From Verrucomicrobiaceae bacterium (GTDB lineage: Bacteria; Verrucomicrobiota; Verrucomicrobiia; Verrucomicrobiales; Akkermansiaceae), in contig JAIXQS010000144.1 of NCBI GenBank assembly GCA_027485615.1, positions 62,001 to 126,000 on the forward strand: a DNA stretch of 64,000 nucleotides. The letters are read 5' to 3'. The translations under genes were made by a program, and so were the position numbers. The notes below the pieces were generated by a model. The model did no database searches. It was given only the letters and a program-made list of their open reading frames with translations, and was not told the origin of the DNA. Shown piece after piece: positions 1-64,000 of the stretch (its first letter is position 1; the number at the start of each line of letters is the position of its first letter).

Positions 1-41
1 GCGGTCGCCCTGTTTCCAGAGCTGGTTTTGTGCGAGTTGGA

Positions 42-673
42 TCACAGGCGGAGCATGGCGGATTTCACGGCGAATGTCGCTGCGGAAATATCGGGGGCGG
101 TGAGGAGGTGGGAAACGACCACGCAGCGACGCGCGCCAGAGGCGATGATTTCGGCGAGGTTTTCGGGCTTGATCCCGCCGATGCAGAACGCAGGAACCTT
201 GGATCCGACCTCGCGCTCCATTTCCGCGATGTCCCCGAGGCCGATCGCCGGGCGGCCGGCCTTTGTCGGTGTCGGGAACAAGGGGCCGAAGCCGATGTAA
301 TCAGCGCCGTCGGCGAGAGCTTGGCGGGCTTGCGCGAGGCTGTGGGTGGAGCGACCGATGATCATGTCGGCTCCAATTTTACTACGAACCTCGTAGATAG
401 CCCCGTCGTCCTGGCCAATGTGGACGCCGTCGGCACCGAGCTCCGCGGCGAGCTCCGGGTGGTCGTTGAGGATGAACGGGACGCCCGCCATCCTGCAAAG
501 CGGGATGATCTTCACGGCGACGCTGGAAACGGTTTCCAAGGGGATTCCCTTCGCACGGAGCTGAAGGATATCCACCCCTCCGGCGAGGAGGTCGGCCGCT
601 ACTTTTTCCATCGCATCTTCGGCGACGTATCCGAAATCAACGATCCCGTAGAGCCGGGCATCAGCGCGGATTT

Positions 674-677
<4 letters not shown>
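42..677 (-). CDS. thiE: Thiamine-phosphate synthase
   Basis: TIM-barrel sequence with ThiE motifs (QLRAKG, GQDDG, IIGRSTHS, GADYIGFGPLFPTPTK, CIGGI); start overlaps the accC stop. Confidence 0.93.
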
Positions 678-2026
<1,349 letters not shown>

Positions 2027-2080
2027 TTAGTGAGTTTGCTAGGTTTCAGTCTTCGGTTTTCAGGGAGGAAAACACACCCA

Positions 2081-2623
2081 TCACTTGATGCGGAAAAGGA
2101 CGTCGCCGTATTGCACGGGATTTCCGTCGGTGGCCACCAGCGCGCAGATCGTGCCGGAGCGCTCCGCCTTGATCTCGTTCATCACCTTCATCGCCTCGAT
2201 GATGCAGAGAGTCTGCCCTTCGGAAACGGCGGTGCCGACCTCCACGAAGTTCGGTGCGTCGGGGGCGGGCTTGCGGTAATAGGTGCCGACCATCGGTGAA
2301 GTGATATCCGCGCCGTCTGGGGCGGGTGTTGCCGCCACAGCCACAGGCGCAGCGGCCTGGAGTTGTGGCGCGGAGAAGGATTGCTGGGGAGAGGATGGCA
2401 TGCTGGCGTAAAGCGCACCCAGTTCCTCCATGTCAGGCCCTTTCTTCAGCTTCAGGTGAAAATCCTTTTTGGAGAGATCGAAATGGGTAAGCCCATGCTC
2501 GTTCATCAGTTCCACGATGCGACGGATTTCTTGCAGTTCCACGGGAGGTAAGTTTATGGTGTTTGTTGAATTGCAGGGATCATCGTGACCCCGACACTCG
2601 CCAAAGGTAGGAACCGACCTCAA
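2081..2623 (-). CDS. accB: Acetyl-CoA carboxylase biotin carboxyl carrier protein (true start probably internal, e.g. GTG near 2542)
   Basis: Biotinylation motif CIIEAMKVMNEI, located upstream of accC; N-terminal ELQEIRRIVELMNEHGLTHFDL is typical of BCCP. Confidence 0.93.
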   Translation of the reverse strand: MRSVPTFGECRGHDDPCNSTNTINLPPVELQEIRRIVELMNEHGLTHFDLSKKDFHLKLKKGPDMEELGALYASMPSSPQQSFSAPQLQAAAPVAVAATPAPDGADITSPMVGTYYRKPAPDAPNFVEVGTAVSEGQTLCIIEAMKVMNEIKAERSGTICALVATDGNPVQYGDVLFRIK

Positions 2624-2700
2624 AGCGCGTCAAGCATCATCCCGGCTCGCGGACTTTCTACGTCCTTGCCACGAGCCGGGTGGTCGTTGAATCTCGCTCC

Positions 2701-2970
2701 ATGCCGTCCTTGCCCGAAGCCGATCCCCGTTTCAATGAATTCATCCTGCTACAGGCCCAGAACGCGGGCATGTTCCTCGGCCAGATCCCGAACCCCACCA
2801 CCGGCGAGAACACCGTGAACCTCCGCGCCGCGAAATCGGTGATCGATTCCCTAGGCATGCTGCGCGTGAAAACGGCAGGCAACCTTACGGATACCGAGGC
2901 AAAGCTGCTCGAAATGGCTTTGAAAAACCTCCTTCCACTCTACAACACCGCCCTCGACGAATCCGAATAA
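2701..2970 (+). CDS. DUF1844-type small protein
   Basis: [44 protein letters not shown] matches DUF1844-type proteins. Confidence 0.75.
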
Positions 2971-2977
2971 CCCGCCC

Positions 2978-3799
2978 ATGAAAACCTTTGCACCTTTCCA
3001 GATCGCACACGTCCCCGTCGGCGGCCCCACCCCGTTTTTCATCCTCGGCCCCTGCGCGCTGGAGAGCGAGAAATTCGCCTGGGAGATGGCGCGCTCGCTC
3101 AAGGAGATCGCAGATCGCACCGGCATCCCCTTCGTTTTCAAGGCCTCCTTCGACAAGGCGAACCGGACATCGGTCGGCTCCTTCCGCGGCCCGGGCATCA
3201 AGGAGGGCTGCCGCATCCTCGGGGACATTTCCAAGGAGCTGAAATGCCCCGTCACCACCGACATCCACACGGCGGAGCAGGCGGAGATCGCCGCCGAGCA
3301 TATCGATCTCCTGCAGATCCCCGCGTTCCTCTGCCGCCAGACAGATCTGCTGGAAGCGGCGGCTAAAACCGGGCGTGTGGTGAACGTGAAAAAAGGCCAG
3401 TTCCTTGCGCCGCTCGATACCGTGAACATCGCGGAAAAAATGCGCTCCTTCGGATGCGAGCGTTTCCTCATCACCGAGCGCGGCACGACCTTCGGCTACA
3501 ACAACCTCGTGGTGGACATGCGCTCGCTTTACCTCATGCGGAAAGAAGGCATCCCGGTGATTTTCGACGCCACCCACTCGGTGCAACGCCCCGGCGGCCT
3601 CGGCGGATCGACGGGCGGCGACGGCGAACTGGCTCCCGTGCTCGCGCGCGCCGCGGTCGCGACAGGGATCGACGGGCTGTTCATGGAAGTCCACTCCGAC
3701 CCCGCGAACGCGCTTTCCGACGGCCCGAACCAGATCCCGCTTGAGTTCATCGAGGATCTGCTCATCAAGCTGCTGGCGATCCACCACGCCAGTCATTGA
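2978..3799 (+). CDS. kdsA: 3-deoxy-8-phosphooctulonate synthase
   Basis: [57 protein letters not shown]. Confidence 0.97.
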
Positions 3800-3919
3800 G
3801 GAATTTTGAACCGCAGATGAACAAAAAGATCTAGGTTCGAGCTGACGCTCGCGCTCCAGACCTCACATCCAACATCCTTCTTAATCTGCGTCCATCCCGT
3901 CCATCTGCGGTTGAATTCC
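3800..3919. repeat. Intergenic inverted-repeat element with 'ccgcagatg/catctgcgg' termini
   Basis: ggaattttgaaccgcagatgaa (3800-3821) is inverted at ccatctgcggttgaattcc (3901-3919). Confidence 0.7.
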
Positions 3920-3938
3920 CTTCTCTTTTGTAAACGCC

Positions 3939-4934
3939 ATGCACCTGAAATCACGCCTGCTGGAATGGATGGGCGGCGCGAAAGGCGATTTCGCGGAGCT
4001 TTCCCTGGAGGTGTTCTGGCACCAGTTCGCGGAAAACGCGGCCTACCGGAAGTACTGCGAGGCGCTCGGGAAAAATCCAGAGAACACCATCTCATGGCGC
4101 GAGATCCCGGCGCTGCCGACGGATGTCTTCAAGCTTCCCGGCGTGGCGCTGCGCGGCTTTCCGGAAGGCGAAATCACGGGCCATTTCCTGACCTCCGGCA
4201 CGACGACCGAGACAAAGGGGAAACATGAGTTCCGCGATCTGGGGTTGTATGAGGCTTCAGTGCTTGGCGCGTGGCAACTACTAGGTTTACCGGAGATCCG
4301 GCGGCCATGGTTTTTCTCACAACGCCCCGAGGACGCACCGCATTCCTCGCTGGTGCGGATGTTCGGAATTTTCGACAAAAACGGCGAGTGGCTGATCGAC
4401 TCCGATGGCAGGATCACGGTAGAGAAATTCGCCCCCAGCGGCCCGGCGGCGGTGCTCGGGACATCGCTGGCCCTGCTGCGGGCTTGCGATGAAATGGCTC
4501 CCGTCAGCCTGCCGGAAGGCTCGTGGATTTTCGAAACCGGCGGCGGCAAAGGGCTGCGGCAAAGTTTTGCGCCAGAGCAGGTGCGCGCCCGCCTCTCCGC
4601 TCATTTCGGCGTGCCGGAATCCCGCATCCTCAACGAATACGGAATGACTGAGCTGTTTTCCCAATTCTACAAATGGGGCGACGCGCAAACGCATACCGGC
4701 CCGCCATGGACGGCGGTGCGTATCGTGGACGTCCACACCGGCGAAGCGGCCTCATACGGCGAGATCGGATACCTGGAAATCATCGACCTCGCGAACCTAG
4801 ACACCGTCGCCGCGATCAGGACGCAGGATCTCGCCATCGCGGTGGGTGAGCGGGAATTCATCCTGCTCGGCCGTGATCCGGCAGCGTTGGCAAGGGGCTG
4901 CTCGCGGGGCGTGGAGGATGTGATGAAAGGGTAA
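3939..4934 (+). CDS. LuxE-like acyl-protein synthetase
   Basis: FLTSGTTTETKGKH, ILNEYGMTELFSQFY; ANL-like LuxE family features; LuxC-like gene downstream. Confidence 0.75.
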   Translation: MHLKSRLLEWMGGAKGDFAELSLEVFWHQFAENAAYRKYCEALGKNPENTISWREIPALPTDVFKLPGVALRGFPEGEITGHFLTSGTTTETKGKHEFRDLGLYEASVLGAWQLLGLPEIRRPWFFSQRPEDAPHSSLVRMFGIFDKNGEWLIDSDGRITVEKFAPSGPAAVLGTSLALLRACDEMAPVSLPEGSWIFETGGGKGLRQSFAPEQVRARLSAHFGVPESRILNEYGMTELFSQFYKWGDAQTHTGPPWTAVRIVDVHTGEAASYGEIGYLEIIDLANLDTVAAIRTQDLAIAVGEREFILLGRDPAALARGCSRGVEDVMKG

Positions 4935-4985
4935 AAAGTGGACTTGATTCCGCCGTGCAACCGTGCAATCGTGCAGCACGAAGCC

Positions 4986-5243
4986 ATGAACGTCACCCTG
5001 AAAATCCCCGACGACCTCTGCAAGGCCGCCCGTCATCTTGCCGTGGACGAGTCGAAATCCCTTTCCGCATGGACGGCGGAACTCATGCGCCGGGAGATCG
5101 AGGCGAGGGCGGCCAAATCGGAAAAACCGAAGACCTGGATGGATGCCTTCAGCGGTGACGAGAATGATCCGTATCTCGACAGGGATTTCCCCCTGGAAGA
5201 CCGGAAGACCATGAAGATCAGGGAGTTCAACTTTGAGGACTGA
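4986..5243 (+). CDS. Ribbon-helix-helix-like antitoxin (VapB-type)
   Basis: MNVTLKIPDDLCKAARHLAVDESKSLSAWTAELMRREIEA; immediately upstream of a PIN-domain gene. Confidence 0.7.
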   Translation: MNVTLKIPDDLCKAARHLAVDESKSLSAWTAELMRREIEARAAKSEKPKTWMDAFSGDENDPYLDRDFPLEDRKTMKIREFNFED

Positions 5244-5665
5244 TGCCGACACTTCTTGATACGGTGGCTCTTTCCGAACTCAGGAAAAAATCGAAGGCCG
5301 CGCCCTCCGTCATCGCGTGGCAGGCTTCGGAAGGCGGGTCGCCAGCCTACGTGAGCGTGATCACGATGAACGAGATTCGCTACGGCGCGAAAAAGGTCGC
5401 GTTCCGCGATCCCGGATTCGCGGCGAGGCTCGCGGATTGGTATCAGGAGATTCTTGTGGCAAAATCGATATATATCATTCTACCCGTCGATATTGAAGTC
5501 GCCCAGTTGGCCGCAGATTACCGCGCCGCACACGGAATGTCATTGAACGACTCGCTCATCGCAGCGACTGCAAATGTCCACGGCCTCACACTCGCCACGC
5601 GCAATACCGCCAATTTCGAGGCTGCGGGGATCGCGCTGTTCAACCCATGGGATTTCGGCAAATGA
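5243..5665 (+). CDS. PIN-domain toxin (VapC-type)
   Basis: LLDTVALSEL at N-terminus, MNEIRYGAKK, SLNDSLIAATANVHGLTLATRNTANFEAAGIALFNPW at C-terminus; PIN-domain toxin layout. Confidence 0.85.
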   Translation: MPTLLDTVALSELRKKSKAAPSVIAWQASEGGSPAYVSVITMNEIRYGAKKVAFRDPGFAARLADWYQEILVAKSIYIILPVDIEVAQLAADYRAAHGMSLNDSLIAATANVHGLTLATRNTANFEAAGIALFNPWDFGK

Positions 5666-6690
5666 AAAACCTCGCTCAGCGCATCGCCTTCCTCGTTTCC
5701 AGTCGGCAGACGCTGGAGAAATGGGTGGGCGCTTACGATGCCGATACCCTCGTAAAATGGCTGAACGCCGAGCTTGGTGATTCGCGGCGGCTGGAGACGT
5801 GGGTGGATGGATCGCGGGTGGAGGCGCGCGGCCCGGTGCTGCATGTCGTCAGCGGTAACACGCCGCACGCCGCGTTCCAATCCGTGTTCCGCGCGATGTT
5901 GGTCGGCTGCCGGAGTTGGGTGAAAGTGCCCTCGGCAGGCTTGCCGGAGTTCGAGGATTGGGCGGGCGGAATCGATGGGTTGGAAGTGCGCCGCGAGCTG
6001 CCTGAGGAATGGCGCGCGCCGGAGGTGGCGGTGGTGTACGGAGGCGCGGAAACAATGGCGTTCTTTCGCGGATGGCTTTCGTCGGAAACCCGGATTATCC
6101 CCCACGGCCCGAAGCTCAGCGCGGCCTTCGTGTTCGCGGAGCGCGAGGGATTGGCGGCGGATCTGGCGGCGGACATCCTTCGCTATGGCCAGCGCGGCTG
6201 CCTCTCGGTGCGCGCGGTTTACTTCCAAGGCGATGCCGAAAGCTTTTGCGAAAAACTCGCCGCGGCGATGGAATCGTATGATTCATTTCCGGTCGCCGAT
6301 CTCTCCGAAGCGGGAGGTGTCCGCAATGCCCGCGAGCTGACCCGTTTCCGCATCGCCAACGGAGCCGACGCATCCCTCCGCGATAGCCACGGCTCGGTGA
6401 ACTGGACGGTCGTCCGCGATGGCGAAGCCACCCTGCTCACTCCGGGCCCGGGCTGCGGGTTCGTGACGGTCATGCCCATGCCGGAGGAAATTTCAGAGGC
6501 GACCCTGGGCGCGGAAATCCGATTCCTCTCCACCGCCGTCGTTGAGCCGATCACGGAAGCGGCGCGGCTCGATGGAATCGCGCCGCCACGGATCTGCGGG
6601 GCGGGCAAGGCGCAGGATCCGGGGATTTTCTGGCACCCGGATGGGGAAATGCCGCTGGCCGGGCTTGTGCGTTGGCGCGATCTCGGTTGA
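5662..6690 (+). CDS. LuxC-like acyl-CoA reductase
   Basis: VSGNTPHAAFQSVFRAMLVGCRSWVKVPS, IIPHGPKLSAAFVF, LRYGQRGCLSVRAVYF (catalytic Cys region); ATGA overlap with the PIN gene. Confidence 0.75.
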   Translation: MKNLAQRIAFLVSSRQTLEKWVGAYDADTLVKWLNAELGDSRRLETWVDGSRVEARGPVLHVVSGNTPHAAFQSVFRAMLVGCRSWVKVPSAGLPEFEDWAGGIDGLEVRRELPEEWRAPEVAVVYGGAETMAFFRGWLSSETRIIPHGPKLSAAFVFAEREGLAADLAADILRYGQRGCLSVRAVYFQGDAESFCEKLAAAMESYDSFPVADLSEAGGVRNARELTRFRIANGADASLRDSHGSVNWTVVRDGEATLLTPGPGCGFVTVMPMPEEISEATLGAEIRFLSTAVVEPITEAARLDGIAPPRICGAGKAQDPGIFWHPDGEMPLAGLVRWRDLG

Positions 6691-6700
6691 TGCTCCTGCC

Positions 6701-6913
6701 ATGCCCGAAGCCGCCATCGAAACCACCGGAACCGTGCTCGAACGCAAGGGCGAGATCCTCTACCGCATCGAGTTGATGAACGGCAAGGTCGTGCTCGGCC
6801 ACCTTTCCAAAAAACTGACCGACGCGGGAACGGAGTTTCCCGATGGCGCGGCGGTGCAGCTCGAAATGACGCCGTACGATTTCGACCAGGCGCGCATCCT
6901 CGGCGGGGTCTGA
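6701..6913 (+). CDS. infA: Translation initiation factor IF-1-like S1/OB-fold protein
   Basis: TGTVLERKGEILYRIELMNGKVVLGHLSKKL...VQLEMTPYDFDQARIL aligns by eye with IF-1. Confidence 0.75.
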   Translation: MPEAAIETTGTVLERKGEILYRIELMNGKVVLGHLSKKLTDAGTEFPDGAAVQLEMTPYDFDQARILGGV

Positions 6914-6956
6914 AAATCTCCCGTTGCGCGCCCAAACTTCGCCGATATCCTTCGCC

Positions 6957-7943
6957 ATGACGATAAGCTGCCTTGGGGAAAATTGCCTCACAAAACGCTG
7001 GATGCGGCTCGCCCTGATTATCGGCGCGGCCTATCACATCCTTTTCGCGTTCTGGACGAACCTGTGGCCGTTCCACGGCTTCGACCTGCTCGTCATCCCG
7101 CGCCCCAACCACCCTATGCTTTGGCGCACGCTCGGCATCATCTCCGGCTTCCTCGGTTTCGCCCTTCTCCTCGCCGCTTCCGATCCAGTCCGCCATTGGC
7201 TCATCGTCCTCCTCGGCTTCGCGAAATCGGTGGCCGCCACGGTGATCGTCGCCTTCGCCGTTTCCGCCAACACCCTCCCCGCCGCATCGCTGTTTTTCCT
7301 GATTCTCGATGACATCGCCTGGATCATCCCCTACGGCGCCATCCTCTGGGCCGCGCTGCGCGCCCACGCCGGCATCCCGCCTTCCCGCAACACCCCCTAC
7401 TCAGTCGCTGAGGCCGCGACGATCTACCAGCTCTCCACCGGCGAGACTCTCACCGAGGCCTCCGCGAAACGTCCGCTCGTGCTCGTTTTCCTCCGCCATT
7501 TCGGCTGCACCTTCACCCGCCAGATCCTGCGCGGCCTGCAGGAACTGGAGCAGCAGGCGCAGCGCCACGGGGCGTCCCTCGTCCTCGTCCACATGCTGAA
7601 ATCCGGCGAGGAAATCGGCTACCTCGGCGAGAACTCCGACGTGCCACGCATCGCCGATCCGCGCTGCGAGCTCTACCGCGCTTTCGGCCTCGGGAAGGGC
7701 GGCTTCATCGAGCTCTTCGGCCCGCAGGTCTGGTGGCGCGGGTTCATCGCGGTTATGAAAGGCTGCGGCATCGGCCACCTCGCCGGCGACGGCCTCCAGA
7801 TGCCGGGAGCCTTCGTTTTCCAGGATGGAAAAATCACCTCCTCCCAGCCCGCCCACAGCGCCGCCGATCTGCCCGATCTGGCTTCGCTCTTCGACGACGC
7901 GCCCCCCGCTTCCGGCGCGATCCGGATCCCCCTCGCCAAATGA
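6957..7943 (+). CDS. Membrane-anchored peroxiredoxin-like/SelL-related redox protein
   Basis: N-terminal TM segments, then LVLVFLRHFGCTFTRQILRGLQELE and a thioredoxin-fold-like region. Confidence 0.6.
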   Translation: MTISCLGENCLTKRWMRLALIIGAAYHILFAFWTNLWPFHGFDLLVIPRPNHPMLWRTLGIISGFLGFALLLAASDPVRHWLIVLLGFAKSVAATVIVAFAVSANTLPAASLFFLILDDIAWIIPYGAILWAALRAHAGIPPSRNTPYSVAEAATIYQLSTGETLTEASAKRPLVLVFLRHFGCTFTRQILRGLQELEQQAQRHGASLVLVHMLKSGEEIGYLGENSDVPRIADPRCELYRAFGLGKGGFIELFGPQVWWRGFIAVMKGCGIGHLAGDGLQMPGAFVFQDGKITSSQPAHSAADLPDLASLFDDAPPASGAIRIPLAK

Positions 7944-8644
7944 CCTCACTCACCGGAAAAACCTTTCTCGTCACGGGCGCTTCGAGCGGAATCGGGGCGG
8001 CTTTGTGCGGGCAGCTGCTGGGGCATGGAGCGAACGTGCTGGGGGTCACGCGGCGGCCGGCGTTGTTGCATCCGGATGTTTCACCGATCGTGGCGGATCT
8101 CACCTCGCGCGAGGATGTTTCCGGTATCTTCACCCGGCTCGGGAAAATCGACGGGCTTGTGAACTGCGCGGGCGTCGCATACCTGTCCCGCATCATCGAT
8201 GGCAACCCACAGGACTGGGAGGAGATGTGGCGCGTGAACGTCCTCGCGCTGACGTTGTGCTGCCAGTTCTCGCTGAAACATTTCCCGAAAGCGGGGGGGC
8301 GCATCGTGAACGTTTCCTCGATGTCCGGCCACCGCGTGCCGCCTTCCGGCGGATTTTACGCGCCGACGAAATTCGCCGTCCGCGCGATCAGCGACGCGCT
8401 GCGCTCGGAGCTGAAGGCCGCGCGCTCGCCAATCCAGGTCGCCTGCGTCTCGCCGGGCTTCGTCGATACGCCGCTGCTCGACAACTATTTCCGAGGCCGT
8501 GAGGAAGCTCTCTCACAAACCCGCGCTGGGATGAAAATGCTCGAGCCGGAGGACGTCGCGCACTGCATCATGACGATCCTGACCGCTCCACCGCATGTCG
8601 AGATCGGCGATATCCTGCTGCGCTCCTCGGATCAGATGGCCTAG
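7940..8644 (+). CDS. Short-chain dehydrogenase/reductase
   Basis: GKTFLVTGASSGIGAALC, NCAGVAYL, NVSSMSGHRVPPSGGFYAPTKFAV (YxxxK); ATGA coupled to the preceding gene. Confidence 0.9.
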   Translation: MTSLTGKTFLVTGASSGIGAALCGQLLGHGANVLGVTRRPALLHPDVSPIVADLTSREDVSGIFTRLGKIDGLVNCAGVAYLSRIIDGNPQDWEEMWRVNVLALTLCCQFSLKHFPKAGGRIVNVSSMSGHRVPPSGGFYAPTKFAVRAISDALRSELKAARSPIQVACVSPGFVDTPLLDNYFRGREEALSQTRAGMKMLEPEDVAHCIMTILTAPPHVEIGDILLRSSDQMA

Positions 8645-9768
8645 GTTTTCCTCGACCTCATCCTGCCGAGCGGGGTCTCGATGTATTTCCAGGAAAGCAT
8701 CGTCAAGCCCCACGTGAGCGCGGCGGCGAGCGCGATCCGCACGATGATGAGCGGCGCGCTCTCGGCGTAAGGCCCCCACCACAGGAAGAACATGAGTTTC
8801 CCCAGGATGATGGGCGCGAGGTTGTGGTAGAGGTAGATGCCGTAGGAAAGCAGGCCCACTTTCTGGAGGAATTCGGTTTCCAGGAAGCGTCCGGCGAAGT
8901 TGTTCCAGCCCAGCGAGGCGGTCGCGATCACTCCGCACAGCCCCAGCGAAAGGATGGATCCAAAGAACGGCCCGATCCGGTTCGGTGGCAGGCCGAACCG
9001 CGGGCCGAACTCCAGCACCGCGTAAGCGCCGCAGCCGGCGATCATGAGTATTTTCCAGAACCTCGATGAAAGCGGGAAACCCCGGTGCACCGCCAGCGCC
9101 ATGAGTCCGCCGATACCGAAGAAATCGAACCAACCCCAGCTCAGCTTGTGCGGCCAGACGAAGGGCGGCATGAACAGGTGTTCGTAATACCGCGACAGCG
9201 GTGCGATCGCTGCGAAAAGGATCATAGCCGGGGCGAGGAATCGCTTCGGCACCAGCCAGACCAAGGCCGGCCAGAAAAGATAGAACTGCTGCTGGATCGC
9301 GATGGACCAGAAATGCGAGGTGCCGTGCGGCCATTCGCCGAGCAGGGCGATGTGGAAGTTGGTGAGGTAGAGGAGATACCAATGGATGTGGGGCCCGATC
9401 CGCGGCGCCAGGAAAACCAAGGCGACAGCCAAAGCCACATAATACGGCACCATGATGCGCAGACCACGCCGCCACTGGAAATCTTTCCACGCCCGCCAGC
9501 GCCAGCCCGATCCCAAGGCTTCCTGCTTGTCGCGCGTGCGCAGCAGGGAACCGGTGATGAGATATCCCGTGAGCACCAGGAAAAAGTAGAGCCCCACCTC
9601 GTAGGGCAGCCCGAGATTCCACGCCTCCGGCACCCAATGATCCCAGCAGATGCCCAGCATCGCGAGCGCACGCAGCCCGTCGAGCTGGATGGCGCGGTTT
9701 GTCGCGGGCACGGTCATGGCGAGGTTTTGGTGGGCGAAAAATCCGGGACAGCTAACAATCGCCGCCAT
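8641..9768 (-). CDS. Acyltransferase family membrane protein (OafA/YrhL-like)
   Basis: QLDGLRALAMLGICWDHW, multiple TM segments, SYGIYLYHN near C-terminus. Confidence 0.85.
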   Translation of the reverse strand: MAAIVSCPGFFAHQNLAMTVPATNRAIQLDGLRALAMLGICWDHWVPEAWNLGLPYEVGLYFFLVLTGYLITGSLLRTRDKQEALGSGWRWRAWKDFQWRRGLRIMVPYYVALAVALVFLAPRIGPHIHWYLLYLTNFHIALLGEWPHGTSHFWSIAIQQQFYLFWPALVWLVPKRFLAPAMILFAAIAPLSRYYEHLFMPPFVWPHKLSWGWFDFFGIGGLMALAVHRGFPLSSRFWKILMIAGCGAYAVLEFGPRFGLPPNRIGPFFGSILSLGLCGVIATASLGWNNFAGRFLETEFLQKVGLLSYGIYLYHNLAPIILGKLMFFLWWGPYAESAPLIIVRIALAAALTWGLTMLSWKYIETPLGRMRSRKT

Positions 9769-9775
9769 TGCCCTA

Positions 9776-9879
9776 GTCCGGGCGTTTCCCCGCTGTCAAT
9801 CACCGACGCCCCCGCGAAGTCGCAGGTTTCCTAAACTAAGGAGAAAACCTGCGATTTCGCGGGAAGTCGGCGCCCGGAC
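9776..9879. repeat. Nested inverted repeat/long hairpin
   Basis: Outer arms gtccgggcg (9776-9784)/cgcccggac (9871-9879); inner arms cccgcgaagtcgcaggttt (9811-9829)/aaacctgcgatttcgcggg (9845-9863), 18/19 complementary. Confidence 0.85.
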
Positions 9880-9881
9880 GC

Positions 9882-9915
9882 AAAAAGCGGACCAGCCCTT
9901 CCGGGCGGCCCGCTT
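9882..9915 (-). terminator. Rho-independent terminator for gap
   Basis: On the minus strand AAGCGGGCC...GGTCCGCTTTTTG, a 9-bp stem followed by a T-run, just downstream of the gap stop. Confidence 0.8.
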
Positions 9916-9931
9916 CGGGAAACGTTTCGGA

Positions 9932-11071
<1,140 letters not shown>

Positions 11072-11114
11072 CTACCCGTCAACCCCGCTGTCAGAAGGGT
11101 GGAAACAGGGTTCC

Positions 11115-11278
11115 CTACACTAGAAAGAGAACCGCGAAGGCGCTAAGTCGCGAAGTTTTCTCAGATTCCATTCATCTAAAACCATAAATTCTCATTGTAT
11201 TTGCTTCGCGTCTTAGCGCCTTCGCGGTTCAATCACTTATTTCTGACAAAGTTTGGTGACTGTGCTTCCCTAGTGTAG
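11115..11278. repeat. Intergenic inverted-repeat element with 'ccgcgaaggcgctaag' arms (MITE/REP-like)
   Basis: aaccgcgaaggcgctaagtcgcgaag (11130-11155) inverted at cttcgcgtcttagcgccttcgcggtt (11204-11229), 25/26; outer ctacactag (11115-11123)/ctagtgtag (11270-11278). Confidence 0.85.
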
Positions 11279-11373
11279 AAATCCTGAGAGCGGAAAAGGC
11301 CGGCTTTGCGGCCGGAAAGCATCGGAACTTGACCTTGCCATCATGCCCACCGCTCCACGAAACTCCGCCCGCA

Positions 11374-12657
11374 ATGCTGGACATCAAGGTCATACGGGAA
11401 CAGGCGGAAGAGGTGAAGATGCGGCTCAAGGCGCGCGGCGGGGATCATTGGAAACTGATCGACGAGGTGCTGGCCTGCGATGAGGCGCGGCGCGCGGCGG
11501 AAACCGCTAAGCAGGAGCTCCAGAACAAGCGCAAGACGATCTCGAAACAGATCGGGATGATGAAGGCGAAGGGCGAGGACAGCTCGGCCATCGAGGCGGA
11601 GGTTCGCGGCATCAACGACGAGATTTCCAAGCACGACAGCGAGGCCGAGACCGCCTCCGCGAAGCAGACGGACCTGCTCCTCAACATCCCCAACCTCCCC
11701 CACGCGCAATGCCCGGCGGGCGACAGCGAGGAGGCGAACCCCGTCGTCCGCGAATGGGGCGCGAAACCGGAAATTTCCGAGCCGAAGGATCATGTGGAGC
11801 TCGCCACAAAACACGGCCTGATCTCGTGGGATGATGCGATCCGCATCGCCGGATCGGGCTTTGCGGTGTATCGCGGCAAGGGCGCGAAGCTGGAGCGGGC
11901 GCTGATCCAGTTCCTGTTGGATACGCAGACGGAAAACGGCTACGAGGAGGTCAACGTGCCGCACCTCGTGCTGCGCGAGTGCATGGAGGGCACCGGGCAG
12001 TTGCCGAAGTTCGAGGACGACATGTATGGCACCGAGCCTTCGGAAAACGACGGACGCAACACCCTTTTCCTCGCCCCCACCGCCGAGGTGCCGGTGACAA
12101 ACCTTTACCGCGACACCATCGTCGCCGAATCCGACCTTCCGATCAAGCTCGTGGCCTACACGCCATGCTTCCGCCGCGAGGCGGGCTCCGCGGGGCGCGA
12201 CAACAAGGGCATCATCCGCATGCACCAGTTTGATAAGGTGGAGCTTGTCCAGATCGTCGATCCGGAGACGGGTTTCCAAGTGCTGGAGGAACTCACCTCG
12301 CACGCCGAAAGCATTTTGCAAAAGCTCGGCCTTCATTACCGCGTGATCGAGCTTTGCACCGGAGACATCGGGCAGTCCTCGGCGAAGACTTATGACATCG
12401 AGGTCTGGGCACCCGGCCACGGGAAATACCTGGAGGTGTCGAGCTGCTCGTGTTTCGGCGATTACCAGGCGCGGCGGATGAAGCTGCGTTTCAAGGACAA
12501 GGAAGGGAAAAACCGTTTCCCACACACCCTCAACGGTTCCGGCACCGCACTGCCGCGGCTCTATGTCGCGCTGTTGGAGCAATGCCAGCAGGCCGATGGA
12601 TCGATCAAAATCCCCGCCGCGCTCGTTCCTTTTTTCGGAGCGGAAAGCATTTCCTAA
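11374..12657 (+). CDS. serS: Seryl-tRNA synthetase
   Basis: MLDIKVIREQAEEV, TAEVPVTNLYRDTI, TPCFRREAGSAGRDNKGIIRMHQFDKVE, NGSGTALPRLYVALLEQCQQ. Confidence 0.97.
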   Translation: MLDIKVIREQAEEVKMRLKARGGDHWKLIDEVLACDEARRAAETAKQELQNKRKTISKQIGMMKAKGEDSSAIEAEVRGINDEISKHDSEAETASAKQTDLLLNIPNLPHAQCPAGDSEEANPVVREWGAKPEISEPKDHVELATKHGLISWDDAIRIAGSGFAVYRGKGAKLERALIQFLLDTQTENGYEEVNVPHLVLRECMEGTGQLPKFEDDMYGTEPSENDGRNTLFLAPTAEVPVTNLYRDTIVAESDLPIKLVAYTPCFRREAGSAGRDNKGIIRMHQFDKVELVQIVDPETGFQVLEELTSHAESILQKLGLHYRVIELCTGDIGQSSAKTYDIEVWAPGHGKYLEVSSCSCFGDYQARRMKLRFKDKEGKNRFPHTLNGSGTALPRLYVALLEQCQQADGSIKIPAALVPFFGAESIS

Positions 12658-12663
12658 CAGCCC

Positions 12664-13407
12664 ATGAAAGCCTTCGCTGCCATCCTCACGATAACGACCG
12701 CGTTTGCCGAACCGGTGCCGATGACCTTCAAGGCCACCAACAGGACGGAAGTGCTTTACCGTTTCTCGGCACCTGAGAAAACGGAGGAGGGGAAACAATA
12801 CCCGCTCGTCCTGTTTCTGCACGGCTCGGGCGCGCGAGGCACGGACAACAAGGCGCAGCTCAAGCACGGCGTGAACGACATACTCAAGGGCGCGGCGGAT
12901 CTGGGGGAGCCGATTTTCCTCATCGCCCCCCAATGCCCGCCGGAACGCTGGTGGGCGGAGCCGACGCCCGACCGGCTCGGGCTCAAGGATGCCGGAGGTG
13001 AAAATCCGCTGCTCGCAGCCGCGCTCGCCCTGATCGAGGAAACCGCGGTGAAACATCCCATCGACCGCAAGCGCATCTATGTGACCGGGCTTTCCATGGG
13101 TGGCTTCGGCACATGGGATCTGCTGGCCCGTGCCCCGCAAACATGGGCTGCCGCGATCCCGATCTGCGGCGGGGGTGACAAAAAAACGGCGCCAAGCTTC
13201 AAGCACGTCCCGATCCGCATCTACCATGGGGCAGCCGACAGCGTCGTGCCTCCCGAGGCTAGCAACATCATGGCCAAGGCTCTCGGAAACATCGGCGGCA
13301 AGGCCACGATCCGAGAATATCCCGGCGTCGGACATGATTCGTGGACTCAGACCTACAAGGATCCCGAGGTCATCAGGTGGCTCTTCGCGCAAAGGAAACC
13401 CGACTGA
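12664..13407 (+). CDS. Secreted alpha/beta hydrolase (phospholipase/prolyl oligopeptidase-like)
   Basis: YPLVLFLHGSGARGTDN, VTGLSMGGFGTWDL (GxSxG), IYHGAADSVVPPE, GVGHDSW. Confidence 0.85.
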   Translation: MKAFAAILTITTAFAEPVPMTFKATNRTEVLYRFSAPEKTEEGKQYPLVLFLHGSGARGTDNKAQLKHGVNDILKGAADLGEPIFLIAPQCPPERWWAEPTPDRLGLKDAGGENPLLAAALALIEETAVKHPIDRKRIYVTGLSMGGFGTWDLLARAPQTWAAAIPICGGGDKKTAPSFKHVPIRIYHGAADSVVPPEASNIMAKALGNIGGKATIREYPGVGHDSWTQTYKDPEVIRWLFAQRKPD

Positions 13408-14393
13408 TGCGTTTCCTGAAGTCAGAGGCCGGGGCGATCATTCTCTGGCTGGCCGCCTCTCTCTTCGCGGCGGCCCTGCTCACGCCGCATCTCTACGGTT
13501 GGGGCAAGGCTTTATTCGCGAGCACGGAGCTGGTCGACTACCCTGCTGCGGTTGAGTCGATCGCCTCATCCGCAGGTCGAGCCAAGCCCGACCGCTACTT
13601 TTCCCGTTCACTGCTGATCTCCGCGCTGGCGCTGTTGCCATTGCTCATCCGGCGCGTGAAAAGCCTGCCGCGCGATCCGTTGGCCGATGTTTGCGCCCTT
13701 CGGAGATCGCCGTGGAGCGAACGCCTCACGCATCTTGTCGGCGGATTGCTGATAGGATCGGCCTCGCTTGGCGCACTGGCTCTCGTTCTCGAAGCATGCG
13801 GCGCAGCTGTCCCACGGGAAACCGGACTTTCCATCGCGAAATTTTTCTCCAAGGCTTTCGTGCCTGCGCTCGGGGTAGGGATCATCGAGGAGCTTTTGTT
13901 CCGCGGCCTATTGCTGGGGCTATGGCTGCGGACATATTCGGTTCGCACGGCGTGGATCGGGAGTTCAGTGATGTTTTCTATCGTCCATTTCCTCAGCCCA
14001 CCGGACGGGATGGTCATCGCGGATCCCCGCGCCTGGTATGCGGGGTTTGAAATCCTCGGCGGCACGCTCGGCCACTTCGCAAACCCGCTGTTTTTCATTA
14101 CCGATTTCACCATGCTAACCCTCACCGGTTTGCTGCTCGGCTGGTGCCGCATCCGTACCTTTTCCCTCTGGCTGCCCATCGGCCTGCATGCAGGCTTGGT
14201 TCTCGCCCTAAAGACCATCTCCATGGTTCGCGGCATGAATATCGAGTCCCCGCTTCCCCAATGGGTCATCGGCAACGACCTGAAATCCGGCCTCCTGCCA
14301 CTCGCCGCTCTCGGCGTCTGTTTCGCATGCTGCATCGTCTTCGTCCGGATTTTTCCCACGAAATCCGAAACATCCGGACCCGAGAAAATGTAA
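13407..14393 (+). CDS. CPBP-family intramembrane metalloprotease
   Basis: GVGIIEELLFRGLLLGLWL (EExxxR) and a second motif FSIVHFLS; multiple TM segments. Confidence 0.8.
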   Translation: MRFLKSEAGAIILWLAASLFAAALLTPHLYGWGKALFASTELVDYPAAVESIASSAGRAKPDRYFSRSLLISALALLPLLIRRVKSLPRDPLADVCALRRSPWSERLTHLVGGLLIGSASLGALALVLEACGAAVPRETGLSIAKFFSKAFVPALGVGIIEELLFRGLLLGLWLRTYSVRTAWIGSSVMFSIVHFLSPPDGMVIADPRAWYAGFEILGGTLGHFANPLFFITDFTMLTLTGLLLGWCRIRTFSLWLPIGLHAGLVLALKTISMVRGMNIESPLPQWVIGNDLKSGLLPLAALGVCFACCIVFVRIFPTKSETSGPEKM

Positions 14394-14400
14394 CCAACGG

Positions 14401-14967
14401 ATGAAAATCCTGACCTGTTTTTTCGCCGCCACCCTCATTTCCCACGCCGCTCCCGAAGCGATCTTCGACGGCAGATCCCTGGCCGGTTGGAAAACGGCCG
14501 GCGCGGTTGTCTGGACGGCAGCCGATGGTGTGCTCACCGGTACCAGCAACGAGAAGAAGCAGGGTTCCATCCTCTGGACGGAAAAGGAATACGCGGACTT
14601 CGTGTTGTCCTGCGAATTCAGGTTCGAGGGCAAGATCGACTCCGGCGTTTTCCTGCGCCATGAGAACGACCAGATCCAGATCGGTATCTCCGGATCCCTC
14701 AAGCGCGACATGACCGCCTCACCCTATATTGTCGGGAAAGGCTATCCGGTCGAGGCAAAGTGCGTCGCGGAACTGCTCAAGGAAGGCGAGTGGAACACCA
14801 TGAAAATCACCGCGAAGGGTGCCGTCTATAACGTCGAGCTCAACGGCAAGGAGGTGATGACCTACACCTCCGAAACCGCGAAGGAGAAGGGGCCCGTCGG
14901 CTTCCAGATGCACGGGGGCGTGGTGATGAAAGTCGATTTCCGAGCGATCACCCTCGCATCACTGTAA
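14401..14967 (+). CDS. DUF1080 (3-keto-disaccharide hydrolase-like) secreted protein
   Basis: IFDGRSLAGWKTAG, SCEFRFEGKIDSGVFLRHEN, GPVGFQMHGGVVMKVDFRAI. Confidence 0.88.
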   Translation: MKILTCFFAATLISHAAPEAIFDGRSLAGWKTAGAVVWTAADGVLTGTSNEKKQGSILWTEKEYADFVLSCEFRFEGKIDSGVFLRHENDQIQIGISGSLKRDMTASPYIVGKGYPVEAKCVAELLKEGEWNTMKITAKGAVYNVELNGKEVMTYTSETAKEKGPVGFQMHGGVVMKVDFRAITLASL

Positions 14968-15664
14968 GCACCGCGATCCTGCCGGCTCCCGCTTTCCGCA
15001 GCACCTTCGCGCACTCGTCCACCGTGGAGCCTGTGGTGAAAACATCATCCACGAGGAGATATCCGGGCGGGGCGTTTTCTGGGAAAGACTCACGCAACGT
15101 GAAAGCGCCCCGCAGGTTTTCCATCCGCTGTTTCCTGCTCAGGCGGGTCTGCGTTTCGGTGCGCCGCGCCCGCTTCAGCAGGCGCGACACGGGCAGCCCT
15201 GTCTCCATGGAAATGGATCGCGCGATCTCCTCCGCCTGGTTGAACTGCCGTTCCATCTGCCGGTAGCGATGCAGCGGCACCGGCACCAGCGGCCATTTCT
15301 CCTCCAGTGCCACGGCCAGCCGCCTGTCAGCGAATGCCCGGCACGCCAACCTCCCCAGCTCCGCGCCGAGATGGATTTCCCGACCGTATTTCAGGCGGTG
15401 GACGAGATCCAGGATCAAGTCCGAGCGATGCATCGCCGCCCTTGCGAATTCGAAGTGGAACGAGATCTCCTTGCAGTTCGGGCAGTCGAATGGGCCGTCG
15501 ATGAGGCCTTGGAAATGTTCGCCGCAGACATCGCAGAACGGCGGTGCGATGCGCGGCAGACCCTCCGCGCAGGGTTCGCAAAGCGCCTTCCCGCCGGAAA
15601 GCCCCAGCCCGCAGATCTCGCAGACCGGGGGATAGAGCCAATCTAACCCATCATTCGCCGGCAT
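14948..15664 (-). CDS. ComF-family phosphoribosyltransferase
   Basis: N-terminal zinc-ribbon Cys pairs (CEICGLGL, CEPC, CDVCGEHF) and GYLLVDDVFTTGSTVDECAKVLRKAGA. Confidence 0.9.
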   Translation of the reverse strand: MPANDGLDWLYPPVCEICGLGLSGGKALCEPCAEGLPRIAPPFCDVCGEHFQGLIDGPFDCPNCKEISFHFEFARAAMHRSDLILDLVHRLKYGREIHLGAELGRLACRAFADRRLAVALEEKWPLVPVPLHRYRQMERQFNQAEEIARSISMETGLPVSRLLKRARRTETQTRLSRKQRMENLRGAFTLRESFPENAPPGYLLVDDVFTTGSTVDECAKVLRKAGAGRIAVLTVMRG

Positions 15665-15805
15665 ATTCCCGATTCGCATAAGGTTTGGTGAGCAGATGCG
15701 AGTATCCCCCTGGCGCCCGGATCGAGCTTGGCCATATCGCCGGGAGCGGAAACATGCACCACGGATTTCTCCCACAGGCGGACGGGCTTTCCAAGCCGCA
15801 AACCC

Positions 15806-16753
15806 TCAATCCTTCGAAGATTTCGGATCGAGCGCGTCGCGGAGGCCGTCGCCGAGGAAATTGAGCGCGAAGAGTGTGGCGGCGAAAAACAGGGAGGGGA
15901 AGAGCAGCAGGTAGTGCGAGACCTCCATGCGGTCCGCACCTTCCTTGATGAGGATGCCCCATGAGGAGTTCGGCGGTTTCACGCCTAGGCCGAGGAATGA
16001 CAGCACGCTTTCCAGCAGCATAATTCCCGGAACCGCGAGCGTGGTGTAGATGATGATGGGGCCGATCACGTTGGGCAGGATGTGGCGAAAGAGGATGCGG
16101 AAACGGCTCAGGCCCAGCGAGACCGCAGCCTCCACGAAATCGAGGTTTTTCACGCTCAGCACCTGCGCGCGGACGATGCGGGCGATGGTGAGCCAGCCGA
16201 TCGCGCCGATCGCGATGAACAGCGGGATCAGCGTGGTGATGGGAGCCACGCGGTCGCGCTCCCAGCCGGTCGTCTCGATGATCCAGGTGGTGAAATCGGA
16301 GGAAGGCTCATCCACCACCAGCGCGAAAAGGATCACCAGCACGAGGAAAGGCAAGGCGAAGAGGATGTCCACGAAACGCATCATCACGGCATCGGTCTTG
16401 CCGCCGACATAGCCCGACACCGCGCCATAGATCACACCGATGATCACCGCGACACCTGTGGCGACAAAGCCCACGAGAAGCGAGACCTGGCCGCCGTAGA
16501 GCACACGCGCGAAGAGATCCCGCCCGAGTTGGTCGGTGCCGAACCAATGGTCGCCGTTGGGAGCGGCCGCAGGGTTGGCGAGATTTATGGTCGTAGGGTT
16601 CTTCACAAAGGGCATGAAAGGCCCGATGAAACACGCCACCACCACGATCACCAGCACGGCAAGACTCACAAGCGCCGGCTTATTATGTGCCAGCCGGTGC
16701 CACGCGTCTTTCCAGAGGGAGCTGCCCTGGGATTGTTTCGCTACATTCGCCAC
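15806..16753 (-). CDS. OppC-like peptide ABC transporter permease
   Basis: HWFGTDQLGRDLFARVLYGGQVSLLVG, LPNVIGPIIIYTTLAVPGIMLLESVLSFLGLGVKPPNSSWG. Confidence 0.9.
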   Translation of the reverse strand: MANVAKQSQGSSLWKDAWHRLAHNKPALVSLAVLVIVVVACFIGPFMPFVKNPTTINLANPAAAPNGDHWFGTDQLGRDLFARVLYGGQVSLLVGFVATGVAVIIGVIYGAVSGYVGGKTDAVMMRFVDILFALPFLVLVILFALVVDEPSSDFTTWIIETTGWERDRVAPITTLIPLFIAIGAIGWLTIARIVRAQVLSVKNLDFVEAAVSLGLSRFRILFRHILPNVIGPIIIYTTLAVPGIMLLESVLSFLGLGVKPPNSSWGILIKEGADRMEVSHYLLLFPSLFFAATLFALNFLGDGLRDALDPKSSKD

Positions 16754-16829
16754 GCGGGGAAACTAAATGCCCGCGCGGCGCTTGAAGAGAATTTTTTTCC
16801 CGAAATGGGACGACCGAGCCGGATCGTCC

Positions 16830-18041
16830 CTACCGGGCGAGCAACTCCGCCATGGCCTTGCCCATGCCTTCCCCGACATTCATGTAGGTCTCTCCATCGC
16901 CACCGTAGTGACCGTTGCCACTGCCCTTGGAGACAGGCTTCGAGAAGAAAACCGCAGCCTGATCTTTGAATTCAGGGTTTTCAGCGAAGGCAAACATCTT
17001 TTGGGCGAGAGGTGCGTCTTTGTCGTGTTCACCCAATGTGGCTAAAACAAACTTGGCATTCGGGGCGTTGAAGTCCTTCTTCAGGTCGTTGAAGAGAAAT
17101 CCAAGGTTCTTGTCGTAGGTCTCCACGTTCCCCTTGGCTGGATCGGCTTCCCCCTGCCACCAGAAGAATCCGGCCACTTCGAATTTCGTCCCGCCGGGAT
17201 AATACGTGGCCAGATCCTTCAGTGCGGTTTGGGCGGCACCCACATCCTGATCGTACTGCAGGCCCGCATACCAACCGCCATTTTTTGCTTTGGCTGCTTC
17301 ACTGACTTTCCGATTCGAGCTTTCGGAGTCCCCTTGGTATGATCCACCTTTTGCTCCGGTGCCTACCGCACTGGGAGGCAACAGGTCCCAGCCCAAGGCG
17401 CGATTGCCCACGCACGATTTCAGCAGCATGACCGGGGCGTCTATGGCGTGACCCAAATAATTCCCGATTCCGATTTCCGGCCCGAATTTCCCGGAGCCGT
17501 TGCCGTTTTCAGCGGTTAACCAATCGTTGTATTTCAGTTGTGCCATGCAGAAAAAGACATTCCGCACGTCCTTCCGCACGTTCCAGTTTCCGGCATCATC
17601 GACAAGGTATGGGTATTTTTCTGCCGCAACCCCCTTGACCTGCCCTGGATTTCCGAAGCCCACCATGTTGGACTGCCCCATCATGACGAAAACCTGCACC
17701 GGCTTGGACATATCCGCTTCCTTGCCATCGGGATCGGGGAGGACATCGGGCAGGGCGGAGGCTTTCACCGGGGACGCGGCCGCGGTGGGAGCAGGGGCGG
17801 GCGCGATGGTGCCCGTTTCCTTGAGGAAAGCGATGTCATCCGCGGAAAGCTTGTCTTGCGTGAAGGTCAGATCCTTGCCGTTGGCCAGTGTGACGGTCAC
17901 CTTGCCGGTCTCGGCGCTGTAGGCTTTCAGCTCGCCCTCGAAGGTTTTCGTGCCGTCGGAATTTTTCCAGGTGCGGGCATGGGCGGGGCCCAGGGAAAGG
18001 AAAAGCGCGGCAATGGCAATGGCGATACGTCGGGTTTTCAT
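16830..18041 (-). CDS. Sialate O-acetylesterase-like (SASA) protein with N-terminal SHD1-like domain
   Basis: Signal peptide, RTWKNSDGTKTFEGELKAY (SHD1-like), VFVMMGQSNMVGFG, FEVAGFFWWQGEADPA. Confidence 0.85.
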   Translation of the reverse strand: MKTRRIAIAIAALFLSLGPAHARTWKNSDGTKTFEGELKAYSAETGKVTVTLANGKDLTFTQDKLSADDIAFLKETGTIAPAPAPTAAASPVKASALPDVLPDPDGKEADMSKPVQVFVMMGQSNMVGFGNPGQVKGVAAEKYPYLVDDAGNWNVRKDVRNVFFCMAQLKYNDWLTAENGNGSGKFGPEIGIGNYLGHAIDAPVMLLKSCVGNRALGWDLLPPSAVGTGAKGGSYQGDSESSNRKVSEAAKAKNGGWYAGLQYDQDVGAAQTALKDLATYYPGGTKFEVAGFFWWQGEADPAKGNVETYDKNLGFLFNDLKKDFNAPNAKFVLATLGEHDKDAPLAQKMFAFAENPEFKDQAAVFFSKPVSKGSGNGHYGGDGETYMNVGEGMGKAMAELLAR

Positions 18042-18166
18042 GATTTGTTGGGTTGCTAAGGTTCTTGTAACGGAAAATATCCTTGGGATCTTTCCTGAGG
18101 AACTCTTTTATAGCAGCCGATATGCGGCATTCAAACGCCTTTTCACGAAATGCAGGGGGAAACAGC

Positions 18167-19084
18167 TCAGCCCACCGCGAGCTTGGAAAGTTCCTCGCGG
18201 CGGAAGTTCGTGGGGGAGTTCCCGGTGAAGCGGGCAAAGCTGCGGTTGAATTGCGAGAGCGATTGGTAGCCGATGTGGAACGCGATCTCGGAGACGCGCG
18301 CCTGGGGTTTGAGCAGCTCCTTCTTCGCCCACTCGATGCGACGGCGGTTGATGTAATCGGTGAGCGTGAGGCCTGTGGCTTCCTTGAAAACGCGGCAGAA
18401 ATGGGATTCGCTCAGGCCGGCGTGCCTCGCGACAAGTGGCAGCGGAAGCGGGTCGGCGAGGGTTTTCTCGATGAATTTCCTCGCGCGCGCCACGGCCTCC
18501 GGCTCATCGCCATCGCTTGAGATGGCAAGTTTCTCCGCGTGTTTGCTAAGTTGCTCGCCGAAAGTGGCCAACAGCGTGACCATGCTCTGATAACGCTCCG
18601 GCTCGACCACGCGGGTCTGGAAATACGCTTCGCGCAGTTTTTCGATATCGTCCTTGGTCAGCCCCTGCCGCGATAGTGTGGCGGAGGTCTTTTCGAAATC
18701 CTTTGGCTCGGGGACTTTGTGAAACACATGTCCCGTCCGCAGCATACCAATCAATGACCCGCCGCAGCGGACGGGAACGGCGCTCGCGGACATGCCCGTG
18801 AAGCATTTGCAGGAGGAAGGGCCATTGATCGCGGCCTCCTCGACGAGGCGGCGGTTGATATCGACGCAGGCTCCGCAGGCTTTCTCGCAGACATTCAGCT
18901 TCGTGCAGAACGGGCTCACGTTATCGAACCCGGCGCAGATCTCGCGGGGCATGGCGTCGAGTTTCACCAGCTTCAGCGGCAGCCCGGTGGCGCAGCGGAA
19001 CGCCTCCTGATACGTGGTCAGGAGCTCCGATTGGAGGAGTTTCCCGTAGAGCGCATCGCAGAATGTGTCGGTCTCGTAGTTCAT
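18167..19084 (-). CDS. AraC-family regulator with PocR-like sensory domain
   Basis: CGFDN/FCTKLNVCEKACGACVDINRR region followed by AraC HTH (HAGLSESHFCRVFKEATGLTLTDYINRRRIEWAKKELL...IAFHIGYQSLSQFNRSFARFTGNSPTNFRRE). Confidence 0.85.
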   Translation of the reverse strand: MNYETDTFCDALYGKLLQSELLTTYQEAFRCATGLPLKLVKLDAMPREICAGFDNVSPFCTKLNVCEKACGACVDINRRLVEEAAINGPSSCKCFTGMSASAVPVRCGGSLIGMLRTGHVFHKVPEPKDFEKTSATLSRQGLTKDDIEKLREAYFQTRVVEPERYQSMVTLLATFGEQLSKHAEKLAISSDGDEPEAVARARKFIEKTLADPLPLPLVARHAGLSESHFCRVFKEATGLTLTDYINRRRIEWAKKELLKPQARVSEIAFHIGYQSLSQFNRSFARFTGNSPTNFRREELSKLAVG

Positions 19085-19169
19085 TTCAGCTGAGGCGCAG
19101 CGCGCCGCCTTCCCTAAACACAATTCCTGTACCGCGCAACCATGGAGCAACCCATTTGCACGGACAACC

Positions 19170-20336
19170 TCACGCCAACCTCGCGCCCTCCGCCGGGCGG
19201 GTGGCGAAGATTTCCGGGGCGAAACCGAACTCCGCCTCGTAAGATGCGACAAGAGCCGCGGCGATGGCTTCCGCCTTGTCCGCCCGGCAGAGCGTGACCG
19301 TGGAACCGCCGAAACCGCCGCCTGTCATCCGTGCGCCGATCACTCCCTCAAGGCCGCGCGCGGTTTTCACGAGGTGGTCGAGCTCCGCGCAGGAAACTTC
19401 GAAATCATCGCGCAGCGAATCGTGGCTGGCGTACATGAGGCCGCCGAGCGTGGCGAAAAACCGAGATTTGAGGGCATGCGCCGCTGCGATCGTGCGGCCG
19501 ATCTCGCCGACAACGTGACGTCCGCGGCGAAAGGTCACCTCATCCATTTCCCCTGCCGCGCCTTCGAGATCCGCAAGTGTCACATCGCGCCAGCTCGGCT
19601 TGCCGATTGCGGCGAGGCCGTCCTCCGTGCTTTTCCGGCGCGCCGCATAGCCGCCGTCGGAGAGTTCGTGGGAAACCTTGGTGTTGGATACGAGGATGGT
19701 CAGGTTGGGATCGGCGAAGGGCACCATCTCCGTCCCGCCGGTGAGGCAGTCGATCAGAATGAGCTGGTCTTCCTTTCCGAAGGCGGAGGCGAACTGATCC
19801 ATGATCCCGCACGGCACGCCCGCGAAATCATGCTCCGCTTTCTGCGCCAGCAGCGCCTTCTCGCGCGTGCCAAGGGATCTGCCTGTGAAACCTTCCAGCA
19901 AAGTCGCCATGGCGCACTCCAACGCGGCGGAGGAGGAAAGCCCCGCGCCCACCGGCAGGCTGGAGACGATGAACGCATCGAAGCCCGGCACCGCGATCCC
20001 GCGCAGCCGGAAGCCCTCGATCACGCCGCGCAGGTAGTTCGACCATTTCGGATCTGAAATTTCCTGCGGCGCACCGAGCGGGATCACCGCGCCCTCGGCA
20101 TCGGAAGAAGTGGCGACACGGATCTCCGAAGTCCCGTTCTGCGCGGCGGCGATCACAATGGCCCGCTCGATCGCGAAGGGCAGCACGAAGCCGTCGCAGT
20201 AATCGATGTGCTCGCCGATCAGGTTCACCCTGCCAGGAGCTACGGCAACCGCCGTAGATGCAACGCCGTAGCGGGAAAGCAGCGCGTCCTTCGCCTCGGA
20301 GACGAGGAAATCGATGGGGGTGTTCGGGGAAAGCAT
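19170..20336 (-). CDS. galK: Galactokinase
   Basis: APGRVNLIGEHIDYCDGFVLPFAIE, LPVGAGLSSSAALECA, RMTGGGFGGSTV. Confidence 0.95.
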   Translation of the reverse strand: MLSPNTPIDFLVSEAKDALLSRYGVASTAVAVAPGRVNLIGEHIDYCDGFVLPFAIERAIVIAAAQNGTSEIRVATSSDAEGAVIPLGAPQEISDPKWSNYLRGVIEGFRLRGIAVPGFDAFIVSSLPVGAGLSSSAALECAMATLLEGFTGRSLGTREKALLAQKAEHDFAGVPCGIMDQFASAFGKEDQLILIDCLTGGTEMVPFADPNLTILVSNTKVSHELSDGGYAARRKSTEDGLAAIGKPSWRDVTLADLEGAAGEMDEVTFRRGRHVVGEIGRTIAAAHALKSRFFATLGGLMYASHDSLRDDFEVSCAELDHLVKTARGLEGVIGARMTGGGFGGSTVTLCRADKAEAIAAALVASYEAEFGFAPEIFATRPAEGARLA

Positions 20337-20343
20337 GGGAGTA

Positions 20344-21930
20344 TCACTTCGCGAAGGCGACATAGATGGCAATCACCAGGATGACCAAAAGGCCGCTGGC
20401 ATATTTCGCACCTTTCCATGGCGTGAGGTCGATGTCGTTCGTAGCCACCAGCACCCATGCCTCGCGGCGCGGGGCGACGGCACCCATCACCAGCATGAAG
20501 CCGACGAGCAGGGCGAAGACGATCGAGATGAAATGGAACTCATGGATGTTCGCGGCCTTGAGGGCGGCATCGAAACCGGGGACGAAGTAACCCAGCGAGA
20601 TCAGCAGGATGCCGGCAATCATCGCAATGGAGGCGGCGATGGAGGGAACCCTGCGGTGAAGCATGCCGACCAAGACCACTGCGAAAATCGGGATGAAGTA
20701 GATCGCATTCATTTTCTGGAGATAGACGAAAATGGTTTTCTGGCCTGCCAGCATCGGCGCGGCGATCATCGCGGCGATGGCGATCACGAAGTATTTCGCC
20801 GCCCGCACCGTCTGCGCCTCGGTGCCCGTGGGGTTGATCACATGCTTGTAAAGGCCGATGGAGAACAGCGCGGATGTGCTGTTGAGCGCGGCGTTGAAGG
20901 AGCTGAGAATGGCGCCCACCATGACAGCGGCGAAGAATCCGGTGAGGTGGCTCGGGAGGAGTTCGAAAACGAGTTTCCCGTAAGCCTCATCCGGCTTGAT
21001 CCCCTCCGAGGCGTAGAGGTGATAGGCGACGATGCCGGGAAGAACCAGGTAAAGCGGCCCGAGGAGCTTGAGCGCGCCGGTGAGGAGCACGCCCTTTTGC
21101 CCTTCCGCAAGGCTGCTGGCTCCGAAGGTGCGCTGGATGATCTGCTGGTTCGTGCACCAGTAGAAAAGGTTCAGGAGGGCGACGCCGGTGAAGAGGGTGG
21201 AGAACGGCACGCTCTGCTCCGCTGTGCCGAGGGAGTTCATCCGCTCCGGATTCGCCTCGTTGAGGGTTTTCCAACCTGCGGCGATTCCTTCGCCGTCACC
21301 GACCGCGTTGAGGGCGAACCAGGTGATCATCATCCCTCCGACCAGCAGGCCGACGCCGTTGATCGTGTCCAGCACCGCGAGCGTGCGCAGGCCGCCGAAA
21401 CGGGAGTAGAGCAGACCCATCACGCCAATAAGAACCACCGTGCCGCTGAGGATCATGTGGTCGTCCTTGATGCCGGTGAGTCCTTTCAGATCCATCATCT
21501 GCGAGAGGCCGACGGCACCCGAGTAAAGGATGATGGGAATCAGGATGAGCGCGTAGGCGATGAGGAAGACGAAGTTCGCGATCGATTGCGTGGTCTTGTC
21601 GAAGCGCAGCTCAAGGAACTGCGGGACGGTCGTGATCCCGGTTTTCAGGAAACGGGGCAGGAAAAAGAGCGCCATGATCACCAGCGCGATGACGGCCACC
21701 ACTTCCCAGGCCATCACGGAGAGGCCGTCCTTGAAGGCAGCCCCGTTCAGGCCGACCATCTGCTCGGTGGAGAGGTTCGTCAGCAACAGCGATCCGGCGA
21801 TGATCGGGAAGGTAAGCGAACGTCCTCCAAGGAAAAAGCCCTCGGAGCTTTGCGCCTCGTCCTTGCGGGTGATGAACCAGGTGAGTCCCGCCGCGAGGAG
21901 GGTGAACAGGATGAATGAGATGATGGTCAT
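20344..21930 (-). CDS. Sodium:solute symporter (SSS family), probably galactose uptake
   Basis: About 14 TM segments, FLGGRSLTFPIIAGSLLLTNLSTEQMVGLNG; directly upstream of galK. Confidence 0.88.
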   Translation of the reverse strand: MTIISFILFTLLAAGLTWFITRKDEAQSSEGFFLGGRSLTFPIIAGSLLLTNLSTEQMVGLNGAAFKDGLSVMAWEVVAVIALVIMALFFLPRFLKTGITTVPQFLELRFDKTTQSIANFVFLIAYALILIPIILYSGAVGLSQMMDLKGLTGIKDDHMILSGTVVLIGVMGLLYSRFGGLRTLAVLDTINGVGLLVGGMMITWFALNAVGDGEGIAAGWKTLNEANPERMNSLGTAEQSVPFSTLFTGVALLNLFYWCTNQQIIQRTFGASSLAEGQKGVLLTGALKLLGPLYLVLPGIVAYHLYASEGIKPDEAYGKLVFELLPSHLTGFFAAVMVGAILSSFNAALNSTSALFSIGLYKHVINPTGTEAQTVRAAKYFVIAIAAMIAAPMLAGQKTIFVYLQKMNAIYFIPIFAVVLVGMLHRRVPSIAASIAMIAGILLISLGYFVPGFDAALKAANIHEFHFISIVFALLVGFMLVMGAVAPRREAWVLVATNDIDLTPWKGAKYASGLLVILVIAIYVAFAK

Positions 21931-22084
21931 GGTGGGTTTCGGGGTTGGGCGGGATTTGCCGCGAGGCGATTCTTAGCTTCCGTCCCGCAGGATGCGAGCG
22001 AAAGATTGCGGGGTGAAACTTTCCCCAAATTTCCGGTTTCCATCCCCCGCTTCCCGTCGTTGAATGCCCACGCATCCCCGACCC

Positions 22085-23758
22085 ATGAGCCAATCCCCAC
22101 TCCGCATCGCCGTCGGCGCCGATCATGGCGCCTTTGAAATGAAGAACGCCATCGTCGCCCACCTGCGCGCGGCGGGCCACGAGGTGGAGGACTTCGGGAC
22201 AAACACGCCGGACTCGGTGGACTACCCGGATTTCGCCAACGCTGTTGCCCGCAACGTCGCGGACGGCACCTTCGATTTCGGCATCCTCGCCTGCACCTCG
22301 GGAGTCGGCATGTGCATCGCAGCGAACCGCCACACCCACGTCCGCGCCGCCAACGTGCGAACGGTCGAGGAAACCGTCACCACCCGCAAACACAACGACG
22401 CGAACGTGCTTTGCCTTTCCGGGAAATCCACCGACATTGCCACCGCCATCGAAATGGCCGGCGCGTTCCTCGCCACCGGGTTCGAGGGCGGCCGTCACCA
22501 GGGGCGTGTTTGCAAATCCTCCGGCAGCCGCATTTCCGTGACCGATCCCGAGCTTTACGCGGCCATCGTCGGCGAGGAGCACCGCCAGCGGAACCACATC
22601 GAGCTGATCGCCTCGGAAAACTTCGCCTCGCCCGCCGTGATGGAGGCGCAGGGTTCGTTGCTCACCAACAAATACGCCGAGGGCTACCCCGGTAAACGCT
22701 GGTATGGCGGCTGCGAATACGTGGATGTCGTGGAAACCCTCGCCATCCAGCGCGCCAAGGAGCTTTTCGGAGCCGATCATGCCAACGTCCAGCCGCACTC
22801 CGGCTCCCAGGCGAACACCGCCGTCTATTTCTCCGTGCTCAAGCCGGGAGATAAAATGTTCACCATGGATCTCGCCCACGGCGGCCACCTCACCCACGGC
22901 CACAAAGCCAACTTTTCCGGCCGCTTTTACGACGTGACCCACTACGGCGTTTCCCCCGATGACGAACGCATCGATTACGCCGAGTTGGAAAAAACCGCCC
23001 GTGAACTCAAGCCCGCCCTCATCACCGTGGGTGCCTCTGCCTACTCGCGCATCATCGATTTTGAGCGCATGGGGAAACTCGCCCGCGAGGTCGGCGCTTA
23101 CCTTTTCGTGGATATGGCGCACATCGCGGGTCTCGTCGCCGCCGGGGTGCATCCCAGCCCGTTTCCGCACGCGGATTTCGTCACCTCCACCACCCACAAG
23201 TCCCTGCGCGGCCCGCGCGGCGGGATCATCCTGTGTAAGGAAGAGTTCGCGAAAAAAATCGACTCCCAGGTCTTCCCCGGCATCCAGGGCGGCCCGCTCA
23301 TGCACGTCATCGCCGCGAAGGCCGTCTGCTTCGGCGAGGCGCTCAAGCCCGAGTTCAAGACCTACTCCGCCCAGGTCGTGAAAAACGCGCAGGCCATCGC
23401 CGCGCGCCTCACCCAGCATGGTTTCCGCATCTGCTCCGGCGGCACCGACAACCACGTGATGCTCGTCGATCTCCGCCCGAAAGGCCTCAACGGCTCCGAC
23501 GCCTCCGTCGCCCTCGACGAAGCGGGCATCACCGTGAACAAGAACGGCATCCCTTTCGACACCGGCAGCCCCATGAAGCCCTCCGGCATCCGCATCGGCA
23601 CCCCCGCCGTCACCACCCGCGGGATGGTGGAGAAAGACGTCGAACAAGTCGCCGACTTCATCGCCGAAGCCCTCGCCGACCACACCAACACTGCCAAGCT
23701 CCACGCGATCCGCGACAAGGTCTTCGCCTTCAATCGGGCGTTTCCGCTGCCTTGGTGA
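22085..23758 (+). CDS. glyA: Fused ribose-5-phosphate isomerase B (N-term) - serine hydroxymethyltransferase (C-term)
   Basis: [21 protein letters not shown]...[21 protein letters not shown] (RpiB), then [25 protein letters not shown]...[10 protein letters not shown]...[15 protein letters not shown] (SHMT) in one uninterrupted frame. Confidence 0.92.
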
Positions 23759-23830
23759 GGTTTTCGAGGTAGCCGATTGGGGAAATAGATGCTTTTGCTG
23801 TATCGAACCGCAAATTCGTTGGAAGAGTAA

Positions 23831-23855
23831 GCGGGGGAAGACACGTTTCCCCCGC
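23831..23855. terminator. Terminator-like hairpin after glyA
   Basis: gcgggggaa (23831-23839)/ttcccccgc (23847-23855), perfect 9-bp stem; weak T tract. Confidence 0.5.
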
Positions 23856-23905
23856 CTTGCTTGTGAACCTTCTGGCTCAAACCCAAGGCGAGCGGGGCAC
23901 CGCCT

Positions 23906-23974
23906 TCAATGCGCCGCCAGCCAGTTTTTACCGGTGCCGTGCTCGACAAGGATGGGGACGCCGTGGGGGAGCAA
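23906..23974 (-). pseudogene. Relic of polA 3' end (last ~20 codons plus stop)
   Basis: Minus strand encodes LLPHGVPILVEHGTGKNWLAAH*, versus LPHGVPILVEKGTGKNWLAAH* at the true polA end (34426-34491). Confidence 0.92.
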
Positions 23975-24036
23975 CGTGTTAACGGAACATCACCCTTGCC
24001 GCATGCTCCTGCCTCTGTTTGCATACTGAGAAATTA

Positions 24037-26895
24037 ATGGGAATCACGGATTATCAGGCGAAATACCTCGCCTACGAGCTGACCAAACGCTGCCCCTCGG
24101 ACAGCGTGGAGAAGCTTGCCAGCGCGGTGGCCGGGGCGCAGGTGGATCTGAATCCGCATCAGGTGGACGCCGCGTTGTTTGCTTTCCGCTCACCGCTTTC
24201 AAAGGGGGCGATCCTTGCGGATGAGGTCGGGTTGGGGAAAACCATCGAGGCCGGGCTGGTCATCTCCCAGAAATGGGCGGAGCGGCAGCGCCGCATCCTG
24301 ATCATCACTCCCTCAAACCTCCGGAAGCAATGGCACCAGGAGATGAACGAGAAATTCTTCCTGCCTTGCGCGATTCTGGAAACAAAGTCCTACAACGCCG
24401 CCATCCGGATGGGTTCCTTCAGGCCCTTCGAGCCGAAGGAGGATGCCGTGGTCATTTGCTCCTACCAATTCGCCCGCAACAAAGCCGCCGATGTCCACCG
24501 GACTCCATGGGATCTGGTGGTCATCGATGAAGCCCACCGACTGCGTAACGTTTACAAGCCCTCGAACATCATCGCCAACGTGCTCAAGGGTGCCTTGCAG
24601 GATCGCCACAAGCTCCTGCTCACCGCCACGCCGCTCCAGAATTCCCTCCTGGAACTCTTCGGCCTAGTCAGCATCATCGACGATCACACTTTCGGCGATC
24701 TCCGCAGTTTCCGCGATCAGTTCGCCAACCTGAGCCAGCAGCAGGTTTTCGATACTCTCAAGGCACGGCTGAAACCGATCTGCCACCGCACCTTGCGCCG
24801 TCAGGTCACGCAGTATGTGCCGTTCACGAAACGCCATGCCATGGTAGAGCCATTCGATCCCGACGAGGGCGAGGACAAGCTCTATCACCTCGTTTCCGAT
24901 TATCTACAGCGGGAGAATCTCCAAGCACTGCCTCCCGGCCAGCGCAGCCTGATGACCTTGGTGCTGCGGAAACTCCTCGCCTCCTCGTCCTTCGCCATCG
25001 CCGGGGCGCTGACCTCCATTTCCAACCGCCTCAAAGCCCAGCTCAAGGAGGACGAACCCCATCTCACGCTCGAAGAGGAACTGGACGAGGACTACGAATC
25101 CCTCGACGAAACCGCCGAGGAATGGGGCGATGACCCGCCTGAGCCACTGACCGCCGCAGACCGCGCCGCCATCAGCGCGGAGATCACCGATCTGGACGAG
25201 TTCACCCGACTCGCCCTCTCGCTGGATCACAACGCCAAGGGCAAGGCCCTGCTCAAGGCGCTCGATGTCGCCTTCGCCAAGGCCCGCGAACTCGGTGCTG
25301 CGGAAAAGGCCATCATCTTCACCGAGTCCCGCAAAACCCAGAGCTACCTGCTCCGGCTGCTGGGCGATAGCCCGTGGGCGGAGGGCATCGTGCTCTTCAA
25401 CGGCTCCAACACCGACGACACCTCGAAAGCCATCTACGCCCGCTGGGTGGGTCGCCATCAGGGAACGGACAAGATCACCGGCTCCCGCACGGCGGACATG
25501 CGCTCCGCCCTCGTCGATTACTTCCGCGAACAGGGACGCATCATGATCGCCACCGAGGCCGGTGCGGAGGGCATCAACCTCCAGTTCTGTTCGCTCGTGG
25601 TGAACTACGATCTGCCGTGGAATCCGCAGCGCATCGAGCAGCGCATCGGTCGCTGCCACCGCTACGGCCAGAAGCACGATGTGGTGGTTGTCAATTTCCT
25701 CAACCGCAAGAACGAGGCGGATCTCCGCGTGTTCCAGCTCCTCGATGAGAAATTCCAGCTCTTCACCGGCGTCTTCGGCTCCAGCGACGAGGTGCTCGGA
25801 GCCATCGAATCCGGCGTGGACTTCGAGAAACGCATCGCCGCCATCTATCAGGACTGCCGCAGGCCGGAGGAAATCAAGACCGCCTTCGACGCACTCCAGC
25901 TCGAGCTCGACTTCGAGATCAACGAGGCCATGACCGCCACCCGGCGCAAGCTGTTGGAAAACTTCGACGACGAGGTGCGGGACAAGCTCAAGATCCGAAA
26001 CGACGCCTCCAAGGCCTTCCTTAGCCGCTTCGAGCGCCAGCTCATCCAGCTCACCCGCCACGAGTTGAGCGGCCACGCCCGCTTTGACGACGATTCCACT
26101 TTTGACCTGATCAGTGATCCTTTCCCGGGAAGCAAAGGCATCACGCTTGGCCGCTACGAGCTGCCGCGCCGCTCGGGTGAGTCCCACCTCTACCGCCTCG
26201 GCCACCCGCTCGCCGAACACGTCATCGCCCGCGCGAAGACCCGCGACCTGCCTATTGCCGAAGTCGAGTTCCGCTACGCAGACCACGACGGAAAAATCAG
26301 CATTCTGGAACCCCTGCGCGGGAAATCCGGCGCCCTTGCCGTCTCCATGTTCACCGTAGAGTCCATGGATCAGGCCGAGGATCACCTTATCTTCGCCGCC
26401 TGCACCGATGACGAAACGATGCTCGATGAGGAACAGGTCCGGCGAATGCTCACCCTGCCAGCCCGGACAACCGATTCGCTCCTCGCCCTACCCGCACCCG
26501 GAAAACTCGATGCCTTCGCCGCCGCACGGCAAAAGGAAATCCAGCGCCAGGTCTCAGAACGCAACGCCCTCTTCTACGAAGCCGAAGCCACCAAACTCGA
26601 CGGCTGGGCCGATGACCTGAAAGTCGGCCTCGAACGCGAGATCAAGGAATTCGACCGCCAACTCAAGGAAACCCGCCGGGCTTCGGTAACTGCGCTGACA
26701 CTGGAGGAAAAGCTGGAAAGCCAAAAGCAGATCAAGGCCATCGAAGCCCAACGGAACGAAAAGCGGCGCTCGCTTTTCGAGGCGCAGGATGCCATTGATT
26801 TGCAGCGGGAAGCATTGATCGACAAGATCGAGAGCAAGCTGCAACATTTGATCGAATCCCACTCTCTTTTCTCCATCTGCTGGACGATGTCCTGA
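24037..26895 (+). CDS. SNF2-like helicase (defence-island type)
   Basis: GAILADEVGLGKTIEAGLVI (Walker A), VVIDEAHRLRN (DEAH), LLLTATPLQNS, FTESRKTQSYLLRLL, VNYDLPWNPQRIEQRIGRCHRYGQ. Confidence 0.92.
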   Translation: MGITDYQAKYLAYELTKRCPSDSVEKLASAVAGAQVDLNPHQVDAALFAFRSPLSKGAILADEVGLGKTIEAGLVISQKWAERQRRILIITPSNLRKQWHQEMNEKFFLPCAILETKSYNAAIRMGSFRPFEPKEDAVVICSYQFARNKAADVHRTPWDLVVIDEAHRLRNVYKPSNIIANVLKGALQDRHKLLLTATPLQNSLLELFGLVSIIDDHTFGDLRSFRDQFANLSQQQVFDTLKARLKPICHRTLRRQVTQYVPFTKRHAMVEPFDPDEGEDKLYHLVSDYLQRENLQALPPGQRSLMTLVLRKLLASSSFAIAGALTSISNRLKAQLKEDEPHLTLEEELDEDYESLDETAEEWGDDPPEPLTAADRAAISAEITDLDEFTRLALSLDHNAKGKALLKALDVAFAKARELGAAEKAIIFTESRKTQSYLLRLLGDSPWAEGIVLFNGSNTDDTSKAIYARWVGRHQGTDKITGSRTADMRSALVDYFREQGRIMIATEAGAEGINLQFCSLVVNYDLPWNPQRIEQRIGRCHRYGQKHDVVVVNFLNRKNEADLRVFQLLDEKFQLFTGVFGSSDEVLGAIESGVDFEKRIAAIYQDCRRPEEIKTAFDALQLELDFEINEAMTATRRKLLENFDDEVRDKLKIRNDASKAFLSRFERQLIQLTRHELSGHARFDDDSTFDLISDPFPGSKGITLGRYELPRRSGESHLYRLGHPLAEHVIARAKTRDLPIAEVEFRYADHDGKISILEPLRGKSGALAVSMFTVESMDQAEDHLIFAACTDDETMLDEEQVRRMLTLPARTTDSLLALPAPGKLDAFAAARQKEIQRQVSERNALFYEAEATKLDGWADDLKVGLEREIKEFDRQLKETRRASVTALTLEEKLESQKQIKAIEAQRNEKRRSLFEAQDAIDLQREALIDKIESKLQHLIESHSLFSICWTMS

Positions 26896-26916
26896 GCGCT
26901 ACCCATCCAAATCGTC

Positions 26917-28230
26917 ATGTATATCCACAAGATCAAGCTCACCAACATTCGCGGCTTCAAAAGCCTCGAATTTGATCTTCAACGTCCGGATCCCGACAAA
27001 TCCTACGCTGGATGGACGGTCTTTACCGGCGACAATGGCTCCGGGAAAAGTACGCTCCTCAAGGCCATTGTGATGGGGTTGGTAGGCCCGGATACAACCC
27101 GCTCTTTACAGCCCAATCTCAATCGCTGGGTGAATGCTTTCAGCGAAGACAAAACCGCAGCCATTCATCTGGAAGTCACAAGTGCTGCCGATGACACGAG
27201 CCTGGATGGCGGAGGCCCCCCGCCGAAGAAGCCATTCCCTGTGGATCTGTCGTTGGTGAACGGCGGGAAACAGACCGAGCTGTTTGCGCCGGAGAAGGGA
27301 ACAAAAAAGAAATCACTGCCCGAGCGGACAATTTGGTCTAAGAACAACGCCGGATGGTTTTCATGCGGGTACGGGCCGTTTCGCCGGGTTTTTGGAGCGT
27401 CCTCGGAAGCCACTGAGATCATGATGGCGCGGCCAACAGCACCGTATGCTACCATGTTTCAGGAAGCTGCATCACTCTCACCTGCTGATCGGTGGCTGAT
27501 CGATCTTGATCACAAGGCGTCGCGCGATCCCACATCGAGAGAGAAAGAACTACTGGACGTTTTGCTTGAACTTTTGAAAGACGAGCTAATGCCGAACGGC
27601 ATGGTGGTGAAGCGGGTTGATCCGGATGGTCTCTGGCTCGCGGATTCCCGGGGCGTGGAGCTTTCATGGCGGGACATGAGCGATGGATACAGGGCAGCTC
27701 TTGCACTTTTGACCGACATCTTCCGACACCTCTGCCATACCCATGAAGAAACAAGTGTAAGCAGCCTTGTTGAACGTAACACTGAAGGGAAGATGAGCGT
27801 GATTTCTTCAGGAGTCGTGTTGATTGATGAAATCGATGCCCACCTGCACCCCGAGTGGCAGCGCGAGATCGGCTTCTGGTTGAGACGACATTTTCCTAAC
27901 GTCCAGTTTCTTGTCACCACGCACAGTCCGATCATTTGCCAAGCTGCGGATCCCAACGGGCTGTTCGTGTTGCCGGAACCTGGAAGCGAACTCGACCCTC
28001 ACGCTTTAAGTGATGAAGATTACCGCAAGATCATTTCCTCGAGACCCGATACGATCCTGTTGACTCCGGCATTTGGGCTCAAGAACACCCGCTCGCCCAG
28101 AGCGGTTGATGCCAGAGCCGAGTATTCGAAGCTGGTCGCCGTCCGCCGTGCGGTGGGCAAGCTCAACCCGGTAGATCAGAAGCGTTTCGAGCAACTCGAA
28201 CTTTTCGTCGATAACGACGAAGCACCCTGA
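26917..28230 (+). CDS. AAA/ABC-like ATPase (AAA_21/PtuA-like)
   Basis: IKLTNIRGFKSLEF, GDNGSGKSTLLKAI (Walker A), LSWRDMSDGYRA (signature-like), GVVLIDEIDAHLHPEWQREI (Walker B), LVTTHSPIICQ. Confidence 0.88.
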   Translation: MYIHKIKLTNIRGFKSLEFDLQRPDPDKSYAGWTVFTGDNGSGKSTLLKAIVMGLVGPDTTRSLQPNLNRWVNAFSEDKTAAIHLEVTSAADDTSLDGGGPPPKKPFPVDLSLVNGGKQTELFAPEKGTKKKSLPERTIWSKNNAGWFSCGYGPFRRVFGASSEATEIMMARPTAPYATMFQEAASLSPADRWLIDLDHKASRDPTSREKELLDVLLELLKDELMPNGMVVKRVDPDGLWLADSRGVELSWRDMSDGYRAALALLTDIFRHLCHTHEETSVSSLVERNTEGKMSVISSGVVLIDEIDAHLHPEWQREIGFWLRRHFPNVQFLVTTHSPIICQAADPNGLFVLPEPGSELDPHALSDEDYRKIISSRPDTILLTPAFGLKNTRSPRAVDARAEYSKLVAVRRAVGKLNPVDQKRFEQLELFVDNDEAP

Positions 28231-28233
28231 GTC

Positions 28234-28980
28234 ATGCGGAAGATTTGCAGAAAGGCACTTCCGAAAGCAGAGGCTGGAAAGCTGCGCACCGAGCAAACGA
28301 ATGCGAACGCGAAACTCGCGGGCAAGACACTCGATGTGCAAAAGGAATGGAAGCGCGCGCGGCAGAACAAACCACTCAAGGTTGCATTCGACACCTTGCT
28401 AGGGATGGCTGGGAACAGGGAGCGGTGCATGTATTGCGGTGACTCCCAAGGAACGGACATCGAGCATTTTTGGCCGAAGAACACTTATCCGAAAAAGATG
28501 TTCCGATGGAACAATCTTCTTCTTGGATGCACGGCATGCGGACGTGATCATAAGGGGACGAGGTTTCCGCTGGATGCCGGAAAAAAGCCGCTGCTGATTG
28601 ATCCCACAAAGGATGATCCTTGGCTGTTTTTGGATTTCGATCCGATGACTGGAAACTTTTCGGCTCGATATGATGCACTCGGAAACCCTGCCCCAAAGGG
28701 AGCAAAAACGGTTGAGGTGCTTGCTTTGGATCGAAGGGAGGCTCTCGCATCAGGACATCAGAAAGCCTACAAGCACATCTCAAAACTCATCTCGGAAGCC
28801 GCGGCTACATCGACGGCTGATGCCACGACTTTAATCTCCGGCCTGAAAGAAGTGGATGAATATGGCATTCTTGGCTGGTGCTTTCGGGGAGCCGGTATCA
28901 ACGAGCCTCCCATGTCTTCTCTCAGAAGCGCCCATCCCGCCATTTGGGCCAAGTGCGTCAAAGCTTTCAAAAATTCCTAA
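28234..28980 (+). CDS. HNH-family nuclease (PtuB-like)
   Basis: CMYCGDSQGTDIEHFWPKNTYPKKMFRWNNLLLGCTACGRDHKGTRFPL: two CxxC pairs and a DIEHFWPK core. Confidence 0.82.
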   Translation: MRKICRKALPKAEAGKLRTEQTNANAKLAGKTLDVQKEWKRARQNKPLKVAFDTLLGMAGNRERCMYCGDSQGTDIEHFWPKNTYPKKMFRWNNLLLGCTACGRDHKGTRFPLDAGKKPLLIDPTKDDPWLFLDFDPMTGNFSARYDALGNPAPKGAKTVEVLALDRREALASGHQKAYKHISKLISEAAATSTADATTLISGLKEVDEYGILGWCFRGAGINEPPMSSLRSAHPAIWAKCVKAFKNS

Positions 28981-30620
28981 TGTCTTCCAAGAAAACCAAA
29001 CTCGAACTCACCTGGATCGGCAAGGAGCACCGGCCGAGGCTGGAGCCGCGCATCCTGCTGGAGGAACCGGACAAGTCCCATCACGCGAAGCACCGGGTTT
29101 CGGACGGGGACCTCTTCGACAACCGGCTCATCCGCGGGGACAATCTGCTCGGACTCAAGGCGCTTGAACAGGAGTTCGCCGGGAAGGTGAAGTGCGTCTT
29201 CATCGATCCGCCTTACAACACGGGAAGCGCGTTCGAGCATTATGATGACGGGGTGGAGCATTCGATTTGGTTGTCATTGATGCGGGATCGCTTGGAGATA
29301 CTGCGAGAATTATTAAGTACGGACGGGGTGATCTGCGTTCAGGCTGATGATAACGAAGGACAGTATCTAAAGGTGATGATGGATGAGGTTTTCGGCAGAA
29401 GAAATTTTCTCACTACATTCATCTGGAGAAAGGTAGACAGTCCAAATGATAACAAGGTTTTCATAACACCAGATCACGAATACATATTCTGCTACGCTGC
29501 TGATTCAAGCCGTGTGAAGTTGTCGCGAAAGGCTGACGCGAGTATTCTTGATGGTTACAGCCAACGTGATGAGAATGGGCGGCTTTGTCGGGATCGACTG
29601 CTCAAAAAGAACGGGAAAAACAGCATGAGAGAAGATCGTCCGTCCATGTTCTTTCCAATGATCGCTCCGGACGGAAGTGAAATTCTTCCGATTCATGACG
29701 ACGGGAAAGAGGCTCGATGGGCGATGGGAAAAGCTGGAGCGGAAGCTTTGGAAAAGAGAGGTGATTTGATCTGGAAGAATCGTGGAACAGCTACCGAGCC
29801 GAAGTGGATCCCCTATTCCCGTGAATATGCTCCCGTATCACCGCAGCGACCATTCCCGACAATTTGGAGTGATCTACATACGACGAGACAAGCGAAAGCT
29901 CACCTAAAAGAGGTGTTTGGCGCGTCGGCGATGTTCGATACTCCGAAGCCTGAACCTTTGATTCAACGCATACTCGAGCTCGCCACCAACCCCGGCGATC
30001 TCGTTCTCGATTCCTTCCTCGGCTCCGGGACGACGGCGGCGGTGGCGCACAAGATGGGGCGGCGGTGGATCGGCATTGAGCTGGGCGAACATTGCGAGAC
30101 GCATTGCCTGCCGCGTTTGAAGAAAGTGGTCGATGGCGAGGATCCCGGCGGCATCACGCAGGCGGTCGGCTGGAAGGGCGGCGGCGGATTCCGCTACTAT
30201 CGCCTCGCGCCCTCGTTATTGGAAAAGGACAAGTGGGACAACTGGGTGGTGTCCAAGGAATACAACGCCGCCATGCTGGCGGAGGCGGTTTGCAAGCTGG
30301 AGGGCTTTTCCTACGAACCCAGCGACTCGCTCTACTGGCAGCACGGCCACAGCACCGAGCGGGATTTCATCTACACCACCACCGCGAACCTGAGCCACGA
30401 CCAGCTCCAGGAACTCAGCGACGAGGTCGGCCCGGAGCGCAGCCTGCTCGTCGTCTGCTCCGCCTTCCGCGGCCGCAAGGAGGGCTACCCGAACCTGACT
30501 GTGAAGAAGATCCCCAATGCAGTGCTTACCCGCTGCGAGTGGGGCAAGGACGACTACAGCCTGAAAGTGGAGAACCTCCCCAAGGCTCCTCCGGAGCCGG
30601 GGCAGCAGGAGCTTTTCTGA
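28980..30620 (+). CDS. Site-specific DNA methyltransferase, beta-class N6-adenine (type III Mod-like)
   Basis: VFIDPPYNTGSAFEHYDD (motif IV) precedes LVLDSFLGSGTTAAVAHKMGRRWIGIELG (motif I); TAATG overlap with the HNH gene. Confidence 0.9.
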   Translation: MSSKKTKLELTWIGKEHRPRLEPRILLEEPDKSHHAKHRVSDGDLFDNRLIRGDNLLGLKALEQEFAGKVKCVFIDPPYNTGSAFEHYDDGVEHSIWLSLMRDRLEILRELLSTDGVICVQADDNEGQYLKVMMDEVFGRRNFLTTFIWRKVDSPNDNKVFITPDHEYIFCYAADSSRVKLSRKADASILDGYSQRDENGRLCRDRLLKKNGKNSMREDRPSMFFPMIAPDGSEILPIHDDGKEARWAMGKAGAEALEKRGDLIWKNRGTATEPKWIPYSREYAPVSPQRPFPTIWSDLHTTRQAKAHLKEVFGASAMFDTPKPEPLIQRILELATNPGDLVLDSFLGSGTTAAVAHKMGRRWIGIELGEHCETHCLPRLKKVVDGEDPGGITQAVGWKGGGGFRYYRLAPSLLEKDKWDNWVVSKEYNAAMLAEAVCKLEGFSYEPSDSLYWQHGHSTERDFIYTTTANLSHDQLQELSDEVGPERSLLVVCSAFRGRKEGYPNLTVKKIPNAVLTRCEWGKDDYSLKVENLPKAPPEPGQQELF

Positions 30621-30690
30621 TTGAAAACCAACGACTTACGTGAGCAGCAGAGACAACTTGCGAATGAAAATTCACAAAAATGACAAAGAT

Positions 30691-30714
30691 ATAAGTTGCA
30701 ATAATGCAACTTAT
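30691..30714. promoter_or_regulatory. Perfect palindrome ATAAGTTGCA-ATAA-TGCAACTTAT (possible operator or RNA hairpin)
   Basis: 10-bp perfectly complementary arms with 4-nt centre in the mod-abi intergenic region. Confidence 0.6.
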
Positions 30715-30735
30715 GATGCTTACTTTCGCCAGCAA

Positions 30736-30782
30736 ACCTCCCGCGCCTCTGCTTGCATGCGTAATTCGGGAGGTATTTTTTT
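30736..30782 (+). terminator. Rho-independent terminator between mod and abi-like gene
   Basis: acctcccg (30736-30743)...cgggaggt (30767-30774) followed by attttttt. Confidence 0.75.
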
Positions 30783-30815
30783 GCCCATGTCTCAGGCCGG
30801 AAAGGAGGGGAATCC

Positions 30816-31736
30816 GTGAAATACGAGAAGGAACCCCTCACTTTCGAGGAGCAGGCGGATCGCTTGCTGGGCCGTGGCTTGATCGCCGATCGGGACGAAT
30901 TGATCACCCGGCTGGCCGCAGTGAACTACTACCGCCTGAGCGGCTACCTATATCCATTCCGGCAGCCAAACGACAGCTATGTATCCGGAACTACGATGGA
31001 GACGGTTTGGCGGCGCTACGTGTTTGATCGTCGGCTCAGGGTTCTGATCCTCGACGCGATAGAACGGATCGAAGTCGCGGTTCGGACCAAGTTGGTTTAC
31101 CACCTTTCCCATCATGTTGCCACGGGTTCCACCGATCCGGCTGGAGCCTTCGGCTATCTCGATCATCGATTTTTCCCAGGGTTCAAGACCGCAAGCGAAT
31201 TCCTGAAGTGGCGCTCCAAGCTGGCACTGGAAACGGACCGCGCGAAGAGCGAGAAGTTCGTAGAGCACTTCCGTAGCAAATACGGAGACGAGCACAAAGA
31301 ACTGCCCTGCTGGATGGTCGCGGAACTGATGAGCTTTGGAGCTATGCTCACCATGGCCAAGAATGTCGTCCCCGAGGTGCAGAAAAAAGTGGCGGACGAT
31401 TATGGATTTTCTGTGGATCACTTCATTTCATGGCTGCACGCCTTGATGGTGTTGCGAAATGCCTGCGCCCATCATGACCGGATCTGGAATCGTGGAAGTG
31501 GAAAGGCGTGCAAGACTCAGAAGAACAAGTTTCCTCTCTGGCGCCTGAAGCCAGTGATACCTAACGACCGTACAGGCTATCTGCTTACGATTTGCCATTA
31601 CTGGCTCGGCTTGGTCAGTCCTACTACCTGTTGGCGGGATCGGCTGTTCGCCTTGTTCGACGAGTTTCCCGAAATACCGCTCGACCCGGTTGGCCTTCCC
31701 GCCGATTGGCGCAATCACCCGCTTTGGAAATCATGA
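30816..31736 (+). CDS. Abi_2 (AbiD/AbiF-like) abortive infection protein with HEPN-like motif
   Basis: LTFEEQADRLLGRGLIADRDELITRLAAVNYYRLSGYLYPF; C-terminal LMVLRNACAHHDRIWNR (RxxxxH). Confidence 0.88.
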   Translation: MKYEKEPLTFEEQADRLLGRGLIADRDELITRLAAVNYYRLSGYLYPFRQPNDSYVSGTTMETVWRRYVFDRRLRVLILDAIERIEVAVRTKLVYHLSHHVATGSTDPAGAFGYLDHRFFPGFKTASEFLKWRSKLALETDRAKSEKFVEHFRSKYGDEHKELPCWMVAELMSFGAMLTMAKNVVPEVQKKVADDYGFSVDHFISWLHALMVLRNACAHHDRIWNRGSGKACKTQKNKFPLWRLKPVIPNDRTGYLLTICHYWLGLVSPTTCWRDRLFALFDEFPEIPLDPVGLPADWRNHPLWKS

Positions 31737-34432
31737 ACCGACACGTCAACGCCATCTCCGGCCGCCTCAGCCTGCGCAAGCCCCAGCGGGATTCGCTGGA
31801 GATCCTGCATCGCATCACCGAGATCGCGCCGCCGACCAAGGACATCGACCGTGAGGCCGCGCTGGCTGCGATCCGTGCCGAGTTCCCGACGGTAACGGAT
31901 TTCGAGCGCGAGTTCGCTTCGTTGTGCTTCGCGCTGGCGACGGGTGTCGGCAAGACGCGGCTGATGGGAGCTTTCATCGCCTATCTGCATCTTGAGCATG
32001 GCATCAACAACTTCTTCGTCTTGGCTCCCAACCTGACGATCTACAACAAGCTGATCGCCGACTTCACGCATCCCAATCTCCCAAAGTATGTGTTCAAAGG
32101 TATCTCGGAGTTTGCCGTCACTCCGCCAGAAATTATTACCGGCGATAGCTACGAAAGCATACGGGTTGTCGATCAACCTACGCTCCCTGCATATGCCAAG
32201 TGTTTCATTAACATTTTCAACATCAGCAAGATCAACAGCGAGGTGCGCGGCGGCAAGGCACCGCGCATCAAGCGGCTCAGCGAATACATCGGCGAGAGCT
32301 ACTTCGAATACCTCGCCGGGCTGCCGGATCTGGTGCTGATCATGGACGAGAGCCACCGCTACCGCGCGAGCGCCGGGGTGAGGGCGATCAACGAGCTGAA
32401 GCCCGTGCTGGGCTTGGAATTGACCGCCACTCCGTTTGTGGAAAGCCCCAAGGGTGCCATCCCTTTCAAGAACGTGATCCTCGACTATCCGCTCGGCAAG
32501 GCGATGGATGATGGTTTCGTGAAGGAGCCCGCCGTGGTCACGCGGAAGAACTTCGATCCGAAAGGCATGACGCCCGCCGCCGTTGAGGAAATGAAGCTGA
32601 TGGATGGCGTCCGCATGCACGAGCAAACCAAGGTGTTGCTCGAAACCTACGCCCGTGAGGCGGATGTGAAGATCGTGAAACCCTTCGTGCTGGTGATCGC
32701 CCGGGACACAACCCATGCCAAGGCACTGCTCGACATGATCCAATCGGATGACTTTTTCGAAGGCCGCTACAAGGACAAGGTCATCCAGGTGGACAGCAGC
32801 AAGACCGGGGCTGACGAGGAAAAGATGATCGCCGATCTTCTCACGGTGGAGCACAACGAGGATCCCACGGAGATCGTGATCCACGTCAATATGCTCAAGG
32901 AAGGTTGGGATGTGACCAACCTTTACACGATCGTTCCGCTGCGGGCAGCGAATGCGCGGATTCTCATCGAGCAATCCATCGGTCGCGGGTTGCGCCTGCC
33001 CTATGGCAGGCGTGTCGGAGTCGCCGCCGTGGATCGGCTCAGCATCATCGCACACGATAAGTTCCAGGAGATCGTGGATGACGCGAGGAAGCCGGATTCC
33101 GCGATCAAGAAACTCCATCTCATCGAGCTGGATGGCAATGACATCGAAAGCAGGACGGAGACGGTCGTTTCCCAATCGAACATGGCGAGCAAGCTGGGAC
33201 TCAAGCCCGCCCAGACGACGGAGAGCACCCATCTTGCGGGCGGCGAAATCGCTCCGGCCTTCGAGACAGCCGCGCAGCAACGTGTCGCCCAGCTCGCCTA
33301 CGAAGTGATCAAAAGGCTGGAAGCAAAACCCAAGGAGGTGCCAACCATGGCCGCGCTGGAGACGCCTGCGATCCAAAGCGCCATCATGCAGGAAGTGGCC
33401 GCACTCTATCGTCCGCAGCAGGGGGAGCTGGAAGGCATCGTTGAGCAACCGGACATCGCCGGGATCGTCAGCCAGACGACATCGCTGATGATGCGGGAAA
33501 TGATCCCGATTCCCCGGATTCTTGTGGTGCCGCAAGGCGAGGTGAAAAGCTGGTTCGAGACCTTTGAGCTGGATCTCAAATCGCTCCGCTATCCCGCGCC
33601 ATCGAAAGATCTCTGGGTTCATAACCTGCACACGGATCTTGGCGAGGCCGTGACCGTGAGCGGCGATGGATACCGTGAGCTGCGGATGGAGAACTATGTG
33701 GTCGGTGGCTTGGTGGACTTCGATGACATCTCGTATGATGCGAACGCCGATCTGCTCTACACCTTGGCCACGCAGACGGTGAATCATTTCAAGAGCTACC
33801 TGCCGGAAGAGGAGGTGTGGCAGGTGCTGCATCATCACCAGAAGGAAATCGCCCGTTTCATCCACGGCCAGATGCAGAAGCATTACCGTGAGGAAATCTC
33901 CGGCTATGAAGTGAAAGTGAGCAAAGGTTTCACCGAACTGAAGCCGAGCGCATTCACGGTGAACTACGGGCAGAAGAATCTGGATTACCGCGTATCGCCC
34001 GCCGACAAGAGCAACATGGCGAAATACCTCTTCGGCGGCTTTTCAAAATGCCTATACGCCGTACAGAAATTCCACTCCGAGGCGGAGCGTGTGCTTTCCG
34101 TGATCTTGGAGCGTGAAGCGATCAAATGGTTCAAGCCCGCGAAAGGACAGTTCCAGATCTATTACAAAAGTGGAGCCGACCATCCCGAGTATCAGCCGGA
34201 CTTTGTCGCCGAGACGGAGACAGCGATCTACATGCTCGAACCCAAGGCGAAAAAGGACATGGAGGAACCTAGTGTCATCGCAAAAATGGAAGCGGCGACG
34301 AGGTGGTGCGAACGTGCCAGCGACCACAACGCCAAACATGGCGGCAAGCCTTGGCGTTACGCCCTGATCTCTCACGAGAAGATCAAGGAGAACATGACGA
34401 TAGAGGGATTGGTAGGCCTCCATAATCAGTGA
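31733..34432 (+). CDS. Type III restriction enzyme Res-like helicase-nuclease
   Basis: FALATGVGKTRLMGAFIAYL, LIMDESHRYRA, LELTATPF, HVNMLKEGWDVTNLYTIVPLRAANARILIEQSIGRGLRLPYG, C-terminal YQPDFVAETETAIYMLEPKAKKD (PD-ExK); ATGA coupled to abi-like gene. Confidence 0.9.
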   Translation: MNRHVNAISGRLSLRKPQRDSLEILHRITEIAPPTKDIDREAALAAIRAEFPTVTDFEREFASLCFALATGVGKTRLMGAFIAYLHLEHGINNFFVLAPNLTIYNKLIADFTHPNLPKYVFKGISEFAVTPPEIITGDSYESIRVVDQPTLPAYAKCFINIFNISKINSEVRGGKAPRIKRLSEYIGESYFEYLAGLPDLVLIMDESHRYRASAGVRAINELKPVLGLELTATPFVESPKGAIPFKNVILDYPLGKAMDDGFVKEPAVVTRKNFDPKGMTPAAVEEMKLMDGVRMHEQTKVLLETYAREADVKIVKPFVLVIARDTTHAKALLDMIQSDDFFEGRYKDKVIQVDSSKTGADEEKMIADLLTVEHNEDPTEIVIHVNMLKEGWDVTNLYTIVPLRAANARILIEQSIGRGLRLPYGRRVGVAAVDRLSIIAHDKFQEIVDDARKPDSAIKKLHLIELDGNDIESRTETVVSQSNMASKLGLKPAQTTESTHLAGGEIAPAFETAAQQRVAQLAYEVIKRLEAKPKEVPTMAALETPAIQSAIMQEVAALYRPQQGELEGIVEQPDIAGIVSQTTSLMMREMIPIPRILVVPQGEVKSWFETFELDLKSLRYPAPSKDLWVHNLHTDLGEAVTVSGDGYRELRMENYVVGGLVDFDDISYDANADLLYTLATQTVNHFKSYLPEEEVWQVLHHHQKEIARFIHGQMQKHYREEISGYEVKVSKGFTELKPSAFTVNYGQKNLDYRVSPADKSNMAKYLFGGFSKCLYAVQKFHSEAERVLSVILEREAIKWFKPAKGQFQIYYKSGADHPEYQPDFVAETETAIYMLEPKAKKDMEEPSVIAKMEAATRWCERASDHNAKHGGKPWRYALISHEKIKENMTIEGLVGLHNQ

Positions 34433-37230
34433 GCGGCGAGCCAGTTTTTCCCGGTGCCTTTCTCGACTAAGATCGGCACGCCGTGGGGTAAGGGCAGGGC
34501 GGTTTCCATGATGTGGAGGATTTTGGGGACAAGTTCGGCTTCCTCGTCGGGGTGGAGGTCGAAGACGAGTTCGTCGTGGACCTGGAGGAGCATTTTGGTC
34601 TGATAGGGCTTTTTGCGGAGGAGCTCGTCGATGCGGATCATGGCGATCTTGATCATGTCGGCGGCGGTGCCTTGGATGGGCATGTTGATGGCGGCGCGCT
34701 CGGCGTTCTGGCGCAGGCCGGCATTGGAGGAGGAGAGGTCGGGGTAATGGCGGCGGCGGCCTGATAGGGTTTCGGCGTAGCCTTTTTCCCGGGCGGTGGA
34801 GATGGCGTGATCCATGTATTCCTTGATGGCGGGATATTCGCGGAAGTAGGCGTCGATCAGCTCGGCGGCATCGGCGCGGGGGATGGCGAGGCGCTGGGAG
34901 AGGCCGAAGGCGGAGATGCCGTAGATAATGCCGAAGTTCACCATCTTCGCGCCGGAACGCATGTCGCGGGTGACTTCCTCGGGGGTGACGTTGTGGACTT
35001 TCGCGGCGGTGATCGTGTGGATGTCCGCGCCGTCCTGGAAAGCGGTGATCATGGTGGGATCGCAGGCGAGGGCGGCCATGACGCGGAGCTCGATCTGGGA
35101 GTAGTCGCAACTAAGTAATAGATATTGGATATTGGATATTGGGGATTTCCTCGGCACGAAGGCCTGGCGGATTTTCCGGCCGGACTCGGAGCGGACGGGG
35201 ATGTTCTGGAGGTTCGGATCCGAGGAAGCGAGGCGGCCCGTAGCGGCTAGGAGCTGGTGGTAGTGGGTGTGGATGCGACCGGTCTCCGGGGCGATGTGGT
35301 TCGGTAGGGCGTCGAGGTATGTGGATTTGAGTTTCGTGGCCTCGCGGTATTCGAGGATTTCCGCGATGATGGGGTGGATGCCGAGGAGGGTGGAGAGGGT
35401 CTGCTCGTCCGTCTTGTATTGGCCGGTGGCGGTTTTCTTGGGCTTGTCGAGGAGCTTGAGGTGCTCGAAGAGGATCTGGCCGAGCTGCTTGGGGGAGGCG
35501 ATGTTGAAGGGGGTGCCGGCGTGGGCTTCGATGGATTTCGCGAGCTGGTCGATGCTTTGCTGGAGATCGACGCCGATATCCTTGAGGGCACTGGGATCGA
35601 TGGCGATGCCTTCCATTTCCATGCGGACGAGGACGGGGAGGAGAGGGGATTCGATTTCGGAAAAGATGGTTTCCATGCCGCTCCCGGCGAGGACGGGGCG
35701 GAGCTTTGCGGCGAGCTGGAAGGTGACATCGGCGTCCTCGGCGGCGTATTCGGCCAAGGTTTCCAGGGGGATGGAAAGCATGTCCAGATCCTTGGACTTG
35801 GTGGTTTGCTTTTCAGCGAAGGCGAAGAGGTCGTCGGATTGATTGACGATTGATGATTGTTGATTGGCGATTTCCGATAGTTTGACCGGGGTGTAGCCGA
35901 GCAGGGTTTCCGAGAGGTAATCCATGCCGTGGCGGCGCTCGGGGGAGGTGAGGGCGTCGGCGAGCATGGTGTCGAAGAACGGGCCTGCGACGGTGATGCC
36001 GTGGGAGTGGAGGACGGAGAGATCGTATTTGAGGTTGTGGCCGATTTTGACCGCCGTTCCGGCTAACAGAGATTTGAGATTTGAAGTTAGGGATTCGGAA
36101 AATGGGAGATACCAGCCTTCGTGGGCTTTCCAGGAGAAGGCGATACCGAGGAGTTTCGCGGAGTGGCGGTCGAGGGAAGTGGTTTCGATGTCGAAGCAGA
36201 AGGAGGGCTGTGCGGCGAGTTCGGTGAAGAGGGTTTTCTGGAGTGCGGGTGTGTTGGCGAGATGGTAGGTGTGTGGGACGTCCTTGATGGTTTTGAAGGT
36301 GTCGAAGAGGGTGGGGGTTGTCTCTTGTGGCGGACGGCTCGGCGAGCCATCCCTACCTTTTTCCTCCCCGAAGAGCCGTTTCGTGAGGGTGCGGAATTCG
36401 AAGTCGGTGAAGAGCTGTTTGACGGCCTCGTCGTCGCGGGGGCTGAGGACGAGATCTTCCCATGTGACGTCGAGCGGGCAATCGATGATGATGGTGGCGA
36501 GTTCCTTGGAGAGGAGAGCCTGGTCGGAGTTCGCTTCGATGGATTCCTTCTGTTTGCCTTTCAGGGAGGCGGTGTTCGCGAGGAGGTTCTCGATGCTGCC
36601 GTATTCGGAAATGAGTTTCTGCGCGGTCTTGGGGCCGATGCCGGGGACGCCGGGGATGTTGTCGGAGGCGTCGCCCATGAGGCCGAGGAGATCGATGATC
36701 TGGTGCGGCTCGGCGACGCCCCAGATTTCCGGGAGCTGCTTGAGGCCGATGATTTCGTGGTCGGTGCCCTTGCGGCCGGGCTTCCACATGAAGGTGGTTT
36801 CGGAAAGGAGCTGGGCGAAGTCCTTGTCGGGGGTGACCATGTAGGACACGAAGCCCGCTGGCTCGGCGCGTTTCACGAGGGTGCCGATGAGGTCATCCGC
36901 CTCGAAGCCGTCGATCTCAAGGACGGGGATGTGGAAGGCGCGGCAGAGGGCTTTCACGTGGGGGATGGAGTCGGCGAGCTCCTCGGGCATGGCGTCGCGC
37001 TGGGCCTTGTAGGCGGGGTAGCGGATGTGGCGCGGGGTGGGCGCAGAGGTGTCGAAGGCGACGCCGATGTGGGTGGGCTTTTCCTTTTCGAGGATGGCGA
37101 GGAGGGTGTTGATGAAACCGTAGAGCGCGGAGGTGTTGACGCCCTTGGAGTTCCGGATAGGAGCCTGGATGAACGCGAAATGGGCGCGGTAGATGAGGGC
37201 CATGCCGTCGAGCAGGAAAAGGCGGTGCAT
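34426..37230 (-). CDS. polA: DNA polymerase I
   Basis: FLLDGMALIYRAHFAF (5'-3' exo), FCFDIETTSLDRHSAKL (3'-5' exo-like), LLSCDYSQIELRVMA, MRSGAKMVNFGIIYGIS, LLQVHDELVFD. Confidence 0.97.
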   Translation of the reverse strand: MHRLFLLDGMALIYRAHFAFIQAPIRNSKGVNTSALYGFINTLLAILEKEKPTHIGVAFDTSAPTPRHIRYPAYKAQRDAMPEELADSIPHVKALCRAFHIPVLEIDGFEADDLIGTLVKRAEPAGFVSYMVTPDKDFAQLLSETTFMWKPGRKGTDHEIIGLKQLPEIWGVAEPHQIIDLLGLMGDASDNIPGVPGIGPKTAQKLISEYGSIENLLANTASLKGKQKESIEANSDQALLSKELATIIIDCPLDVTWEDLVLSPRDDEAVKQLFTDFEFRTLTKRLFGEEKGRDGSPSRPPQETTPTLFDTFKTIKDVPHTYHLANTPALQKTLFTELAAQPSFCFDIETTSLDRHSAKLLGIAFSWKAHEGWYLPFSESLTSNLKSLLAGTAVKIGHNLKYDLSVLHSHGITVAGPFFDTMLADALTSPERRHGMDYLSETLLGYTPVKLSEIANQQSSIVNQSDDLFAFAEKQTTKSKDLDMLSIPLETLAEYAAEDADVTFQLAAKLRPVLAGSGMETIFSEIESPLLPVLVRMEMEGIAIDPSALKDIGVDLQQSIDQLAKSIEAHAGTPFNIASPKQLGQILFEHLKLLDKPKKTATGQYKTDEQTLSTLLGIHPIIAEILEYREATKLKSTYLDALPNHIAPETGRIHTHYHQLLAATGRLASSDPNLQNIPVRSESGRKIRQAFVPRKSPISNIQYLLLSCDYSQIELRVMAALACDPTMITAFQDGADIHTITAAKVHNVTPEEVTRDMRSGAKMVNFGIIYGISAFGLSQRLAIPRADAAELIDAYFREYPAIKEYMDHAISTAREKGYAETLSGRRRHYPDLSSSNAGLRQNAERAAINMPIQGTAADMIKIAMIRIDELLRKKPYQTKMLLQVHDELVFDLHPDEEAELVPKILHIMETALPLPHGVPILVEKGTGKNWLAAH
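35119..35147. repeat. Heptamer tandem repeat (gatattg)x3 inside polA
   Basis: gatattg-gatattg-gatattg-gggattt at 35121-35148. Confidence 0.85.
35836..35877. repeat. Degenerate heptamer repeat (TTGNNGA)n inside polA
   Basis: ggattga-ttgacga-ttgatga-ttgttga-ttggcga-tttccga. Confidence 0.8.
36069..36096. repeat. Degenerate heptamer repeat (gagattt)n inside polA
   Basis: gagattt-gagattt-gaagtta-gggattc. Confidence 0.65.
36332..36357. repeat. Palindromic element ggacggctcggcgagccatccctacc inside polA
   Basis: 10-bp arms (one mismatch) around a single G; shares the 'tccctacc' tail with a second palindrome at 16807-16834. Confidence 0.6.
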
Positions 37231-37381
37231 GGGGAAACCTTTGAATTTTAAACCTTAAACCCCAAGGTGGAAATTCGGCTTTGCCGTTTGAAAGTATGCA
37301 GCGCCGGGCGGCGTAAGTTGCACGAAGATCCGCATCTAACGCGTTGCGGCGATGTCCCGCCCGGGTAAAGTCCAGAAAAGC

Positions 37382-40300
37382 ATGAAACCATTCCCTATGA
37401 AAGCGCTCTACCCTTTTGCCGCGTTTGCCGCGCTGCTGGCTGCCGGGTGCAAGGAAAAGACCATTGTTTTCCTCAACGAATCGGAAGCCGTGGCGGAACA
37501 GTCGGGAGCAAAGGCCACGGGCGTGCTGCCGGAGGTGGTTTCCTTCAACGAGCACATCCAGCCCATCCTCTCGGAGTATTGCTATCATTGCCACGGGCCG
37601 GATGCCGGGACCCGCAGACCCGACAAGGAGCCGCTGCGGCTCGACATCGAGGAGCATGCCTTCCAGATGCGGGATTTCGGCGCGACGGTGATGATCAAGG
37701 GCAAGCCGGACGAGTCCGAGCTGATCCGGGTGATCAAATCCAAGGATAAATCCGAGGTGATGCCGCCGCCGGAGAGCCACAAGACGATGGGCGCGCGGGA
37801 GATCGCGTTGCTTGAGAAATGGGTCGAGCAAGGCGCGGAATACGAAGGCCACTGGTCTTACGAGCCGGTGGTGCGGGCGGAGGCTCCGAAGAACAAGTGG
37901 TCGGACAAGCCGGTCGATGGCTTCATTTTCGAGAAACTCGCGGAAGCGGGGCTGGAACCGACCGCCGCTGACGACGCGCGGAGATTTCACCGCAGGCTTT
38001 CGCTGGATCTGACCGGATTGCCGCCGGAACCCGCCGAGACCGATGCCTTCGTGGCCGCTTATGAAAAGGACACCGAGGCCGCCGTTTCCGCCGAGGCCGA
38101 CCGTATGCTCGCCTCGATCCAGAGCGCGGAGCACTTCGCGCGGCATTGGCTGGACGCGGCGCGCTATGCCGACACGCACGGCATCCATATCGACAACTAC
38201 CGCGCCATCTGGCCATACCGCGATTGGGTGGTGCAGGCTTTCCACAAGAACATGAAGTGGGACCAGTTCACCACCGAACAGCTCGCAGGCGACCTGCTGC
38301 CCGACCGCACCCTTGACCAGCACGTGGCCACCGGTTTCTTGCGCAGCCTCGCCACGACCGGTGAAGGCGGTGCGATCGGTGAAGAATACGACGCGATCTA
38401 CGCCACCGACCGCGTGGATACCATGGGCGGCATCTGGCTCGGCCTCACAGCGAGCTGCGCATCCTGCCACGATCACAAGTTCGACCCCTTCTCGACGAAG
38501 GAATTCTACCAGTTCACCGCGTTTTTCCGGAACAACACGATGTCCGCGCTGGACGGCAATAATGCGGAGCACGCGCCCGCCATTTTCGTGCCTCTCCACG
38601 AGGATAGGGAGAAATGGACGCAGATCCAAAGCTCGGTGCAGGCCGTGAACGGACAGCTCGCGGCGCGGCGCAAGGCGGCGGACGCGGATTTCCAGAACTG
38701 GATCTCCACGGCGGCGCAGGCGACGGCTCAGGAAACCGACTCGACGCTCGCGATTCATCTCCCGCTGATGGAGACCGAGGGCAACATCAAGGGAACGGTG
38801 AACGGCAAACCCCAGGAGTGGCCCGCTGCTCCCAAGCGCATCGACGGCCCGCTGGGTAAGGCGATCACGGTTTCCGGCGGGGACATCCCGCTCGGAGATA
38901 TCGGGAATTTCTCGCGCGGGGATCAGGTCAGCTACGGCGGCTTCATCCGCATCGATGGCAGGGCGAAAGAGGTCACCGGCTCGGTCATCGCGAAAATGGA
39001 TTCCGCCAACGGCTTCCGGGGCTGGGATCTCTACCTCGAAAACGGCCAGCCGGGCGCGCACATCATCGACAGTTGGGATAAATCAGCGAACAAAATGCTC
39101 TCACCCACGATGCTGAAACCCGGGACATGGTTCCATGTGATGGTCGTCTTCGACGGCACGCTTGCCGGCCACCAGACGATGTCGATTTTCGTGGATGGAA
39201 AAAGGGTCGGAGCGGGTGCGAACCCGAACACGGTCGGCGGAACCCTCGAAACCACCGTCCCCCTGCGCCTCGGCTCGCGCGAGGGCGGGGACTCGAAGCT
39301 CAACGGCAATGTGTCGCTGCAGGATTTCCGCTTCTACCGGAAAAAGCTGACCGAGGCGGAGATTTCCCACATCGCCAACGCGGGGATGATCGATACCTGG
39401 GTGAAGATCCCGCAGAACGAGCGGACGAAGGAGCAGAACAACGCGCTTGCGGAGCACTACTTCACCTCCGTGGACGCGCCTTCGCTGGATCTGCTGCGTG
39501 AGAAGGACAAGCTGACGGCAGCCGATAGCGAGATCCGGAAGCGCGGCTCGGCCACTCTGGTTTTCGAGGAAAAGAAAGAGGAACCCTTCGCCCACATCCT
39601 TACGCGGGGAGCATACACCTCGAAGGGCGAGAAGGTATTTCCCGGCACCCCGGCGATGCTGCCGCCCATGCCCGAGGGCGCACCGAAGAACCGCCTCGGC
39701 CTCGCGAAGTGGCTCAATGATCCGAAAAATCCCCTCCCCGCCCGCGTCACGATGAACCGCCTCTGGGCGAATTTCTTCGGAACCGGCATCGTGGAGACCG
39801 CAGGTGACTTCGGCATCATGGGCGCGCGCCCCACGCATCCGAAACTGCTCGATTGGCTCGCCTCGGAGTTCGTTTCCAGCGGCTGGGATTACCGCCACAT
39901 GGCGAAAACGATCGCCACCTCCAAGTCATACCGCCAGGCCGGCACGATCAGCCCGGAGAAGCTGGAGAAGGATTATTCCAACGCCCTCCTCTCGCGCGGC
40001 CCGCGCCTGCGGCTCGATGCCGAGCAACTCCGCGACCTCTCGCTCGCGGCCGCCGGATCGCTCTCGCCGAAGGTCGGCGGCGCGCCCGTGAAACCCTACC
40101 AGCCGGAAGGCATCTGGGAGGCCGTGGCCATGCCGCAGTCGAACACCAAGAACTACAAGCCGGATACCGGCGAGGCGCTCTACCGCCGCTCCATCTACAC
40201 GATGTGGAAACGCACCGCCGCGCCGCCCACCATGGAGATCCTCGACGCGCCGACCCGCGAGACCTTCTGCCTCAAGCGCAGCCGCACGAACACCCCGCTC

Positions 40301-40633
40301 CAGGCTCTCGCGCTGATGAACGATCCGCAATTCGTGGAGGCCACCAGAAACCTCGCCGCCAAGGCTTTGTCCGAACAGCAGGGCTTCGATGCGCGCCTCG
40401 ACCTGATTTCCCTGCGCCTGCTGAACCGGAAATTCGACACGGCGGAACGCGAAGTGGTGAAGTCCACACTCGACGCCGCGCTGGCGCATTACACCGCCAA
40501 ACCCGAGGAGGCGCGGCTCGCCATCGCTACGGGCGAAACGAAAGCCCCCGAAACGATCCCGGCCCCCGAACTCGCCGCCTGGTCGCTTGTGGCGAGCCAG
40601 CTCTTCAACCTCGACGAAACCGTAACCCGCTAA
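37382..40633 (+). CDS. Planctomycete-type cytochrome c domain / DUF1549 / LamG-like / DUF1553 lipoprotein
   Basis: Lipobox LLAAGC, IQPILSEYCYHCHGPDAGTRRPDKEPLRLD (PSCyt1), WSDKPVDGFIFEKLAEAGLEPTAADDARRFHRRLSLDLTGLPP (DUF1549), LamG-like middle, DUF1553 C-terminus (MNRLWANFFGTGIVETAGDFG). Confidence 0.92.
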   Translation: MKPFPMKALYPFAAFAALLAAGCKEKTIVFLNESEAVAEQSGAKATGVLPEVVSFNEHIQPILSEYCYHCHGPDAGTRRPDKEPLRLDIEEHAFQMRDFGATVMIKGKPDESELIRVIKSKDKSEVMPPPESHKTMGAREIALLEKWVEQGAEYEGHWSYEPVVRAEAPKNKWSDKPVDGFIFEKLAEAGLEPTAADDARRFHRRLSLDLTGLPPEPAETDAFVAAYEKDTEAAVSAEADRMLASIQSAEHFARHWLDAARYADTHGIHIDNYRAIWPYRDWVVQAFHKNMKWDQFTTEQLAGDLLPDRTLDQHVATGFLRSLATTGEGGAIGEEYDAIYATDRVDTMGGIWLGLTASCASCHDHKFDPFSTKEFYQFTAFFRNNTMSALDGNNAEHAPAIFVPLHEDREKWTQIQSSVQAVNGQLAARRKAADADFQNWISTAAQATAQETDSTLAIHLPLMETEGNIKGTVNGKPQEWPAAPKRIDGPLGKAITVSGGDIPLGDIGNFSRGDQVSYGGFIRIDGRAKEVTGSVIAKMDSANGFRGWDLYLENGQPGAHIIDSWDKSANKMLSPTMLKPGTWFHVMVVFDGTLAGHQTMSIFVDGKRVGAGANPNTVGGTLETTVPLRLGSREGGDSKLNGNVSLQDFRFYRKKLTEAEISHIANAGMIDTWVKIPQNERTKEQNNALAEHYFTSVDAPSLDLLREKDKLTAADSEIRKRGSATLVFEEKKEEPFAHILTRGAYTSKGEKVFPGTPAMLPPMPEGAPKNRLGLAKWLNDPKNPLPARVTMNRLWANFFGTGIVETAGDFGIMGARPTHPKLLDWLASEFVSSGWDYRHMAKTIATSKSYRQAGTISPEKLEKDYSNALLSRGPRLRLDAEQLRDLSLAAAGSLSPKVGGAPVKPYQPEGIWEAVAMPQSNTKNYKPDTGEALYRRSIYTMWKRTAAPPTMEILDAPTRETFCLKRSRTNTPLQALALMNDPQFVEATRNLAAKALSEQQGFDARLDLISLRLLNRKFDTAEREVVKSTLDAALAHYTAKPEEARLAIATGETKAPETIPAPELAAWSLVASQLFNLDETVTR

Positions 40634-40639
40634 ACTACG

Positions 40640-42097
40640 ATGAATCCAGTGGACATTTACAACCAGGCCTACACCCGCCGCCAGTTCTTCCGGAAATCCG
40701 GCACCGGCCTCGGCGTCGCCGCGATGGCCTCGCTGATCGGCGAGAAAAGTTTCGCCGCTTCTCAGCCCGCGGGCGGCGTGGCCTTCCCACAGTTCGCCCC
40801 GAAGGCGAAGCGCGCGATCTACATCTCGCTGATCGGCGCGCCTTCGCAGTTCGAGACCTTCGACTACAAGCCGGAACTGGTGAAACGGTTTAAGGAAGAC
40901 CTCAAGGGCTATCTCGCCAAGGAGGGCGAGCGCCTCACCGGCATGACCTCGGGCCAGGCCGCCTTTCCCATCGCGCCCGCCCGCGTCAAGTTCAACCAGC
41001 ACGGCCAGTCCGGCACCTGGATCAGCGATTTCCTGCCATGGCACGGGAAAATGGCGGACGACCTCTGCATCATCAAATCCATGCACACGGATGCGATCAA
41101 CCATGAGCCCGCCAACCAGCTCATCTGCACCGGCTCGATGGTCAACGGCAAGGCCTCCATCGGTTCGTGGCTGTCATACGGCCTTGGGTCGATGAACAAT
41201 GATCTTCCCGCTTTCGTCGTCCTCCACGCGAAGCACACCTCGCCCTACGCGAACGTGCAGGCGATCTCGAACAGGCTCTGGGGCTCCGCCTATCTGCCCG
41301 GCAAGCACGCCGGCGTTTCGCTCCGCTCGCTGGGCGATCCCGTCCTTTTCCTCAAGGACAACCCCGGCGTCTCCACGGAAATGCGCCGCAAGATGCTCGA
41401 CGGCCTCGGCAAGCTCAACATGAAGTCCTACGACGCCATCGGAGACCCCGAGATCCAGAACCGCGTCCAGCAATACGAGATGGCTTTCCGGATGCAGTCC
41501 TCCGTGCCCGAGCTCGCCGACCTTTCCGGCGAAGCCGAGCACACCTACCAGCTCTACGGTGAGGACAGCAAGACCCGCGGCAGCTTCGCGAACTCCGCGC
41601 TCATGGCCCGCAGGCTCTTGGAAAGGGGCGTCCGCTTCGTGCAGATTTTTCACCGCGGTTGGGATCAGCACGGCAGCCTTCCACGCGATCTCGCCTCCCA
41701 GTGCAAGGACGTCGATCAGGGCTGCTACGGCCTGATCCAGGACCTGAAAATGCGCGGGATGCTCGAGGACACCCTGGTCATCTGGGGCGGCGAGTTTGGC
41801 CGCACGGTCTATTCGCAAGGCGCCCTCACCGAGGACAACTACGGCCGCGACCACCATCCGCGCTGCTTCAGCATCTGGATGGCCGGCGGCGGCATCAAGG
41901 GCGGCCAGGTCTATGGGGAAACCGATGAGCTGAGCTACAACATCACCAAGGATCCCGTCCACATCCGCGACCTCCACGCCACCATTCTCCACGCCCTCGG
42001 CATCGAGCACGAACGCCTCACCTACAAGTTCCAAGGCCTCGACCAGCGCCTCACCGGCGTCCTGCCCGCGAAGGTCATCAAGGAGCTTTTCGCTTAG
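40640..42097 (+). CDS. DUF1501 family protein with N-terminal Tat-like signal
   Basis: RRQFFRKSGTGLGVAAMASL; KRAIYISLIGAPSQFETFDYKPEL; VIWGGEFGRTVYSQG...YGRDHHPRCFSIWMAGGGIKGG. Confidence 0.92.
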   Translation: MNPVDIYNQAYTRRQFFRKSGTGLGVAAMASLIGEKSFAASQPAGGVAFPQFAPKAKRAIYISLIGAPSQFETFDYKPELVKRFKEDLKGYLAKEGERLTGMTSGQAAFPIAPARVKFNQHGQSGTWISDFLPWHGKMADDLCIIKSMHTDAINHEPANQLICTGSMVNGKASIGSWLSYGLGSMNNDLPAFVVLHAKHTSPYANVQAISNRLWGSAYLPGKHAGVSLRSLGDPVLFLKDNPGVSTEMRRKMLDGLGKLNMKSYDAIGDPEIQNRVQQYEMAFRMQSSVPELADLSGEAEHTYQLYGEDSKTRGSFANSALMARRLLERGVRFVQIFHRGWDQHGSLPRDLASQCKDVDQGCYGLIQDLKMRGMLEDTLVIWGGEFGRTVYSQGALTEDNYGRDHHPRCFSIWMAGGGIKGGQVYGETDELSYNITKDPVHIRDLHATILHALGIEHERLTYKFQGLDQRLTGVLPAKVIKELFA

Positions 42098-42320
42098 GGT
42101 CTCCTGGCAAGGTCATCCCCGGTTGTGATTTTTCCGATGGATGCTGATCATACGAGATTGGCGGATCGCGAAGCATGCCCCGGCAGGGGCGCGGGAGCGT
42201 AGCCGGGGGTGCAGCAAAGCGAAACCCCCGGACATGCGGCGCAGGGGGTTTTGGCGGGCAAGGGTGGGACACCGCCACCCGCTCCGCTCCCGCCGCAGCC
42301 CGATACGGCATGGCGGGATT

Positions 42321-42540
42321 GCGATGTGGAGAGCACCGGAGTATGTCATGGCTATGCCGCCGGGCGATGTGTCGTCGCCGGAGGGCGATGTGGACACCAC
42401 AGGAGGGTGATGTGGACACCACCGGAGAACGATGTGGACAGCACCGGAGAATGATGTGGACGGCACCGGAGGGCGATGTGGACAGCACCGGGGGCGATCT
42501 GGCTATGCCGGAGTGCGATCTGGCGGGAACCGGAGGATGA
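42321..42540. repeat. Intergenic 21-22 bp minisatellite (consensus ~cgatgtggacaccaccggaggg)
   Basis: Successive units cgatgtggacaccacaggaggg / tgatgtggacaccaccggagaa / cgatgtggacagcaccggagaa / tgatgtggacggcaccggaggg / cgatgtggacagcaccggggg / cgatctggctatgccggagtg / cgatctggcgggaaccggagga. Confidence 0.9.
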
Positions 42541-42734
42541 TGTTTTCGGGATGCGTTTTCCCGAAAGTCACAGGTCGTCCCCAGTTTCTCGCCGGGCATC
42601 AGCTCGTCGAGCGCCTGGACGTATTCCTTGGCGCGGAAAGCCCCGGGATCAACCGTCAAATCCCGCTTACTTTCCGCGCGATGATGCGTAGGTATTCTTG
42701 TTTCACGGGGCGATCAAGCGGTGTAGTGTGGGGC

Positions 42735-43193
42735 ATGAAAAAGATCCTCGCCGCCGTTGATTTCTCAAACTCCACCGCCGGAGTGGTGAACACCGCCGCC
42801 GAAATGGCGAAGGCTTTCGGAGCCGAGCTGCACCTGCTCCACGTCATCGAGCCGGAGCCGACCTACACGGCCTACGGTTTCACGCCGGATGAGTTCCCGG
42901 CGGTCCAAACCTTCCACCACGACACCCGCGCCCGCGCGCAAAAGACCCTCGATGAAACGGCAGCGAAAGTGGCCACCGCGGATTTCAAGCCCATCACCCA
43001 CCTTGGCGATGGCAGCCCGCTGCACGTCCTCGTGGAAGCGGTGCAGACCATCGGCGCGGATCTTGTCGTGCTCGGTTCCCACGGACACGGCGTGGTCGCT
43101 TCGCTTCTGCTCGGCAGCGTCGCGGAGGGAATGGTGCGGAAATCCATTGTACCCACGCTTGTGGTGCCGGCGGGGAAAGCGGAGTGGGCGTGA
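42735..43193 (+). CDS. Universal stress protein (UspA family)
   Basis: MKKILAAVDFSNSTAGVVNTAAEMAKAFGAELHLLHVIEPE; GSHGHGVVASLLLGSVAEGMVRKSIVPTLVVP. Confidence 0.93.
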   Translation: MKKILAAVDFSNSTAGVVNTAAEMAKAFGAELHLLHVIEPEPTYTAYGFTPDEFPAVQTFHHDTRARAQKTLDETAAKVATADFKPITHLGDGSPLHVLVEAVQTIGADLVVLGSHGHGVVASLLLGSVAEGMVRKSIVPTLVVPAGKAEWA

Positions 43194-43194
43194 A

Positions 43195-44295
43195 TCAGAA
43201 ATCGCTGTCCGGATGCAGCTGGTGGTATTTGATCGCCTCCACGGCGACGGCGGCGGCGGTGCCGAAAATCGTTTCCACGCTGGCGGTGCGGGGCACCTGC
43301 GCGGCGGGGCGGGCGAGGCCGAGGATGATCTGTCCGTAATTCTGCGCGCCGCCGAGATGCTGGAGCAATTTCATCGAAATATGGGCGGCGTCTAGGTTCG
43401 GGAAAACCAGGACGTCGGCGATGTCGCGGTTCGCGGCGTCGGCCAGTTTTGTTTCCGCGGCGCGGGGGTCAACCGCCACATCCGCCTGCAGCTCGCCGTC
43501 GAGGCGGATGTCGAGGAATTCCCTAGCGATGCGGTCTTGCGCCAGCGCGGCGGCGGCGGAGACCTTGCGCGCCTCCGGCGTTGTCGAGGAACCTTTCGTG
43601 GAGTGGCTCAGCAGCGCGACGACCGGCGTCCGCCCGAGGAAATGGTGAGCGAGTTTCCCCGTCTCGATCGCGATGGTGGACAGCAGACTCACATCGGGAT
43701 CCGGGTTCAGGCCCGTGTCCGTAAGGAAAATCACCCGATCATCCCCGAGCAGCGGGAAATGCGGAGCCATCAGCACCGTCACGCCGAAGATGCGGTCGAT
43801 GCCAGCCTGCGGCTTGATGTTGTGGAGCAGGGCGCGGAAATAAGAGGCGGGGATCGCCTGGTTGCCGCCGACGATGGCGTCGGCGTGGCCGTATTGCACC
43901 ATCATTGCGCCGAAATAATGCGGGCGGGCGATGGTTTGCGCCGTATCGACCTGGCCGCTCGCCCGGTATCGCGCCATGTTTTCGGCACGTTTCACGAAAA
44001 GGGGCAGATCCGATGAGGTTTTCGGATCAATGACGCGCACGAAATTGAGCGGGACGCCATGCTCCGCAGCGAGCGTACGAATGCGCGCGACATTGCCCAG
44101 CAGGATGGGCGCGACGGCCTCCAGCGCGACCATCCGCGCCGCCGCTTGGATCACGCGGATATCCTCGCCCTCGGTAAAAACGACCCGTTTCGGATGGCTC
44201 TGGAGCTGTTCGATGAGATGGCGGGTGACCTTGTTGGGAGCCGCGGGAATGGAATCAGGCATGGGGAAAATCGGTTCGGGCGTGGTGGCGATCAT
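43195..44295 (-). CDS. pta: Phosphate acetyltransferase
   Basis: RVVFTEGEDIRVIQAAARM, ADAIVGGNQAIPASYFRALLHNIKP, ALLSHSTKGS, LVFPNLDAAHISMKLLQHLGGAQNYGQIILGLARPAAQVPRTA. Confidence 0.93.
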   Translation of the reverse strand: MIATTPEPIFPMPDSIPAAPNKVTRHLIEQLQSHPKRVVFTEGEDIRVIQAAARMVALEAVAPILLGNVARIRTLAAEHGVPLNFVRVIDPKTSSDLPLFVKRAENMARYRASGQVDTAQTIARPHYFGAMMVQYGHADAIVGGNQAIPASYFRALLHNIKPQAGIDRIFGVTVLMAPHFPLLGDDRVIFLTDTGLNPDPDVSLLSTIAIETGKLAHHFLGRTPVVALLSHSTKGSSTTPEARKVSAAAALAQDRIAREFLDIRLDGELQADVAVDPRAAETKLADAANRDIADVLVFPNLDAAHISMKLLQHLGGAQNYGQIILGLARPAAQVPRTASVETIFGTAAAVAVEAIKYHQLHPDSDF

Positions 44296-44331
44296 GGGCT
44301 GCCGCGATGGCGGAATCAACACCCGAGATTC

Positions 44332-44790
44332 CTACCGCTGGTTGAAGCGAGACATTTCACGCTGTGCCTCGCGCAGCTCGACCTTTTCCTTCAGGTCCTG
44401 GCGCTGGTCGGAGTGGGTCTTGCCCTTGCCGACGCCGATCTCGACCTTCACGCGGCGATCTTTCCAATACATCCGCAGCAGCGGGAGAGAACAGCCTTTG
44501 ATGGCGGTTTCGGCGGCGAGCTTGAGGATCTCGCGCTTGTGGAGAAGCAGGCGGCGGGGGCGCTTGGCGGTGTGGTTGAACCACTCGCCGGCCGTTTGCC
44601 AAGGCTGGATGTCGCAGCCGTAGAGAAAAACCTGATGGCCTTCCACGCGCGCGAAGGCGTCGGAAACGTTGATCTTGCCGGCGCGGATCGACTTGACCTC
44701 GGTGCCTTTCAGCTCAAGACCCGCCTCGTATTTGTCGAGGATGTGGAAATCCCGGCCGGCCTTGCGGTTCGTTGCGATCTCGGCGCTCAT
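44332..44790 (-). CDS. smpB: SsrA-binding protein
   Basis: IATNRKAGRDFHILDKYEAGLELKGTEVKSIRAGKINVSDAFARV; LLLHKREI; GKGKTHSDQR. Confidence 0.96.
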   Translation of the reverse strand: MSAEIATNRKAGRDFHILDKYEAGLELKGTEVKSIRAGKINVSDAFARVEGHQVFLYGCDIQPWQTAGEWFNHTAKRPRRLLLHKREILKLAAETAIKGCSLPLLRMYWKDRRVKVEIGVGKGKTHSDQRQDLKEKVELREAQREMSRFNQR

Positions 44791-44821
44791 GGCCTGCGGG
44801 GAATGAACCGGGTGCTCCGGA

Positions 44822-45115
44822 TCAGATCGACATCGGTTTGTCGATCAGCCGGATCTTGCCCTCGATGATCTCGGTCAGCGCGATATCCGCCGCACCCATG
44901 CTCGGGCGCGTCGGGATCAGCGGCGAGCGCCCGCTGTTGAGCTGGCGGACGCGTTGGGAGACGAGGTTGATGAGAACCAGTGGGTCGGTGACAATTTCTG
45001 CAGCCTGTTCGACAAGATCGCTTTTCATGGTGGAGCCGGGAAGTTGCGAAGTGGGCTCTGCCTGACCGAAAGAGACGATGTTCTCGGGGACGGTTGGCTG
45101 GGCTTTTTCGCTCAA
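44822..45115 (-). CDS. rpoZ: RNA polymerase omega subunit-like protein
   Basis: DLVEQAAEIVTDPLVLINLVSQRVRQLNSGRSPLI...DIALTEIIEGKI. Confidence 0.8.
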   Translation of the reverse strand: MSEKAQPTVPENIVSFGQAEPTSQLPGSTMKSDLVEQAAEIVTDPLVLINLVSQRVRQLNSGRSPLIPTRPSMGAADIALTEIIEGKIRLIDKPMSI

Positions 45116-45209
45116 AACAAAGGGTGGTGGACGGTGGCGGGCTGGGTGTGAAACCAGAGATTCACGGTCATTGCAAGTCCAATCTCGGCTGTTTCGGGCA
45201 TTTTTGTCA

Positions 45210-45602
45210 TTACGGCATCAGGTCGATGCCGAATTTCCGCAGGACGACGACCGTGATCCAGAAAAAGCCCGTGGTGAGCGCACAGTTCGCGGCGAGGGCG
45301 GGCCAGAACGCCCAGCCATGGCGCAGCATCCACGGCAGGATCAGGAACATGGGCAAGGTCGGTAACACAAACCAGAAAGTGCCCTCCGCGTGGCCGGCGA
45401 TCTTCGCGGAAGGCTGGCCGCCGTGCCACATCCAGATCATCGCCAGCAACGAGGTGAGCGGCAGTGCGATCAGGAGCGCGGAAAGCTTGTCGCTGAAAAG
45501 CTGGATCTTGTTGACGAACAGGATGATGACCGCCGTCAGCAGGACTTTCATGATGTCGAAAGGCGTGAAGGAGAGGAATTCCCATAGGGATGGCTTGCTC
45601 AT
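45210..45602 (-). CDS. DUF3147-like small membrane protein
   Basis: Four TM segments; PLTSLLAMIWMWHGGQPSAKIAGHAEGTFWFVLPTLPMF. Confidence 0.6.
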   Translation of the reverse strand: MSKPSLWEFLSFTPFDIMKVLLTAVIILFVNKIQLFSDKLSALLIALPLTSLLAMIWMWHGGQPSAKIAGHAEGTFWFVLPTLPMFLILPWMLRHGWAFWPALAANCALTTGFFWITVVVLRKFGIDLMP

Positions 45603-45689
45603 GGCGGGATTTTCCGGCGCGGCGGGCGCGCTTCAACATAAAACGCGGGAAAGTTGACCCTCCGGCGCTTTTGGCTAAAGTCGGCGCAT

Positions 45690-46139
45690 ATGACCGCTGC
45701 CGAACTCGCCGCAAAAATCCTCGACGCCATGCTCGGGCACCTCGGGCTCGCCGCCGAAATCCAGATCCAGGACACCGAGGACGGGCCCACACTCCAGATC
45801 TTTTCCTCCGAAAAGGAAACGATCATCGGCGACAACGGTGACCGCCTCGACGATTTCCAATACCTTGTGAACCGCATCCTCCGTCGCCAGATGCCGGACG
45901 CGGTGCGGGTGAAGGTGGATTGCGAGCATTTCCGCTCCATGCAGGAAGATGAGCTCCACAAGGAGGTGCGCGAACTCATCGGGCTGGTGAAAACCCAGCG
46001 GAAGACCTACCGCATGCGCCCGCTCAACGCCTACTACCGCCGCCTCGCCTACAACGTGATCGCCGAGGACAGCGGAGTCACCGCCGCCTCACCGCCGGGC
46101 GATGACCGCCTCAAGCGCATTAGCATTTCCCCGAAATAA
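45690..46139 (+). CDS. Jag-like KH/R3H-type RNA-binding protein
   Basis: IIGDNGDRLDDFQYLVNRILRRQ (KH-like), RPLNAYYRRLAYNVIAEDSGVTAAS (R3H-like). Confidence 0.75.
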   Translation: MTAAELAAKILDAMLGHLGLAAEIQIQDTEDGPTLQIFSSEKETIIGDNGDRLDDFQYLVNRILRRQMPDAVRVKVDCEHFRSMQEDELHKEVRELIGLVKTQRKTYRMRPLNAYYRRLAYNVIAEDSGVTAASPPGDDRLKRISISPK

Positions 46140-46147
46140 TCCCGCCC

Positions 46148-46615
46148 ATGAAATCATTCCTCTTCGATTGCGGCACCCGCGATTCCACCGCCTCCCTCGG
46201 CATCCTTTTCCTCCGCGTTTGCACAGGCCTGATGATGTTTTTCGGCCACGGGCTCGGCAAGATCCAGGGCTTTGCGAAAATGAAAGACGGCTTCCCCGTG
46301 CCGGACTTTTTCCCGCTGAAATACATGTCGCCACCGGTGAGCCTGATGGCAACGATCGGCGCGGAGGTCGTATGCTCGATCTTGATCATCCTCGGTCTCG
46401 CCACCCGCCCCGCCGCATTCATTTTCGCCTTCACCATGGTCGTTGCGGCCTTCGGAATCCTTGGCAGCGCCCCATGGTTCATTCCTGCCGGAATCGGTCC
46501 GAAAGAGGGTCCCGTCCTCTACCTCATCCCCGCCATCGCCATCCTCCTCACCGGAGCCGGCCAATTTTCCCTTGATGCCTCCATCCTAAAGGAACGCCGC
46601 CGCAAGAAGTGGTGA
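46148..46615 (+). CDS. DoxX family membrane protein
   Basis: LGILFLRVCTGLMMFFGHGLGKIQGF, four TM segments. Confidence 0.85.
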   Translation: MKSFLFDCGTRDSTASLGILFLRVCTGLMMFFGHGLGKIQGFAKMKDGFPVPDFFPLKYMSPPVSLMATIGAEVVCSILIILGLATRPAAFIFAFTMVVAAFGILGSAPWFIPAGIGPKEGPVLYLIPAIAILLTGAGQFSLDASILKERRRKKW

Positions 46616-46630
46616 GCCTCTTCTTGAAGG

Positions 46631-46654
46631 TTGAATTTTGAATTTTGAATTTTG
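46631..46654. repeat. Heptamer repeat (gaatttt)x3 abutting the thioesterase start codon
   Basis: ttgaattttgaattttgaattttgg; ORF begins at TTG 46652. Confidence 0.8.
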
Positions 46655-46996
46655 GAAACGCACCGCCTCGTCCTTCCCGGAGACCTGAACCACTACGGTT
46701 CGCTCTTCGGCGGCCGGTTGCTCTCATGGGTCGATGAGGCCGCGTGGATCGCCGCGTCGGCGGAGTTCCCGCACTGCCAGTTCGTCACCATCGCCATGGA
46801 CAAGGTCGAGTTCCGCCACGGCGTGGGCGACGGCACGATCCTCCGCATCGCCTGTGAGCGGACGAAAAAGGGAAACACCTCCGTGACCTACCAAGTCCGC
46901 GTCTCCGATGCGAAGAACGCGCCCGAAGTCCCCGTTTTCCAAACGAACGTCACCTTCGTATCGGTAAATGACCGCGGCGAGAAACGGGCGATTTGA
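46652..46996 (+). CDS. Acyl-CoA thioesterase (hotdog fold)
   Basis: METHRLVLPGDLNHYGSLFGGRLLSWVDEAAWIAA; TTG start. Confidence 0.85.
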   Translation: METHRLVLPGDLNHYGSLFGGRLLSWVDEAAWIAASAEFPHCQFVTIAMDKVEFRHGVGDGTILRIACERTKKGNTSVTYQVRVSDAKNAPEVPVFQTNVTFVSVNDRGEKRAI

Positions 46997-47005
46997 TTCC
47001 GGCAG

Positions 47006-48577
47006 ATGCTCCACACCATCGATATCGTCCTGCCGCTGGAGGTTTCCGAAGACTTGGAAGCCCAGCGTGGTGCAGCGGCGCGGACGCTCGGGGTTTCGCC
47101 GGATCGGGTGCGGGGTTTGCGATTGCGGAAACATTCCATTGATGCCCGGCAGAGACAGGTGAAGGTGCAGCTCCGGCTCGAGGTGGCGGTGGATGAGGAG
47201 TTGGCCGAGGAGCCCGCACCCGTGTGGTCGGCTCCGGCGCTTGCGAATGATGCGAAGCGGGTGCTGATCATCGGTGCGGGGCCGGCGGGGCTGTTCGCGG
47301 CGCTGCGTTGCCTGGAGCTGGGCGCGAAACCGATCATCCTGGAGCGCGGCAAGGACGCCTCGGCGCGGCGCTTCGATCTCGCCCCCATCCTCCGCGAGGG
47401 TCGCGTGATCGAGGACTCGAACTACTGCTTCGGCGAGGGCGGCGCGGGCACTTTTTCCGATGGGAAGCTTTACACCCGCGCCACGAAACGCGGGCCGGTG
47501 GCGGAGGTTTACCGTGTCCTCTGCGCTCACGGCGCCCCGGAAAAAATTCTGACCGACGCTCACCCGCATATCGGATCGAACCTTTTGCCGAACGTGGTCA
47601 AGGCGATCCGCGCGTCGATCCTCGCCCACGGCGGCGAAGTCCATTTCCACGCCAAGGTGAACGACCTGCTGATTTCCGGAGGGAAAATCCGCGGGGTCAC
47701 GACCACGGACGGCAGGGAATTTCTCGCCGACGCCACCATTCTCGCCACCGGCCACTCCGCGCGGGATATATACGCACTGCTCGCGGAAAAAAACATCCTG
47801 ATGGAGCACAAGCCCTTCGCGATCGGTTTCCGCATCGAGCACACCCAGCCGTTCATCGACAACTGCCAATACCACATCCCGGAAGGCCAGCCGCGCCCCG
47901 ACCTTTTGCCCGCCGCCCGCTACCGGCTCGCGACCAAGATCGCCGACCGCGGCGTGCATTCCTTCTGCATGTGCCCCGGCGGCTGGATCGTCCCGGCCGC
48001 GACGGCAGACGAGCAGGTGGTTGTCAACGGCATGTCGCTCTCCCGCCGCGATTCCCCCTTTGCGAATTCGGGCCTGGTGACAACCATCGAGCCCGAGGAC
48101 ATCGCGCATGGGATCCCGGAGCACGGCATCATGGCGGGCATCGCGTTCCAGGAAAAAATCGAGCGCACCGCAAAAAGCGCGGGCGGCAACAAATCCCTTG
48201 GCCAGATCGCCCCCGCGCAGCGCGCCGCCGACTATCTTTCCGGGAAAATTTCCGCCGATCTACCGGAAACATCGTACTTTCCCGGCCTCCACGCCGCTCC
48301 TTTGCATGAACTGCTGCCGAAAGCCGTGACCTCCCGCATCCGCGAAGGCCTGCGTCTCTTCGACCGCCAGATCCGCGGTTACGCCTCGCGCGAGGCCTTG
48401 CTGCTCGGCTTCGAGACCCGCACCTCCTCGCCCCTCCGCATCCCCCGCGACGCGGAAAGCCTCCAGCACCCGGAAATCGCCGGCCTTTTCCCCTGCGGCG
48501 AGGGCGCGGGCTACGCGGGCGGCATCGTCTCCGCCGCGCTGGATGGACTCAAGTGCGCAGAGGCTGCGGCCGGGTGA
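47006..48577 (+). CDS. FAD-dependent dehydrogenase
   Basis: VLIIGAGPAGLFAALRCLELGAKPIILERG; EGGAGTFSDGKLYTR; MCPGGWIVPAATADEQVVVNGMS; FPCGEGAGYAGGIVSAALDG. Confidence 0.9.
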   Translation: MLHTIDIVLPLEVSEDLEAQRGAAARTLGVSPDRVRGLRLRKHSIDARQRQVKVQLRLEVAVDEELAEEPAPVWSAPALANDAKRVLIIGAGPAGLFAALRCLELGAKPIILERGKDASARRFDLAPILREGRVIEDSNYCFGEGGAGTFSDGKLYTRATKRGPVAEVYRVLCAHGAPEKILTDAHPHIGSNLLPNVVKAIRASILAHGGEVHFHAKVNDLLISGGKIRGVTTTDGREFLADATILATGHSARDIYALLAEKNILMEHKPFAIGFRIEHTQPFIDNCQYHIPEGQPRPDLLPAARYRLATKIADRGVHSFCMCPGGWIVPAATADEQVVVNGMSLSRRDSPFANSGLVTTIEPEDIAHGIPEHGIMAGIAFQEKIERTAKSAGGNKSLGQIAPAQRAADYLSGKISADLPETSYFPGLHAAPLHELLPKAVTSRIREGLRLFDRQIRGYASREALLLGFETRTSSPLRIPRDAESLQHPEIAGLFPCGEGAGYAGGIVSAALDGLKCAEAAAG

Positions 48578-48721
48578 ATGTTCAACAACCTCTCACAAAA
48601 TCCACCCAACCAGGAAGCGCGATTTCCCCAGACCGCGTAGAATGGCCGGGCCGATGGCCGAAACGGGAAATTTTTTCGCGACCTGCCGCGCTACGGCGTC
48701 CATCCTCGCGCGCATCCCGCC

Positions 48722-49345
48722 ATGAACACCTTGCCGCGCCCGCCGATTTCCCAAGCCGAGTTCGTCCCTCCGCATTATTTCAGGCGGCTGGAGATGGCGG
48801 AGATCCGGAACGGGGAGCGGCCGCTGGAGATCGATCTGGGATGCGGTGACGGGTCGTTTCTCGTGGAGCTGGCGGGGCATCACCCGGAGCGGGATTTCAT
48901 CGGGGTGGAGAGGTTGCTGGGGCGCTGCAAGAAGGTGGCGAAGAAGATCCGGCGGGCGGGCACGGCCAACGCGCGCATCATGCGGCTGGATTCGAAATAT
49001 GTGGTGGAATGGCTGCTGCCTGCGGAGTCGGTTTCCCGCATCCACCTGTTGTGCCCGGATCCGTGGCCGAAGTTCAAGCACCGCCGCCGCCGCCTCGTGC
49101 AGATCCCTTTCCTGGAGGCGGTGAAAGCCGCACTGGAACCCGGCGGTGAATTCCTCTTCATGACGGATCATGAGGAATACTTCGAGGAGGCCTGTGGAAA
49201 AATCCGGGAGAGCGGGCGATTCGTGATCGAGCCGTGGGAGGAGGATTCGTTTTTCTACCCGAAGACGGATTTCCAGATCCAGTGGGAGGCGGCGGGGAAA
49301 TCGATGCACCGCATCCGCTGCGTGAGCGAAAAACAGGAAGATTGA
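48722..49345 (+). CDS. trmB: tRNA (guanine-N7)-methyltransferase
   Basis: LEIDLGCGDGSFLVELA, FIGVERL, LLCPDPWPKFKHRRRRLVQIPFL, LFMTDHEEYFEE. Confidence 0.95.
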   Translation: MNTLPRPPISQAEFVPPHYFRRLEMAEIRNGERPLEIDLGCGDGSFLVELAGHHPERDFIGVERLLGRCKKVAKKIRRAGTANARIMRLDSKYVVEWLLPAESVSRIHLLCPDPWPKFKHRRRRLVQIPFLEAVKAALEPGGEFLFMTDHEEYFEEACGKIRESGRFVIEPWEEDSFFYPKTDFQIQWEAAGKSMHRIRCVSEKQED

Positions 49346-49409
49346 GCGCTACCGGACGGGACGAATCGGGGCCTTACGGATCCATATCGGTGGATTCGAT
49401 ATCCGGGGC

Positions 49410-49799
49410 TCACCCCAGCGGGTTCACGAGGCCGGTCTCGCGGATGAAGAAATCCGGGTTGAGATCGGCGAGTGGGGCGCGGAGTTTCTCGATCTCGGCG
49501 GCGGGTCCGTGGACTTCGAGGCGGGCGAGATCGGCGAGTTCGAGGAATTTGCCGAGCAGTTCGCCGACGTTGGCCAGGTGGGCAAGTACGCCTTCCGCGC
49601 CAACATATGCCTCTCGGCAGGACGCCGTGTCACCGTTGCGGGTGAAATCATAATACAGGCAGGCGGTCTCGGTGGCGGTTTTTTCCGTGAAGGCGGGCAT
49701 CAGCGCAATGAAGGCCTCGAGGTTGCCCTCGCGGATCTTGAAATACGGATGGAGGCTGACGGAGTGGGAAAGTGCTTCGGACATGGCGGCCATGTTAAA
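49410..49799 (-). CDS. Antibiotic biosynthesis monooxygenase-like (ABM/quinol monooxygenase-like)
   Basis: HPYFKIREGNLEAFIALMPAFTEKTATETACLYYDF. Confidence 0.65.
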   Translation of the reverse strand, partial: FNMAAMSEALSHSVSLHPYFKIREGNLEAFIALMPAFTEKTATETACLYYDFTRNGDTASCREAYVGAEGVLAHLANVGELLGKFLELADLARLEVHGPAAEIEKLRAPLADLNPDFFIRETGLVNPLG

Positions 49800-49937
49800 T
49801 CCGAAAGACGGGAAACAAAGGGAAAATCCCGCGAGCGGCTTATTTCCAACAGGCAACCGCTTCCCATGCCGGGGCGGCCTGCTCGACCCGCGCTGCGGAT
49901 CCCGCCGGATTTTCCGACGGCTTTCCCCGCCGAATGA

Positions 49938-50456
49938 TCACTGCTTTTTCCAGACGATCTTGTCGTAGCGCCAGCCGTCCCCGCCTTTTTTCCATACGAT
50001 GGTGACCTCGAAGCTACCGTCGGCGGGGCGGCCCGTGGAAAGTTCGATGTAACCTTCTGCCAGGAAACGGACTGTCGCCGTGTCGCCGACCACGTCCACG
50101 CCGCGGAAGGCGGTGATGTCAAAGCGCGATCGCTTCGCGTTCCGGCAGATCCATGAGAAGGCGGCCTCCATCTCTTCCTTGTCGAAACTGCCGTTCGCTT
50201 CCGGGACATCCGGGACGACGAGCTCAACCTCCGGGGCGAGCAACGCGTTCATGGAGTAAACCTTCGCCTGCCGCAGCGGCACGCCCGAGCCTTCGCTGAG
50301 CGTGAGGACTTCCATCAGGTGCTTCGTACGGCGCATGACGGCCTGTTCCGGCGAGAACCACCACATGCCGAGAGGCACGAGCAGGACGGCGGCGACGATA
50401 AGGACGATCCTGGCGTTTTTCACGGGTGTAGGCGGGAAGGCTGGAAATGCGGCCAT
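49938..50456 (-). CDS. Hypothetical membrane-anchored protein
   Basis: Single N-terminal TM; soluble domain resembling SnoaL/NTF2-like only loosely. Confidence 0.5.
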   Translation of the reverse strand: MAAFPAFPPTPVKNARIVLIVAAVLLVPLGMWWFSPEQAVMRRTKHLMEVLTLSEGSGVPLRQAKVYSMNALLAPEVELVVPDVPEANGSFDKEEMEAAFSWICRNAKRSRFDITAFRGVDVVGDTATVRFLAEGYIELSTGRPADGSFEVTIVWKKGGDGWRYDKIVWKKQ

Positions 50457-50551
50457 GAGTCCGCGTGGGCGCTGGATCTGCGATCAGCGGCGGAGCCCTT
50501 CATCCGCGCAGGACGGAGAAGGGCTGGAGACGGGAGCGGCCGTGATCTCGA

Positions 50552-50887
50552 CTACGGCTTGGCGGGCTCGGGCTTTTTCGCCCAGACCTGGCACCATCCG
50601 GCGGCGGTCACAAGCTTGCCTCCGAAGGCACCGCATGGGCCGGACGCTTCGCCGGCTTTTCCGGTGTAGAGAGCGCAGTTATCGCATCTTTGCTCCGGCT
50701 TGTGCATGGGATATTTCACCGCGTCCACCTTGGTGGTGTCCTCTTTGTAGCCGAGCGCGATGGCGACAGGATCGGTCTCTACAAGCTTGGCCGGCGGCGG
50801 TGCCTGGCCGAATGCCCGGGAGCATACGGCGGCTGGAATGGCGGCGGAAACGGCGAGTTGGCGCAGGAAATTGCGGCGGTTGTTCAT
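50552..50887 (-). CDS. High-potential iron-sulfur protein (HiPIP)
   Basis: Tat-like RRNFLRQLAVSAAIPA; CDNCALYTGKAGEASGPCGAFGGKLVTAAGWCQVW. Confidence 0.9.
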   Translation of the reverse strand: MNNRRNFLRQLAVSAAIPAAVCSRAFGQAPPPAKLVETDPVAIALGYKEDTTKVDAVKYPMHKPEQRCDNCALYTGKAGEASGPCGAFGGKLVTAAGWCQVWAKKPEPAKP

Positions 50888-51393
50888 AGTGTTTGTTTGG
50901 TTAGATCTAGAAGACGGCGAATCGTAACACACTTCAGGCGGCCTGCACTCAGGAAATTGCGCAAAGATCCGCAATTTTTACTCACCAATGCAGCCCGACC
51001 CGGATGAACGGAAAGGGATGATGTGATCTTGCTGCCCCCCAGTGTTTCATTCGCCATCCGTCGTCACTTTTTCGAAACCGCTCCCGAACCTCGCCGCTAG
51101 CGAACCACAAACCCGGCCTGCGGATCCGGGCCGTTTTCGAAAAGTCCTTCCCGAAACGGAGATGGATTGGGTTTCGGGAATGGTTCCGCTGTGCGGAAGG
51201 GATTTCACCGTTCCGGGCTGCGAGCGCGGCCTTTTCGGCAATAGCTTTCGGTAAAAGGCCTAACCCTAAGTGCTGAAGACGCTGTCGGTCATCCAATGAT
51301 TTGCGCGTATGACAGCAGGATAAAAAAGAGCCGCCACCGCAGCGGCAGTTCCCGCTTGAATGTCCGGCGCGCCCGGCCTAATCCCTTCGCCAC

Positions 51394-51999
51394 ATGGACG
51401 CCCGCCACCCTTATGAAATGATCCCGCTGTTTACGGCGGGGCTGCTGCTGGGTATATGGCTGATCGGCTCGCACGTGCTGATGCTCGCGAAGCCCGCGCT
51501 GGTTCAGGGTTGGCTGAAAAAATTTCCGCGCCACGTCCTCTCAGGGCAGATCATACTCGGGATCGGCCTCGCATGGTTTTGGCTGCTGGTCGCGCCGGAG
51601 GGCATGGGCAAGCTGAGCGCGCTGCGGATGGATCTCGGCGAGTTCAACAACATCAAGCCCATCCTGAGGCTGCTGGTTCCGGCTTCGCTGGTTCTGGTAT
51701 CCATGAGCGTGCGGGATTTCCTCGCGGTGCGTGCACTGGGCCTGCTCGGGCTGATGGTGGCCGCTCCGCTGCTGGATGCCGCTTTCCTGAAAGACCCGGA
51801 CAGCCGCCTGCTTGTCCCGGTCTTCGCCTACGCACTTCTGACTGCGTCGCTTTTCTGGGTGGGGATGCCCTACCTTTTCCGGGACGCAGTTACATGGGTA
51901 ACTGCTACGCCGGGACGCTGGCGCACCGCATGCCTTTGCGGGCTGGCCTATGGCGCGGCCACGGTGGTTTGCGCGTTCGCTTTCTGGCGGGATTACTAG
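51394..51999 (+). CDS. Hypothetical multi-pass membrane protein
   Basis: Five to six predicted TM segments across the ORF. Confidence 0.6.
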   Translation: MDARHPYEMIPLFTAGLLLGIWLIGSHVLMLAKPALVQGWLKKFPRHVLSGQIILGIGLAWFWLLVAPEGMGKLSALRMDLGEFNNIKPILRLLVPASLVLVSMSVRDFLAVRALGLLGLMVAAPLLDAAFLKDPDSRLLVPVFAYALLTASLFWVGMPYLFRDAVTWVTATPGRWRTACLCGLAYGAATVVCAFAFWRDY

Positions 52000-52003
52000 G
52001 GAA

Positions 52004-52189
52004 CTAGTATACAGGAGCGCCGCCGGACTGGTATTCCGAGCCGGAATCACCGGTCTGCTGCTCCGCCTTCTTCTCCATCTCGGTGCCGAGGACGCGCATG
52101 TCGCGCCCCAGGCCGATGGTGGTGTTGCAGGATGACAGGGCTGCGAGGGCGATTGCGCCAAAAAGTGCCGTTTTCAAAATGCTTTTCAT
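52004..52189 (-). CDS. Entericidin-like small lipoprotein
   Basis: Lipobox ALSSC followed by NTTIGLGRDMRVLGTEMEKKA. Confidence 0.7.
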   Translation of the reverse strand: MKSILKTALFGAIALAALSSCNTTIGLGRDMRVLGTEMEKKAEQQTGDSGSEYQSGGAPVY

Positions 52190-52222
52190 GTGCGGAAATG
52201 GATGTACCGGCGTCCGGATTTG

Positions 52223-53410
52223 TCAACTTTTCTTGAGTTCGCGGCGCAGTTCGATGATTCCGTCCCGGATCGCGAAAATCTCGCCGCGGAGGTTTTCGAG
52301 GGATGCGCAAGCGTCGGGATCGTCGGCGGCGGCTATCAGTTCGCCGCAGGCGCCGACAGCGTCGTTGATCCAGTTCAGGCAGCGTTTCAGGACGGCGAGG
52401 ACAAACCCGGCCTCCGGCTCGTAACCGCTGCCATGCCCATGGAGCACGCCCGCCAGCTTGGCGCTGACCTGCATGAGATTGGATACGAGCCGCTGCGCCG
52501 GGCTGTCCTTGTCATCACCGCGGCTTACCAAATCGAAGCAACGCATCGCGACCTCGCGAGCCCTCGCCTGCAGAGGATGGCTTTCGGCGAGCCAATCCTC
52601 ATCGTCCTCATCCTCGTCGTCGTCCTCATCGCCTGAGCCGCGCCATTCCTCGCGGAAATCCCCTTCATCATCGAAGTCCTCGTCCTCGCCGCTTTCCTCG
52701 CGCTCCGCCATGGCTCCGAGAAGACCATCCCAGCCCATCACGAAGGCCTCTTTCCGCTCGCTGTCGTGGTCGTCGATGTATTTCTCGAGCACCTCCTGAT
52801 AGGCGTCGCTGAGGCGGTCGGACTCCTTGAGGCGCTCCTCCCACTCGAACTCATCGAGCTCGCCTTGGGCGGGGGCGCTTTCCGCGGCTTCGTCCGGCTC
52901 GGCGCGGCGTATCACCTGGGCGAGGAAATCACGCATCGCGCTGAGGTTCGCGAGTTTCTGCGCTTCTTCCTGATCATCGTCCATCCGCCACTCGCTGGCG
53001 GAAACTTTCAGATGGTAGTCGGCCGCTTCGATGAGGACCCGCCCGTTGATTTCGCTGAACCACTCGATGTAGAGGACGTTGCTCCATTGGAAAGGGATTT
53101 CCTGGCCGCGCCGTTCGCACTCGTCCATCTCCTCCTCGGAAATTTCCGGCACGCGTGCTTTCCGCGACGCGGTGATATCGCCGATGATGCCTGTCTGCTC
53201 GGTATCGAGTTCGGAGGCCTCGGGGCAGACGCGCGGGTTGGGATTTTCAAACTCCAACACGGATCCCGCGAGATCCCGCCAACAATCGCCGTTGAGGGAA
53301 AGGATGAGCGGCTCATCGCGACCCGCGAGCCAGATCTTGCCGGTGGTGAGACCCTCGACGGTGTTGTCGATCAACCCGTGTTCCACCGCTTCGTCCACGC
53401 GCCATGCCAT
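52223..53410 (-). CDS. Hypothetical acidic protein
   Basis: 395-aa ORF with long Asp/Glu-rich segment (EESGEDEDFDDEGDFREEWRGSGDEDDDEDEDDEDW). Confidence 0.6.
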   Translation of the reverse strand: MAWRVDEAVEHGLIDNTVEGLTTGKIWLAGRDEPLILSLNGDCWRDLAGSVLEFENPNPRVCPEASELDTEQTGIIGDITASRKARVPEISEEEMDECERRGQEIPFQWSNVLYIEWFSEINGRVLIEAADYHLKVSASEWRMDDDQEEAQKLANLSAMRDFLAQVIRRAEPDEAAESAPAQGELDEFEWEERLKESDRLSDAYQEVLEKYIDDHDSERKEAFVMGWDGLLGAMAEREESGEDEDFDDEGDFREEWRGSGDEDDDEDEDDEDWLAESHPLQARAREVAMRCFDLVSRGDDKDSPAQRLVSNLMQVSAKLAGVLHGHGSGYEPEAGFVLAVLKRCLNWINDAVGACGELIAAADDPDACASLENLRGEIFAIRDGIIELRRELKKS

Positions 53411-53477
53411 GCGCCGGATGATCCCACCCTGTTTCCTGCAACGTCAAGCCAGCTGTTGCGGGCGGGATGAACGGGCG

Positions 53478-53963
53478 TCAGTAAATTTTCCTGCCCGGCA
53501 TCGCCTTGTACTCCTCTGCCAGCGCGATCGCCTCTTCGCGGACGAGTTGTTTTTCAGGGATCGAGCGACGGGAGGCGGGCAAGGTGAACTGCCGGAAAAA
53601 CTCGCGGTCATCGAAGCCGAGGCGGGCGGCATCGGCGATATCGAAGCCGTAGCATATCGCGGAAATGCGCGCCCAATGGATTGCGCCGAGACACATCGGG
53701 CAGGGTTGGCCGGTGGTATGGATCACGCAGCCTTCCAGCGAGTGGCTGCCGGTTTTCGCACAGGCATCGCGTATGGCGACGATCTCGCCGTGGGCGGTGG
53801 GATCGTGGGTGGCGAGGACGCGGTTCCAGCCTTCACCGATGATTTCCCCGTCGCGCACGATCACCGCGCCGAAGGGGCCGCCATCCCCGGCACGCATGCC
53901 GTTTCTGGCGAGCTGGATCGCGCGCCGCATGAATTCCTCTTGCATGGTGTTTGGTATCATTTC
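53478..53963 (-). CDS. Nucleoside/guanine deaminase-like cytidine deaminase family protein
   Basis: PTAHGEIVAIRDAC, TTGQPCPMCLGAIHWARI (HxE, PCxxC). Confidence 0.88.
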   Translation of the reverse strand, partial: EMIPNTMQEEFMRRAIQLARNGMRAGDGGPFGAVIVRDGEIIGEGWNRVLATHDPTAHGEIVAIRDACAKTGSHSLEGCVIHTTGQPCPMCLGAIHWARISAICYGFDIADAARLGFDDREFFRQFTLPASRRSIPEKQLVREEAIALAEEYKAMPGRKIY

Positions 53964-54263
53964 ACGGCAATCACCGCCAAGGCCAAGGAAAATCATTTTT
54001 GCGGGATTTATGCTTCAGATGATTCCATGTTTTCCCATGGATCGCTTACCCCGCCACCCGGTTGCATTCCTTGACATGGAACACGCGCGCTGTTTGAGCG
54101 GATGATTGTTCCCGAGGCTTGGTATCGTCCGATAGAAAAACCGTGCGGGCTTTATGACCCGCCTTCGCCTACCTAAAAGCCATTCGAAAACCACTACCCG
54201 GGCTTGCCACGAGTCCGTGCGCCTGACTAAACAATGAGCGTGGCGTGAAAACATCCCAGTCCA

Positions 54264-55967
54264 ATGAGCGAACCGAAACACAGCGCCCTGTTTGTAGCTC
54301 CCGAGTTGGAGGAGGTCGCGAGGCTTTTCCCCAGCTATGAGGTCATTGGCCTTATCGCATGCGGTGGCATGGGTGCGGTTTACCACGCAGTGCAGTCGTC
54401 GCTGGAGCGTCCGGTGGCAATCAAGATCCTGCCGCGCGAGTTCTCAACGGACGCAGAGTTCCGCTCCGGTTTCGAATCCGAAGCGAAGGCGATGGCGAAA
54501 TTGAACCATCCGAACCTGATCGGCGTTTACGATTTCGGCGAGGTGGAGGGGCTGCTTTACATCGTGATGGAGTTCGTGGCGGGGCAATCCCTTCACCACG
54601 CCGCACATGGCTGTTCCTTCGAACATGCGGACGCGGTCAATATGGTCATCAATGTCTGCCATGGCCTAGCGCACGCTCATGAATACGGAATCCTGCACCG
54701 GGATATCAAACCTTCCAACATCCTGCTCGACAGCCAGATGAACCCAAAAATCGGCGATTTCGGCCTGGCACGGGCGCTGGGGCGTCAGATCGAAGAAGGC
54801 GAGCAGATCTTCGGCACACCCGGATACACCGCACCGGAAGTTCTGCGTCCTCCGTTCACGATCGACCAGCGCGCTGACATCTTCTCCGTCGGTGTGATGC
54901 TCCACGAGCTTCTCACAGGCCACCTGCCCGACGCGGATCCTCGCCCGGCCTCGCAAATTTGTGGCTGCAGCCATCGCCTCGATGCGGTGATCCAGCGCGC
55001 CACACATCCGGATCCGAACCGGCGTTTCGCCTCAGCTGCCGAACTCGCCCGGGAACTTGGTAACATCGCGGCGATGCCGAACCGCACACTCCGGACCGGC
55101 TCGCCTGCCGTCAAGGTCACGCCGAATGTAGGGAGCCCTGCGGTTTCCAGACCCGCGCAAACAGCGGCCAGCCCGTCCGGCCACAACGCCCTGTCCAGAC
55201 CCGTCCGTTCCGCGCTCCCGCGGCGAACTGCCGCGCCACCAAATCCCTCCGCAGCCACTTCGCTGCGACCGCAGGGCTCCTATAACAAGCCGAAGCCCCT
55301 TGCGAAGGAATCCTCGGGATCCGGCTTGGTCGTTTTCCTTGTCATCGCGCTGATTGGCGTGGCCGTCACCTATTTCGTGATGAAGGGAAAAACAGCCGCG
55401 CCCGACTCCCCGCCGCAGGCGCCCCCAGTAACCGAAAAAACGACGCCGCCCCAAAGCCCGGCGCCAACCGCCAAGGAAGAGGCCGAGCTGGATCCTGCCG
55501 ATCTCCTGCGTCGCGCCCGCTCATCGATACGCCAGCGAGTAGGGCCAGCTCTGGAAAGCCATCGCCGCGACATGAAGGCCAACCTAAGCGATTACAGGAA
55601 GGCGATGGAATCCGCCGCCGAAGGGCTTGCCCCGGGGGAACGCGAGCGCATCAGCGAAATACTTTCCGAAAACCTGCGGATCTGGGAGGACAACGGTGAC
55701 AAGCTCCCGGAAACGCTTCCCGCCGGCTTCCGGGCTGTTGACGGCGCGGAGGATATCCACGCCAGTCATGTGGAAAAACAGGCGGCGATCCAAAGCGGGC
55801 TTGAGGGCGAGATCGCTTCCCTCGCCAGCGTTTACGTGCTGGAATTGCAGAACCAACTCGAGCAAATCGCAAAGGGCGGAAATGCCCGGGCGGTCAATGC
55901 CTTGGAAGAGGAAGTCCGTGCCGTGGAGGGAAATGTGACGCGCTTCCGCGAGGCGATGACCGATTAG
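54264..55967 (+). CDS. Ser/Thr protein kinase with C-terminal TM and extracytoplasmic domain
   Basis: VIGLIACGGMGAVYHAVQSSLERPVAIKIL; ILHRDIKPSNILLDSQMNPKIGDFGLAR; single TM GLVVFLVIALIGVAVTYFVM. Confidence 0.93.
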   Translation: MSEPKHSALFVAPELEEVARLFPSYEVIGLIACGGMGAVYHAVQSSLERPVAIKILPREFSTDAEFRSGFESEAKAMAKLNHPNLIGVYDFGEVEGLLYIVMEFVAGQSLHHAAHGCSFEHADAVNMVINVCHGLAHAHEYGILHRDIKPSNILLDSQMNPKIGDFGLARALGRQIEEGEQIFGTPGYTAPEVLRPPFTIDQRADIFSVGVMLHELLTGHLPDADPRPASQICGCSHRLDAVIQRATHPDPNRRFASAAELARELGNIAAMPNRTLRTGSPAVKVTPNVGSPAVSRPAQTAASPSGHNALSRPVRSALPRRTAAPPNPSAATSLRPQGSYNKPKPLAKESSGSGLVVFLVIALIGVAVTYFVMKGKTAAPDSPPQAPPVTEKTTPPQSPAPTAKEEAELDPADLLRRARSSIRQRVGPALESHRRDMKANLSDYRKAMESAAEGLAPGERERISEILSENLRIWEDNGDKLPETLPAGFRAVDGAEDIHASHVEKQAAIQSGLEGEIASLASVYVLELQNQLEQIAKGGNARAVNALEEEVRAVEGNVTRFREAMTD

Positions 55968-56431
55968 CCCGCCGCATCGCGCTTGCCGAAGCCGCGGGGC
56001 AGGCGCAGCGGCTTGCCTTCCGGCATTTTCACCAGCGCCAGCGCCTGCCGCGCCGTGACCAGCAGCGCCCCGTCCTCCTCGCGGCGCATCTCGAACTCGC
56101 ACCAAAATCTCGCCGCGCCCACCTCCCCGAGCTTGCCCCGGATCTCGATCCAATCCCCGAGCTTCGCAGGCTTCTTGTAATCCACCTCAGTCCGCGTCAG
56201 CACCGGGTAAATTCCCGTTTCCGACATCCCGCGCAGATCCATGCCCAGCGACGCCGCGAGCCTCGTCCGGCAAGTTTCGATCATCCGCAAATAGGCGAGG
56301 TTGTGCACCACGCCGCCGCAATCCGTATCGAAAAACATCACTTCCTCGCGCGTCGCCATCTCGTTGATCACGTCCTCCATGCGGACAACCTCGCAGAAAG
56401 GCATGCCGGGCCGCAATGTTCTCTTGTCCAC
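55964..56431 (-). CDS. Acyl-CoA thioesterase (YbgC/4HBT-like)
   Basis: VMFFDTDCGGVVHNLAYLRMIETCRTRLA. Confidence 0.85.
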   Translation of the reverse strand: MDKRTLRPGMPFCEVVRMEDVINEMATREEVMFFDTDCGGVVHNLAYLRMIETCRTRLAASLGMDLRGMSETGIYPVLTRTEVDYKKPAKLGDWIEIRGKLGEVGAARFWCEFEMRREEDGALLVTARQALALVKMPEGKPLRLPRGFGKRDAAG

Positions 56432-56464
56432 GAGCGTAAAAATGCGAGTATCCGCCGCTAAGCC

Positions 56465-58279
56465 ATGACAAATGCCATCCGATCATTTTTCGCCGCCGCG
56501 ATTTTCACCCTCCCTGCGGTGACATCCGGCGCCGCGCCCCCGTTTGTCCCGCCGGCCGATGTGATGCCGCCTTTCCGCAGGGACAAGCTTCCGATCGATA
56601 CGGATGCCATGCTCTCCCTCTCGCAGACAATGACCCTGCTCTCCCAGAGCGCCTCCCTGAAAGAAGCACCCCTCCGCCGCACCGCCGCGCAGGCACTCGC
56701 GCTAGCCCTGGCCCTCGATCCCGCCAACTCATCCGCGCGCGATATCCTTTCATCCATCACCGGTGGCGGGAACCTCCACAGTCCGGATCCGGAAAGACTC
56801 ACCCGCGCGAAGACAGAAGCCTGGCAACTCAACGGCTGGCTCTCCACTCCGGAGGCGGGCAAGGATGGCAATCTCCTCGCCGACCTCCTCGGTGATACCG
56901 TCGCGGCGCTCGATCCTGATCATCCCGCCGCCGTCGATTTGCTGAAATCCCCGGAGCGCGGGAAATGGGACGGCTGGGTCGCTTCCCTGCCAAGCTTCGA
57001 CGAAAAGAACACCGTCAGTTTGGAAAAACCGGACGAAGCGGGAAGCAAGCTGGAACCGATCAAGCCGGAGCTGAAAATGGCGGGCATCTCGCTTACGAAA
57101 GCGACGGTGAAGACGGTGCTCTTCGCCTTCGATAAAGAGACCGGTTACGCGTTCGGAAACACCACCGTGAGAATGGAGGCGCAGCCCAAGCTCGAGGAAT
57201 GGGAAGCCAGCGGAAACCTGCAGCTCAATGTGCCGAGCTGGGAGATAAACAAGGCGGATGTGAAAGAGTTCATCGTTTCCCCGATCATGGATGCCCTCCA
57301 GAACTCCGGGGTTGCGCTCCCGGATAACGGCAGGATCAGCTTCCAAGCGGGTGACGGGGATCTCTATCCGTTCGGCAAAAATACGACCAGCCTCACCGGG
57401 CCTGCCTTCGTTCTCGCCTACGCCGCCCTCACCGGCGTCGAGCCGGACGCCACCGTGTTCGGGGTCATCAACACCAGGGGCAAGCTGACCTCGCCCCGTT
57501 ACCTCTGGTACTTTGTCGACGCACTGCGGAAAGGCGACGGCGGACGGCTTGTAATTCCCGCCGACTCCGCTGAATTCTTCGCCGCGCTGCTGACCTTGGA
57601 GGAACCGGATTTTTTCCTGAAATACGAAGTCCTCACCGCATCCGGCCCGGAAGAGATGGCAAAGCTCTGCGCGAAGAAGCCCGATGAGAAACAGGCCGCC
57701 GTTTCCGCGAAGTTCCAGGAAATCAAGGACAAGGCTCCGGCCTCCACGCTCGGCCCCTACCTCGCAAACCGCTTCATCCGCCAACGGCTGCTCGATATCC
57801 ATACGGAAATGCCCCAGCACTTTTCCGCAAAGATTCTCGCCCTGCAGGGATCCGCGGATCGCCCACCCCGCACCCTGCCCGAAAACATCTTCGCCGCCAT
57901 GGTCTGGCACGCCATCGCACCGATCAAGGCAGCTACAAGTTTCGAAAATGAGGGCATTTTCAACGCGAATTCCGAGGCCCTGGAGAACCTCCACGATGTA
58001 TCCCGCGCCAAACTGGATCTCCTTGACCGCTTCGCGGATCGTGACAGCTCCGAGCTGCTTGACCGCGCCAAATCCGTGACCTCCGATCTGCGCGACGTGG
58101 CTCGCGCGCTAGGCAGCCGCAGCGATGATTGGGAAGCAAGATACAGAGCGGTCGCTCGGGCACATAAAGCCCTTGAGAATTCGAACGAACAAATCCGCCG
58201 GGAACTCTCGCTCGTCACCGGCGATCCTCTGCCGGACGATATGATCGAACGCCTGAGAAAGGAACGGGATCGCAAATGA
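56465..58279 (+). CDS. Large secreted hypothetical protein
   Basis: Signal-peptide-like N-terminus, 604-aa ORF without recognised family. Confidence 0.6.
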   Translation: MTNAIRSFFAAAIFTLPAVTSGAAPPFVPPADVMPPFRRDKLPIDTDAMLSLSQTMTLLSQSASLKEAPLRRTAAQALALALALDPANSSARDILSSITGGGNLHSPDPERLTRAKTEAWQLNGWLSTPEAGKDGNLLADLLGDTVAALDPDHPAAVDLLKSPERGKWDGWVASLPSFDEKNTVSLEKPDEAGSKLEPIKPELKMAGISLTKATVKTVLFAFDKETGYAFGNTTVRMEAQPKLEEWEASGNLQLNVPSWEINKADVKEFIVSPIMDALQNSGVALPDNGRISFQAGDGDLYPFGKNTTSLTGPAFVLAYAALTGVEPDATVFGVINTRGKLTSPRYLWYFVDALRKGDGGRLVIPADSAEFFAALLTLEEPDFFLKYEVLTASGPEEMAKLCAKKPDEKQAAVSAKFQEIKDKAPASTLGPYLANRFIRQRLLDIHTEMPQHFSAKILALQGSADRPPRTLPENIFAAMVWHAIAPIKAATSFENEGIFNANSEALENLHDVSRAKLDLLDRFADRDSSELLDRAKSVTSDLRDVARALGSRSDDWEARYRAVARAHKALENSNEQIRRELSLVTGDPLPDDMIERLRKERDRK

Positions 58280-58342
58280 GATCGGTGCAACTGAATCTTC
58301 GGATTCTTCCGGAGGGGTGATCGCTGGCGCGTTGTCCGCACG

Positions 58343-58786
58343 TCACTTCCCGCCCATCGGCTTGATTTTTGCCGGTTTCTTCGGAGTGGCCCAGTGATCG
58401 ACGGCGGGATCGACCACGAAATCGTGGGCCAGCGCCTCGCGCCCGAGGAGCAGGCGGTGGATCATGCGCTTGCGGGAAACGAGCGAGACCACGATGCGTT
58501 TCTCCACCCCGGCCAGGCGGAGCTGCGTCTCGACGAAGAGGCGGCTCGTCGGGCGGCCGGTGGATGAGCGGACTCTTTTCCTGGCGATGATGTCCGCCTC
58601 CAGCGTGATGAGCTTCCTGTCCTTCCGGTCGAGGCGGACGGTGAAACGCACGCGGTCACCGGGCAGTTCGGTGATCTCCGCGCAGTCGATGGCGCTGCTG
58701 CGCGCGCCGGTGTCGGCCTTGGCCTTGAGGCGTAGTCCCCATTCGGGGAACTCGACCCACTCGCGCCAGCCGATGATCATCCTCAC
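58343..58786 (-). CDS. RimB-like retropepsin-type zinc protease family protein
   Basis: IGWREWVEFPEWGLRLKAKADTGARSSAID; RKRMIHRLLLGREALAHDFVVDP. Confidence 0.8.
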   Translation of the reverse strand: MRMIIGWREWVEFPEWGLRLKAKADTGARSSAIDCAEITELPGDRVRFTVRLDRKDRKLITLEADIIARKRVRSSTGRPTSRLFVETQLRLAGVEKRIVVSLVSRKRMIHRLLLGREALAHDFVVDPAVDHWATPKKPAKIKPMGGK

Positions 58787-59976
58787 GGCTCGCCGCCCTC
58801 CGGCTTGGCGGGCAGCCTTTTCACCCTCCTGTGTTTCTTTTTCTTCGCGGGGATGAGGCCTTTCATGTGCTCGGATTTCCCGTAACAGAGCAAGGTGTCG
58901 TCGGCCTCAAGGACGCGGCAGCCCTTGGGGTTGGAAATGACCGTGCCCTTGCGGCGGAGGGTGAGCACCACCACGTCGTGCTCGCGCAAGCCCGTTTGCT
59001 CGATGCTCATGCCCACATATGAGCTGCCGATCGGGATATGGATGTCCGCCACCGAATAGCCCCGGGAAACGGTGAGGCGCTGGCGGATGTCGATTTCCGG
59101 GAATTTCACCTGATCCGCGATGTAGTCGATGATCTCGCCGGCGATGTCGAGGCCGGTGGCTCCCTCGATGCCCTCAAGGCCGGGCGAGGAATTCACCTCC
59201 ATGATCTGCGGGCCATCCTTGCCCTCCAGCATGTCCACGCCGCAGATGCGCAGGCCCATGATCTGCGCGGCGCGGACGGCGGCCTCCTCGTAGGCGGGTT
59301 CGAGCGTGATCGCCTCGGCTTTTCCTCCGCGGTGGACGTTGGAGCGGAATTCCTGCCCCTGCGCCACCCGCCGTATCGCGGCGACCACCCGGTCCCCGAT
59401 CACGAAGGCGCGGACATCCTTCCCTTTGCTTTCCGCCACGAATTTCTGGAGCAGCACCTGCTGTTTCGTGGAATGCAGCGTCTCGACGATGGCGCGCGCG
59501 ATCTCGATCTTGTCGGCGAGGATCACGCCCACGCCCTGCGTGCCTTCGAGCAGCTTGATGATGACCGGCGCTCCGCCGACGCGCTGGAGGGCGTCCTCGA
59601 GGTCGCGCTTGTCATCCACGTAAGCCGTGGTGGGAATGCCCACATCGTGGCGGGAAAGGATCTGGAGCGAGCGCAGCTTGTCGCGCGAGTTGCTGATGCC
59701 CGCTGCGGTGTTCGGCGTGAAGATGTCCATCTGCTCGAACTGCCGCACGACCGCCGTGCCGTAGCGTGTGATCGATGTGCCGATCCGCGGCAGCACCGCA
59801 TCCGGCGTGCGCAGGGATTTCCCATGGTAATAGAGCGCCGGATCGCCCTGATCGAGCGCGATGGTGAGGCGCAGCGTGTTGAGCACCTCGATCCTGTGCC
59901 CGCGCTTCCGCCCGGCCTCGATAAGGCGGCGAGTGGAGTGACACTTCGGGGAGCAGGAAAGGATGGCAAGCTTCAT
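58783..59976 (-). CDS. rimK: RimK-like ATP-grasp ligase fused to a C-terminal TrkA_C (RCK_C)-like domain
   Basis: MKLAILSCSPKCHSTRRLIEAGRKRGH; IIKLLEGTQGVGVIL; GVDMLEGKDGPQIMEVNSSPGLEGIE; C-terminal VADIHIPIGSSYVGMSIEQTGLREHDVVVLTLRRKGTVISNPKGCRVLEADDTLLCYGK. Confidence 0.88.
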   Translation of the reverse strand: MKLAILSCSPKCHSTRRLIEAGRKRGHRIEVLNTLRLTIALDQGDPALYYHGKSLRTPDAVLPRIGTSITRYGTAVVRQFEQMDIFTPNTAAGISNSRDKLRSLQILSRHDVGIPTTAYVDDKRDLEDALQRVGGAPVIIKLLEGTQGVGVILADKIEIARAIVETLHSTKQQVLLQKFVAESKGKDVRAFVIGDRVVAAIRRVAQGQEFRSNVHRGGKAEAITLEPAYEEAAVRAAQIMGLRICGVDMLEGKDGPQIMEVNSSPGLEGIEGATGLDIAGEIIDYIADQVKFPEIDIRQRLTVSRGYSVADIHIPIGSSYVGMSIEQTGLREHDVVVLTLRRKGTVISNPKGCRVLEADDTLLCYGKSEHMKGLIPAKKKKHRRVKRLPAKPEGGEP

Positions 59977-60084
59977 GCGGGGAGTGGTGTCCGTGACACA
60001 TACGCCGCGCCATACTCCGCGTCAAAGCAAAGTCCCCGACTGCCGGAAAGGAAAATCCGGTGCGCGACGTAACCACCTCCCGCC

Positions 60085-61347
60085 ATGCAAAAACCCATCA
60101 TCCTTTCCCGCCGCCGTTTCCTGACCGCCACCGCCGCCACCGCCGCCTTCGGCCCCTCGTTCCTCCGCGCCGCTCCTGCGAACGCGCAGCTCAACATCGC
60201 GTTCATCGGCTACGGCAAGCGGGCTTTCGGGGTGATGAACCATGCCCTGCAGCAGGCGGACGTGCGCATCGTCGCAGTGTGCGAGGTGGAAGGCACCCGC
60301 CTCGCAAAGGCGAAGGAGGAGGTCGAGAAACGCTACGCGGAGGACACGAAATCCGGCACCTACAAAGGCTGCGCGACCTATGTCGATTACCGGGAACTGC
60401 TGGAGCGCGACGATCTCGACGCGGTGGTGATCATGACGCCCGACCACATGCACGTCCACCCGGCGCTTGCGGCGGCGAAGAGGAAACTCGACATCTATTG
60501 CGAGAAGCCGCTCACCCAGAACATCGCCGAGGGGCGGCTGCTGGTGAACAGCGTGCGGGATCACAAGATCATTTTCCAAACCGGCAGCCAGCAGCGCTGC
60601 GAGTTCGGCCACAATTTCCGCAAGGCGGCGGAGCTGATCCGCGCGGGCGGCCTCGGCGACCTGAAGACGATCCGCATCGGCGTCGGAGCCTCGCCCATGC
60701 CCTGCGATCTGCCCGAGCAGGAAACCCCGGCGAACCTGAACTGGGATCTCTGGCTCGGCCCCGCCCCGCAGCGCGGATACCATGAGGAACTCTGCCCGAA
60801 AGGCATCCACAACCACTTCCCCGCCTTCCGCAGATACGAGGAATACGCCGGCGGCATGCTGGCGGACATAGGCGCGCACCATTTCGACATCGCACAGTGG
60901 GCGATGGGCATGGACGCCAGCGGCCCGGTCAGCGTCGAGCCTCCGGCGGCGGGCGATACGGGTTTGAAATTCACCTACGCGAACGGCGTGGAGATGTTCC
61001 ACGGCGGCCCGAGCGGCTGCACCTTTGAGGGCACGAAAGGCACCCTCCGCGTGGATCGGAATCTCCTCGAATGCGATCCGGCGGAGATCCTCACCACGGT
61101 GCCGCCCGATGCGAACTGGCCAAAGGATCACCTCCGCAACTGGCTCGATTGCATCAAGACCCGCGAGGAGCCGATCTGCTCCGTGGAAACCGGCCACCGC
61201 ACCGCCAGCGTCTGCCACCTCGCCAACATCGGCTACAAGCTCCGCCGCAAACTCACATGGGATCCCGCCAAGGAGGAATTCCCCGGCGACGCCGAGGCCA
61301 ACGCCCTCACCACCCGCAAACCGCGAGCGGGATGGGAATACGCGTAA
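60085..61347 (+). CDS. Gfo/Idh/MocA-family oxidoreductase with Tat signal
   Basis: SRRRFLTATAATAAFGPSF; NIAFIGYGKRAFGVMNHAL; DLDAVVIMTPDHMHVHPALAAAKRKLDIYCEKPLTQNIAE. Confidence 0.92.
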   Translation: MQKPIILSRRRFLTATAATAAFGPSFLRAAPANAQLNIAFIGYGKRAFGVMNHALQQADVRIVAVCEVEGTRLAKAKEEVEKRYAEDTKSGTYKGCATYVDYRELLERDDLDAVVIMTPDHMHVHPALAAAKRKLDIYCEKPLTQNIAEGRLLVNSVRDHKIIFQTGSQQRCEFGHNFRKAAELIRAGGLGDLKTIRIGVGASPMPCDLPEQETPANLNWDLWLGPAPQRGYHEELCPKGIHNHFPAFRRYEEYAGGMLADIGAHHFDIAQWAMGMDASGPVSVEPPAAGDTGLKFTYANGVEMFHGGPSGCTFEGTKGTLRVDRNLLECDPAEILTTVPPDANWPKDHLRNWLDCIKTREEPICSVETGHRTASVCHLANIGYKLRRKLTWDPAKEEFPGDAEANALTTRKPRAGWEYA

Positions 61348-61471
61348 CGATGAGCGCGTGCACCCCTACCAGCGGCGGCGATCGTGGCTCACAGGGTTGA
61401 TGGTGGAATTACTAGAAAACACCGGGGAGATGCCGGATGGTGCGGAAGCACGGGTCGAGGGGGGGAGTGTA

Positions 61472-61726
61472 ATGCGGGGTATGGATACGACGGAAAATCG
61501 GAAAGGGGGGTTTCCCCTGGACTCGGTTTCGTTTGTGCTGGGCTCGCCGTCGCGTTGGCGTCTGTTGGAGGCGCTTTCCGAGAGCGGGCTGTTCTCGGTG
61601 GACGAGCTGGCGCGGCGGATCGGGCTCAAGCCCTCGACGGCGTCGAAGCACATGCTGCTCGCTGCACTTCGGCGGAGGCGGGGAGTGAGGAGGTTCACGT
61701 CACGCTGCGGTTCTGCCTGCCGATGA
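61472..61726 (+). pseudogene. Truncated winged-helix (ArsR-like) regulator
   Basis: FVLGSPSRWRLLEALSESGLFSVDELARRIGLKPSTASKHM, then an abrupt Arg-rich tail (LLAALRRRRGVRRFTSRCGSACR) overlapping the converging ABC gene. Confidence 0.5.
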
Positions 61727-63995
61727 CCCACGATGTTACGCCGCCGCAGCTGAGGATGACCAGGAGCAGGACCCAGCCGCAGAACTTCATGGTCTCCAGT
61801 CCTTCGGCGGCGAAGGGAACCGGCTTTTCCAGCGCCAGGAAAACATGCCGCGGCTTCGCGTTGCGGTAGTCGCTGCGGAACGTCTCCGCCTCGCGGACGA
61901 GGAGGTCGATGCGTTCGTTCACGAAGAAGGTGTAGGTCGGTTTCGCGTCCTTGGCGTCGGGCCAGACTTTCATGGTGGCGACCTCGATGGGCGTGCCCTC
62001 ATCCACCATGCGGCGGATGCGCCCGACGAGGAGGCGGGCTTCGTGCTCGTTTTCCGCGCCGGATGCGAGCAGGCGGCGGAGGCCTTCCTTGACCATCTCG
62101 AAACGCTCGAGGCTGTCTTTCCCGAGCTCCCCGCCGGTGTCGCGGGTGCGCTCGATTTGCCGCTGCAGGCGGATGCGCTCCAGCTCGAAGGGGTTGCGCG
62201 TGGCCTGTGCGATGAGCATGCCCTCGAAGGCGTAACGCAGCGGCATGATGCGGGCGGGAACCGGCACGCCGCCGCGCTCGCGCTCGAGTTTCGCCTCATC
62301 GAAGAGCCCGCGGTTCATTTCCTTGTAAGGCACGAGCGCCCCGGCGAGGAGCATCTGCGGAACGAGCAGCAGCGGCACGGCAGTGAGCGCGGCGCGTTCC
62401 GTTTTCACGAAAGAGGAAACCACCAGGGCCATGCCGGTCCCGGTCAGCGCGGTGAACGTCATCCAGATCCAGTGGTAGAGGAGCACGCCCTTGATCTCCA
62501 GGAAATGGTTGCCGACGAGCAGGTAGGTGAGGCACTGAACCCCGCCGACGATGCCGAGGGCGAGGAACTTCGCGCCGACATAGGAGATGCCACCGGGCTG
62601 GCAGTTGCGCTCGCGGCGCAGCACCGCGCGGTCGCGCAGGATCTCGGTTGCGGAGTTCGTCAGGCCCAGGAACATCGCCACGGTGACGCTGAGGAAAAGG
62701 TAAGCCGGGATGTGCAGCGCGGAGGAGAACTCGTAGCTGCCCTGCGGCGAGGAGCGCAACGTGATGGCGATGAGCGCGGCGAGGATGGGAGCCTCCAGGA
62801 AGGTGCTGTAGATCGTGCCGCGATTGCGGACTTTCGAGATCAGGGAGCGCTGGAAATGGGTCAGGAAAACAAGAAGCACCGCACGCCACGGACGGCTCGG
62901 GGTGGGCGGGATCGGCAGCCTCGCGCCAGCCACCACCTCGCCAAGCCGCGTGGGCGGCGCCGCATCCCGCGCCAGCGATTTCAGAAGCGATTCGCTCTCG
63001 AAGCGTTCCTGCCAGAAGGTCGGCGGGAAACGCCGCGCCGCGCCGGTATTGCCGCCGTCGCCGATTGCGCTGAGGGGGGTTTCCAGGACATCGAAAACGA
63101 AATCAGCGCCGAGCGGGGTCTTTGCGATCATCGAGGGATGGGGGATTTCCAGCTCTTCGCAGGCATCGCGGAAATAGCCGACCATTGCGGCGGGAGTGCC
63201 GAAATATGCCACCTTTCCCCCGCTATCCAGCAGCAGCACCTTGTCGAAAAGCCGCAATACACCCGCACCGGGGCGGTGCAGGGAAGCGATCACGATTTTC
63301 TCCCGCGCCAGTGCCCGCAGGGTTTCCGCGACGTGCTCGGAGTCCTTCGATGAGAGGCCGGAGATGGGCTCGTCGAAAAGGAAGACCTCCGCGCGGCTAC
63401 CCAGGTCGACGCCGAGGTTGAGCCGGCTGCGCTCGCCGCCGGAGATCGTCTTGTCGCCGGGTGAGCCGACCCTGCGCCGCGCGATGCTCTGCAAGCCCAG
63501 CTCCGCGAGCATGCTGTCCACACGCCTTTCGTGCTCGGCGGGCGTGAGGCCGGGGCGGCGTATCATCAGGCCGTGGCGCAAATGCTCGCGGACGGTGAGC
63601 TGCGCGTTGAGAGACTCTTCCTGGGGCATGTGCGCGACAAAAGGCACCAGGCGTTTGCGCTGCTCGTAGAGGGAGATGCCGTTCAGGTTCACGCGGCCAC
63701 GCGACGGCTTGCGCTGGCCGGAAAGCACCCCCAGCAGCGTGCTTTTCCCGCTGCCGCTCGGGCCGATGATGCACAGCATCTCGCCGCGCCTCACATCGAA
63801 GCTGATCTGGTCGAGCGCCCTGGCATCCTTTCCGAAGTCATGGCTCAGGCCATCCACTTCCAGCGATTCGATCTGCGTCCGCTCCTCATCGAGGAAACCC
63901 TCGGAAAAGCGGCATCGCACCGCCTGGCTGCCGGAAATCCGGATCAGCGATCCATCGCGCAGGGTCGCCCGCTGGCGCACCGGCAGTCCGTCCAC
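61695..63995 (-). CDS. ABCG-type ABC transporter (FHA-like remnant, ATP-binding and ABC-2 permease); 5' end outside window
   Basis: GPSGSGKSTLLGVLSGQRKPSRG, SGGERSRLNLGVDL, VFLFDEPISGL; C-terminal TM block; N-terminal GSLIRISGSQAVRCRF looks like the end of an FHA domain. Confidence 0.88.
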   Translation of the reverse strand: MDGLPVRQRATLRDGSLIRISGSQAVRCRFSEGFLDEERTQIESLEVDGLSHDFGKDARALDQISFDVRRGEMLCIIGPSGSGKSTLLGVLSGQRKPSRGRVNLNGISLYEQRKRLVPFVAHMPQEESLNAQLTVREHLRHGLMIRRPGLTPAEHERRVDSMLAELGLQSIARRRVGSPGDKTISGGERSRLNLGVDLGSRAEVFLFDEPISGLSSKDSEHVAETLRALAREKIVIASLHRPGAGVLRLFDKVLLLDSGGKVAYFGTPAAMVGYFRDACEELEIPHPSMIAKTPLGADFVFDVLETPLSAIGDGGNTGAARRFPPTFWQERFESESLLKSLARDAAPPTRLGEVVAGARLPIPPTPSRPWRAVLLVFLTHFQRSLISKVRNRGTIYSTFLEAPILAALIAITLRSSPQGSYEFSSALHIPAYLFLSVTVAMFLGLTNSATEILRDRAVLRRERNCQPGGISYVGAKFLALGIVGGVQCLTYLLVGNHFLEIKGVLLYHWIWMTFTALTGTGMALVVSSFVKTERAALTAVPLLLVPQMLLAGALVPYKEMNRGLFDEAKLERERGGVPVPARIMPLRYAFEGMLIAQATRNPFELERIRLQRQIERTRDTGGELGKDSLERFEMVKEGLRRLLASGAENEHEARLLVGRIRRMVDEGTPIEVATMKVWPDAKDAKPTYTFFVNERIDLLVREAETFRSDYRNAKPRHVFLALEKPVPFAAEGLETMKFCGWVLLLVILSCGGVTSWVIGRQNRSVT

Positions 63996-64000
63996 CAGAA

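Follow-up and report, generated by a model that had tools for sequence, protein, structure and literature searches.

The window, by which we mean the whole stretch of 64,000 nucleotides analysed here, contains a 10.5-kb island of six genes on the + strand, recognized from ORF calls and profile searches as an SNF2 helicase, ptuA, ptuB, mod, an AbiD gene and res (Table 1). It lies between an rpiB-glyA-like gene on one side and polA on the other; the single ORF 22064-23758 looks like ribose-5-phosphate isomerase B fused to serine hydroxymethyltransferase. All six reading frames are open and their catalytic motifs are in place. The helicase, which probably starts at ATG 24037 (the frame is open from TTG 24019), has the motifs DEVGLGKT, DEAH and RIGRCHRYGQ. 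It is followed after 21 nt by ptuA, which is separated by 3 nt from ptuB; ptuB and mod overlap by 1 nt (TAATG), mod and the AbiD gene are 195 nt apart, and the AbiD gene and res overlap by 4 nt (ATGA). Because of the 195-nt gap, AbiD and Res may have a promoter of their own; the number of sites in a sigma-70 promoter scan was not above that of shuffled sequences. By their core motifs (N6/N4 methyltransferase motifs in Mod, a DEAD-like helicase plus PD-ExK in Res), Mod and Res are a predicted type III restriction-modification (RM) pair. Residues 214-219 of AbiD (RNACAH) form a HEPN-like R-x4-H motif, which suggests that this protein may be an RNase.

Table 1. Features of the island and its flanks (positions in the window)
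Feature	Position	Strand	Evidence or remark
Displaced copy of the polA 3' end, island 5' flank	23906..23968	-	63-nt direct repeat of 34426-34488, 83%
SNF2-family helicase (HEL), DrmD_b-like	24037..26895	+	PADLOC DrmD E 2.4e-200; Pfam SNF2-rel_dom
Slot 1	26832..28979	.	Bounds are where blastn similarity to L008, the nearest backbone, is lost and then regained
PtuA-type ABC ATPase (Septu)	26917..28230	+	PADLOC PDLC00269 E 1.8e-144; 437 aa; Walker A/B conserved
PtuB-type HNH nuclease (Septu)	28234..28980	+	PADLOC PDLC00317 E 7.9e-44; TIGR02646 above cut-off; 248 aa; H78/N94 invariant
Type III Mod methyltransferase	28980..30620	+	MTase_III E 3.1e-196; motifs DPPYNT, FLGSGTT
Exchanged Mod centre, presumed target-recognition region	29298..29939	+	No blastn match to L008
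Abi_2/AbiD gene, slot 2 cargo	30816..31736	+	Abi_2 E 9.5e-53; AbiD E 8.3e-62; RNACAH motif
Type III Res (helicase-nuclease)	31733..34432	+	REase_III E 9.5e-199; GVGKT, DESH, PDF-x-ExK
3' end of the present polA, island 3' flank	34426..34488	-	63-nt direct repeat partner

A preliminary description, made from the sequence alone, had placed a Septu-like pair between the helicase and the methyltransferase: an ABC-like ATPase with Walker A, signature-like and Walker B motifs, and 3 bp behind it an HNH protein. Both ORFs and their surroundings, an SNF2 helicase and a type III Mod, were found as described, and the search with PtuA and PtuB profiles confirmed the assignment (Table 1). The ATPase has GDNGSGKST at residue 38, MSDG at 254 and LIDEIDAHLHP at 302, with the Walker residues K44 and D304/E305 conserved, and the HNH protein has CMYC, DIEHF (including H78), N94 and CTAC. 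The 16-residue spacing from H78 to N94 equals that of H75/N91 in PtuB of Septu EcB88, where mutation of H75/N91 abolished defence; EcB88 PtuAB, which also needs PtuA K43/D316, cleaves tRNA-Tyr (PMC13096335). The same tRNA was reported as a PtuAB target elsewhere (PMC11555353), and Septu of E. coli ATCC25922 was reported to act on DNA (cited in PMC11555353). Among solved structures in the PDB, the window PtuA is closest in sequence to PtuA chains from Septu and from the retrons Ec83 and Ec78. The window PtuB is closest to PtuB chains, one of which was deposited with Ala substituted for the IEHF histidine that the window protein retains. A retron Ec78-type effector pair was ruled out: scores were below the NCBIfam equivalog cut-offs for retron Ec78 PtuA and PtuB (118.6 against 500 and 55.9 against 150 bits) and no reverse transcriptase was found among the island genes, so the pair is assigned to Septu type I, with ptuB directly 3' of ptuA after a 3-nt gap. 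The window pair is thus predicted to be a complete Septu-type PtuA-PtuB module with intact catalytic motifs. With PtuA as query, no relatives were found in viral contigs, and those on plasmids were only 31-38% identical.

On either side of the island lies a copy of the polA 3' end, the two forming a 63-nt direct repeat (83% identical, one amino-acid difference) of the kind that insertion at a gene end would leave. Since the outer copy is 92% identical to the polA end of a genus relative (G391), nearer than the present polA, the whole island probably came in at polA in one piece, bringing a foreign polA end. No integrase was found inside it. The GC contents of its genes are 0.607 (helicase), 0.545 (PtuA), 0.524 (PtuB), 0.562 (Mod), 0.553 (AbiD) and 0.573 (Res); relative to 32 background ORFs of the window (mean 0.626, sd 0.018) these correspond to z values of -1.1, -4.5, -5.7, -3.6, -4.0 and -2.9, so that by GC only the helicase looks native among the operon genes. 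The preliminary description had seen a hint of separate origin for the pair in hand counts of 31/60 (28501-28560) and 36/60 (25561-25620). The counts are exact, although two 60-nt pieces prove little, and PtuAB is indeed lowest in the operon; as proof of a separate PtuAB origin the argument is weakened, because Mod, AbiD and Res are low too. The low GC agrees with a foreign origin without singling out PtuAB.

A genome scan with the helicase yielded 574 relatives, the best 80 of which were taken with 10-kb flanks; the sample is therefore the top of a helicase search, and many of the comparison loci are MAG contigs. The order helicase, slot 1, Mod, slot 2, Res recurs in the mapped operons of this set, in records named Verrucomicrobiota, Proteobacteria, Nitrospirota, Acidobacteria, Chloroflexi and others. 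Slot 1 is complete in 55 operons including the window, with 33 gene arrangements of 41 cargo clusters (a count tied to the clustering used, single-linkage at E 1e-6); four loci with other methyltransferase families (L013, L035, L044, L084) were left out of the tally. Septu occupies the slot in three of the 55 (window, L067 and L082), and five slots are empty. The others hold AIPR/AbiU, SMC-like ATPases, AlbA-HATPase, IetAS, HEC-01AB, GmrSD/HEC-06, PDC-M30AB, SIR2+HerA, OLD-TOPRIM, M78 peptidase, KwaB, short Argonaute with SIR2, and Bro-N, so that by family assignment the slot 1 cargo consists of known defence modules. Some slot genes have no or weak family matches (L017 13013-14794, L073 11761-13755, L014 10004-11188). 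The slot of L015, counted as empty, was considered as a cargo remnant and rejected as such: Mod is interrupted near codon 72 and Res likewise, which makes insertion more likely. In this locus Mod and Res (4126-6747 and 8085-12038) are each broken by inserts of ~1-2.3 kb, probably mobile elements. Of 48 operons, 25 have nothing in slot 2, the interval between Mod and Res; in the remainder it mostly contains one gene (RhuM, DUF1016/YhcG, PDDEXK_3, AbiD); in L032 an Abi_2 relative occupies slot 1. Helicase relatives were also seen on IMG/VR contigs (L117-L145), often together with Mod and Res, and on enterobacterial conjugative plasmids (plasmid hits H7-H26).

The edges of the slots are sharp at the DNA level. 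The nearest backbone, L008 (~92% nucleotide identity), matches the window helicase by blastn at 92.6% up to 26462 and 89.9% up to 26831, 64 nt before the helicase stop; no similarity follows over 26832-28979, where the two operons carry different cargo, and it returns exactly at 28980, the first base of mod, at 97.5%. A second gap spans the Mod centre (29298-29939), with flanks at 93% and 94%, the right one reaching 30610. The AbiD region has no match in L008, and res matches at 91%. The comparison with L050 gave the same first two gaps, but AbiD is common to both operons. Given the L008 gaps and the AbiD shared with L050, slot 1, the Mod centre and slot 2 are three independently exchanged units. 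The window Mod centre shares 62% amino-acid identity with those of L064, L068 and L077, three operons from gammaproteobacterial records in which the helicase is just 58% identical to that of the window. Every Septu-bearing operon (3/3) has a sister backbone with different cargo: window and L008 (helicase 91%, Res 96%), L067 and L014 (93%), L082 and L074 (86%). Helicase and Res identities covary (Spearman 0.78 over 820 pairs, which are not independent). The Mod 5' regions of L008, L025 and L082 have insertions of ~66-177 nt after Mod residue ~42.

Scars were found at several slots. In L014, L040, L017 and L085, stacked cargos are separated by truncated Mod 5' ends (KKQKLELTWIGKE-RPRLEPRILLE), a C-terminal helicase fragment lies behind the first cargo in L087, and in L005 PtuAB is followed by ~30 codons of the Mod 5' end, the rest of the backbone missing. 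A reversed-sequence control gave zero matches, and no extra Mod 5' or helicase 3' fragments were found outside slots. These scars may be read as junctions from end-joining or homeologous recombination, and L005 PtuAB as a probable relocated copy with a Mod scar behind it.

In the trees, which are small with only three slot PtuABs, the window PtuA groups with the stand-alone PtuA of L111 (99/99) and the L067 slot PtuA with that of L110 (94/100). A single clade was rejected by AU tests for the slot PtuAs (p 8.8e-5) and for the slot PtuBs (p 3.5e-4), and no helicase, Mod or Res was found near the PtuABs of L110 and L111. The slot PtuABs thus appear to be of independent ancestry, with stand-alone pairs as closest relatives. 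L110 PtuA is 83% identical to that of L067, yet its PtuB is nearest to that of the window (68%); from this disagreement, ptuA and ptuB would also have been shuffled between pairs.

We conclude, with a probability of about 0.8, that recombination brought a Septu-type PtuA-PtuB module, as a cassette, into the helicase/Mod slot of a mobile type III RM operon. The preliminary description had already proposed an exchangeable cassette in a helicase/Mod/Res backbone, and the breakpoints, the variety of arrangements and the scars uphold it. The same backbone with other or no cargo, which it had suggested looking for, is seen in the 33 arrangements and five empty slots, and the constant co-occurrence with congruent trees that it had set against a cassette was not found, PtuAB being present in 3/55 operons and the single slot clade rejected. 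Entry of the cassette would have proceeded by recombination via the conserved 3' end of the helicase gene and the 5' block of mod, after which the cargo would be expressed from the operon together with Mod and Res. Unmethylated DNA would first be met by Mod/Res, assisted by the SNF2 helicase; if these failed or were blocked, PtuA would sense an infection cue and license the PtuB HNH nuclease, which would halt the infected cell by cleaving tRNA or DNA. A second effector of similar kind may be AbiD in slot 2. That PtuA gates PtuB in this operon is predicted by homology. Since the operon tolerates unrelated cargo as well as an empty slot, and close PtuABs occur on their own, we favour PtuAB as a second-line effector that acts independently of the RM genes while being expressed together with them.

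The same observations bear on a wiring of PtuAB to the RM system, in which, like PrrC in EcoprrI, it would be a guard, kept inactive as long as Mod/Res (or the helicase) remains intact and freed when a phage anti-restriction factor inhibits them. The layout, an ABC-ATPase tRNA nuclease unit within an RM operon, is similar, PrrC provides a precedent (PMC12707154), PtuAB acts on tRNA-Tyr (PMC11555353, PMC13096335) and the ptuB stop overlaps the mod start; with stand-alone close relatives, AU tests without a sign of co-evolution with the backbone, and unrelated or absent cargo in the slot, so that no conserved contact surface is required, such a guard is nevertheless improbable. It is very improbable that PtuAB is a decaying chance passenger of a defence island and functionless here, as scar-bearing or fragmented copies elsewhere (L007, L005) might suggest, since both genes are intact, in frame and operonic with conserved motifs, and slot contents are almost exclusively defence families. 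That PtuAB is an integral subunit of a fixed helicase/Mod/Res machine, in line with the tight spacing and the order kept in L067 and L082, is scarcely credible given its rarity in the slot, the other cargo in the nearest backbones and the rejected slot clade. More broadly, the SNF2-helicase/Mod/Res operon might be a general docking platform, in which unrelated defence modules (Septu, Kiwa KwaB, short Argonaute-SIR2, IetAS, SIR2-HerA, GmrSD, HEC-01, AIPR) are shuffled across phyla via the helicase 3' and Mod 5' blocks, are functionally tied to RM and act when restriction is blocked; this wider claim is doubtful.

The window pair has the same proteins, order, spacing and catalytic residues as Septu type I and differs in its place within a type III RM operon. 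Mod and Res in turn share all core motifs with type III RM, whereas the operon differs by the SNF2 helicase ahead and the two interrupting cargo slots. The helicase is closest to the DrmD_b profiles of DISARM but scores under both DrmD equivalog cut-offs (670/950 and 253/610 bits), and DrmA, DrmB and DrmC were not found among the five other island genes. Hma and DUF499-centred BREX-related (BR) systems with embedded candidates (HEC) likewise combine an SNF2 helicase, a methyltransferase and embedded defence genes, but the DUF499 ATPase (HmaC) is absent from the island, whose helicase is instead partnered by type III Mod and Res; Septu inside Hma is on record (PMC8565338; also cited in PMC12255303). 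Defence effectors are likewise embedded in RM operons in the case of PrrC in EcoprrI (PMC12707154), TgvAB (PMC11411939) and DarTG2 (PMC12255303), but these hosts are type I RM systems, whereas the window host is type III and its cargo is exchanged wholesale. Backup effectors are also embedded in BREX/BR systems (PMC12839542), and embedding of defence genes as such is already established. No description of an SNF2-helicase/type III RM platform with exchange scars was found in the literature searched, a key preprint on embedding lying outside it.

The locus provides a concrete case of embedded defence genes being swapped, with the same backbone, sharp breakpoints and junction scars. Several slot genes without a PADLOC or Pfam match are candidate unknown defence genes, for which the slot serves as a finder. 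With natural pairs of operons that differ mainly in cargo, the dependence of embedded effectors on their host RM system becomes testable.
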